Assembly: GCF_913054185.1 (NCBI RefSeq)
Contig: NZ_CAJXIV010000033.1
Location: 1-37,912, forward strand
Direction: 5' to 3'
DNA from: an uncultured Shimia sp.
GTDB taxonomy: Bacteria; Pseudomonadota; Alphaproteobacteria; Rhodobacterales; Rhodobacteraceae
DNA: 37,912 nucleotides
The position numbers and the translations under genes were made by a program. Below the pieces are notes generated by a model. The model did no database searches, was not told where the DNA came from, and saw only the letters and a list, made by a program, of their open reading frames with translations. Shown here piece by piece: positions 1 through 37,912 of the stretch. How positions within the stretch are numbered: the stretch's first letter is position 1; each line of letters begins with the position of its first letter.

Positions 1-674
1 ATGTCCTCACCCACATTGCAGTTCAGCTTGAAGGTCACGCCACCATCTTCCAGCAACTTGTTGCGGCGCATAACCACATCTTTTTCCAGCTTAAATCCCG
101 GAATGCCGTAAGTCAGCAATCCGCCAGCACGGTCATAGCGATCATAGATGGTCACCTGCAGACCTGCACGGCGCAGACGGTCTGCAGCCGCCAAACCACC
201 CGGGCCAGCACCAATGATGCCAACGCTTTCGCTGCGCTCTTGCGCCGGCTTCAACGCCTTGACCCAGCCTTTTTCCCAGGCGGTGTCGGTGATGTATTTC
301 TCCACCGAGCCAATGGTCACAGTGCCGTGGCCGGACTGCTCAATCACACAGTTGCCTTCACACAGGCGATCCTGCGGGCAAATACGGCCACAGATCTCCG
401 GGAAAGTGTTGGTCGCTTGGCTGACGGCATAAGCTTCTTCCAGACGGCCCGTCGCAGTGAGGCGCAGCCAGTCGGGGATATTGTTGTGCAGCGGGCAATG
501 GCTCTGGCAATACGGCACACCACATTGGCTGCAGCGACTCGCCTGCTCTTCCGCCTTCGCCTTGGCGAACTCCGCATAGATTTCGTCGAAATCTTCCTTG
601 CGTACAGTGGCGCCACGCTTTTCCGGCATGTCACGATCCACGGTCACAAATTTCAGCATAGGTTGCTTAGCCAC
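1..674 (-). CDS. gltD: Glutamate synthase small subunit, N-terminal part (cut by window edge)
   Basis: This is the beta subunit of NADPH-dependent glutamate synthase, which feeds electrons from NADPH through FAD and iron-sulfur clusters to the large subunit for glutamate formation from glutamine and 2-oxoglutarate. About 224 N-terminal codons are present and the 3' end lies outside the window. The Cys-rich N-terminal ferredoxin-like domain is clear (CSQCGVPYCQSHCP and, further on, CGRICPQDRLCEGNC). It is followed by the FAD-binding motif GIIGAGPGGLAAADRLR. I chose the GTG at 674 because GGAGG sits 7 bases upstream; an in-frame ATG lies five codons further in. No gltB is visible upstream, so the gene appears to start its own transcript, divergent from uppP. 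Other members of this flavoprotein family share the fold, so the name rests on the combined N-terminal Cys pattern. Confidence 0.92.
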   Translation of the reverse strand, partial: MAKQPMLKFVTVDRDMPEKRGATVRKEDFDEIYAEFAKAKAEEQASRCSQCGVPYCQSHCPLHNNIPDWLRLTATGRLEEAYAVSQATNTFPEICGRICPQDRLCEGNCVIEQSGHGTVTIGSVEKYITDTAWEKGWVKALKPAQERSESVGIIGAGPGGLAAADRLRRAGLQVTIYDRYDRAGGLLTYGIPGFKLEKDVVMRRNKLLEDGGVTFKLNCNVGED

Positions 675-710
675 GTCGCTGCCTCCTGATTAAATCCAGT
701 TTGGAGTGTT

Positions 711-740
711 TAGATAATTTTCATGGGATATAAAAGTCAA
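711..740 (-). promoter_or_regulatory. Probable sigma-70 promoter of gltD
   Basis: Read on the minus strand, TTGACT (735-740) and TATCTA (711-716) are separated by 18 bases. The expected transcription start is about 30 bases before the gltD GTG. This is pattern matching only. Confidence 0.5.
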
Positions 741-809
741 TTGTACTGACCTATATTTCAGTTTTCTGGCAAATGACGCGGTCCAAACACGAAAATTGGA
801 TCGCTTTTT

Positions 810-824
810 GGTCCGAACCGGACC
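810..824. repeat. Perfect inverted repeat GGTCCG-aac-CGGACC between gltD and uppP
   Basis: Six-base arms flank a three-base centre in the 220-base divergent region. It could be an operator or a leader hairpin for uppP. No regulator is implied by the sequence. Confidence 0.4.
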
Positions 825-894
825 TACATTCGGTATTTCCCTTGAATCATTGACCAATTATACGTGAGTCGCTCAAGTAAGGATCCCACCCCAA

Positions 895-1698
895 ATGGCA
901 CTTTTTCACATTTTTCTGGTGGCGATCATCCAAGGCCTCACCGAATTCCTGCCTGTCAGCTCATCTGGACACCTGATTCTCTTATCCAAAGTGACACCGT
1001 TTCCTGACCAAGGCCTCGCGATTGATGTGGCCGCCCACGTCGGCACGTTGGGCGCAGTGATCCTCTATTTTTGGGCCGACGCCAGAATTGCCTTTTGCGG
1101 ATTGCCTCGCATGTTGACCGGCCGCATCGACACCCCCGGCGCACGACTCGCCTTCCTCCTGTCCGCCGCAACCATCCCCGTGATGCTCGCAGGGCTCATC
1201 CTGAAGCTCACAGGAATGGACGAAACATTGCGCTCCGTTGCGGTGATCGGCTGGACCATGATCCTCTTTGGCATCGTGTTGTGGTGGATGGACCAACACG
1301 GTCCCCAAACCAAAACTGAAACGGATTGGTCCTTGAAAGACGCACTGAAGATGGGCCTCTGGCAAGCGCTTGCCCTCATTCCCGGCACATCACGCTCCGG
1401 CATCACCATCACCGGTGCCCGCCAGATCGGCTATGCCCGCAAAGACGCGGCAAAACTGGCTATGTTGATGTCGATCCCGACCATCATCGCCAGCGGTACG
1501 CTGCTCTCACTGGATGTCATCAAAGAAGCCGATATCGATCTGGCAAAAGACGCCGCCATCGCCGCCGTCTTTTCTTTCTTCGCCGCCCTGCTTGCACTGG
1601 CATTCATGATGCGCCTGCTGCGCTCTGTGAGCTTCACACCATATGTGATCTACCGCATCCTTTTGGGCGTTGCCTTGCTCTTCATAGCCTACAGCTGA
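895..1698 (+). CDS. uppP: Undecaprenyl-diphosphatase UppP/BacA
   Basis: This integral inner-membrane phosphatase recycles the undecaprenyl-diphosphate lipid carrier for peptidoglycan and polysaccharide synthesis; overproduction in other bacteria gives bacitracin resistance. The 267-residue length matches the family. Both signature regions are visible: the N-terminal QGLTEFLPVSSSGH, with its glutamate and serine cluster, and the central PGTSRSG loop near residue 163. The rest is a run of hydrophobic helices. The start at 895 places the conserved IIQGLTEF segment at the usual distance from the N terminus. It stands alone, divergent from gltD and convergent with rpsT. Confidence 0.95.
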   Translation: MALFHIFLVAIIQGLTEFLPVSSSGHLILLSKVTPFPDQGLAIDVAAHVGTLGAVILYFWADARIAFCGLPRMLTGRIDTPGARLAFLLSAATIPVMLAGLILKLTGMDETLRSVAVIGWTMILFGIVLWWMDQHGPQTKTETDWSLKDALKMGLWQALALIPGTSRSGITITGARQIGYARKDAAKLAMLMSIPTIIASGTLLSLDVIKEADIDLAKDAAIAAVFSFFAALLALAFMMRLLRSVSFTPYVIYRILLGVALLFIAYS

Positions 1699-1702
1699 AC
1701 AC

Positions 1703-1732
1703 AAAAAACGCCGCTGAAACAGCGACGTTTTT
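1703..1732. terminator. Bidirectional terminator between uppP and rpsT
   Basis: A run of A, a GC-rich hairpin (CGCCGCTG, loop AA, CAGCGACG with a small mismatch) and a run of T lie between the convergent ends of uppP and rpsT. The flanking A and T tracts let it work in both directions. Confidence 0.8.
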
Positions 1733-1755
1733 CCGTATTCTTTGTGAAACGCAGC

Positions 1756-2019
1756 TTACGCCAGCGCTTTCACCCGTGCGGACAGGCGGGACATTTTCCG
1801 CGCTGCAGTGTTCTTGTGGTAGATGCCTTTGCTAACGCCACGCATCAGCTCTGGCTGAGCGGCACGCAGAGCGGCAACAGCTGCGGCTTTGTCACCGGAT
1901 TCGATGGCTTCTTCCGCGGCGCGGATGAACGTACGGATGCGGGAACGACGAGCTTTGTTAACTTCGAGACGACGCTCGTTCTGACGGGCGCGTTTTTTTG
2001 CCTGAGGCGAATTTGCCAT
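1756..2019 (-). CDS. rpsT: 30S ribosomal protein S20
   Basis: This is a small basic ribosomal protein that binds 16S rRNA and helps assemble the 30S subunit. The 87-residue product begins [17 protein letters not shown], the hallmark N terminus of S20, and is rich in Lys, Arg and Ala throughout, as expected for its three-helix bundle. It is monocistronic, has its own promoter-like sequence upstream, and is convergent with uppP, with which it shares a terminator. Confidence 0.97.
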
Positions 2020-2062
2020 GATCTGAGACCTTTTGGTTCGGTACGGTTGTTGCGTGCGACGT

Positions 2063-2088
2063 CCCGAACGGGCTCTCTTCTTCAGAGA
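2063..2088 (-). promoter_or_regulatory. Two small hairpins in the rpsT leader
   Basis: Adjacent perfect inverted repeats CCCG-aa-CGGG (2063-2072) and TCTCT-tcttc-AGAGA (2074-2088) lie between the predicted rpsT promoter and its start codon. They would fold in the leader RNA. S20 is known in other bacteria to be controlled after transcription, but that this leader does so is only an inference. Confidence 0.35.
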
Positions 2089-2133
2089 ATCAGATCAAGC
2101 CTAAGCGGGCTGCACGCGCATGTATGGTGGCGC

Positions 2134-2161
2134 TGTATAGAGATTTTGTAGCGGAACGCAA
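2134..2161 (-). promoter_or_regulatory. Probable rpsT promoter
   Basis: On the minus strand TTGCGT (2156-2161) and TATACA (2134-2139) are spaced by 16 bases. The predicted transcript would carry a leader of about 105 bases containing the two hairpins at 2063-2088. Confidence 0.45.
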
Positions 2162-2191
2162 TCCCAAACGCGCCGTCAGTTTTGCCACGCA

Positions 2192-5100
2192 TCACTCACG
2201 CTGGTCTTTCAAAGCACGAAACGCCTCCAACCGCACCTCAAGCGCATCAAAGCGCGCCGCAATATCTGAGCTGACTGTCGCACGTTCCTTGAGAGACAAA
2301 ACAAACATCACCGTCTTCAGAACATCACGCCAGCGCGGATTGTCCGGCAGCGTTTCAATCAACAGGTACTTATCCAGCGTCCGGGTCTGCAACGACGTTT
2401 TGTCGAGGTTCACCCGCCAGATGCCGCTGGTCTCTGCAAAGTCGATCTTGGTCTTACCTGTCGCAGCTCCCCAAATCTGCAACGAGTCCGACATCAATGC
2501 CACAATGGTTTCGCGATAGCTCTCACCGGACGCGCCCTTGTCCGCATCCTCTCCGCCATCCGACATCAGGGATGGCAAAGAGGTATCCACAACATCCCTC
2601 AGAGAATTGACAAACTGTGCCCGCGGCGCGGATGCACGCGTGAACAAAACCGCGCGCCCACCGCCTGCTTCCGGCAGCATAGCGAACAAACTCACTTGAT
2701 GCAGCTGTCCACGCAACATCACCTCGATGTGGATTGGCTCGTCCTCAACCTCCGTTTGCTCCAAAGGTGTCACAACTTTTTGCGGCAAAACATCTTTCAG
2801 GCGACTCTTTTTCACGGTCACGGGCTTATCAAGCACCTGCTGGGCCGCCTCATTAACATAAGTGACCGCCCCGCGCGCGTTGATACAAATCAGACCATCC
2901 TCCAAGGTATCAAGCAGTTGCGCCATACGCCTTTGCGACAAGCGCAAAGCGTCTTCGACCTGTATGCGGCGCTCAATCTCTTCTTTCAGCTCACGGTTTT
3001 CTGCCGCCTGGCTGCGGGCGCGACTGGCCTCCAAAAGTGTGCGGATACGGCTGAGAAGCTCGTCTTTTGCAAAAGGCTTCACCACATAGTCATTGGCCCC
3101 GGCTTCAAATCCGGCCAGCATGTCACTAGTACGCCCGCGCGCCGTTAGCAGAATGATCGGCAACTCATGTAATTGATGACGCCGCCGCAAGTCACGGGCC
3201 ACATCCAATCCGCTCAAGCCAGTCATCATCACGTCCAGCACAATCAGGTCTGGTCGCTCCTTCGCGACACTGCGCAAAGCTTCTGAGCCGTTATGGGCCG
3301 TGGCAACCCGATATCCCTGCGGCCCAAGCAAATTCTGCAGCACCTGAAGGTTGATCGGTTCATCATCCACCGCAAGGATCAACGGCGACCCTTCCGGAAC
3401 AACAGTGCCGGTTGCTCCAACTTCAGCCTGAAGCGCTGGCGGTTGAGAAAACTCAGGTGGCAGCAGATCCTCCGGCAACGCCAAAGGTGCCTGATCGGTT
3501 ACAGGCAGTAAAACTCGAAACTCTGCCCCTTCCCCAACCGTGCTGGACACCTCGATCCGTCCAGACATCATATCCGCAAGATGCCGCGCGATGGTCAGCC
3601 CCAACCCAGTACCTGTCGCCTGCCCCGACCCTTCCGGCGTCAGTTGCTCTAAAGGATGAAAAATTCGTTCCATGCTGTCTGCTGCGATACCCGGCCCATG
3701 GTCTCGGATACTCACAGCCATCTGATCCGCATCCATAACCTGCGCAGTGATCTCGACAACACTGCCGCCGCCATATTTCACCGCATTGGACAACAGATTG
3801 AACAATATCTGTTCAAACCGCACTGGGTCCGCAACGACGGCTGGCAAACCATCTTGTAGGTCAACTTGGAAAGTGGCCGGATCCACATGAAAGGTTGGCT
3901 GCAGCAGATGCACCACGTTGTGCACCGAGTGTGAGACATCAACAGGCTGCATGTCCAAGCGCATGCGACCTTCGCGAATGCGATAAATGTCTAAAAGGTC
4001 GTCCACCAACCGTGACAGTCGGCGCGCGCTGAAGGTGATCAGGCGCAGCTGACTGGCCTGAGCCGGCAACATATCTCCCATAGCGCCGCCCTCAAGGGTT
4101 TCCAAAATGCCGATGATCCCATTCAATGGCGTGCGTAATTCATGTGAGGTATTGGCCAGAAAGCGGTCCTTGATCCGATCCGCCTCTTCCAATTCAGAGT
4201 TCTTTTCACCGATCTCGCGAAGTTTTTCTTGCAGCTCCGCATTTTTGTCCCGGATCAGGTCCAACTGGTCACGCAAGGCACGTCGCATCTGGTTCACAGC
4301 ACGGGACAAGCGTGCATATTCCACCGGGTGATCGTATTCCGGCAGGGCATCATTGAGACTGCCGGTGGCCACGGCACTCGCAGCTTCCGACATCTTGCGC
4401 ACGGGCCTTGTGATGGCATTTGAGAATATGAAAGACAAAAGCGCCAAACCCGCAGCTGCCGCCACCCCAATCAGAATCAACGTGTCGCGCAATCGATGGC
4501 TGTTCTGAAAAGCCATCTCCCTGCTGGTCTCCGCGATCACGGTCCACTGTGGGAACGGCTCTTCCAATTCTCGCCATGCAGAAAGTGTAGGTATCCCTGT
4601 CAGCCCTGCGTCCAAAACTGCTACACCCTCATTACTTTTCATCGGCTTGGGTATCCGAACCTGCTCGCCAAGGGTCAGACCACCGCTGGACGCGATCATA
4701 AGCCCCCCCGATGAAATAACCGACAGCGATGCATCCCCTTCATTCACAAGGCTTTGCAGGCTGTTGGGCGGAATCCGAAGGATCATCGCACCTTTGTGAC
4801 TGCCATGAAGTCGCACAGGCACCGCCAGATACGCCGCCAGCTCGCCGGAAATCGCATCCACTGCATAGTCCTGAAACACAGGATCGAATCCATCGCTAGA
4901 TGTCACCTTATGAAACGCCTGCCCAAGACCAATAACACGTTGGTTCAGCGGCCTGCCGAGGTAGGCGTCTTTATAAACAGAATACACAACCTGCCCGTGG
5001 CGATCCGCCAAATAGAGATTGTCAAACTCTGCCTCTTGCAAGAAGTCGAGAAAATCCTGGTGAAACCGGCGGTGCGTGTTGGAGTACTCAAGCGCCTCGC

Positions 5101-5482
5101 GTAACAGTTGGTCTTCTGTCTCACTTTCGTCGCGTTGCCCTTGAGCGCTGTCCACCCCAAAAATATTTCGTAGCTTGGCGCCGGCCTCTTCCGGCGTGCC
5201 CTCAATTTGCCGGAGCGCATGGCTAAAACCGTAAAACTCGCCCACCGAGTAGCGCACGTTTGCGGACTGCGCGAGGCTCTCTGCTTGCCGGGCCGCATAG
5301 GTCATATACTGCGAAATTTCGCTCGCCTTGGCGTCACGTACAAAAGCAACCTTCTCAAAAGTCTCTGTGGTGATGATCTGGTTGACCAGCCGATAAAACA
5401 CCACGCCGCCGAGTGCCAACGGCAGCACCGAAGCAAGGAGGAAGGTGACAAGCAGGCGCGCGCGAATTCCCTGAAAAGGCAC
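2192..5482 (-). CDS. chiS: ChiS-like hybrid sensor kinase with C-terminal DNA-binding domain
   Basis: This inner-membrane hybrid kinase probably senses chitin oligosaccharides through the adjacent binding protein and controls the divergent ABC operon. I start it at the GTG at 5482 (GGAGA just upstream), giving 1096 residues; an in-frame TTG at 5545 would add 21. Counting from the GTG: TM1 (about 8-30), a periplasmic domain to about 330, TM2 (about 335-353), a HAMP-like region, and HisKA with TSHELRTPLNG (His447). The HATPase has FNLLSNAVKYGGG, DHGPGIA and GTGLGL. A receiver domain follows with LIVLDVMM (Asp750) and Lys802, then a coiled coil and a PAS-like segment. The C-terminal domain (about 988-1070) has TGKTKIDFAETSGIW and TRTLDKYL, which I recognise as the ChiS-family cryptic helix-turn-helix. 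ChiS in Vibrio sits beside cbp in the same way. The ChiS name is from recall and synteny, not an alignment. Confidence 0.82.
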   Translation of the reverse strand: MPFQGIRARLLVTFLLASVLPLALGGVVFYRLVNQIITTETFEKVAFVRDAKASEISQYMTYAARQAESLAQSANVRYSVGEFYGFSHALRQIEGTPEEAGAKLRNIFGVDSAQGQRDESETEDQLLREALEYSNTHRRFHQDFLDFLQEAEFDNLYLADRHGQVVYSVYKDAYLGRPLNQRVIGLGQAFHKVTSSDGFDPVFQDYAVDAISGELAAYLAVPVRLHGSHKGAMILRIPPNSLQSLVNEGDASLSVISSGGLMIASSGGLTLGEQVRIPKPMKSNEGVAVLDAGLTGIPTLSAWRELEEPFPQWTVIAETSREMAFQNSHRLRDTLILIGVAAAAGLALLSFIFSNAITRPVRKMSEAASAVATGSLNDALPEYDHPVEYARLSRAVNQMRRALRDQLDLIRDKNAELQEKLREIGEKNSELEEADRIKDRFLANTSHELRTPLNGIIGILETLEGGAMGDMLPAQASQLRLITFSARRLSRLVDDLLDIYRIREGRMRLDMQPVDVSHSVHNVVHLLQPTFHVDPATFQVDLQDGLPAVVADPVRFEQILFNLLSNAVKYGGGSVVEITAQVMDADQMAVSIRDHGPGIAADSMERIFHPLEQLTPEGSGQATGTGLGLTIARHLADMMSGRIEVSSTVGEGAEFRVLLPVTDQAPLALPEDLLPPEFSQPPALQAEVGATGTVVPEGSPLILAVDDEPINLQVLQNLLGPQGYRVATAHNGSEALRSVAKERPDLIVLDVMMTGLSGLDVARDLRRRHQLHELPIILLTARGRTSDMLAGFEAGANDYVVKPFAKDELLSRIRTLLEASRARSQAAENRELKEEIERRIQVEDALRLSQRRMAQLLDTLEDGLICINARGAVTYVNEAAQQVLDKPVTVKKSRLKDVLPQKVVTPLEQTEVEDEPIHIEVMLRGQLHQVSLFAMLPEAGGGRAVLFTRASAPRAQFVNSLRDVVDTSLPSLMSDGGEDADKGASGESYRETIVALMSDSLQIWGAATGKTKIDFAETSGIWRVNLDKTSLQTRTLDKYLLIETLPDNPRWRDVLKTVMFVLSLKERATVSSDIAARFDALEVRLEAFRALKDQRE

Positions 5483-5560
5483 AGTATCTCCAAAGTTTCT
5501 GGTTTTGCTGCGGGTGATCCTGCGACCTGCCCAAGAGCGAAACAAGTATCCAAATCGAAA

Positions 5561-5584
5561 ATCCCAAATGTTTTTCTTTGGGAT
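5561..5584. repeat. Perfect inverted repeat ATCCCAAA-n8-TTTGGGAT
   Basis: Eight-base perfect arms are separated by eight bases, just upstream of chiS. This is a candidate operator for a dimeric regulator such as ChiS itself; that role is an inference. Confidence 0.5.
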
Positions 5585-5596
5585 AACATCTCCAAC

Positions 5597-5615
5597 AACC
5601 TAAATAAGTTAGGTT
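5597..5615. repeat. Perfect inverted repeat AACCTAA-n5-TTAGGTT followed by T run
   Basis: Seven-base arms flank a five-base centre, followed by TTTT on the plus strand. It is AT-rich, so it would be a weak terminator; an operator is also possible. Confidence 0.4.
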
Positions 5616-5743
5616 TTTAAAGAGCTTCTCTGCTCACTCCTCCGTGTTTTGACGAAATTGCCGATTTTTCTGGTGCCATTTCCAAGGCGGCCGAGATTTC
5701 AATGCACCACATCCGAGGCGTTTGGTGAGGAGACCAATTGCAA

Positions 5744-5761
5744 CCATGATGTGTATCATGG
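5744..5761. repeat. Perfect inverted repeat CCATGAT-gtgt-ATCATGG
   Basis: Seven-base arms with a four-base centre lie about 70 bases before the binding-protein start. The placement suits an activator site upstream of, or a repressor site within, the operon promoter. Confidence 0.5.
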
Positions 5762-5798
5762 CCCCCAAAAATCGGGGAGATCCGGCGGATTGATATAA

Positions 5799-5814
5799 GG
5801 CGGGACAACCCGCC
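5799..5814 (+). promoter_or_regulatory. Leader hairpin GGCGGG-acaa-CCCGCC
   Basis: A perfect six-base GC stem with a four-base loop ends about 7 bases before the ribosome binding site of the binding-protein gene. It may protect the mRNA 5' end or tune translation. Confidence 0.45.
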
Positions 5815-5832
5815 TACACAGGGAGAGACAAA

Positions 5833-7488
5833 ATGAATTTCAAGACAACCGCCGGGCTTCTGGCATCGGTTGCGCTTTGGTCCACTGCCGCTCAGGCTGA
5901 AGAAACAGTACTCACAGCGCTGCCGGATCAGGTCACCGCATGGGTGGAAAACTTCAACCCGTTCAACCAGACCACCGCGGCGCCCTCCGTGTTGCATTTC
6001 ATGTACGAGCCGCTGATCATTTTTAATGCCATAGATGGTGGCAAGCCGATCTACCGTTTGGCCACCGCGTTTGACTACGCAGATGACCTCAGCGCCATCA
6101 CCGTGACCCTGCGCGATGGAGTGCAATGGTCCGATGGCGAGGCCTTCACTGCTGATGACGTTGTCAAATCTTTTGATCTTGCCCTGAGCAACTCAGCGCT
6201 GGACAGCGTGGGCATGGCACAAATGTTGTCGGGCGTCGACAAAGTTGACGACAAGACCGTACGCTTCAACCTAGCCACGCCTTCCAGTCAGGCGATGTAT
6301 CAAATTGTGCGCGTGCCAATTGTGCCTGAGCACATCTGGAGTGGCGTCGACGATCCTGTGACCTTCACTAACCCGAACCCAGTTGGCTCCGGTCCCTTGA
6401 CCGAAATCCGCCGCTTCACGCCGCAGGAATATACCCAGTGTCGCAATGCCAACTATTGGGATGCAGACAGCCTGAAAGTGGACTGCATGCGCTTCCCGCA
6501 GATCGCCAACAATGATCAGGCGCTGGCCGCAGCAGCCAATGGCGAACTTGATTGGATGGGCTCCTTCCTTCCAGACATCGACAACACGTTTGTCGCCAAA
6601 GATCCGGAGCACCACAGCTATTGGCTGCCGGGCGGCTCTCTTGTGGCCTTCTACATGAACTTCGAAGCACCCGAAGCCGGTGACAAAGCTGCCTTCAACA
6701 ACCAAAATTTCCGCCGCGCCGTGTCCATGGCGTTTGACCGCGAAGCCATGGTTGAAATCGCTGGCTACGGTTACCCGACCATCAACCAATACCCCTCTGG
6801 CCTTGGCCGCGCCTTCCACGCCTGGAATAACGCTGAGGTGGATGAGAAATTTGGCGCCTTCACCCAATACGACATCGAAGCCGCAAAGGCGCTTCTGGCC
6901 GAAGCCGGCTTTAAAGACATCGACGGAGACGGTTTTGTCGAAACGCCGGATGGCGAGCAGATCGATCTTGAAGTCATCGTACCAAACGGTTGGACCGACT
7001 GGGTCAACAGCTGCCAAATCGCAGTTGAAGGCTTAAACGCAGCTGGCATCAAAGCCAATGTGTCGACACCAGAAGCTGCGATCTGGACCGAGAAGCTCAT
7101 CACCGGTGAGTACGACATGGCCATCAACTCGGTCCGCGTTGGCGCCACGCCGTTCAACCAGTATCTCGACTCACTGCACGAGGACAACCAAGCCAAATCA
7201 CGCTTTGCCGCCTCACGGTATTACAACGCGGAACTAAGTGAGCTTCTGGATGCTTTCACGCAGACCAGCGACACTGAAAAACAGATGGCGATCATGGCTG
7301 ACGTACAGACCATCGTGGGAGAGGATATGCCACTGGCTTACGTCTTCAACAATCCACGCTGGTATCAGTACAACACCAAGCGTTTCACCGGTTTCTTCAA
7401 CTCGGAGAACCCAGTGGCCAACCCGGTGGTCCACAAGACCAACCCCGCCCGTCTGGTGCACCTGCTGAACCTGCGTCCGGTAGAATAA
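5833..7488 (+). CDS. cbp: Chitin-oligosaccharide-binding protein of an ABC importer (SBP_bac_5 family)
   Basis: This periplasmic solute-binding protein delivers ligand to the permease pair downstream and probably also signals to the ChiS-like kinase. The 551-residue product opens with a signal peptide (MNFKTTAGLL to STAAQAEE). It belongs to the large peptide/oligosaccharide-binding family. Several stretches match what I recall of Vibrio CBP: TFTNPNPVGSGPLT, VDCMRFPQIANNDQ, LDWMGSFLPDID, PNGWTDW and YQYNTKRFTGFF. The sugar-stacking tryptophan region PNGWTDW and the late NNPRWYQYN segment are both retained. It heads a tight operon with two permeases, two ATPases and then GH20, the same order as in the Vibrio chitin-oligosaccharide operon. 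A peptide or cellobiose ligand is the main alternative, but the CBP resemblance is strong. Confidence 0.85.
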   Translation: MNFKTTAGLLASVALWSTAAQAEETVLTALPDQVTAWVENFNPFNQTTAAPSVLHFMYEPLIIFNAIDGGKPIYRLATAFDYADDLSAITVTLRDGVQWSDGEAFTADDVVKSFDLALSNSALDSVGMAQMLSGVDKVDDKTVRFNLATPSSQAMYQIVRVPIVPEHIWSGVDDPVTFTNPNPVGSGPLTEIRRFTPQEYTQCRNANYWDADSLKVDCMRFPQIANNDQALAAAANGELDWMGSFLPDIDNTFVAKDPEHHSYWLPGGSLVAFYMNFEAPEAGDKAAFNNQNFRRAVSMAFDREAMVEIAGYGYPTINQYPSGLGRAFHAWNNAEVDEKFGAFTQYDIEAAKALLAEAGFKDIDGDGFVETPDGEQIDLEVIVPNGWTDWVNSCQIAVEGLNAAGIKANVSTPEAAIWTEKLITGEYDMAINSVRVGATPFNQYLDSLHEDNQAKSRFAASRYYNAELSELLDAFTQTSDTEKQMAIMADVQTIVGEDMPLAYVFNNPRWYQYNTKRFTGFFNSENPVANPVVHKTNPARLVHLLNLRPVE

Positions 7489-7570
7489 CCTCCCTACCTT
7501 CGGGGCTGCTCACCAGATGAGTGGCCCCGCTTTTGGCCTTACTTCCTCTCTCGACAGATGGTTTGACCTG

Positions 7571-8548
7571 ATGCGTTTTCTATTGAAGCGGCTCGGCTTC
7601 TACTGCGTGGCTTTTCTTGTAGCTGCGACCTTCAACTTCATGATCCCTCGCATGTTGCCTGGCAACCCAGCCGACATCATGCTGGCCAACTCCGGCGGCA
7701 TGATTGCACCCGAGGCCCGCGATGCGCTGATGGCAACCTTCGGCTTTATCGACGCTCCTTTGCACGAACAGTATTTTGCCTATCTCGGCTCGATCTTCAC
7801 CTGGGACTTTGGTCTGTCGATCAAGTTTTACCCGATGCCGGTGGCAGATGTGTTGATTCAGGCCCTGCCGTGGACTCTGTTCCTGACCGGATCTGCGCTG
7901 TTGATTTCTTTCTCAATCGGCACGCTTTTGGGCATTCTGGCCGCCTGGCGGCGCGGACAGTTGACCGACGTGATCGCCTCGCCAACCGCTCTGGCCCTGC
8001 AATCCGTGCCTGCGGTGGTTGTGGCGCTGTGTGGTCTCTATTTTCTCGCGGTGCAAAACCGCTTTTTCCCAACCTCTTACGCCTTCAATCCAAGCCTGGA
8101 TCCGGCCTGGAGCTGGGAGTTCATCTCGTCGGTTCTCTACCATGGCTTCCTGCCGGTCGTGACGCTGAGCGTTGTCCTGATTGGGGGCTACCTGATCACC
8201 ATGCGCAACAACATGATTGGCCAACTTGGCGAAGACTATCTCGCCATGGCCGAGGCCAAGGGCTTGAGCGACGCCCGCGTACGCTACGCTTATGCCGCCC
8301 GCAACGCGCTTCTGCCCTCCGTGACCGCCCTCGCGCTCAGTTTTGGCGCCCTGTTTGGCGGATCACTCATCACCGAAGTGGTGTTCAACTATCCGGGTGT
8401 GGGCAACCTTTTGTACCTTGGCATTGTCGGACGTGATTTCCCGCTGATCCAGGGTCAGTTGCTCATCATGACACTTGCCATGCTGCTCGCGAACCTCGCG
8501 GTAGATCTGGCCTATGTCTTCCTTGATCCCCGATTGAAGAGGGCCTGA
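7571..8548 (+). CDS. ABC importer permease, DppB type
   Basis: First membrane subunit of the oligosaccharide importer. From the ATG at 7571 the protein is 325 residues, beginning MRFLLKRLGFYCVAF, which matches the usual start of this permease type. An upstream ATG at 7517 would add 18 atypical residues. The early PRMLPGNPADIM motif after the first helix, six or so hydrophobic segments, and the cytoplasmic EAA loop near LAMAEAKGLSDARVRYAYAAR are visible. The stop overlaps the next start (TGATG), suggesting translational coupling. Similar subunits import dipeptides and nickel, so the substrate is inferred from the neighbouring binding protein and GH20. Confidence 0.88.
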   Translation: MRFLLKRLGFYCVAFLVAATFNFMIPRMLPGNPADIMLANSGGMIAPEARDALMATFGFIDAPLHEQYFAYLGSIFTWDFGLSIKFYPMPVADVLIQALPWTLFLTGSALLISFSIGTLLGILAAWRRGQLTDVIASPTALALQSVPAVVVALCGLYFLAVQNRFFPTSYAFNPSLDPAWSWEFISSVLYHGFLPVVTLSVVLIGGYLITMRNNMIGQLGEDYLAMAEAKGLSDARVRYAYAARNALLPSVTALALSFGALFGGSLITEVVFNYPGVGNLLYLGIVGRDFPLIQGQLLIMTLAMLLANLAVDLAYVFLDPRLKRA

Positions 8549-9456
8549 TGTCTGATCTTCTCCGTACTTTCCTGCGCAACCGCAAAGCCGCCATCGGCCT
8601 GACCATCGTGCTGATCTACGTGGCGATTGCGATCTTTGCGCCCCTCATTGCGCCGTTTGATCCTGTGGCCCGCATTGGTCGCCCACATCAAGCGCCGTCG
8701 GCCGAACATTGGCTCGGCACCACCCGCATGGGCCGCGATGTGTTTAGCCAATTGGTCTGGGGCACCCGCACATCCCTCATGGTGGGCATTGTTGCCGGAC
8801 TGATCGTCACCGCCATTGGCACGGCCATCGGCATCACCGCGGCCTATTTTGGTGGCTGGGTCGATGACATCCTGAACTTCCTCACCAACGTCGTGCTGGT
8901 CCTGCCGCAACTGCCGCTGCTGCTGGTGCTGGCGGCCTTCCTTGGCCAAGTGGGTCCGTGGGCCATTGCCCTGATCATCGGCCTCACCTCCTGGGCCTGG
9001 GGGGCCAGGGTGACTCGTTCTCAAGCCATGTCCCTCAAAACCCGCGACTTCATCCAGGCTTCCGCAATGATTGGAGAGCCAAACTGGCGCATGATCCTTG
9101 TGGAGATGCTGCCGAACCTCCTGTCGATCATCGGCTTCAACTTCATTGGCTCCGTAATCTTCACTATCATCACCGAAGCCACACTGGAATTTCTTGGCCT
9201 TGGCAGCCCCTTGGCCACCTCTTGGGGCACCATGCTTTATAACGCCCAAACCGCCTCCGCGATCATGGTTGGCGCCTGGTGGGAAATTCTCGCTCCTTGC
9301 GCCGCAATTGTCCTAATTGGCGTTGGTCTTTCCCTTATGAATTTCGGCGTCGACGAAATTGCAAATCCGCGCATGCGCACACTTGGCAACGTGGCCAAAG
9401 CTCTGCGCATCGAAAAACGTCTGACACGTCAGCGCATGCAGGAGGCCAACCAATGA
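8548..9456 (+). CDS. ABC importer permease, DppC type
   Basis: Second membrane subunit of the importer, 302 residues. It shows an N-terminal helix after FLRNRKAAIG, then the family motif region HWLGTTRMGRDVFSQLVWGT near residues 52-71. The C-terminal inner-membrane core carries an EAA-type loop (around TRDFIQASAMIGEPNWRMI). The ATG overlaps the stop of the previous gene by one base, and its own stop overlaps the first ATPase start (ATGA), so the five transporter genes form one transcript. Its pairing with the DppB-type partner and the chitin-type binding protein is from gene order. Confidence 0.88.
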   Translation: MSDLLRTFLRNRKAAIGLTIVLIYVAIAIFAPLIAPFDPVARIGRPHQAPSAEHWLGTTRMGRDVFSQLVWGTRTSLMVGIVAGLIVTAIGTAIGITAAYFGGWVDDILNFLTNVVLVLPQLPLLLVLAAFLGQVGPWAIALIIGLTSWAWGARVTRSQAMSLKTRDFIQASAMIGEPNWRMILVEMLPNLLSIIGFNFIGSVIFTIITEATLEFLGLGSPLATSWGTMLYNAQTASAIMVGAWWEILAPCAAIVLIGVGLSLMNFGVDEIANPRMRTLGNVAKALRIEKRLTRQRMQEANQ

Positions 9457-10265
9457 GTGCCCTTCTTTCCGTCAAAGACCTGCGTATTGACTACCTCACC
9501 GCCAGGGAGCCCTTCACCGCAGTGCGCGACATCTCTTTCGAGATCCAGCCCAATGAAATCCTTGGCCTCGCCGGGGAGTCGGGCTGTGGCAAAAGCACGG
9601 TGGCTTACGCGTTGATGCGCCTGCACAAACCGCCAGCGCTGGTGCGCAACGGTCATATCCTCTTTGAAGGCCACGATGTGCTCTCTTTTGCCGACAAAGA
9701 GCTGCGCGCTTGGCGCTGGTCTGAGGTCTCCATGGTGTTTCAAAGCGCGATGAACTCCCTCAGCGCGGTGATGACCATCTTCCGACAGTTCTACGACATG
9801 CTGCGCGCCCATGGCACAGTGACCAAAGCGCAGGCGCAAGAACGCACCGCAGAAATGCTTGAGATGGTCGGCATCCCAGTTGACCGTATACACGCCCACC
9901 CGCATCAACTCTCCGGTGGCATGCGTCAACGAGTGGCGCTCGCGCTGGCCCTCACGCTCAAACCCAAGCTGATCATCATGGACGAGCCGACCACCGCGCT
10001 CGACGTGGTGGTGCAGCGAGAAATCCTGCAAGAGGTTCTGCGCCTGAAAGATGAACTCGGCTTCTCCGTGTTGTTCATCACCCATGACATTGCCCTAATG
10101 GCCCAGATTTCGGACCGCATCGGCATCATGCGAGAAGGCAAGATTGTCGAAATAGGCACCGCGTCGCAAATCGTAACTTCACCGGAACACGACTACACCC
10201 GCAGCCTGTGGGACGCGATGCCGCTCCTCGCCCAGCGCCCGGAAGGAATGGCCCATGCCGTCTGA
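9453..10265 (+). CDS. ABC importer ATPase, DppD type
   Basis: First nucleotide-binding subunit, 270 residues from the ATG at 9453, which overlaps the preceding stop and follows GGAGG. Walker A (GESGCGKST), signature (LSGGMRQRV), Walker B (LIIMDEPT) and the switch histidine (FITHD) are all intact. It is shorter at the C terminus than many dipeptide ATPases. Together with the next gene it powers import through the two permeases in the inner membrane. Confidence 0.9.
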   Translation: MSALLSVKDLRIDYLTAREPFTAVRDISFEIQPNEILGLAGESGCGKSTVAYALMRLHKPPALVRNGHILFEGHDVLSFADKELRAWRWSEVSMVFQSAMNSLSAVMTIFRQFYDMLRAHGTVTKAQAQERTAEMLEMVGIPVDRIHAHPHQLSGGMRQRVALALALTLKPKLIIMDEPTTALDVVVQREILQEVLRLKDELGFSVLFITHDIALMAQISDRIGIMREGKIVEIGTASQIVTSPEHDYTRSLWDAMPLLAQRPEGMAHAV

Positions 10266-11184
10266 CACCCCGATCCTCAGCCTCGACAACCTGAGCAAGA
10301 CCTTCACCGTACGCCCGGCCTTTGGCCGCGCCTCGGTCGTCGACGCGCTGCGCAATGTGTCGCTAGATCTCCTGCCAGGCCGCGCCTTGGTGCTTGTGGG
10401 TGAAAGTGGCTCCGGCAAAAGCACGGTTGGCAAGATGATCGTTGGCATTCACGCGCCCACGTCGGGTCGGATCCTGTTTGACGGCCAAGACATCGCCAGC
10501 ATGACCTCCAAAGCTGAGCAATTGCGCTACCGTCAAGCGGTGCAAATGGTGTTTCAGGACCCGTTTTCCGCCCTCAACCCAGCCCATACCATTCGACACC
10601 ACCTGCTGCGTGCTTTGGCCCTGCATCAGCCCGAGGCCGACCCGGAAACCGCGCTGCGGTCCATCTTGGAAGACGTGGAGCTGGACCCAATCTCGACTCC
10701 AAACAAATTCCCACATGAGCTGTCCGGCGGACAGCGCCAGCGCGTGAACTTCGCGCGGGCTTTGGCAGTGAAGGCGCGCCTGATTGTGGCAGACGAACCC
10801 ACGTCCATGTTGGATGTGTCGATCCGAAAATCTATTCTGGGTTTAATGCAGCGCCTCAAATCCGAACACAGCCTCTCAATTCTCTACATCACGCACGACA
10901 TTGCCACCGCTGAATACTTGGCCGAAGACACGGCTGTGATGTTCCGCGGCCAAGTGGTTGAAACCGGCCCAACAGAGCAAGTTGTTGGCAATCCGCAACA
11001 CGGCTACACCAAGCTTTTACGCACCGCTGTTCCTGATCCGAAGTTGCGGCTCACAGGCAGCGACGCCGGGTTTGCTGCCAAGGCCAAACTGGTACGTGAG
11101 GCCAGCGCCCAGCCAGTAAGCACACTACGCGAAATTGGCCTCGGTCATTTCATCGCTGAACACATAGAGTTGGTACATGCGTGA
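10255..11184 (+). CDS. ABC importer ATPase, DppF type
   Basis: Second nucleotide-binding subunit, 309 residues. It has Walker A (GESGSGKST), the Q-loop (MVFQDPFSALNP), signature (LSGGQRQRV), Walker B (LIVADEPT) and the switch histidine (YITHD). It starts 11 bases inside the end of the previous ATPase gene, consistent with coupled translation. The extended C-terminal tail after residue 250 is usual for the oligopeptide/oligosaccharide ATPases. A 128-base gap then separates it from the GH20 gene, with no terminator visible, so GH20 is probably cotranscribed. Confidence 0.9.
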   Translation: MPSDTPILSLDNLSKTFTVRPAFGRASVVDALRNVSLDLLPGRALVLVGESGSGKSTVGKMIVGIHAPTSGRILFDGQDIASMTSKAEQLRYRQAVQMVFQDPFSALNPAHTIRHHLLRALALHQPEADPETALRSILEDVELDPISTPNKFPHELSGGQRQRVNFARALAVKARLIVADEPTSMLDVSIRKSILGLMQRLKSEHSLSILYITHDIATAEYLAEDTAVMFRGQVVETGPTEQVVGNPQHGYTKLLRTAVPDPKLRLTGSDAGFAAKAKLVREASAQPVSTLREIGLGHFIAEHIELVHA

Positions 11185-11312
11185 CATGCTGATGCCGTTT
11201 TGCAGGTTGCGCTGCCAATGTGATTCACCGCTCCGAACGTGGGCGTTTACCACCGCCCATGCGTGACCCCTTATGACACTGTCTTAGTCATCCAACCAAC
11301 AGGACGATACCA

Positions 11313-13196
11313 ATGCACTTCCACCTCGACAGCCTTTGGCACTCAGAAGACGGCGCCATGGAGTTTGCCCTAACCAACTGCAGCGATGTTGCCGTGACCA
11401 AACCCGGCCTGGTTTACACCACCCTTGTGCGCACCCTGCGCCCGTCGCGCTGCACCGGCGCAACCCTAGTCCGCCGACAGGCCAATTTCCACGAATACGC
11501 CTCAGAAGACGGTTTTGTGCTGAACCCGGGTGAAACCTGGCGCTTCACCGAGCAGAGCCTCACTCGTCCAGCCCAGCACTCCAACGAAGGCCCAAAATCA
11601 GCTGGTGTTGTGCTTGAGGACGGCACGCTGGTGCCTGTTTTTGCCAGCGAATTGCAGGCGCCTGCTGCCCTTGGCGAGACCAAGCCAACGGAAAGCTCGG
11701 CTTTGTCTTGCGGAGTGTTGCCACAACCCAACCAAATTCAGGTGAGTCATTGGTGCGCCAACGCCCCCGTGCATTACGCCGTGGCACAGCGCGATCTGGC
11801 AACCATTCAAGCCGTGTCCCATGTCGCCGACCTCACCCGCCGGCTCTATCCTTTGGCGCCGGTGCCTTTTGTCCTGACAGCAAAAGACGACGTGCCGCAG
11901 CTACAGATCGCAACCGACGCCTCCCTTGGGGATGAAGCTTACCGGATCACTTGGACGGATGGCCAACCGAACCTGCAGCACAGCACAAATCAGGGCCTGC
12001 TCTATGGCCTCATCACGCTGGCCCAGACCCTGACCAACGCCTATCAGGACGCAGCCAACTACGGCGTGCCTTTCACCGGTGAAATCTCCGATGCCCCACG
12101 CCACGAATGGCGCGGCGCGCATCTGGATGTCTCCCGCCAAATCTACCCGATGGAGCAAGTGCTGCGCTATGTGGACATCATGGCCTGGCACAAGATGAAC
12201 CGCTTCCATTGGCACCTGACCGATGACGAAGGCTGGCGGCTGGAAATCAAAGCCTACCCGCAACTCACCGAGGTCGCCGCCTATACCGGCATGGACCTTC
12301 CGGTCCTGCCACAGCTTGGTGCCGATCCCGCCGGTCAGGGTGGCTTTTACACCCAGGACAACGCGCGTCAGGTGGTGACCCATGCCGCCAAACTTGGGGT
12401 TGAGGTGATGCCAGAAATTGATGTGCCCGGCCATTGCGCTTGCGTTCTGGGCGCGCTGCCGGAGCTGGTCGATTCTGAGGAACCGGAAAGCTACTGGTCC
12501 GTACAAGGTTACGCCAACAACGCGCTCAACCCGGCGATTGAGGGCTCTTACACCTTTGCCACCAAAGTGCTCGAGGAAGTGCTCGACATCTTCCCGTTTG
12601 AGGTTGTGCACATCGGTGGCGACGAAGTCGCCGAAGACGCCTGGATGCAGTCGCCCAAGGCCCAAGCCATGATGCGCGAAACTGGCCTCAAGGGTACGCA
12701 CGAACTTCAGGCCTATTTCCTACGCCAAATTCAGGATTTCCTCGCCGACCGTGGTCGCAAACTGGGTGGTTGGGAAGAGGTCGCCCATGGCGGCGGTCTG
12801 GACCCGGAAAAGAGTCTTCTGTTTGCTTGGACAACTGTAGAAAAAACCGCCGATCTGGCCAATGACGGCTATGATGTGGTCAGCACCCCGGGGCAAGCCT
12901 ACTACCTAGATATGGCGCTGTCCGATGCGTGGTACGCACCGGGTGCAAGCTGGGCCGGGTTCACCCCGCTGGACAAAACCTATGCCTTTGAAGCGGACAA
13001 CGGTGACGCCGCACTTCAGGAACGTCTCAAAGGGGTTCAAGGTTGCATGTGGAGCGAACACCTCACCACGTTGGAGCGTCGCAACCACATGATTTATCCA
13101 CGCCTGAACGCCATTGCCGAGGCGGGATGGAGCGAGGCTAAGAATAAATCATTTGAGCGCTTCGCCGCACTGGCGGAGCTGATGCCGCGCCTCTGA
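11313..13196 (+). CDS. Cytoplasmic GH20 beta-N-acetylhexosaminidase
   Basis: This enzyme releases GlcNAc from the non-reducing end of chitobiose and other beta-linked N-acetylhexosaminides by substrate-assisted catalysis. The 627-residue protein has no signal peptide, so it should act on sugars already imported by the ABC system. An N-terminal domain of about 250 residues precedes the GH20 barrel. The barrel shows RGAHLDVSRQIYPM, HWHLTDDEGWR, MPEIDVPGHCA and the catalytic HIGGDEVAEDAW pair (Asp437-Glu438). The C-terminal MWSEHLTTLE segment is also typical. AGGA precedes the ATG at 11313. In Vibrio the equivalent operon also contains a cytoplasmic GH20. No GlcNAc kinase or chitobiose phosphorylase follows here. 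Confidence 0.92.
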   Translation: MHFHLDSLWHSEDGAMEFALTNCSDVAVTKPGLVYTTLVRTLRPSRCTGATLVRRQANFHEYASEDGFVLNPGETWRFTEQSLTRPAQHSNEGPKSAGVVLEDGTLVPVFASELQAPAALGETKPTESSALSCGVLPQPNQIQVSHWCANAPVHYAVAQRDLATIQAVSHVADLTRRLYPLAPVPFVLTAKDDVPQLQIATDASLGDEAYRITWTDGQPNLQHSTNQGLLYGLITLAQTLTNAYQDAANYGVPFTGEISDAPRHEWRGAHLDVSRQIYPMEQVLRYVDIMAWHKMNRFHWHLTDDEGWRLEIKAYPQLTEVAAYTGMDLPVLPQLGADPAGQGGFYTQDNARQVVTHAAKLGVEVMPEIDVPGHCACVLGALPELVDSEEPESYWSVQGYANNALNPAIEGSYTFATKVLEEVLDIFPFEVVHIGGDEVAEDAWMQSPKAQAMMRETGLKGTHELQAYFLRQIQDFLADRGRKLGGWEEVAHGGGLDPEKSLLFAWTTVEKTADLANDGYDVVSTPGQAYYLDMALSDAWYAPGASWAGFTPLDKTYAFEADNGDAALQERLKGVQGCMWSEHLTTLERRNHMIYPRLNAIAEAGWSEAKNKSFERFAALAELMPRL

Positions 13197-13202
13197 ACAA
13201 CA

Positions 13203-13235
13203 AAAGGTCCCAGCCATCGGTTGGGGTCTTTTTTG
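13203..13235. terminator. Terminator between GH20 and the RpiR regulator gene
   Basis: A hairpin (AGGTCCCAGCC, short loop, GGTTGGGGTCT with GU pairs/mismatch) is followed by six T. It lies between convergent genes and may serve both, though the T tract favours the plus-strand operon. Confidence 0.75.
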
Positions 13236-13249
13236 TCGCTAGGATCTTC

Positions 13250-14185
13250 TTAGTCGCCCAGCGGCTGCGGACCAGTTCGGCCATGATACGCCGTCAGCGA
13301 GGCACGAATACGACGCAAGTTTTCCGTGGTCTCCGACGCCATGCCCTGCGCCACCGCCATTGCCAGCGCATCCACCAAAATCATATGCACATACCGCGAG
13401 GCTGTGGGTTTGTGGATGTCCCGATCTTCCGGCAGATCCACCACAATCGGAATGCTACAAGCCTCGGCCAGACGCGTGCCCGGCTTGGTTATACAAATGG
13501 TGGTCGCGCCATATCCGCCAGCAATTTCCGCCGCGCCGACAATGGCATCTGCCTCGCCGCTGGCGGAAATCAAAAACAGCACATCGCCCGTTTTCAACGT
13601 CGCCGCCCGCATCTGCAGAATATAGCTGTCACTGGTGGACACTGACGGGATGCCAAGACGGAAAAACCGGTTGGCCGCTTCTTGGGACACATTGGAGGAT
13701 CCCCCACCAATCCCGGCGAACAACACATGCTGGGTGTCTAGCAGAGCGGCCTTTGCCTGCTCCATCACATCCGGCTCAATCTGATGGCGCATCGTATTTG
13801 TGGCGGCAAACAGCGCCGCGAGAATTTGATCAACCGCCGTGTCCCCCGCTGCCGAGGCTGGCAACGGATCAGCGGAGAGATATTGTCGGCTGACCGCAAG
13901 GTTTTGCGCCAACCGAAGCTTAAACTCCCGGAAGCCATCACAGCCCAACGTCCGACAAAACCGGATCACAGTGGGCGTGCTGACCTCACAGTGTTTGGCC
14001 AACTCCGCGATGTTCATCGAGCTGACATCTTCAAGTTGTGCTTTGACGTAATTGGCCACTTTCTGCTCCTGCGTCGCCAGCTTGCCGTCATGGTGATGCA
14101 GCGCAGAGATCACATCTCCGGCCCCAGCACGCCCCTTTTTCGGAGGCAGGTTGTCCAGGTTCGATTCGGTGGCGTTATCGGTCAC
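13250..14185 (-). CDS. RpiR/MurR-family transcriptional regulator (HTH + SIS)
   Basis: This is a sugar-phosphate-type regulator of 311 residues. The N-terminal HTH_6 domain is clear (MNIAELAKHCEVSTPTVIRF). It is followed by a SIS domain (FAGIGGGSSNVSQEAANRFF and LISASGEADAIVGAAEIA) that in this family binds phosphosugars or related metabolites. I use the GTG at 14185, with GAGG 7 bases upstream. It is divergent from the TRAP operon and only convergent with GH20, so the TRAP-MlrC-RidA genes are its likelier targets. Repeated TATGTAC half-sites in the shared intergenic region are candidate operators. A role in controlling the chitin operon cannot be excluded. Confidence 0.88.
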   Translation of the reverse strand: MTDNATESNLDNLPPKKGRAGAGDVISALHHHDGKLATQEQKVANYVKAQLEDVSSMNIAELAKHCEVSTPTVIRFCRTLGCDGFREFKLRLAQNLAVSRQYLSADPLPASAAGDTAVDQILAALFAATNTMRHQIEPDVMEQAKAALLDTQHVLFAGIGGGSSNVSQEAANRFFRLGIPSVSTSDSYILQMRAATLKTGDVLFLISASGEADAIVGAAEIAGGYGATTICITKPGTRLAEACSIPIVVDLPEDRDIHKPTASRYVHMILVDALAMAVAQGMASETTENLRRIRASLTAYHGRTGPQPLGD

Positions 14186-14284
14186 ATCAGCCTCACATCT
14201 CTCTTCATCGATGTGTAATTCAGATACATTTTCACGTCAAACACGACAATAACCTCCCTTTAATTACGGCGACTTGCCGCAAGA

Positions 14285-14354
14285 TATGTACCTCAGTAAC
14301 AAATTTTGCTTGATTGCGTGCCAGATTCGAAAATATACGTACCTAAAGTACATA
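14285..14354. promoter_or_regulatory. Candidate RpiR operators: repeated TATGTAC half-sites
   Basis: One TATGTACCT lies at 14285-14293. An imperfect palindrome TACGTAC-ctaaa-GTACATA lies at 14336-14354, about 51 bases on, or roughly five helical turns. Both are in the 192-base divergent region between the RpiR gene and the TRAP operon. Binding by RpiR is inferred from position. Confidence 0.45.
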
Positions 14355-14377
14355 AATCGTTCCAGGGGAGGGGGCCG

Positions 14378-14899
14378 ATGCGTCACTGGGCAGAAACTGC
14401 CAGCGCGAAGATCAACACAGTGGTTGAGGCCATTGTTGCAGCCTTGATGCTGGCCTTGGTGCTAGATGTCTGGCTCGGAGTGGTCGACCGTTACTTCTTT
14501 CACTGGCAACTGCCGTGGCCCGAAGTGCTGGCCCGCTACCTGATGATCTGGGCCGCAATGTTGGCGGTGTCTTCCGGCATTGCCCGGCGCGATCACATTG
14601 GCCTGACGGCGTTCATCATGGTTCTGCCATATCAGGTCCGCCGCGCCGTTTTGATCCTGATGGACGTCATTGCTCTGGCGCTGTTCCTCTATGTTGCATG
14701 GTACGGCATCGCCTTTGCCCAATCCGGTGCACCACGTCAGGCGATGATTTTTGGGGTTAGCCTCGCGCCGTTTTATGCCGCGATCCCCGTCGCAGCGATC
14801 CTGTCATCCATTCAGCTTGCCCTCGTTCTCTTGCGCGACTTGGGCACGCATATCGACAATCCGCCCTTCTCTGATCACCTCGAGGAGGAAACCTCATGA
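14378..14899 (+). CDS. TRAP transporter small permease (DctQ type)
   Basis: Small membrane subunit of a tripartite ATP-independent periplasmic transporter, which uses the sodium or proton gradient to import organic acids. The protein is 173 residues from the ATG at 14378, preceded by the strong site GGGGAGGGGG; an upstream in-frame ATG at 14306 lacks such support. Four hydrophobic segments are visible, and the Trp-rich loop PWPEVLARYLMIWAAMLAV is characteristic. Its stop overlaps the start of the large permease gene. It is the first gene of an operon that runs to RidA. Confidence 0.9.
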   Translation: MRHWAETASAKINTVVEAIVAALMLALVLDVWLGVVDRYFFHWQLPWPEVLARYLMIWAAMLAVSSGIARRDHIGLTAFIMVLPYQVRRAVLILMDVIALALFLYVAWYGIAFAQSGAPRQAMIFGVSLAPFYAAIPVAAILSSIQLALVLLRDLGTHIDNPPFSDHLEEETS

Positions 14900-16179
14900 T
14901 TGTCGCCATCACGTTTGTGCTGCTCATCCTGTTTGGCATGCCAATTGGCTTTGCCATTGGGCTGGCAGGTGTTGTGGGTCTGATCGACATGGCGGGCACG
15001 CAGTTTCTCGCCATCGGTCCAAGCAAGGTCTTCAACGGGCTGAACATTTTCCCATTCCTTGCTATGCCGTTTTTCATCCTCGCCGGTGAAATCATGAATG
15101 ACATTGGCATCACCAACCGTCTGGTGAAGCTGGCCCAAGTGCTGGTTGGCCGCTTCCGCGGCGGGTTGGCCCATACCAACATGCTCGCTTCGGTCTTCTT
15201 TGCCGGGCTCACGGGCTCTGCCACCGCAGACGCCGCCGCCTTTGGCCGCACCTTGGTGCCAGCGATGGTCAAAGAAGGCTATAAGCGCGACTACGCCTGC
15301 GCCGTGACTGCCGCCGGGTCGATCATTGGCCCAACCATTCCGCCCTCCGGCCTGATGGTAGTCTATGGCTCCTTAATGGGTGTCTCGATTGCGGGTCTGT
15401 TTGCGGCCGGTGTTCTGCCCGGATTGGTGATCTGTCTGGTTTGCATGAGCGTCATTGCCACTGGCGGCAAACGCGAAAACCTGCCCAAAGCCAAACGCGG
15501 CGCCACACCGCGCGAAGTGTGGAACACCTTTGTTTCCTCGCTCTCCGCGTTGGCCATGCCCGTGATAATCCTTGGCGGCATCTTGGGCGGCGTCGTCACC
15601 CCCACCGAAGCGGCATCAATCGCCGTGGCCTATGCGGTGTTCATCGGCGTGTTTGTCTACCGCACCCTGACCATCAAAGGGTTTTACAGCATGCTGGTGC
15701 GCACAGCGCGCATCACCGGTGTGATCTTTGTCATCATTGCCTTTGCTGGCATCCTGGGCTGGTGGATGAGCTTTGAGCGCATCCCGCAACTGATCGCGGA
15801 AACCGTGCTGGGCCTGTCTGACAACCGCTATGCCGTGATTGCCATCATCATTGGTCTCTTGTTGCTGGTTGGTATGGTCATGGACATCACCGCCATCCTG
15901 ATCATTCTGGCCCCGGTCTTGGTGCCTTTGACAGAACAGGTTGGCCTCGAGCCGATCCACGCAGGCATTATTTTTGTGCTGGCGCTCAATATCTCTCTTA
16001 TGACGCCACCGGTCGGTGCCTGCCTCTTTGTCTTATCCTCAGTCACCGGCGAAAAACTGGAACGCATCTCCATCAAGCTGTTCCCGTTCCTGCTCGCCGA
16101 AGTTGCCATCCTTTTTGCCTTTGCCTTCTGGGAAGACGCCGCGCTCTGGCTGCCCCGGATGCTTGGCTTTGCCCAATAA
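14896..16179 (+). CDS. TRAP transporter large permease (DctM type)
   Basis: Main transport channel subunit, 427 residues with about a dozen hydrophobic segments. Family landmarks include LNIFPFLAMPFFILAGEIMN, FFAGLTGSATADAAAFG, IIGPTIPPSGLMVVYG and, late on, LNISLMTPPVGACLFVLS. Start and stop positions give an ATGA overlap with the small permease gene. The substrate is not determined by the permease; it depends on the binding protein encoded next. Confidence 0.93.
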   Translation: MIVAITFVLLILFGMPIGFAIGLAGVVGLIDMAGTQFLAIGPSKVFNGLNIFPFLAMPFFILAGEIMNDIGITNRLVKLAQVLVGRFRGGLAHTNMLASVFFAGLTGSATADAAAFGRTLVPAMVKEGYKRDYACAVTAAGSIIGPTIPPSGLMVVYGSLMGVSIAGLFAAGVLPGLVICLVCMSVIATGGKRENLPKAKRGATPREVWNTFVSSLSALAMPVIILGGILGGVVTPTEAASIAVAYAVFIGVFVYRTLTIKGFYSMLVRTARITGVIFVIIAFAGILGWWMSFERIPQLIAETVLGLSDNRYAVIAIIIGLLLLVGMVMDITAILIILAPVLVPLTEQVGLEPIHAGIIFVLALNISLMTPPVGACLFVLSSVTGEKLERISIKLFPFLLAEVAILFAFAFWEDAALWLPRMLGFAQ

Positions 16180-16211
16180 CACCAAATAACTAAACCCAAC
16201 GGGAGGAACCC

Positions 16212-17249
16212 ATGAATACTCTTATCAAAGGTCTGGCAATTGCCGCGACAATGACCGCGACCAGCGCCTCTGCTGGCGGCGTGATCAAATTTGGCCACGA
16301 CAACAAAACCGATCCGTTTGAAAACCCGGCCCACGCCTGTACCGCCGTGTTTTCTAACATCGTGACCGCCGACACCAATGGCTCAGTCTCTGTTGAAGTC
16401 TTTGGCTCCAATCAGCTTGGCTCCGCGGCAGAGCACGTACAACAAGTGCGCGACGGCATCATCCAAGCGACCCTGACCTCCACCGGTGCATTGGCCAGCT
16501 ACTACCCACGCATCGACGTGCTAAACCTGCCATTTGCCTTTGACGGCAACGCCTCAACTTACAACGTTTTTGACGGTGACTTTGGCAAAGAGCTGGCCGC
16601 GGACATCGAAGCGGAACTTGGGGACGTTGTGGTTCTGGGCTTCCCGGACACCGGCGGCTTCTTTGCTGTCACTAACTCCAAACATGCCATTGCCGATCTG
16701 AAAGACTTCGAAGGCATCCGCATCCGCACCATGACTCTGCCATCCCACCAGAAGATCATGCAGTCCTTGGGCGCAGAGGCCTATCCGCTGTCTTGGGGTG
16801 AAGTGTACTCCGGCCTACAAACCGGCGTGATCGACGGTCAGATGAACCCGGTGCCAATCATTTCTTTTGCCAACTTCGCCGAAGTGCAAAAGCACATGAC
16901 CCTGACCAACCACCTGTTCTCGCCGTATACCTTCATGATCAATCGTGCGTTTTACGAGGGCCTGAGCGATAGCGAGCGCGCAACTGTTCACACCGCTGCG
17001 GAAAACTGTGTTGCGGCAAGCCGTGGTCTGTCTCGCATCATCGAAGCCTCTGACCGTGGCCTCGCTGGATTGATGGACAAAATCGAAGTCACTGCACTTT
17101 CCGCGGATCAACGGGCTGCCATGGCCGGTGCCGCCCAGCCTGCGTTTGAAGCCCACGTGGCGGAGAACATGGATGACCGCGCCGGTGAGCTTCTGGCCAA
17201 ATTCAAGGCTGAGGTTTCTGCTGCCAACGCTGCCAGCTACCTCGATTAA
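16212..17249 (+). CDS. TRAP transporter substrate-binding protein (DctP family)
   Basis: Periplasmic binding protein of 345 residues with a signal peptide (MNTLIKGLAIAATMTATSASAGG). It starts after GGGAGG. DctP features are present: HVQQVRDGIIQATLTSTGAL, the LPFAFDG segment, and GIRIRTMTLPSH, which contains the arginine that usually binds the ligand carboxylate. The glycine-rich LQTGVIDGQMNPVP loop is also typical. This suggests a carboxylate ligand. Downstream enzymes point to an amide, peptide or hydroxy-amino acid, but the ligand cannot be read from sequence. It is clearly different from the SiaP protein elsewhere in this window. Confidence 0.9.
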   Translation: MNTLIKGLAIAATMTATSASAGGVIKFGHDNKTDPFENPAHACTAVFSNIVTADTNGSVSVEVFGSNQLGSAAEHVQQVRDGIIQATLTSTGALASYYPRIDVLNLPFAFDGNASTYNVFDGDFGKELAADIEAELGDVVVLGFPDTGGFFAVTNSKHAIADLKDFEGIRIRTMTLPSHQKIMQSLGAEAYPLSWGEVYSGLQTGVIDGQMNPVPIISFANFAEVQKHMTLTNHLFSPYTFMINRAFYEGLSDSERATVHTAAENCVAASRGLSRIIEASDRGLAGLMDKIEVTALSADQRAAMAGAAQPAFEAHVAENMDDRAGELLAKFKAEVSAANAASYLD

Positions 17250-17289
17250 ACCACTCCCACCCCGCTCCTCCAAATGTGGGTGGGGACTT

Positions 17290-17317
17290 GGGCAAGCATC
17301 CTGTGTGATGCTTGCCC
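17290..17317 (+). terminator. Intercistronic hairpin after the TRAP binding-protein gene
   Basis: A perfect 11-base stem (GGGCAAGCATC, loop ctgtgt, GATGCTTGCCC) sits between the binding-protein gene and the metallopeptidase gene. There is no T run. It is therefore more likely an mRNA-stabilising or attenuating hairpin that raises binding-protein expression over the enzymes than a full stop. Confidence 0.65.
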
Positions 17318-17343
17318 GACTTGATTAAACAAAGGACCAAACC

Positions 17344-18810
17344 ATGCGGGTTTTCTGTGCTTCGGTTGCCACCGAAACCAACACTTTTTCGCCGTTGCGC
17401 ACTGATTTTTCCGACTTCGCACAGAGCTTCTACGCCCCGCCCGGCGAGCATCCGGAAACGCCCACACTTTGCAGCGCGGTCTTTCCGGCTCTACGCAAAC
17501 GCGCCAAAGCGGGTGAGGTGGAGCTGATCGAAGGCACCGCCACCTGGGCTGAACCCGGCGGTCTGGTGAACGCCCGTACCTGGGATCGCCTGCGCGAAGA
17601 AGTGCTGGACCAGCTGAAAGCCGCCCTGCCGGTGGAGGCCGTTGTCCTGGGTCTACACGGTGCGATGATTGCCGATGGATGTGTCGATTGCGAAGGCGTG
17701 TTGATTGAAGCTGTCCGCGAAATTGTCGGCCCTGCGGTCACCATCGGCGTGACCTTTGATCCACACAGTCACCTCAGTGAGAAACGCGCCAGAAACGCTG
17801 ACATTATCACGGTGTTCAAAGAGTTCCCGCACACGGACTTTGTAGAAACCGGCGAAGCCTGTGTAGACCTAACCCTGCGCGCAGCGCGTGGTGAAATCAC
17901 CCCGCAGATCTCAGTGTTTGACGTCTGTATGATGGACGTGCTGCCCACCAGCCGCCACCCGATGCGCGGCTTCGTTGACAAGATGATGAGGCTAGAAGCC
18001 GATGGCACCGCGCTCTCGGTCTCCACCATTCACGGCTTTATGGCGGGTGACTCCCCGGACCTCGGTGCCAAGATCATTGTGATCAGCAATGGTGACAAAC
18101 CAGCAGGCACTCAGTTGGCGCGCGATCTTGGCATGGAGTTGTTCTCATTCCGTGGCACAACCAAGCCCGAATTTTTAACCGTCGAAGACGCCCTCGTCGA
18201 AGCCTCCGCCGCCAGCACTGGCCCGGTGATCATTGCGGATGTTTGGGACAATCCAGGTGGCGGTGTGGCGGGCGACTCGACCATCTTGCTGCAAGCGGCG
18301 CTGGACATGAACGTCGCCAATATGGCGCTCGGCACCATCTGGGATCCGATGGCGGTCCGCCTGTGCCACGCCGCTGGCGAAGGCGCAAAACTTGATCTAC
18401 GCTTTGGCGGTAAAACCTCCGCTCACGCAGGTGCACCAATCGACGCAACCGTGGCAGTTCTGAAAGTGGCCAAAGATGCCGTTCAAAGCTTTGGCGACTC
18501 CATTGTGCCGTTAGGTGACTGCGCGGTGATCGATGTGAGTGGCATCAACGTGGTGCTCAATTCCAACCGTTCGCAAACCTTCTCGCCGGACCTTTTCACC
18601 AACCTTGGCATTGACGTTTCCGCCAAACAGGTTGTGGCCGTGAAATCCACCAACCACTTCCACGGTGCCTTTGCCCCCATAGCCGCCGATATTCTCTATG
18701 CAGCGGTTAACGGCCCTTACCCGAACAATCCAACCACAACGCATTACACCCGCCTGACGCGCCCGCTGTGGCCTATTGTCGAGGCGCCGCATGAAGAGGA
18801 ACTGGCATGA
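17344..18810 (+). CDS. M81-family metallopeptidase (MlrC-like)
   Basis: A zinc hydrolase of 488 residues, the normal size for the MlrC family, named for the enzyme that cleaves linearised microcystin. Visible landmarks are the N-terminal ATETNTFSPLRTDF, LGLHGAMIADGCVDCEG in the middle, and the metal-binding stretch VTFDPHSHLSEK (Asp and His ligands) followed by FKEFPHTDF. Most M81 proteins occur in organisms with no link to microcystin and have unknown substrates, so only amide or peptide hydrolysis is suggested. No signal peptide is present, so it acts after import by the TRAP system. Its stop overlaps the start of the next gene. Confidence 0.88.
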   Translation: MRVFCASVATETNTFSPLRTDFSDFAQSFYAPPGEHPETPTLCSAVFPALRKRAKAGEVELIEGTATWAEPGGLVNARTWDRLREEVLDQLKAALPVEAVVLGLHGAMIADGCVDCEGVLIEAVREIVGPAVTIGVTFDPHSHLSEKRARNADIITVFKEFPHTDFVETGEACVDLTLRAARGEITPQISVFDVCMMDVLPTSRHPMRGFVDKMMRLEADGTALSVSTIHGFMAGDSPDLGAKIIVISNGDKPAGTQLARDLGMELFSFRGTTKPEFLTVEDALVEASAASTGPVIIADVWDNPGGGVAGDSTILLQAALDMNVANMALGTIWDPMAVRLCHAAGEGAKLDLRFGGKTSAHAGAPIDATVAVLKVAKDAVQSFGDSIVPLGDCAVIDVSGINVVLNSNRSQTFSPDLFTNLGIDVSAKQVVAVKSTNHFHGAFAPIAADILYAAVNGPYPNNPTTTHYTRLTRPLWPIVEAPHEEELA

Positions 18811-19862
18811 GTTTCCCGTCCATCGACACACCGGCGGTCCTGATTGACCTTGATATCGCCGAAGCAAACATCAACCGCTATCAAGCCTATTGCGACGACC
18901 ACAAACTGCACCTGCGACCGCATATCAAAACCCACAAACTGCCCATGCTGGCCAAACGCCAACTGGAAGCCGGTGCCGTTGGGATCTGCTGCCAGAAGGT
19001 CAGCGAAGCTGAGGCAATGATCTCAGATGGCGGCATCGAAGATGTATTGATCACCTACAACATTCTTGGGTCCGAGAAATTGGCCCGCCTGCGCGCACTC
19101 TCGGACAGAGTCCGCCTGAGTGTCGTGGCCGACAGCAAGACTACAGTGGACGGGCTTTCAGATACTTTCACAGATGCACCCAACCCACTCACGGTCCTCG
19201 TGGAATGTGACACCGGCGGCGCCCGCTGTGGTGTGATGTCTCCGGACCAAGCTGCCGATCTCGCGGCGCACATCGACGCAAAACCTGGACTGGCCTTTGG
19301 CGGTCTGATGACACACCCGTCGATTGGACAAGAAACCTCCGTGCAAAATTGGCTGACAACAGCGGTGGATATGATCACCGCAACGGGCCTCCAGGTGCAA
19401 ACAATCTCAATCGGCAGCAGCCCCAACATGTGGCGTACACATGACGTGCCCATTGCCACCGAATACCGGATTGGCACCTACATCTATAATGACCGCTCCC
19501 TGGTTGCCCACGGCGTCTGCACCGAGGACGACTGCGCGCTCACTGTTTTGGCCACCGTGGTCTCCGTGCCAAACGACTCCCGCGCGATCATCGACGCCGG
19601 CTCCAAAGTGCTGACCTCCGACCTGCTGGGCCTGCAAGGGCATGGCAAAGTTAGTGGCCGCCCCGACATCACAATCTCCGGCCTCGCCGAGGAGCACGGG
19701 ATCCTGACCGCTGACAGCATCAATCTCACCGTCGGTGACCGCCTGCGCATAATCCCCAACCACGCCTGTGTGGTGACCAATATGATGGATGAGGTGCAAC
19801 TGATCCGCGGCGACACAGCCCTTGGGCCCCACCCCGTTGCCGCCCGTGGCAAGGTCTGGTGA
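18807..19862 (+). CDS. PLP-dependent D-serine dehydratase / D-threonine aldolase-family enzyme with His-x-Cys zinc site
   Basis: A fold-type III (alanine-racemase-like) PLP enzyme of 351 residues acting on a D-amino acid or D-hydroxyamino acid. The PLP lysine lies in RPHIKTHK (Lys41). Near the C terminus the zinc motif is PNHAC (His319, Cys321). In this family His-x-Cys is the pattern of eukaryotic-type D-serine dehydratase and D-threo-3-hydroxyaspartate dehydratase, while D-threonine aldolases usually have His-x-Asp. I therefore favour an eliminating dehydratase over an aldolase. The start overlaps the MlrC-like stop (ATGA). A RidA-type gene follows, which fits an enzyme that releases an enamine intermediate. 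Confidence 0.82.
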   Translation: MSFPSIDTPAVLIDLDIAEANINRYQAYCDDHKLHLRPHIKTHKLPMLAKRQLEAGAVGICCQKVSEAEAMISDGGIEDVLITYNILGSEKLARLRALSDRVRLSVVADSKTTVDGLSDTFTDAPNPLTVLVECDTGGARCGVMSPDQAADLAAHIDAKPGLAFGGLMTHPSIGQETSVQNWLTTAVDMITATGLQVQTISIGSSPNMWRTHDVPIATEYRIGTYIYNDRSLVAHGVCTEDDCALTVLATVVSVPNDSRAIIDAGSKVLTSDLLGLQGHGKVSGRPDITISGLAEEHGILTADSINLTVGDRLRIIPNHACVVTNMMDEVQLIRGDTALGPHPVAARGKVW

Positions 19863-19914
19863 TCCCTGCGCCCAAACCCTTTTCTCTTTTACTTCAACAC
19901 AAGGACTCACAAAC

Positions 19915-20313
19915 ATGAGCAGCAAAAAAATCGAACGCCTCGGAGATGACCGCACCGGTGCCGGTGGACAAGCCCTACCCTTTGCCCCCGCTGTGCGTGC
20001 CGGCGACTTCGTCTTTATCTCCGGCCAAGTGGCGATGAAAGAAAACGGCGAGATCGAAGACGGCGGCATCGAAAGCCAGACCCGCCGCACAATGGAAAAC
20101 CTGATCAAAGCGCTGGAATTGGCCGACTGTACTTTGGAAGACATTGCCAAAGTGGGTGTCTGGCTCGACGACCCACGTGACTTCTGGACTTTCAACCGGG
20201 TTTACGCCAGCTACTTCCCCAATGGTGGTCCCGCCCGTTCCACGGTGCGTTCGCAAATCATGGTTGATGCCAAGGTTGAGATCGACGCAATGGTCTACAA
20301 ACCACTGGACTAA
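19915..20313 (+). CDS. RidA-family enamine/imine deaminase
   Basis: RidA proteins hydrolyse reactive enamines and imines released by PLP enzymes to the 2-oxoacid and ammonia. The product is 132 residues from the ATG at 19915; longer reading upstream overlaps the PLP gene in another frame and is not supported. Family landmarks are GDFVFISGQVA, LADCTLEDIAKVGVWL, and PARSTVRSQ with the carboxylate-binding arginine, then KVEIDAMVY at the end. As the last gene of the TRAP operon it probably processes the product of the neighbouring dehydratase-like enzyme. Confidence 0.9.
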   Translation: MSSKKIERLGDDRTGAGGQALPFAPAVRAGDFVFISGQVAMKENGEIEDGGIESQTRRTMENLIKALELADCTLEDIAKVGVWLDDPRDFWTFNRVYASYFPNGGPARSTVRSQIMVDAKVEIDAMVYKPLD

Positions 20314-20537
20314 AACAAGCCTCGCAAGACTGGAAGCTGTGTCTGACCCGCCGCTCCGGCGGGTCAATCTCACACCAAACTGATAGTACCCACATTTCTG
20401 TCAGGCGTGGCTTGCTCTATCTGATCGCGATTGGAGATTGGCCAAAACGTAAAATGCTGGCAGGGTCATTGTCGGTGCATGGTCAAGCTCAAGAGCTAGG
20501 TACTTGCCCAATCTGCCAACCAATCAACATTGCCCGG
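20314..20537. other. Gene-free stretch after the RidA gene
   Basis: These 224 bases hold the hairpin at 20345-20365 and otherwise nothing I recognise. A 60-codon open frame here has no family resemblance or ribosome binding site and runs into the opposing exonuclease gene. Confidence 0.5.
20345..20365 (+). terminator. Hairpin at the end of the TRAP-RidA operon
   Basis: A perfect nine-base stem, GACCCGCCG-ctc-CGGCGGGTC, lies 31 bases after the RidA stop. The T run is missing, so it may mark the mRNA 3' end rather than being a classic intrinsic terminator. Confidence 0.6.
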
Positions 20538-21161
20538 TCACCCAAATTCCCGCACCCTAAAAAACAATTCACGGTCTATTTTGTTGGTTTCTAGTAGGTG
20601 AATAAGTGCGGCGCTCAGGGACGTGGCATCACCCAGGGCATCGTGGGCTCGCAAGTTTGGCCCGTTTAAGCCAAAGAATTGGGACAATTCAGAGCTGTTG
20701 ATGTTTGCAATATCACGCTCTGAAATTGCCGAATGCATCACCGATTTCAGGTTGGAAAACCGTCGTGCTGGAATCGACGGAGACAAGCCCTGAACAAAGC
20801 AGCTAATGCCCAAGGCAAAAAGCTCATCTTTCCCCCAACTCCAAAAATCGCTGCCTTGGGAAAAACTGTCCAGCATTTCCAGAGCATCACGCAAAGGTAC
20901 GCCTTCGGTTTCCAATTGCTGGTCCGTCAGACCTGTCAACTGAACGAAATACGGATCGAGCTGACAAACACGACCATGCCGGTCTTGCGGCGTGACAATC
21001 ACGTTCAACGTGTCGACAACGCGGGCCGGTCCGTCCAAGTCGACCAAGACCGCCCCTATTTGAACCAGTATTGGATCTGGGTCATTTGCGGCAGACCAAA
21101 CGCGATACATTGCCCCATCACAAGACAAGTATTCCGTATCGAAAATGACAATTTTTGGCAT
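20538..21161 (-). CDS. DEDDh 3'-5' exonuclease, KapD/ERI-1-like
   Basis: A stand-alone exonuclease of the DnaQ/RNase T superfamily, 207 residues from the ATG at 21161; an earlier ATG at 21227 would add 22 residues of low family likeness. The first acidic pair is in VIFDTEY (Asp8, Glu10). The Exo II aspartate appears to be in SWGKDE (Asp112), which resembles the WGxxD form of KapD and ERI-1 proteins. Exo III is HDALGD (His173, Asp178), giving a complete DEDDh site. These enzymes trim small RNAs or single-stranded nucleic acid ends; the substrate here is unknown. It has no operon partners and the ribosome binding site is weak. Confidence 0.75.
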   Translation of the reverse strand: MPKIVIFDTEYLSCDGAMYRVWSAANDPDPILVQIGAVLVDLDGPARVVDTLNVIVTPQDRHGRVCQLDPYFVQLTGLTDQQLETEGVPLRDALEMLDSFSQGSDFWSWGKDELFALGISCFVQGLSPSIPARRFSNLKSVMHSAISERDIANINSSELSQFFGLNGPNLRAHDALGDATSLSAALIHLLETNKIDRELFFRVREFG

Positions 21162-21508
21162 TTGATTATCCCATTGCGTTGATCGGCCGTCCAACCGACG
21201 CTGCTGTTCCCAAGATTTAAAACACATTAGGCCTGCTTACGTGAATCTGTGAATGTATCTGGCCAAGGTCTCTGTCTTCATTCGTTAGACACACCAGTTG
21301 CCGCAAGACACGCACATCATGCGGGTCATGCGGGTCAACACCGCATCCCGCCGGTTTTACGAACGATTTCAAGCCAAACTCACAAAACACCTAGTCCCCA
21401 AAATTTTTGTGGCTTCCTCATTAACTCGCGCCTAGTGTGCATATGCGCATATGTACTTATGAGCATAATAGTGAGTCTCACTCATAAAACAATAAGTGGA
21501 GGATAAAA
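21162..21508. other. Control region before nanM
   Basis: No gene was found beyond a possible N-terminal extension of the exonuclease (to 21227). The stretch contains a tandem CATGCGGGT repeat (21318-21335) and, just before nanM, three inverted repeats between 21440 and 21487. AGTGGAGG precedes the nanM ATG. Confidence 0.5.
21440..21487. promoter_or_regulatory. Cluster of palindromes upstream of nanM
   Basis: Three perfect inverted repeats occur in 48 bases: CATATGCGCATATG (21440-21453), AGTGAG-t-CTCACT (21470-21482), and TTATGAG (21457-21463) facing CTCATAA (21481-21487). They end 21 bases before the nanM start, so a repressor bound there could block transcription. Either GntR regulator of this locus is a candidate binder. 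Confidence 0.5.
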
Positions 21509-22669
21509 ATGAAATTTGGAAAGACGTGTTGTGCCTTGTTCAGCGCAGTTTCTGTCATGGCTATGGCAACCACCATTCAGGCCAATGAAGCTTGGCCGGA
21601 TTTGCCTGTCGGGTTCAAAAATGGCGTATTTGCCCAAGACGGCAACACCGCCTTTATTGGGCTAGGATCCACCGGAAACGCTCTTTATTCGATGGATCTG
21701 GGGTCCGATGTCCGCACTTGGAAAGCAATGAGTTCTTTCCCTGGGCCATCTACCAATGGCGCCGCGTTTGCTCTGGCCGGTGACAAACTTTTTGTGTTCT
21801 CAGGCTCAGGCAAGGCGAACCCAGACGACGCTTCGCCAGTCATTTTTACCGATGTTTATGCATATGACACTTTGGCTGACACCTGGGCCAAGATCGAAAC
21901 GGCCACGCCGGTAGGTCTGCTAGGAGCGTCGGCCCATGCAATTGACGAAGACCGTATCGCGATCTTTGGCGGCTACAACAAAGAACTGTTTGATGGCTAC
22001 CTCCATGATGTCCTGACCACCGACAAGGAAAAAGAGCCTGAAAAGTGGCAAAAGATCGTAGATGATTACATGGGTATGCCACCCGAAGACTATCTCTGGA
22101 ACACACAGGTACTGCTGTACACGGTGTCCACAAACTCTTGGTCTGATCTCGGTGAAAACCCCTACTTGCCCAACACGGGCTCGGCCGTAGTTGAAAATGA
22201 CAAAGGTATTTTGCTTATCAACGGTGAGATCAAACCGGGGCTGCGCACTCCAAAAATCAAGCAAGTTGCCTTTGAGGAAAACGGTGCAACGTGGACAGAG
22301 ATGCCGCAACTTCCGGCACGGATTGGCGCCTCGTTGCAGGAAGGTCTTGCAAGCCCATTTGCTGGGTATTCAGACGACGTACTGATTGTGGCTGGCGGCG
22401 CAAACTTCCACGGTGCCCGCGCGCGCGGGTTTGCTGAACAATGGTTTACGCACGCCGGTTATCCAAAAGCTTTCAACGCCGATATCTATGTGATGAAAGA
22501 AGGCTGGGCCAAACAGGTCAATGATCTGCCTGTGGGCCTAGCTTACGGCGCAACATTCACCACGCCGGACGGCATCTTGGCCGTTGGCGGAGAAGATGGC
22601 GAACGTTCCGCACGGACAGAGGCGTTTCAATTGAGCTGGGACGGTGAACAAGTGGTTGTCACCAATTGA
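21509..22669 (+). CDS. nanM: N-acetylneuraminate epimerase (periplasmic mutarotase)
   Basis: NanM speeds conversion of alpha- to beta-sialic acid in the periplasm, helping the transporter use sialic acid as soon as it is released. The 386-residue protein starts with a signal peptide (MKFGKTCCAL to TTIQANEAW). It then has kelch-type beta-propeller repeats such as GDKLFVFSGSG, DRIAIFGGYN, DDVLIVAGGANF and DGILAVGGEDGE. The GGANFHGARARGF and WFTHAGYPKAFNADIYV stretches are typical of NanM. GGAGG precedes the ATG. It is transcribed rightward ahead of a GntR regulator, at the left edge of the sialic acid locus. Confidence 0.93.
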   Translation: MKFGKTCCALFSAVSVMAMATTIQANEAWPDLPVGFKNGVFAQDGNTAFIGLGSTGNALYSMDLGSDVRTWKAMSSFPGPSTNGAAFALAGDKLFVFSGSGKANPDDASPVIFTDVYAYDTLADTWAKIETATPVGLLGASAHAIDEDRIAIFGGYNKELFDGYLHDVLTTDKEKEPEKWQKIVDDYMGMPPEDYLWNTQVLLYTVSTNSWSDLGENPYLPNTGSAVVENDKGILLINGEIKPGLRTPKIKQVAFEENGATWTEMPQLPARIGASLQEGLASPFAGYSDDVLIVAGGANFHGARARGFAEQWFTHAGYPKAFNADIYVMKEGWAKQVNDLPVGLAYGATFTTPDGILAVGGEDGERSARTEAFQLSWDGEQVVVTN

Positions 22670-22679
22670 CACCCACGCT

Positions 22680-22710
22680 GTCGGCGGTTCGCAATGAGTC
22701 AACTGCCGAC
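22680..22710 (+). terminator. Hairpin after nanM
   Basis: The arms GTCGGCGGTT and AACTGCCGAC pair with one mismatch around an 11-base loop, starting 11 bases after the nanM stop. No T run follows, so termination may be partial. Confidence 0.5.
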
Positions 22711-22808
22711 GGCCCCCAACAATGTTTATCTTGCAGCGCTCGCTTTCAGCCTAATTGACTGTTAGACAATCCAAAACTTACCCAAATTCGCTAATCCTGG
22801 TCAGCTTA

Positions 22809-23504
22809 ATGAACCAAACACCCAATTCCCAAGTACTTGCCGCCAAGCGACGTGTTTCGGATACAGTCGCCGACGTGATACTGAGCCGCATTATGAGTGG
22901 TGAGTACCACGAAGGAGAGTTTTTACCCTCCGAAAAAGAAATGATGGCAGAGTTCGATGTTGGACGGGTTAGTGTTCGGGAAGCCATTGCATCCCTGAGA
23001 TGGCGTGGTTTTTTGATTGTAAAACAAGGCGAGCGCCCTCGCACATCGATGCCCGACCCTCAGGTTGTTATCCAACAGATTTCACATGTTGCGCATTCCA
23101 TTCTGGGGTCACCCAAGGGTGTCGAACAATTCAATCAAGCTCGGCTTATTTTTGAGCAAGGGGTGGTACAGTTTGTTGTCATCCATGCCAGCGACTCCGA
23201 AATTGAACTTATCAGCGATGTGCATGCGGAAAACGCTGCTCTGTTGGGGCAACCCAATACATTTGTCGCAGGCGATGTCGCATTTCATCGTGCGCTCGTA
23301 AATGTCACCAAGAATCCAATCCTGATCTCATCGCACACCGCCTTGGTTGAGTGGCTCATTCTTGATCGGGTACAAAAATCAAAAAAGAACCCAGTGGAAA
23401 GTCACAAGGAACACGAAGCCATCGTCGCGGCAATTCAAGCGCGCGACATTCGTGGCGCCCTACAGGCGGTCTCAGACCACCTGCAAAAAACGGTTTCTTC
23501 CTGA
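22809..23504 (+). CDS. GntR-family regulator with FCD domain (first of two at this locus)
   Basis: A FadR-subfamily transcription factor of 231 residues from the ATG at 22809; a TTG at 22755 would extend it by 18. The winged helix is clear (FLPSEKEMMAEFDVGRVSVREA). The C-terminal FCD domain has the metal-ligand pattern, including VAFHRALVNVTKNPI and ESHKEHEAIVAAI. It sits between nanM and the converging nagA end. NanR of Escherichia coli is of the same family and responds to sialic acid. This one may control nanM, or respond to an amino sugar such as GlcNAc. It is clearly distinct in sequence from the second GntR protein at 29949-30722. Confidence 0.85.
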   Translation: MNQTPNSQVLAAKRRVSDTVADVILSRIMSGEYHEGEFLPSEKEMMAEFDVGRVSVREAIASLRWRGFLIVKQGERPRTSMPDPQVVIQQISHVAHSILGSPKGVEQFNQARLIFEQGVVQFVVIHASDSEIELISDVHAENAALLGQPNTFVAGDVAFHRALVNVTKNPILISSHTALVEWLILDRVQKSKKNPVESHKEHEAIVAAIQARDIRGALQAVSDHLQKTVSS

Positions 23505-23576
23505 TAATAAGCGACCCAAACCGGACGACATTGCGAACATTGAAGCGGCCCTCCAGATACAGGTGGTCATCGCGGT

Positions 23577-24749
23577 TTAGGCCGTCTGCTCCAGACACTG
23601 ATACACGCCGTCGCGCACCACACCCACACTGTTCAAGTCCCCATCAAGCATCGTTATGGACGCATTAAACCCCGCCGCAATTTGACCGTAGGTGTGGTGC
23701 ACTCCAACCGCGCGCGCGGGATTGGTGCTGGCAAACACCGCAGCATCACCCAACGTGGCCTCGGTCATTTGCGTGATATTCCGCACGGCTTCATTCATGG
23801 TCAGATGCGCACCTCCAATTGTGCCATCCTCGCCATTCAATCGGCCATTTTCCAGCACGATGCGCTTTCCGTACAACATCATTTCCTTGGAGTTTCCGTT
23901 CATCGTTTGCATCGCATCTGTGACCAAACAGAGCTGTTCCGGAATGGACCGAACCGCAAGATTGAGATTGCGGGGATGCACATGATACCCGTCTGCAATG
24001 AGGCCGGCAAAAAAGTCCCCACTGCCAAGGACCGCCCCCACCACGCCCGGATCTCGAGCGATCGACTGCCGCATGGCGTTGAAAAGATGTGTCACCCCCA
24101 CAACCCCTGAACGCGATGCCAAATCCATGTCCTCTGCACTTGCTTCAGTGTGGCCAGCAAACAGCTTGATGCCACTGTCACTGAGTTGCCTTAACAATTG
24201 AGGATCCTGCTCCTCTGGAGCAAGCGTGAGAAGAATGGTGATCGACTTGGCAGCCTCACAGAGCACGTCAGCATCTGTTTTGGTTAGCGGGCGAATGAAG
24301 TCGGAGCGGTGAATGCCAGGCCTCGCGGGAGAAATAAAAGGGCCTTCCAAATGAATGCCAGCCACGCCGGGCACCCCAGACGCGACGGCCTGCGTCACAA
24401 CCTCAAGCGCTTCGACAAAGCCGCTATCTGGCGCGGTGGTAAACGTCGGAAAAATATGTGTCGCGCCGCCGTGCGCAGAAGCCGCTACCAACGTTTCAAG
24501 CCCAGCCACGGAGACGTCAAAGTTAAACTGTACGTCGCCAGCACCGTTAATTTGCAAGTCAATGAACCCTGGCATGGCCACAGGCACACAAATTGCATCC
24601 CTGGGTACATCATTGGGCGAAACACCCTCATGCACTGCGGTAATTTGTTTCTCAGAAATGCAGATAAGTGAGTTTGGTTTTGAGTTTGGAGAGGTGCCGT
24701 CATACAGCGCGTCGGCAAACACAAACGAACACAGCTTGGGATCAACCAT
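23577..24749 (-). CDS. nagA: N-acetylglucosamine-6-phosphate deacetylase
   Basis: NagA removes acetate from GlcNAc-6-phosphate to give glucosamine-6-phosphate in the cytoplasm. I start it at the ATG at 24749 (390 residues), which overlaps the nagB stop by 8 bases; upstream in-frame ATGs lie wholly inside nagB. Family landmarks are PGFIDLQINGAGDVQFN, the metal-binding GIHLEGPFISPARPGIH, FAGHTEAS, GVTHLFNAM and LVTDAM with the catalytic aspartate. It is the last gene of the leftward sialic acid operon and also the entry point for GlcNAc-6-phosphate that could come from the chitin block. Confidence 0.93.
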   Translation of the reverse strand: MVDPKLCSFVFADALYDGTSPNSKPNSLICISEKQITAVHEGVSPNDVPRDAICVPVAMPGFIDLQINGAGDVQFNFDVSVAGLETLVAASAHGGATHIFPTFTTAPDSGFVEALEVVTQAVASGVPGVAGIHLEGPFISPARPGIHRSDFIRPLTKTDADVLCEAAKSITILLTLAPEEQDPQLLRQLSDSGIKLFAGHTEASAEDMDLASRSGVVGVTHLFNAMRQSIARDPGVVGAVLGSGDFFAGLIADGYHVHPRNLNLAVRSIPEQLCLVTDAMQTMNGNSKEMMLYGKRIVLENGRLNGEDGTIGGAHLTMNEAVRNITQMTEATLGDAAVFASTNPARAVGVHHTYGQIAAGFNASITMLDGDLNSVGVVRDGVYQCLEQTA

Positions 24750-25530
24750 TGTTAAGCGGACTTTCCTGACCATCTGGATGCACAAGGTGATAATAATTAC
24801 GAAGCTCGAGATCCCGTGCGGCATCCTCATCCAGCATCACAGTAACTTTTTTATGCATCTGCAATGCGCTGGCGGGACAGGCCGCAGACACAGGGCCTTC
24901 AATCATAGATCGAACAGCCACTGCTTTGCTGGCCCCTGTACCCACAATCAAACATTCGGCGGATTTCAGGATTGTTCCGATCCCAACAGTAAGCGCGTAT
25001 TTGGGCACCTCGTCGATCGTCTCAAAAAATCGGCGATTTGCGCTTCGCGTGCTTTCCGTCAACGTCTTGAGGCGGGTTTCCGACGCGAGACTGGATGTCG
25101 GTTCATTAAAACCAATGTGGCCGTTTTCACCAATCCCCAACAACTGAAGATCTATCCCGCCAGACGCCAGAATTTGCGCTTCAAATTGCGCTGCGGCTTG
25201 CCCCGGGTCCGTGCCTTGGGACATCGGAACATATGTACGCGCCGGATTGATATCTATTTGAGAGAAAAGATGATGGTTCATGTAGGTGCGATACGAGGCA
25301 GGGTTATCCTCAGAAATCCCCCAATACTCATCAAGATTGAACGTCGTGATCTCAGACCATTTGGTGCTGGATTTCCGCGTTATGGAAACCAACTTGGCGT
25401 AGACGTCTTCCATCGTGCCGCCGGTCGCCAATCCCAAAACCGACTTTGGCCGCTGTTGTACTTGTTTCAACAGGCGACGCGCGGCATGCGTTTTGGCCTC
25501 TTCGGCGGTTTTGTAGATCAATACTTTCAC
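24742..25530 (-). CDS. nagB: Glucosamine-6-phosphate deaminase
   Basis: NagB converts glucosamine-6-phosphate to fructose-6-phosphate and ammonia, feeding glycolysis. The 262-residue product has the expected motifs: LGLATGGTMEDVY for phosphate binding, FNLDEYWGI with the catalytic aspartate, and GIGENGHIGFNEP. It starts with GTG at 25530, overlapping the nanK stop (GTGA), so translation is probably coupled. It is the non-hexameric length class, slightly shorter than Escherichia coli NagB. Confidence 0.95.
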   Translation of the reverse strand: MKVLIYKTAEEAKTHAARRLLKQVQQRPKSVLGLATGGTMEDVYAKLVSITRKSSTKWSEITTFNLDEYWGISEDNPASYRTYMNHHLFSQIDINPARTYVPMSQGTDPGQAAAQFEAQILASGGIDLQLLGIGENGHIGFNEPTSSLASETRLKTLTESTRSANRRFFETIDEVPKYALTVGIGTILKSAECLIVGTGASKAVAVRSMIEGPVSAACPASALQMHKKVTVMLDEDAARDLELRNYYHLVHPDGQESPLNNG

Positions 25531-26441
25531 TGTGACCCGCCCTTCGTGATGGCGGCAGACAACGCGCCATACATGGCACTATGCTTGCCCAGCCCGGCCG
25601 GAACAATTTGCGGCTGAAATTGCATCGGCTCCCTTGCTAGGTGCCGTTTGACGCCACTCAAGAAGCCGTCTGCCAATCCGACACCACCACCGAGAACAAC
25701 GCGCTCAACTCCCAGAACAGCAACAAGGTTGGCGCAGAGTTCAGCGATGGAAGAGCACGCGTCATCAAACAGTGTTTGCGCCCAATGTTCTCCTGCCGCC
25801 GCCGCAGCAAAAACTTGATGACACGTAAGAGCGCCATGCCCCAACTGACCGGCCATGGCTTCGATTGCACGCCCTGAGGCCATGCTTTCATAAGTGCCAA
25901 TTCGTCCACAGCCGCACTGACGCTCGCCATTTCGGCTAACCATCGCACCGACGTGTCCCAGCATGCCATTGGGAGAATGCAGCGACGCGCCATTCAACAC
26001 AAAGCCAGCCGATATCCCGGTTGAAACAGTCAAGTAAGCCAAAGAGGACACATCTTGACCAGCGCCATAGCGGTGCTCACCAATCGCAGCCGCCTGAGTG
26101 TCGTTCAAAGCAACCACTCCGGCCCCAAGTACATTGGCCAAACTTTTTGCAAGCGGCAACTTGTCGAGGTCTTTCAAGATGGAATGGTTGACAGATGACC
26201 ACAGCCCTTGGTCGTCCAACTTACCGGCCACAGCAACGCCGATGGGCGCCCCCTGCGTGTATCCGATCTCTTTGGAAATCTGTTCCAACTCCCGCACCAA
26301 AGTGGCCGGGCCATCCGCACTCTTTGTTTTGCGCACCAGCGCGTTCTGAACTTTCCCACGCGCAAATGAGACGGCGGCCAATTTGGTACCACCCAAGTCA
26401 ACTGCAAAGCCGTTCAATTCAGTCACTGTGTGTGTCACCAT
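25527..26441 (-). CDS. nanK: N-acetylmannosamine kinase, ROK family
   Basis: NanK phosphorylates ManNAc, the product of sialic acid cleavage, at C6. The 304-residue ROK protein has the ATP-binding FAVDLGGTKLAAV, the catalytic LNDTQAA (Asp114) and GHVGAM (His163). The zinc motif, normally CxCGxxGCxE, reads CGCGRIGTYE, so the third cysteine is a threonine (position 183). That is unusual. The start at 26441 overlaps the nanE stop by 23 bases. The enzyme might also accept GlcNAc, since no other amino-sugar kinase is present in the window; this is an inference. Confidence 0.88.
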   Translation of the reverse strand: MVTHTVTELNGFAVDLGGTKLAAVSFARGKVQNALVRKTKSADGPATLVRELEQISKEIGYTQGAPIGVAVAGKLDDQGLWSSVNHSILKDLDKLPLAKSLANVLGAGVVALNDTQAAAIGEHRYGAGQDVSSLAYLTVSTGISAGFVLNGASLHSPNGMLGHVGAMVSRNGERQCGCGRIGTYESMASGRAIEAMAGQLGHGALTCHQVFAAAAAGEHWAQTLFDDACSSIAELCANLVAVLGVERVVLGGGVGLADGFLSGVKRHLAREPMQFQPQIVPAGLGKHSAMYGALSAAITKGGSQ

Positions 26442-27120
26442 TTTCGTCGTCCCGCATTCGCAATGCCTCGTGGAATTTCGTAGTGTTGACCTCCAACCGT
26501 GTGAGGACCGTACCGACAGTCACGCAATCCGCACCTGCCTCTAAAGCCATGCGCGCCATCTGCGGCGTGTCATAGCGCCCTTCCGCCATTACAAAACGGT
26601 TTAACTGACGCAGAATCGAAACGAGCTTTAGATCTGGCCCACGGCTGTCGGTATCTGTTTCTGCGGTGTAGCCGGACAACGTTGATCCAAGGATTTGCGC
26701 ACCGCCTTCGGAAGCTTCCGTGGCATCCGCAAATGTCGCGCAATCGGCCATGGCCAGACAATTATGAGTTAGGATGGTGCGCAAGATCTCAGCAGCAGGT
26801 GTTGGCCTGACGCGCTCGGTGGCATCATAGGCAATCACATTTGCGCCCGCCTTCGCCAGTGCAATAACGTCCTGTACCCAAGGGGTTATGCGCACCGGGC
26901 TGTCATTAAAATCACGTTTGACGATACCGATGATCGGATGATCCAACCCCGCTCTAACCGCGGCCACATTGTCCGCGCCTTCGACCCTTACCCCGACGGC
27001 GCCACCGGCTACGGCAGCCTGCGCCATAGCCAGAATGATATCCGGGCGATCCATGGGACCGTTTTCAACAGGTTGGCAAGACACCACCAACCCGCCTTGA
27101 AGTTGCTTCAGTACGTTCAT
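26419..27120 (-). CDS. nanE: N-acetylmannosamine-6-phosphate 2-epimerase
   Basis: NanE converts ManNAc-6-phosphate to GlcNAc-6-phosphate. The 233-residue TIM-barrel protein begins with LQGGLVVSCQPVENGPMD, a family hallmark. It shows GIVKRDFNDSPVRITP with the catalytic lysine, IAYDATER, and FVMAEGRYDTPQMA with the catalytic glutamate. Its start is 3 bases after the siaM stop. It ties the transporter genes to the amino-sugar enzymes in one operon. Confidence 0.95.
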   Translation of the reverse strand: MNVLKQLQGGLVVSCQPVENGPMDRPDIILAMAQAAVAGGAVGVRVEGADNVAAVRAGLDHPIIGIVKRDFNDSPVRITPWVQDVIALAKAGANVIAYDATERVRPTPAAEILRTILTHNCLAMADCATFADATEASEGGAQILGSTLSGYTAETDTDSRGPDLKLVSILRQLNRFVMAEGRYDTPQMARMALEAGADCVTVGTVLTRLEVNTTKFHEALRMRDDENGDTHSD

Positions 27121-27123
27121 TGT

Positions 27124-28398
27124 TTATCTCATCAAACTTGGCAGGCCCGTGGCCAGAATTGGAAAAGTGCAAACCAGTACCAGAACAATGATAGGGGGCA
27201 GCAACCAAGGCAGGATGGCCTTAGCCAGCCGTTGATATGGGATGTCACCAACCTGAGCGACAACAAACAGGGCCATGCCCATCGGCGGCGTTAAGATCGA
27301 GATCATAAGGTTCAGAACAACGATGATGCCGAAATGCACAGGGTCCACGCCAAACCCAAGCGCCACAGGCACCAAAATCGGAACAACAACCAACAAAATC
27401 ACCAGCGATTCAATAAAAGCACCCAACACAAAGATCATGAGATTCACAGCGATGAGGAACGTCAGTTTATCATCAGCAATCGCCAAAAATAGGTTGGCAA
27501 TCTGCTGAGGAGCCTGCTCACGTGCCAGAACCCATCCCAGCAATCCAACCCCTGCGATGATGGTTGCGATGGCGGATGACGTGACCACCGTGTCGTAGAT
27601 CGCATCCCAAAGTCGGCGAAACGTGAGTTCCCGGTAAAACAGCAAATCAATCAAGATCGCATACAGAACGGTAATTGCCGCCGCCTCGGTGGGGGAGAAG
27701 TAACCGGAGAAGATCCCGCCGACAATCACAACGGGTGTCAGCAAAGCAGGGAGTGACTTAACAAACATTCCAGCAATTTCGCCGGCGGGCTTCAGTGTGT
27801 CGGTCGGATACGCCCGTTTTCTTGCAACGAAGTAGACCATGCACATCAATGCGCCTGCGCACATAACGCCTGGCACAATGCCACCCAAGAAGAGCTGACC
27901 AATCGACGTGTTCGAAATTACGCCATACAGCACCATCGTGATCGATGGCGGCACCAACGGTCCAATCATGGACGAAGCTGCTGTAATGGACCCCGAAAAC
28001 TCGTCGTCATAGCCAGCTTCGCGCATCGCTTCGATTTCCATTTTTCCGAGGCCACCGGCATCCGCAATCGCAGAGCCTGACATGCCAGAGAAAAACAGAG
28101 AAGCCAGCACATTAACATGGCCGAGACCACCTGTGACATGCCCCACCAGCGCGCGGGCGAAACCAAACAGATGATGCGTGATTCCGGCAGAATTCAAAAT
28201 GGCAGCAGCCAAGATGAAAAGCGGAACCGCTAGCATTGGAAAACTGTTGAGGCCATCAACCATACGCTGCGTGGCAAACGTAAGTCCAAGCCCGGAATAG
28301 TAGAAATAGCCCATCGACACAAAAATCATGCCAATACCGATTGGGATGTTCAGAAGGACCAGCAGGAGCCAGCCGACCACAACGCACAAAAGGACCAT
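27124..28398 (-). CDS. siaM: Sialic acid TRAP transporter large permease
   Basis: Large membrane subunit of the sialic acid importer, 424 residues with about twelve hydrophobic segments. DctM-family stretches include LNSFPMLAVPLFILAAAILN, FFSGMSGSAIADAGGLG, MIGPLVPPSITMVLYG and LMISILTPPMGMALFVVAQ. It begins 2 bases after the siaQ stop. Unlike Haemophilus, where the two permeases are fused as SiaQM, the small and large subunits are separate here. The substrate follows from SiaP and the nan genes in the same operon. Confidence 0.92.
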   Translation of the reverse strand: MVLLCVVVGWLLLVLLNIPIGIGMIFVSMGYFYYSGLGLTFATQRMVDGLNSFPMLAVPLFILAAAILNSAGITHHLFGFARALVGHVTGGLGHVNVLASLFFSGMSGSAIADAGGLGKMEIEAMREAGYDDEFSGSITAASSMIGPLVPPSITMVLYGVISNTSIGQLFLGGIVPGVMCAGALMCMVYFVARKRAYPTDTLKPAGEIAGMFVKSLPALLTPVVIVGGIFSGYFSPTEAAAITVLYAILIDLLFYRELTFRRLWDAIYDTVVTSSAIATIIAGVGLLGWVLAREQAPQQIANLFLAIADDKLTFLIAVNLMIFVLGAFIESLVILLVVVPILVPVALGFGVDPVHFGIIVVLNLMISILTPPMGMALFVVAQVGDIPYQRLAKAILPWLLPPIIVLVLVCTFPILATGLPSLMR

Positions 28399-28400
28399 GC

Positions 28401-28883
28401 TCAGGACTCCGCTTTTTCGAGATCGGTGGATGTGAATGAGGTGCAGTTGGACAGCAATCGCCGGAAAATGCGGTGCACGATTAGCACTAGCGCAACAAAA
28501 GCGGATGCATAAAGAACCGCGTCTGTTGTGGGCAAAGTGACCGTTTCGTTATTCCAGGTTCGAAGGATTGTTTTATACCCAATCCAAACCAAGTGGCTCG
28601 CCAGGGCGATGTAGACGCAATCGATCAGGATCGCCCAAATTTTCTGAACTTTTGGGGGCAGCGCTTCCATGAGAAAGCCCATACGCAAATGCGCTTCATC
28701 TCGCTCCACAGTCCCAATACCGATGAGGGCCATCCAAACCCAGAGCCACCGCGCCAATTCTTCCGTCCAGATCGGGCCGACAACCAAATCGGTGCGCCCA
28801 ACAATCTGTAAAACCATAACAAAAAACAGAACGATGAATAAAACGGACGACACTGAGGCCTCAAAACCGTATTTTCTCTTCAT
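28401..28883 (-). CDS. siaQ: Sialic acid TRAP transporter small permease
   Basis: Small membrane subunit, 160 residues with four hydrophobic segments. The conserved region WTEELARWLWVWMALIGIG and the following RDEAHLRMGF are typical of DctQ proteins. It lies between the hairpin at 28904-28933 and siaM, in the leftward operon. The C-terminal tail after residue 140 is polar and probably cytoplasmic. Confidence 0.9.
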   Translation of the reverse strand: MKRKYGFEASVSSVLFIVLFFVMVLQIVGRTDLVVGPIWTEELARWLWVWMALIGIGTVERDEAHLRMGFLMEALPPKVQKIWAILIDCVYIALASHLVWIGYKTILRTWNNETVTLPTTDAVLYASAFVALVLIVHRIFRRLLSNCTSFTSTDLEKAES

Positions 28884-28903
28884 CCTTGATGCCCTTCCGT
28901 AGA

Positions 28904-28933
28904 ATTTTGGGGGACCAGTGTGCCCCCCAAAAT
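28904..28933 (-). terminator. Intercistronic hairpin between siaP and siaQ
   Basis: A perfect ten-base stem, ATTTTGGGGG and CCCCCAAAAT, with a ten-base loop lies just after the siaP stop. No T run follows in the direction of transcription. It probably stabilises the siaP mRNA or causes partial termination, so that binding protein exceeds permease. Confidence 0.65.
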
Positions 28934-28941
28934 AGGTGGTG

Positions 28942-29901
28942 TTATTCGCCGCGAACTTTTGCGATGGCGCCGGCGCCGAACTCGGCTTCCAGCTCGCTGT
29001 AATACGGCTTCATCGCATCACGGAACGCAGCGGTGTCAGGTTCGGTGATCGACAGGCCCCGCTCTTTGAAAGTGTCAACCAGCTTGGCTTCCGCATCAAA
29101 GGTCAGACCGTCAGACACGTCCCCACCTTTGGCTACCGCAGCTTGCACCCAACCTTTTTCTTCATCGGAAAGGCTGCCCCAGGTGGAGGTGCCAATCTGG
29201 ATCGCGCCGGACGCAATAAAGTGGTTGGTCATCGCGATGTGGCTCTGCACCTCATAGAATTTCATCGCTTCGATGGTCGGCAGCGGGTTCTCTTCAGCGT
29301 CAACCTGGTTGGTTTGCAGCGCCAGATAAACCTCGGCAAATGCCACGGGCGCCGGTGTGGCACCGGTGTTCTCTGCATAGGCAATCAAGAACGGCACATT
29401 TGGCGTCCGCAGGCGCAGGCCGGCCATATCTTCGAGCGAGTTGATCGCCCGGTTAGATGTCGTCTGGCGGGTGCCGTAATACCAAACGTCCAGAAGATGA
29501 ATTTTCTGTTCATTCATCTTGACTGCCATTTCCTGGCCCCACGGACCGGCCACGATTTTCTGCAGGTGATCAAAGCTGTCTACAACGTACGGCGCACCAA
29601 CCAGCTTCAATTCGGGAATGATGTAGGACATGTCAGGGTAACCGGTCATCACCATGTCAAGTTCGCCGGCCTGAACCTGCGCCACCATCGCTTTGAAGTC
29701 TCCGAGAGAGGAAGACGGGAACAGTTCCACGGTCATCTCACCACCAGAAGCTTTCTCCAGTTCCTCCTTGAAGGCAAGCGCGCCCTGATAGACGTTGGAG
29801 ACTTCATTATCTTGCATCCCAAATGTCAGGGCCTTTTCTGCAAAGGCAGCACCCGACATCATCAGAGAGACAACAGTCCCGGTGATAAGTTTGTTCAGCA
29901 T
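28942..29901 (-). CDS. siaP: Sialic acid-binding protein of a TRAP transporter
   Basis: Periplasmic binding protein of 319 residues with a signal peptide (MLNKLITGTV to GAAFAEKALTFGM), preceded by GGAGG. The ligand site is close to what I recall of Haemophilus SiaP: YYGTRQTTSNRAINS, GLRLRTPNVP with the carboxylate-binding arginine, and LALQTNQVDAEENPLPT, then KFYEVQSHIAMTNH. That level of motif match, plus siaQM and nanE/nanK in the same operon, makes sialic acid the very likely ligand. Confidence 0.94.
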   Translation of the reverse strand: MLNKLITGTVVSLMMSGAAFAEKALTFGMQDNEVSNVYQGALAFKEELEKASGGEMTVELFPSSSLGDFKAMVAQVQAGELDMVMTGYPDMSYIIPELKLVGAPYVVDSFDHLQKIVAGPWGQEMAVKMNEQKIHLLDVWYYGTRQTTSNRAINSLEDMAGLRLRTPNVPFLIAYAENTGATPAPVAFAEVYLALQTNQVDAEENPLPTIEAMKFYEVQSHIAMTNHFIASGAIQIGTSTWGSLSDEEKGWVQAAVAKGGDVSDGLTFDAEAKLVDTFKERGLSITEPDTAAFRDAMKPYYSELEAEFGAGAIAKVRGE

Positions 29902-29948
29902 CTCTTTTCCTCCATGCTGTTAATTTGCGGCACTTCGTCCGCTTTGTG

Positions 29949-30722
29949 TCAGGTATCCCCGACAGGTTTAGTCTCGTCGACCAGCGATTTGGGCGCTGCC
30001 AATCGAGAACGGTAAGAACGCTCCAGGTGACTATCCATTTGCTTGGTTGCTGAGACCACGTCGCCGCACAAAACGGCCTCGTAGATCGCGCGGTGCTCCT
30101 CGTAAACTGAGGCGTCCTGTTGGCGTAAACTGGACGGATCTTGCTGACGTAAACTCAACGAATTAGGACGGTGAGCCAACATCTTGCTCACAAACATATC
30201 ATGCAGCTTCAGAATAATCGGGTTGCCAACAACAGCCACAATGGAGCGGTGAAACGCGATATCGGATTCCGGAAAATCTTTCGTTCCAACAGCCTGACGA
30301 TTGTCTTCGAGCGCCGCCTGCATTTTGGCAACTTGAATGTTCGAGGCATTTTCCGCCGCGACACGGACCGCGCCAGCTTCGATGAACTGACGCATCTGCT
30401 CCAAATGCGCAGCGCTTTCGGCATTGCCGAGAATTTCTCGAATATGATCACCCGCCAAGGTAAACACGTCCTCTAAAGACGGGGTGGTGACACGCGGACG
30501 CTTCCCGGTGCCGGTGGAAACAAATCCTCGCAAATGCAGATTTGAGAGCGCCTCACGAACGGTCGGACGCGATGTCGAAAACTGATTGCACAATTCGCGC
30601 TCCGTCGGGACCGCATCGCCCACAGCCAGGCTTCCGTCTTTGATTTGAGCGATAATCGTCTCCGCAATGAGATCCGCAACTCGCTTAGGGCTATCGCTCT
30701 GAATGTCCTTTTCGGGCTGCAT
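29949..30722 (-). CDS. nanR: GntR-family FCD regulator of the sialic acid operon
   Basis: A FadR-subfamily regulator of 257 residues. The ATG at 30722 follows AGGAGG by 6 bases, which decides the start. The winged helix is AVPTERELCNQFSTSRPTVREA, here cited as TERELCNQFSTSRPTVREA. The FCD domain shows DIAFHRSIVAVVGNPII and YEEHRAIYEAV metal ligands. An internal tandem duplication, SLRQQDPS then SLRQQDAS, interrupts the FCD domain. It is the first gene of the leftward operon and divergent from nanA, so it most likely autoregulates the locus in response to sialic acid or a downstream amino sugar. The nanR name is by analogy with Escherichia coli. Confidence 0.85.
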   Translation of the reverse strand: MQPEKDIQSDSPKRVADLIAETIIAQIKDGSLAVGDAVPTERELCNQFSTSRPTVREALSNLHLRGFVSTGTGKRPRVTTPSLEDVFTLAGDHIREILGNAESAAHLEQMRQFIEAGAVRVAAENASNIQVAKMQAALEDNRQAVGTKDFPESDIAFHRSIVAVVGNPIILKLHDMFVSKMLAHRPNSLSLRQQDPSSLRQQDASVYEEHRAIYEAVLCGDVVSATKQMDSHLERSYRSRLAAPKSLVDETKPVGDT

Positions 30723-30807
30723 GTCCATCCTCCTAAGCTTGGTGATTTCTGCTTTTGCCGCGGCCAAAGGCACCACGACTTACCACCTGAGTTATCAAAT
30801 TCTCAGT

Positions 30808-30886
30808 TTTGGTAATTCCAAATGGTCATTTTGTCAAACCATACTTTACCAAAGCGCAAGTTTCAGCTATCAAAACTGTCAAAATG
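30808..30886. promoter_or_regulatory. Divergent promoter and operator region between nanR and nanA
   Basis: Leftward, TTGACA (30832-30837) and TACCAA (30809-30814) are 17 bases apart. Rightward, TTTACC (30845-30850) and TATCAA (30868-30873) are 17 bases apart. A perfect TTTGG-taatt-CCAAA (30808-30822) overlaps the leftward -10. CATTTTGTCA (30827-30836) is repeated inverted as TGTCAAAATG (30877-30886) with one mismatch. GntR binding is inferred. Confidence 0.5.
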
Positions 30887-30938
30887 GTATCGAAACCGTG
30901 ATCGGTACCGCCAGAAACACATCAAGCATGAGGAAATG

Positions 30939-31835
30939 ATGGATAGTTCACTTACCGGGATGTACGCCGCACTATTGACGGGCTTTGCCGACAGCGGCGC
31001 TTTCGACGCGGACAGACAAACGGCGATCACCAAATACGTGCTGCGACAAGGACTGAAGGGGATCTACATTGGCGGCAGCAGCGGAGAATCCGGCCTCATG
31101 TCCACAGATGAACTGCTTGAACAGCAGTCTGTGATAGCAAAGCTCACACAGGACAAAAAAACATGTGTGATCGCACACGTGGGCCTGCCCAATATTCGCG
31201 ACTCGATTTCGCTGGCCAAATCGGCCGAGGCGCACCAGTTTGATGCTCTGTCAGCACTGCCACCCCACTCTTACCCGTTCTCAGATGAAGAAATTTACCA
31301 CTATTATTCTGAGCTGGCCGCTGCCACGTCATTGCCGCTGATTGTTTACGAAGTTCCGATACGGACATCGCGACCTCTTCCTCTTGAACTGCTTCAGAGG
31401 ATCCTGGACTTGCCCAACGTTGCGGGCATCAAATTCACATCCACGGACCTCTTCAAGCTGTCCATGCTGCGCAAAAGTCGTCCTAACAAGCTGTACTTCT
31501 TTGGCTTTGATGAGATCTTTGCCGCAGCGGCGACTTTGGGCTGCGATGGCGGAATCGGCACAACGTATAACTTGCTGGGAAGGCTCTACGTAGACTTGTA
31601 CAACAGCGTTCAGGAGTCCGATTTGCAAAAAACGCAGGAACTCCAAGGCATCTCACAAGACTTAGTTGAAGCGCTTTTGCCAACTGGTGTAATTCCGGGG
31701 ATGAAAGCAGCCCTAAGATCTATTGGAGTTGACGCCGGATACGCGCGTGGCCCCTTGATTGAACAAGACAAAGCCGCGGAGCAGAGAATTGGCAAATTCC
31801 TGGAAAGCTCTCCAGCTCGAGACTGGCTAGCCTAA
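30939..31835 (+). CDS. nanA: N-acetylneuraminate lyase
   Basis: NanA splits sialic acid into ManNAc and pyruvate through a Schiff base. With the second ATG (30939) as start, the protein is 298 residues. The key residues then fall at Tyr137 (VYEVP) and Lys165 (GIKFTSTD), the numbering known for Escherichia coli NanA; GAGGA lies 4 bases before. GGSSGESGLMS is the carboxylate-binding loop, and FFGFDEIFAAA and CDGGIGTTYN are typical of NanA rather than dihydrodipicolinate synthase. It is transcribed alone, divergent from the nanR-siaPQM-nanEK-nagBA operon. Confidence 0.94.
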   Translation: MDSSLTGMYAALLTGFADSGAFDADRQTAITKYVLRQGLKGIYIGGSSGESGLMSTDELLEQQSVIAKLTQDKKTCVIAHVGLPNIRDSISLAKSAEAHQFDALSALPPHSYPFSDEEIYHYYSELAAATSLPLIVYEVPIRTSRPLPLELLQRILDLPNVAGIKFTSTDLFKLSMLRKSRPNKLYFFGFDEIFAAAATLGCDGGIGTTYNLLGRLYVDLYNSVQESDLQKTQELQGISQDLVEALLPTGVIPGMKAALRSIGVDAGYARGPLIEQDKAAEQRIGKFLESSPARDWLA

Positions 31836-32065
31836 AAGCCCAGTCACCGCTCTACTGACTTCCGCAGCAGGGCCGATCAAGGCGTTGCGTGAGAGCATAT
31901 TTGGGTGTTTCGCCAGGCGATCAGAATTGCATTTGGCGGGACACTCAAAAGCCTACAATGAACCCTATTTAACTTTATCCAGTCAGCGGCAGAAATGACT
32001 TGCAGCGCGAAAGCTCCTAGCAGTGGCCAGAAGTTAAAGCGATACCAATGATGTAGCTGAAGTAA
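31836..32065. other. Gene-free stretch between nanA and tRNA-Leu
   Basis: I see no gene, terminator with T run, or mobile element remnant here. It is the junction between the sialic acid locus and the 3' end of the tRNA gene. Confidence 0.5.
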
Positions 32066-32152
32066 TGGTGCCCAGAAGAGGACTCGAACCTCCACGTCCA
32101 TACGGACACTAGCACCTGAAGCTAGCGCGTCTACCAATTCCGCCATCTGGGC
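32066..32152 (-). tRNA. tRNA-Leu (anticodon CAG)
   Basis: Read on the minus strand the 87 bases fold as a class II tRNA. The acceptor arm is GCCCAGA pairing with TCTGGGC. The anticodon stem is CTAGC/GCTAG around the loop TTCAGGT (anticodon CAG). A variable arm and the T-loop GTTCGAGTC follow. The terminal CCA is encoded. This tRNA reads CTG leucine codons. Confidence 0.95.
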
Positions 32153-32170
32153 ACGGGTTGGTGAGACAGG

Positions 32171-32199
32171 CGTTTAAGCCTAGCTGCAGGGGGTGTCAA
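32171..32199 (-). promoter_or_regulatory. Promoter of tRNA-Leu
   Basis: On the minus strand TTGACA (32194-32199) and TAAACG (32171-32176) are spaced by 17 bases, placing transcription start about a dozen bases before the mature tRNA end. Confidence 0.6.
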
Positions 32200-32374
32200 C
32201 GCGATTCTCCGACTTTTCCCCTTTTTGTCTCCACGCCAATATTCCCACCCTCGAGACACCCGCAAATTTGGCAAAAGTTGCAGGGGTTTCTTGTCGCGCC
32301 CCTGCCATTGTAGCTTGTTCTGAAACGCTGTCGGGGCTATCCCATCAGGAAATGGTCTACCTTGGAGGCAACCC

Positions 32375-33355
32375 ATGTCCAAACTTGTCACCATCTTTGG
32401 CGGCTCCGGCTTTGTCGGGCGTCACATTGCCCGCCGCATGGCAAAAGAAGGCTGGCTCGTACGAGTCGCGGTGCGCCGCCCCAACGAAGCCATGTTTGTG
32501 AAGCCTTACGGATCTGTCGGCCAAGTCGAACCGGTGTTCTGCAATATTCGCGATGACGCCTCAGTACGGGCAGTGATGCAAGGCTCTGACGCGGTGGTGA
32601 ATTGTGTGGGCCTCCTGTCTGATCGCGGCAAAAACACTTTTGACGCTGTGCAGCACGAAGGTGCCGAACGCATCGCCCGCATCGCCGCAGCTGAAAACGT
32701 CAACACGATGGTGCACATCTCTGCCATCGGCGCCGACAAAGACAGTAACAGCGACTATGCCCGCTCCAAGGCATTGGGTGAAGATGGCGTGCTGCAACAC
32801 ATGCCCAACGCCATGATCCTGCGCCCGTCGGTGATTTTTGGTCAGGACGATCAGTTCTTCAACCGCTTCGCCTCCATGTCGCGGCTGGGTCCGGTTCTGC
32901 CCCTGGTCGGTGGCGAGACCAAATTTCAGCCGGTCTATGTTGATGACGTGGCTCAGGCAGCGGTAAAAGGCGTCAAAGGCGAGGCCTCCGGCACCTTTGA
33001 GCTGGGAGGCCCGGAAGTTGACACTCTACGCGGCTGGGTCACCGAAATGCTCGACGTCATCCATCGCAACAAACTGATCGCCAACCTGCCGTTCTTTGTG
33101 GGCAGCCTGATGGCTTTTGGCTTTGGCCTACTACAAACCGTGACCTTTGGCCTGATCCACAATTCGGTGATCACCAAAGACCAGTTGAAGCTGCTGAAAA
33201 AAGACAATGTGGTCAGCGATGACGCACAGGGTTTTGACGCGCTGGGCATCAAGCCGCTGGCACCGGAAGCCATCATGGCTGATTACCTGTGGCGCTTCCG
33301 CCCGTCTGGCCAATATGACGCCATCAAAGACTCGGCGCGTAACCTGAAAATCTGA
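32375..33355 (+). CDS. NDUFA9-like NAD(P)-binding protein
   Basis: An atypical short-chain dehydrogenase of 326 residues resembling the NDUFA9 accessory subunit of respiratory complex I, common in alphaproteobacteria. The nucleotide-binding site is FGGSGFVGRHIARR at the N terminus, followed by NCVGLLSDRGKNTF, HISAIGADKDSNSDYARSK and LRPSVIFGQDDQFFNRFA. The classical Tyr-x-x-x-Lys pair is present as YARSK, but enzyme activity is not known for the family. A hydrophobic stretch occurs near residue 240. It is monocistronic with its own terminator. Confidence 0.88.
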   Translation: MSKLVTIFGGSGFVGRHIARRMAKEGWLVRVAVRRPNEAMFVKPYGSVGQVEPVFCNIRDDASVRAVMQGSDAVVNCVGLLSDRGKNTFDAVQHEGAERIARIAAAENVNTMVHISAIGADKDSNSDYARSKALGEDGVLQHMPNAMILRPSVIFGQDDQFFNRFASMSRLGPVLPLVGGETKFQPVYVDDVAQAAVKGVKGEASGTFELGGPEVDTLRGWVTEMLDVIHRNKLIANLPFFVGSLMAFGFGLLQTVTFGLIHNSVITKDQLKLLKKDNVVSDDAQGFDALGIKPLAPEAIMADYLWRFRPSGQYDAIKDSARNLKI

Positions 33356-33370
33356 GCCCATCACTCAATG

Positions 33371-33406
33371 AAAAGGCCCTGCCTGTTCTTCAGGCGGGGC
33401 CTTTTT
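33371..33406. terminator. Terminator after the NDUFA9-like gene
   Basis: AAAAGGCCCTGCCTG, a short loop, then CAGGCGGGGCCTTTTT forms a strong hairpin with one mismatch and a T run. It also lies beyond the end of the convergent channel gene and could serve both. Confidence 0.85.
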
Positions 33407-33432
33407 GTTTGTGAAAGTTGTAATCATGCAGA

Positions 33433-34212
33433 CTATGGTTGGTCGCGCTCTTTCAACATTCTCTCGATGTCAGTCAACCGCGCCAGAACTGCGTCGCGGT
33501 ATGTGCCGGTCTCGGCCTCAGCTTCCACATGGTGCGCGTCTTGCATCGAGTTCACAACCAATCCGACAACAAGGTTGAGCACCACAAAAGTGGTCAATAG
33601 GATGAACGGCACAAAGAACATCCAGGCGTAGGCGTAAACTTCCATCACCGGACGTACGATACCCATGGACCAGCTTTCCAGCGTCATAATCTGAAACAGC
33701 GAGTAGCCGGATTTTCCAAGCGTGCCAAACCAAGCCGGGAAGGCCGCGCCAAACAGTTTGGTCGCCATCACCGCGCCGATATAAAAGATGAGCGCCATCA
33801 GCAAGAACACGGAGCCCATGCCCGGCAAGGCATTCAGCAACCCTTCGATCACGCGACGCAGGGACGGCGCCACCGACACCACCCGCAACAATCGCAAAAT
33901 GCGCAGCGCCCGCAGTACAGCCAGCCCCTGCGCGGCAGGCACCAGAGCCACACCAACAATGATGAAATCAAACAGGTTCCAGCCATCTCGGAAAAACTTG
34001 CCGCGCTGCACATAAAGCTTGGCGGCAATCTCCCCGACAAAAATTGCCAAACACAGGCCGTCCAGGGCAATCAGCACAGGGCCAAACGCCTCCATCAGCG
34101 GTTTGGACGTCTCCATGCCAAGGATGACGGCGTTGAACAGGATCACGCCCAAAATGGCGTTGCGAAAGGCAGGGCGGTCAATAAACGCCCCGATTTTGTC
34201 GCGTAGGCTCAT
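33433..34212 (-). CDS. Voltage-gated sodium channel (BacNav / NaChBac family)
   Basis: A six-helix ion channel subunit of 259 residues that should assemble as a homotetramer in the inner membrane. The ATG at 34212 fits the normal BacNav N terminus; an earlier ATG at 34296 adds 28 unrelated residues. S4 carries four arginines every third position (101, 104, 107, 110 in LRALRILRLLR). The selectivity filter is TLESWSM at 177-183, the sodium-selective sequence known from NavAb and NavMs. The C-terminal tail after residue 225 is charged and helical, as expected for the tetramerising coiled coil. In marine bacteria such channels are linked to motility and pH homeostasis. Confidence 0.93.
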   Translation of the reverse strand: MSLRDKIGAFIDRPAFRNAILGVILFNAVILGMETSKPLMEAFGPVLIALDGLCLAIFVGEIAAKLYVQRGKFFRDGWNLFDFIIVGVALVPAAQGLAVLRALRILRLLRVVSVAPSLRRVIEGLLNALPGMGSVFLLMALIFYIGAVMATKLFGAAFPAWFGTLGKSGYSLFQIMTLESWSMGIVRPVMEVYAYAWMFFVPFILLTTFVVLNLVVGLVVNSMQDAHHVEAEAETGTYRDAVLARLTDIERMLKERDQP

Positions 34213-34267
34213 GTAAAAAATCTCAAAGTTGCGCGTTTGTGACTGGGTTGAGGGATACATAGGTGAC

Positions 34268-34294
34268 GGGGGCAGGTCTTCGCAACCCGCCCCC
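34268..34294 (-). terminator. Hairpin after the hydroxylase gene
   Basis: GGGGGC-a-GGT, loop, ACC-c-GCCCCC forms a GC stem between the hydroxylase stop and the channel gene. There is no T run, so it may be a weak terminator for the TetR operon. Confidence 0.45.
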
Positions 34295-34308
34295 ACAAAT
34301 CATTGCGC

Positions 34309-35151
34309 TTATGGTTTCCAACCCGGCGGTCCAAACAGCCGCCCCCACAACTCTCGTCCAGTCTTGGCGCGCTTGATGTCACGCCACAGTCCTGGCAACT
34401 CAGAGAACCACACTTTGACCGGATTCTGGCTGTCAAAATCGGTGGTCAGCCCATATCGCGGCCGCTCTTTTTCCACCTGAAAGCTGCCAAACAACCGGTC
34501 CCAGATGATCAGGATGCCACCGTAGTTTTTGTCCAGATACTTGTTGTCACAGCCATGATGCACGCGGTGGTGGCTTGGCGTGTTCAACACTTTCTCCAAT
34601 GGTCCAAGCTTGCCAATCAACTCGGTGTGCAACCAGGTCTGATACGCCTGCACAAGGATCACCGATCCCAGCACCACATCCGGACTGAACCCAACCAAAA
34701 TCATGGGAATGTGGACAATAAACGACCACAGACTTTCCAGCGGTCCAAAGCGCACCGCCGTCACAATGTTGTAATCCCGGCTGGAGTGATGCACCGCGTG
34801 TTGCGTCCACAGGATCCGCACCCGATGCGCAATCCGATGCTCCCAATAATACGTCAGATCAGCAATCAGCACAGCCAACACAATCCACGGCAACGTGGTT
34901 GGCAGATGCCAGCTCACCACGGTTGCACTAAAGACATAGAGCCCGAAATAAAGTGCCGTCATCATAGTGGCTTCAAGCAGCAAGTAAGGCACTTGCGTTG
35001 AGGCACTGGCCAACATTTCCAACCAGGTTTTGCCTTTCAAAGCCCCTTTAAACCAAGCTTCAGCAATCTCAATCACCAGGATGGCCAACCCAATCAGGAA
35101 GAACACCTCATCCACTTGTGTCGCCAATTCAATAAACTGCTCCGGTATCAT
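34309..35151 (-). CDS. Sterol desaturase / fatty acid hydroxylase family membrane protein
   Basis: An integral-membrane di-iron oxygenase of 280 residues. All histidine clusters are present: HRIAH (105-109), HAVHH (118-122), and HHRVHH (194-199), with His175 between. Four or so hydrophobic segments span the first 165 residues. Family members hydroxylate or desaturate sterols, fatty acids or carotenoids; nothing here fixes the substrate. Its start overlaps the stop of the TetR gene (ATGA), so the two form an operon and the TetR protein probably represses it, perhaps in response to a lipid. Confidence 0.87.
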   Translation of the reverse strand: MIPEQFIELATQVDEVFFLIGLAILVIEIAEAWFKGALKGKTWLEMLASASTQVPYLLLEATMMTALYFGLYVFSATVVSWHLPTTLPWIVLAVLIADLTYYWEHRIAHRVRILWTQHAVHHSSRDYNIVTAVRFGPLESLWSFIVHIPMILVGFSPDVVLGSVILVQAYQTWLHTELIGKLGPLEKVLNTPSHHRVHHGCDNKYLDKNYGGILIIWDRLFGSFQVEKERPRYGLTTDFDSQNPVKVWFSELPGLWRDIKRAKTGRELWGRLFGPPGWKP

Positions 35152-35696
35152 TTTGCTCCTCCTGTCAAACCAGATTGCAACGTGCGCCAGGCCAGCACAG
35201 CCGCCTCCTCTGGTGTCGCGTCCCCATCCCGCACCACAGTCCAGGCCGCGTAGGTCAGGGTTTCAATTGCTTGAACGATCCAAGCTGTTGGCACATCCGC
35301 ATCAAACCCACCTTCCTCTTTGGCGGCCTCAACAGCTTCGGCGGTTTCGTCCAGCTGTTGCGTGTAAGCTTCCAGCACCTCTGGCACATGATCTAAGGGT
35401 TCATTGGCGAGGAACATTTGCCGGTCCGCCAGCGGAATGATCACCTCCAAGCTCAGGCGCAGGGCCTCTGTGTAACTCGGCGCGTCTTTGGTGGCGGCCT
35501 CGATGGCGTCATCCAATTCTTGCATCGCGACCATCGCAAGCGCAGCCATAAGGTCCTCGCGCCCGGCATAGTGACGATGCAATGTCGCACGCCCCACACC
35601 TGCCTCTTTGGCGACATCCGCCAGTGTGGCTGTGGGATTTGCGGAGAAGACGGTGAATCCCGCCTCAATAATTTTGGCTTCTGATTTTTTCAACAT
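35148..35696 (-). CDS. TetR-family transcriptional regulator
   Basis: A one-component repressor of 182 residues from the ATG at 35696. The N-terminal helix-turn-helix reads TLADVAKEAGVGRATLHRHY, and the rest is the helical ligand domain. Another ATG at 35714 would add 6 residues, but neither has a ribosome binding site. The -35-like TTGACT (35725-35730) lies so that transcription would begin at the 35696 ATG itself, suggesting a leaderless mRNA. A perfect palindrome covers the start region and is the likely self-operator. It is cotranscribed with the hydroxylase gene. Confidence 0.87.
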   Translation of the reverse strand: MLKKSEAKIIEAGFTVFSANPTATLADVAKEAGVGRATLHRHYAGREDLMAALAMVAMQELDDAIEAATKDAPSYTEALRLSLEVIIPLADRQMFLANEPLDHVPEVLEAYTQQLDETAEAVEAAKEEGGFDADVPTAWIVQAIETLTYAAWTVVRDGDATPEEAAVLAWRTLQSGLTGGAK

Positions 35697-35714
35697 GAGA
35701 CATAGATGTCTCAT
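35695..35714. promoter_or_regulatory. Perfect palindromic operator at the TetR start
   Basis: ATGAGACAT-ag-ATGTCTCAT is a 20-base perfect inverted repeat with nine-base arms. It spans the predicted -10 region and touches the start codon at 35696, ideal for autorepression by the TetR protein. Confidence 0.7.
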
Positions 35715-35724
35715 TTTTTCACGA

Positions 35725-35730
35725 AGTCAA
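35725..35730 (-). promoter_or_regulatory. -35 element of the TetR-hydroxylase operon
   Basis: TTGACT on the minus strand begins 34 bases before the A of the TetR ATG. The -10 would fall inside the palindrome (around CATCTAT), with transcription starting at or next to the ATG. Confidence 0.45.
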
Positions 35731-35809
35731 GAGGTGCCCTTTGCGCAATTTTCGGGTCGCCGCGCCAAACCCGACAAACTAGGTTACTCTCTAGACAGGA
35801 GATGACCCC

Positions 35810-36655
35810 ATGAATGACATGACCGAAGGCTATCACTACAACGTCATGCGTCGCGCGATTGAGCTGATCGATCAAGGTGGCGAGACCATGTCGCTTGAGG
35901 ACCTGTCCAAAGCCATGGGCATGAGTCCCGCGCACTTCCAGCGGCTCTTCACCCGCTGGGCCGGCGTCTCGCCCAAGAGATTCCAACAATACCTCACGCT
36001 GGGCCACGCCAAAGTGCTGCTACATGACCACTTCACGACATTGGACACCGCCAATTCGGTTGGGCTTTCTGGTTCTGGCCGCCTACACGACTTGTTTCTG
36101 CGTTGGGAAGCCATGAGCCCGGGCGACTACGCCAAACGTGGCGACGGCTTGACCATCTACTGGGGATGGTTTGACAGCCCCTTTGGCCTGTCGCTGGTCG
36201 CTGGCACAGAAAAAGGCATCTGCGGTATCGGCTTTGCCGCCGAAACGGGAACTGAGGCCACGATGGAAGACCTCTTTTCCCGCTGGCCCAACGCTAACCT
36301 GGTAGAAGACCCGATGTTCCTGCGCCCTTGGGTGCTTGCCGCCTACCAGGCGGAACAAGCCGACCATGACAAAGTGCCGGTCTACATGATTGGCTCTGCC
36401 TTGCAGATCAAAGTCTGGGAAGCCCTGATGCGCATCCCTTCAGGCGAAGTCACAACCTATGCCGAAATCGCACGCAGTATTGGCAATCCGCGCGCCGTGC
36501 GGGCTGTGGGCACAGCTGTGGGACGCAATCCTGTCAGTTGGCTGATCCCGTGCCACCGCGCCATGCGCAAATCCGGCGGATTGGGTGGTTACCATTGGGG
36601 CCTGCCTGTCAAACGCGCTCTGCTCGCTTATGAGTCCGCCCGAGCTGAGGCCTAA
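35810..36655 (+). CDS. AraC domain fused to O6-methylguanine-DNA methyltransferase (Ada-like)
   Basis: A 281-residue protein that should repair O6-alkylguanine by suicidal transfer to cysteine and may act as a regulator. Residues 1-105 form an AraC-type helix-turn-helix (SLEDLSKAMGMSPAHFQRLF). The C-terminal half is the methyltransferase, with PSGEVTTYAEIARSIGNP, RAVGTAVGRNP and the active-site IPCHRAM (Cys248). The N-terminal zinc/phosphotriester-repair domain of Escherichia coli Ada is absent, so it cannot be switched on by the classical Cys methylation. CAGGAG precedes the ATG. No partner genes such as alkA or alkB are adjacent. Confidence 0.92.
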   Translation: MNDMTEGYHYNVMRRAIELIDQGGETMSLEDLSKAMGMSPAHFQRLFTRWAGVSPKRFQQYLTLGHAKVLLHDHFTTLDTANSVGLSGSGRLHDLFLRWEAMSPGDYAKRGDGLTIYWGWFDSPFGLSLVAGTEKGICGIGFAAETGTEATMEDLFSRWPNANLVEDPMFLRPWVLAAYQAEQADHDKVPVYMIGSALQIKVWEALMRIPSGEVTTYAEIARSIGNPRAVRAVGTAVGRNPVSWLIPCHRAMRKSGGLGGYHWGLPVKRALLAYESARAEA

Positions 36656-36699
36656 ACTGACCTTCGGCATCAATTTGCCGATCCATAGCGGCTCTTTGC

Positions 36700-36728
36700 T
36701 TGGGGCATGCGGAAAAACCCAGTATACA
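36700..36728 (+). promoter_or_regulatory. Possible promoter of the OmpA-like lipoprotein gene
   Basis: TTGGGG (36700-36705) and TATACA (36723-36728) are spaced by 17 bases, about 45 bases before the start codon. The -35 is poor. Confidence 0.35.
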
Positions 36729-36772
36729 GGCCTCAAAAGCCGACCAACGGCTGCAAATACTTGAGGCACGAG

Positions 36773-37423
36773 ATGAAGACACTTCCAATTTCCCTAAGCG
36801 CCGTGGCTTTGTTGGGCCTGACCGCCTGCACCGATCCGGCTTATGTGTCCGGTTCCGCGGATGACCGCGATCAATATCGCAAAACCAAAAACGGCGCGAT
36901 TATTGGCGCGCTGGCGGGGGCTGGCATCGCCGCTGTCACCGATGGCGATGCTCTAATGGGCGCCGCGCTTGGCGCAGGCGCAGGTGCCATCATCGGCAAC
37001 GTCTTGGACAAGCAAGAAGCCGAACTGCGCGCGCAACTGGATGATGAAGTCCACATTGAAAACACCGGTGACCGCCTGATCCTGACATTGCCACAGGACA
37101 TCCTATTTGATGTGGACAGCTATAGCGTGAATGCAGGCCTGCGCGACGACCTGGCCAAGGTTGCGACCAGCCTGGACAAGTACCCAGACAGCACCGTGCA
37201 AATCCTGGGCCACACCGACAACACCGGATCCGCAAGCCACAACCAAAGCCTGTCTGAACGCCGCGCCAATGCGGTCGCCGACGTGCTGCTCACCAACGGT
37301 GTGCCGGTCAGCCGGATCGACACCATTGGTCGCGGCGAAGACCAGCCCATTGCCTCCAACCTCGACGAAGAAGGCCGCCGCCAAAACCGTCGTGTGGAAA
37401 TTGTGATCCTGCCAACGGCATAA
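36773..37423 (+). CDS. OmpA-family outer-membrane lipoprotein
   Basis: A 216-residue lipoprotein that probably links the outer membrane to peptidoglycan. The ATG at 36773 follows GAGG by 7 bases. The signal peptide ends in the lipobox LTAC near residue 19. Next comes a glycine-zipper segment (GAIIGALAGAGIAA and ALGAGAGAIIGNVLD). The C-terminal OmpA domain shows LPQDILFDVDSY, ILGHTDNTGS, LSERRANAVADVL and GRGEDQPIASN, with the final RRQNRRVEIVI. It resembles the YiaD/Pal-like group. It has its own terminator. Confidence 0.93.
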   Translation: MKTLPISLSAVALLGLTACTDPAYVSGSADDRDQYRKTKNGAIIGALAGAGIAAVTDGDALMGAALGAGAGAIIGNVLDKQEAELRAQLDDEVHIENTGDRLILTLPQDILFDVDSYSVNAGLRDDLAKVATSLDKYPDSTVQILGHTDNTGSASHNQSLSERRANAVADVLLTNGVPVSRIDTIGRGEDQPIASNLDEEGRRQNRRVEIVILPTA

Positions 37424-37454
37424 GCCCGCGCATCAACGCACAACCATTGTTTGA

Positions 37455-37483
37455 AAGGCGTCGCTTGATTGCGGCGCCTTTTT
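37455..37483 (+). terminator. Terminator after the OmpA-like gene
   Basis: AAAGGCGTCGC, loop TTGATT, GCGGCGCCTTTTT forms an eight-pair stem with one mismatch and a T run. Confidence 0.85.
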
Positions 37484-37520
37484 CCTTACGTAATGGGCAC
37501 GCGAACAAGGAGATTGGTCT

Positions 37521-37912
37521 ATGCCTCACAAACTGCTCGGAATTTCCGGCGCCCTGCGCGCCGACTCCACCAACAGCAAGCTGCTGCGCGAAGCGGCCCG
37601 GCTTTACTGCGCGGACAGCTACGTTGAGGCCAATCTGAACATTCCGCTCTATGATGGCGACCTGGAAAGCAACAACGGCATCCCTGCGGAAGTCGCGCTC
37701 CTCGTGCAGCAAATTGCAGAAGCCGATGCCGTTCTGATTTCTACTCCCGAGTACAACGGCGCGGTCACAGGTGTGTTAAAAAACGCATTGGATTGGATCA
37801 GCCGCCATTCTGAAAAGCCGATGGTTGGCAAACCCACCGCTCTCATGAGCGCCGCCGCCGGTCGCGCGGGTGGTGTGCGGGCGCAAACCATGTTGCGCAG
37901 CTGCCTCGTGGC
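37521..37912 (+). CDS. NADPH-dependent FMN reductase family protein, N-terminal part (cut by window edge)
   Basis: A flavodoxin-like quinone or chromate reductase-type enzyme. About 130 codons are present and the frame is open to the window end. The FMN phosphate loop is GISGALRADSTNSKLL at the N terminus, followed by the isoalloxazine-binding STPEYNGAVTGVLKNALDW and, near the end, LMSAAAGRAGG. AAGGAG lies upstream of the ATG at 37521. These enzymes reduce quinones, azo dyes or metal ions with NADPH; the real substrate cannot be told. Confidence 0.88.
   Translation, partial: MPHKLLGISGALRADSTNSKLLREAARLYCADSYVEANLNIPLYDGDLESNNGIPAEVALLVQQIAEADAVLISTPEYNGAVTGVLKNALDWISRHSEKPMVGKPTALMSAAAGRAGGVRAQTMLRSCLV

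Follow-up and report, generated by a model that had tools for sequence, protein, structure and literature searches.

We found that the ChiS-CBP unit, best known from Vibrio, is present in a marine Shimia, and we propose that it forms a system for sensing and importing chitin sugars. The window, the whole stretch of 37,912 nucleotides that was analyzed, encodes a ChiS-type hybrid kinase divergent from an operon for a CBP, an ABC importer and a GH20 enzyme (Table 1). In V. cholerae, ChiS is repressed by CBP (PMC10208484). We give a probability of about 0.8 to the reading that the Shimia unit as a whole works by the following scheme. Without ligand, periplasmic CBP would contact the dCache-type domain of ChiS and hold ChiS inactive. 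Binding of a chito-oligosaccharide to CBP would alter this contact, and the signal would cross the membrane and reach the DNA-binding domain at the C-terminus of ChiS. While still embedded in the membrane, ChiS would then bind the conserved box between the two genes and turn on the cbp-permease-ATPase-GH20 operon. CBP would additionally supply the ABC importer, GH20 would free GlcNAc in the cytoplasm, and the kinase and receiver would tune DNA binding rather than form the signal path. The reading draws on the order of the genes, their family membership, conservation of ligand, DNA-contact and phospho-residues, the agreement between the trees of the two proteins, the box, and relatives of ChiS beside CBP that have no kinase.

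Table 1. Features of the chiS-cbp region and adjoining genes in the window
Feature	Position	Strand	Basis
chiS, membrane hybrid kinase, 1117 aa	2192..5545	-	ORF list, domain matches, alignment
ChiS-family DNA-binding domain, about residues 1005-1103	2237..2533	-	structure match, alignment
ChiS periplasmic sensor domain, about residues 50-355	4481..5398	-	alignment, predicted structure, dCache matches
Conserved ChiS box in the intergenic region of chiS and cbp (core TTTTGACGAAATTGCCGA, 5647-5664)	5646..5683	+	alignment, matrix scan
cbp, chitooligosaccharide-binding protein family, 551 aa	5833..7488	+	ORF, structure-chain matches, alignment
ABC permease 1, DppB type	7517..8548	+	ORF, domain matches
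ABC permease 2, DppC type	8548..9456	+	ORF, domain matches
ABC ATPase 1, DppD type	9453..10265	+	ORF, domain matches
ABC ATPase 2, DppF type	10255..11184	+	ORF, domain matches
GH20 beta-N-acetylhexosaminidase	11313..13196	+	ORF, domain matches, structure match
RpiR/HexR-like regulator with SIS domain	13250..14185	-	ORF, domain matches
NagA, GlcNAc-6-P deacetylase	23577..24830	-	sequence match
ROK-family sugar kinase in adjoining sialic acid cluster	25527..26441	-	sequence match
Segment not present at the corresponding junction of Shimia relative G686 (L075)	2162..32065		locus comparison

An earlier note, made from the sequence of the window, had described a hybrid kinase divergent from a CBP-like protein, two permeases, two ATPases and a cytoplasmic GH20 in what looked like a Roseobacter-group genome. 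Open reading frame analysis placed all of these frames where the note had put them, and domain matches agreed with its description; the start of ATPase 1 was our choice inside a longer listed frame (9279-10265). The N-terminus of the cbp product resembles a signal peptide by eye. By the same inspection, GH20 has no hydrophobic start or signal peptide and is therefore probably cytoplasmic, as the note had supposed; its top solved relative is Nag2 (6ezr, 348 bits). The guess about the host was also right, as Shimia is a Roseobacter-group genus and same-genus genomes carry Shimia contigs. Downstream of GlcNAc release, NagA is a possible next step, and the ROK kinase is a possible GlcNAc or ManNAc kinase. 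A search of the genome, which is 93.85% complete, found no GH18, suggesting that the chitin source is other organisms or that an enzyme was missed.

The binding protein, an SBP_bac_5 domain protein, belongs to the CBP family in both alignment and tree, bearing out its description as CBP-like. Among solved structures it is closest to chitooligosaccharide-binding proteins of Vibrio, including 1zty and 5yqw (about 550 bits); the next chain scores 199 bits. Identity is 44-45% to two Vibrio-type CBPs compared with 93-95% to the CBPs of other Shimia. When aligned to VhCBP, the window protein has 7 of 11 ligand residues identical (W387, D389, R457, F458, N227, S244 and F245, which correspond to VhCBP W363, D365, R436, F437, N204, S221 and F222). 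The other four are changed: E10 to Q33, N409 to S433, F411 to R435 and W513 to H534. The changes at F411, N409 and W513 occur in all ten rows of the Shimia/Tritonibacter group, window included, and Aeromonas CBPs likewise have H at the W513 position. In VhCBP, W513A is reported to cost 4.2 kcal/mol, R436 and F437 are linked to N-acetyl recognition, and D365 and W363 are strong contributors (PMC8449061). The group-wide replacements raise the alternative that the same machinery serves another GlcNAc-containing oligosaccharide in Shimia and Tritonibacter, perhaps an acidic one such as a fragment of peptidoglycan or glycosaminoglycan, given the arginine at the F411 position of site 2. Such a shift would fit the presence of sialic acid and NagA genes on the segment that carries the unit, and the GH18 result. 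In contrast, the N-acetyl-recognizing pair and the two strong contributors described for VhCBP are retained, and the operon GH20 suits beta-GlcNAc ends. We consider another sugar improbable, and favor a chito-oligosaccharide as the putative ligand.

The kinase also falls in its expected family in alignment and tree. It has two transmembrane segments (residues 31-49 and 356-374), a periplasmic sensor and a C-terminal DNA-binding domain, and a domain search found dCache, HAMP, HisKA, HATPase, receiver and PAS domains. Residue numbers count from the TTG start of the open reading frame list, which is provisional, and those of the sensor and DNA-binding domains were converted to it by hand from alignment numbering. 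Compared with one Vibrio-type ChiS, 362 of 1126 positions are identical (32%), with window residues 24-1103 aligned. The sensor carries the family motif FYGF at residues 104-107, and G106, Y154, L179 and W334 are identical in all 75 aligned rows. Its structure model (pLDDT 90.3) matches dCache structures. That the ChiS C-terminal domain is recognizable, as the earlier note had held, is upheld by a match to the crystallized V. cholerae domain 7kpo (84 bits, E 7e-23). DNA binding by V. cholerae ChiS is reported to need R1068, R1074, K1078, R1090 and R1092 (PMC8092284), and the window has K1049, R1055, K1059, R1071 and R1073 at these positions, four of the five being identical. Lysine occupies the R1068 position in 22 of 69 full-length ChiS rows.

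A conserved box lies between chiS and cbp and is kept in all 13 aligned Rhodobacteraceae. We trained a matrix on these 13 sites alone, scored each locus by its top hit across the whole locus, and compared the number of top hits in the regulator/operon region with the number expected by length; the rows are not independent because they are related to each other. The top hit was in this region in 18 of 38 other divergent loci with full-length ChiS (2.3 expected), in 11 of 17 same-strand loci (1.1 expected; Aeromonas 9/10, Vibrio-type 2/7) and in 5 of 7 kinase-less loci (0.6 expected). It was not the box in 20 of the 38 divergent loci or in 5 of the 7 Vibrio-type loci. Among the five counted kinase-less loci, only L170 and L099 have the TTTTGACGA core, and the other three in-region matches are weak; a further kinase-less locus, L100, has the TTTTGACGA core 16 bases beyond the region set for the scan. 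The box was also the top hit in 6 of 16 loci without recorded ChiS, five from Aeromonas and one on a cut Maritalea contig. An earlier matrix built from gamma sites gave 33 of 52 full-ChiS loci (one being a training row), 2 of 7 short forms and 1 of 10 loci without ChiS. That matrix is partly circular because its sites were chosen by a pattern suggested from the Rhodobacteraceae box, and the Rhodobacteraceae-only matrix is the cleaner test. Judging from these scans, the box is found at many other alphaproteobacterial and most Aeromonas cbp promoters, which makes it a candidate ChiS site.

A loose form of the box pattern gave 53 exact matches in 163,630 region bases compared with 157 in 1,593,721 other bases, and is weak in G+C-rich DNA. 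In a genome-wide search of five Shimia genomes, the single exact match in the window genome was the chiS-cbp box itself, and all four of its one-mismatch matches fall within long reading frames and encode FDE or FDD there. A promoter and terminator scan gave nothing useful.

The earlier note had read the locus as either a horizontal transfer or an older, wider distribution of the signaling scheme. The trees were built without unnamed duplicates of named loci, without the contig-cut L187 and without partial CBPs, and they bear out the older, wider distribution. In the CBP tree, the window falls in a clade of 13 Rhodobacteraceae (support 100), nested in one of 41 alphaproteobacteria (support 98) and far from Vibrio-type CBPs. 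The ChiS tree likewise places the window in a Rhodobacteraceae clade within an alphaproteobacterial clade, and the two trees agree (distance correlation 0.86 over 63 loci, with 0 of 999 permutations as high). By sequence relationship, ChiS-CBP relatives are spread over many alphaproteobacteria, and the sensor-importer-hydrolase unit is wider than the Vibrio-centered literature implies. Full-length ChiS is present in 59 of 80 named CBP loci. Eight of the 80 have no ChiS although 8 kb or more of sequence is available on each side, suggesting that CBP is able to work without ChiS nearby.

A recent transfer from Vibrio into Shimia could explain the patchiness of the unit, which is in 5 of 25 Shimia genomes and is missing, as part of a whole segment, from one relative at the same junction. 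The ChiS DNA-binding domain also occurs in only 1 of 295 family-sample genomes, the window's own; this sample understates the unit because it holds about one genome per genus, and Tritonibacter and other family members carry it. The nested clades, the distance to Vibrio-type CBPs in identity as well as in the tree, and differences in gene order and content all argue against such a transfer, and we regard it as very improbable; both trees exclude it unless a closer Vibrio-type unit exists. Small-scale movement of the unit within Shimia is likely. The assembly is a draft of 176 contigs, and contamination or misassembly could in principle have placed the unit here; four further Shimia genomes have the genes in identical order, on contigs between 227 kb and 964 kb long, which excludes this almost entirely.

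What makes ChiS puzzling is that it has the look of a hybrid kinase yet works as a DNA-binding regulator. In Niveispirillum and in certain other alphaproteobacteria, CBP lies beside a ChiS without HAMP, kinase and receiver, which consists of a membrane anchor, the same sensor domain, a linker and the DNA-binding domain. We found matches to this form in 14 of 82 genomes of one order. Thirteen are complete, all without HAMP, kinase and receiver, and the fourteenth is cut; GH3 or CBP adjoins the gene in 13 of the 14. The structure model of the short form is poor (pLDDT 62). The ChiS tree needs two changes for the short forms. We did not accept two separate kinase losses, because a test of a single short-form clade did not reject it (p-AU 0.216) and because L163 sits on a very long branch (2.47).

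These forms suggest that the kinase part of the sensor may be optional and that nature has apparently removed it from some ChiS, and CBP-ChiS signaling probably works without need for the kinase. In a classical phosphorelay, the kinase would signal by phosphorylation and CBP would be a transport protein only. Conservation of the phospho-acceptors fits that alternative: H468 (HisKA) and D771 (receiver), counted on the alignment to Vibrio-type ChiS, are present in the window, and of 71 full-length rows, 70 retain the histidine (the remaining row has a gap at that position) and all 71 retain the aspartate. Kinase-less forms of ChiS that retain these sensor and DNA-binding domains occur beside CBP; they and the matching trees argue against it, and we hold a phosphorelay to be unlikely, more so than a different sugar. 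Instead, we lean towards seeing ChiS-CBP as an old one-component sugar sensor of proteobacteria, with a membrane-tethered transcription factor under the control of a solute-binding protein. The block of kinase and receiver would be an optional brake, deleted whole in the Niveispirillum group and relatives and perhaps separately in another alphaproteobacterial lineage, with CBP, the sensor, the DNA-binding domain and in some the box kept. Natural kinase-less ChiS beside CBP allows a direct test of whether CBP and the sensor domain suffice for signaling.

Kinase-less ChiS would resemble the membrane-tethered one-component regulators ToxR and TfoS in having an outer sensor, an inner DNA-binding domain and no phosphotransfer domain. 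ToxR and TfoS use other sensor and DNA-binding domains than ChiS, and kinase-less ChiS, unlike them, is paired with a binding protein. The ChiS-family DNA-binding domain, a C-terminal helix-sheet-helix domain as in the window, has been described in diverse proteobacterial proteins of several architectures; the main text of that paper does not use the word alphaproteobacteria, its architecture section names no CBP neighbors, and its Data Set S1 may list kinase-less forms (PMC8092284). Among the literature matches listed, titles and abstract openings gave no report of alphaproteobacterial ChiS-CBP or kinase-less ChiS.

In the Vibrio ChiS/chb operon (V. cholerae, V. campbellii), the genes for CBP, both permeases, both ATPases and GH20 follow one another as in the window, Vibrio ChiS has the same domains including the DNA-binding domain, 7 of the 11 CBP ligand residues are shared, and part of the Vibrio-type loci have box-like sites upstream of cbp. 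The earlier note had called the divergent arrangement the one known in Vibrio, which was mistaken: all seven Vibrio-type loci with both genes (L037-L040, L042, L044, L045) have chiS upstream of cbp on the same strand. Vibrio-type L054 carries GH9, a BadF-type sugar kinase, GH94 and phosphomannomutase, for which we found no relative in the window's first 25 kb (E 1e-15). Aeromonas loci (L165, L176, L184 and others) share CBP with its transporter, the same box and H at W513, with ChiS in 10 and GH20 in 11 of 15 loci; unlike in the window, chiS and cbp lie on the same strand, and GH9 occurs in 13 and a BadF-type kinase in 12 of the 15. The shared box offers a handle on ChiS targets outside Vibrio. 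The distribution shows that chitin-sugar sensing of this kind reaches many alphaproteobacteria; some of them may feed on sugars that others release. The RpiR/HexR-like gene adjoins the unit in each of the five Shimia genomes carrying it, and adjoins chiS in five Tritonibacter-group loci (L118-L122).

By its reading frames, the genes of the window lie where the earlier note had placed them. The kinase is predicted to have two membrane segments (residues 31-49 and 356-374) and contains a dCache-type sensor (Pfam, 49.3 bits), beyond which it carries HAMP, HisKA, HATPase, receiver, PAS and ChiS DNA-binding domains (Pfam and a match to 7kpo, the crystallised V. cholerae ChiS DNA-binding domain). 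The modelled sensor domain (pLDDT 90.3) has dCache-type domains, such as those of DctB and Tlp3, among its nearest solved structures. Across 1126 alignment columns, identity was 32% to the ChiS of one genome, termed Vibrio-type on the strength of a 1179-bit match between its CBP and 5yqw, a chain of the Vibrio chitooligosaccharide-binding protein (VhCBP).

Coordinates of the features discussed (window positions unless a locus or genome is named)
Feature	Position	Strand
chiS	2192-5545	-
Box between chiS and cbp	5646-5683	
cbp	5833-7488	+
Permease, ATPase and GH20 genes	to 13196	
RpiR regulator	13250-14185	-
TRAP transporter cluster	14306-19862	
Sialic acid cluster	21509-31835	
Segment absent from G686	2162-32065	
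Part absent from G697	20.3-32.1 kb	
Second GH20 of the window's genome (L002)	G000:C98:871-1902	
Second CBP, Motilimonas L159	15614-17296	opposite
Second CBP, Motilimonas L161	15642-17357	opposite

Vibrio chitooligosaccharide-binding proteins were the top-scoring solved relatives of the window binding protein. We mapped ligand residues, taken from PMC8449061 and PMC10667598, onto 95 CBP rows and found N204, F222, W363, D365 and R436 (VhCBP numbering) in all 95. The window CBP also retains S221 and F437, and it departs from VhCBP at E10, N409, F411 and W513. Histidine replaces W513 frequently outside the Vibrio-type rows and in every Aeromonas row.

The earlier note had equated the divergent gene order with the Vibrio arrangement, but in all seven Vibrio-type loci with both genes the two share a strand, with chiS first. 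Among the best 80 of 567 confirmed CBP loci in named genomes, this order also occurs in 9 Aeromonas loci, and chiS is divergent from cbp, as in the window, in 50 of the 59 loci with full-length ChiS. The operons differ in content as well: downstream of the ATPases, a Vibrio-type operon (L054) encodes GH9, a BadF-type sugar kinase, GH20, GH94 and a phosphomannomutase-type gene, and a search of the window's first 25 kb for relatives of these five matched GH20 alone.

Of 295 family genomes, only one, that of the window, has the ChiS DNA-binding domain, in a sample of about one genome per genus that omits, for example, Tritonibacter members of the family. It was found in 15 of 398 phylum genomes and CBP in 9 of 385 class genomes, the window's own included in each. 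Within Shimia, 5 of 25 genomes have CBP, accompanied in all five by the kinase, transporter, GH20 and RpiR regulator. The best 80 of the 567 loci, from which counts are not frequencies, comprised 59 with full-length ChiS (one, L127, reaching a contig end), one further cut, four kinase-less, and 16 with ChiS absent from the available DNA, eight of these with at least 8 kb on either side. Full-length units occur in, among others, Shimia, Tritonibacter, Thalassovita, Parasedimentitalea, Nitratireductor, Pannonibacter, Pelagibacterium, Devosia, Maritalea, Cucumibacter, Rhizobium leucaenae, Aestuariispira, Motilimonas, Osedax symbionts, three Vibrio records and Aeromonas.

We built quick CBP and ChiS trees with SH-aLRT support only, in which the midpoint root is a drawing aid and both of which carry a warning of long branches meeting. 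In the 95-row CBP tree the window belongs to a five-member Shimia set (support 99), within a Rhodobacteraceae set of 13 (100) and an alphaproteobacterial set of 41 (98), separate from the Vibrio-type rows. A 75-row tree of the ChiS sensor and DNA-binding domain gave largely the same clades, and CBP and ChiS distances correlated (r 0.86, 63 loci). The Vibrio records (L139, L140, L168) have the alpha-type divergent unit with GH3 and lie near Motilimonas in both trees; two Motilimonas loci encode a second, highly divergent CBP. The CBP of L164, labelled Mycobacterium sp. KBS0706, clusters with Inquilinus CBPs, and that genome is probably mislabelled or mixed.

In the class sample, eight CBP-bearing genomes lie outside Shimia, and each has one protein with the ChiS DNA-binding domain, on a different contig from CBP in G829. 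The protein is full-length in Aestuariispira (G886, L166), and in the other seven the domain lies within an open frame of 498-632 aa. Pfam searches of seven distinct short ChiS returned no HAMP, kinase or receiver and at most weak dCache or CHASE4 matches. The short proteins nevertheless align to the ChiS sensor domain, with the G, YGF, Y, L and W positions retained in 6 of 6 aligned, and two DNA-binding domains scored 94 and 100 bits against 7kpo. A second membrane segment is followed by a short linker and the DNA-binding domain; in one of the seven (L097), only the first segment was above cut-off. A search for a kinase gene beside short chiS found none, save a hybrid-type frame (L163) and a receiver frame (L171) 7-9 kb away. 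GH3 and TonB receptor genes adjoin chiS at the kinase-less loci L096-L100. Within one order, that of genome G853, 14 of 82 genomes gave a match, confined to 2 of 13 genera; 13 were complete and lacked HAMP, kinase and receiver, one was cut, and the neighbours included GH3 or CBP at 13 and a TonB receptor at all 14.

Because full-length ChiS branch on either side of the short forms in both trees, loss of the kinase block, once or twice, is the simpler reading. V. cholerae ChiS is kept repressed by CBP as long as chitin oligosaccharide is lacking (PMC10208484). Judged from sequence, the kinase-less relatives are compatible with a path from CBP through the sensor to DNA without phosphotransfer. 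Phosphorylation reportedly reduces, rather than increases, DNA binding (a 2020 ChiS paper). We propose that the window ChiS would use the same path from CBP through the sensor to DNA, with its kinase part acting as a modulator.

The chiS-cbp interval of 13 Rhodobacteraceae aligned mainly at one block, the box, with the remainder hard to align. A matrix from these 13 sites was scanned across entire loci of other lineages, asking whether the locus-wide best match falls in the regulator/operon region; expectations are by length, and the rows are related, so trials are not independent. The best match was in the region at 18 of 38 divergent full-length loci (2.3 expected), 11 of 17 same-strand loci (1.1; Aeromonas 9/10, Vibrio-type 2/7), 5 of 7 kinase-less loci (0.6) and 6 of 16 loci without ChiS in the available DNA (1.3). 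Of the five kinase-less matches, only L170 and L099 contain the core TTTTGACGA, the other three being weak; kinase-less L100 has the core 16 bases beyond the region. Vibrio-type L039 and L040 each have a pair of box-like sites separated by 30 bp, with one mismatch in the second. V. cholerae Pchb has two ChiS sites (PMC8092284). In other Shimia genomes, exact or near boxes lie closely upstream of a GFO/IDH/MocA oxidoreductase (L208) and of a conserved, roughly 400-aa frame (L223, L230) that had no Pfam match; these genes are possible further ChiS targets.

The Shimia relative G686 (L075) has DNA matching window 1-2161, then 45 bp, then a match to 32066-33051, so the segment between is absent. 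Among 20 Shimia genomes without CBP, uppP adjoins the gene at 32375 in 16; this second gene faces uppP in 15 of them, and the window's orientation occurs solely in L075. G697 lacks a smaller part. The difference may reflect either gain or loss of the segment. Directly past the RpiR regulator lie a TRAP transporter (DctQ, DctM, DctP), an MlrC-like protein and an Ala_racemase_N/D-ser_dehydrat protein. The sialic acid cluster (NanM, NanR, NagA, ROK kinase, NanE, TRAP permeases DctM and DctQ, NanA) is missing from G697. The second GH20 of the window's genome has about 38% identity to the window GH20, and in G691 (L074) a GH20 of about 37% identity adjoins uppP.
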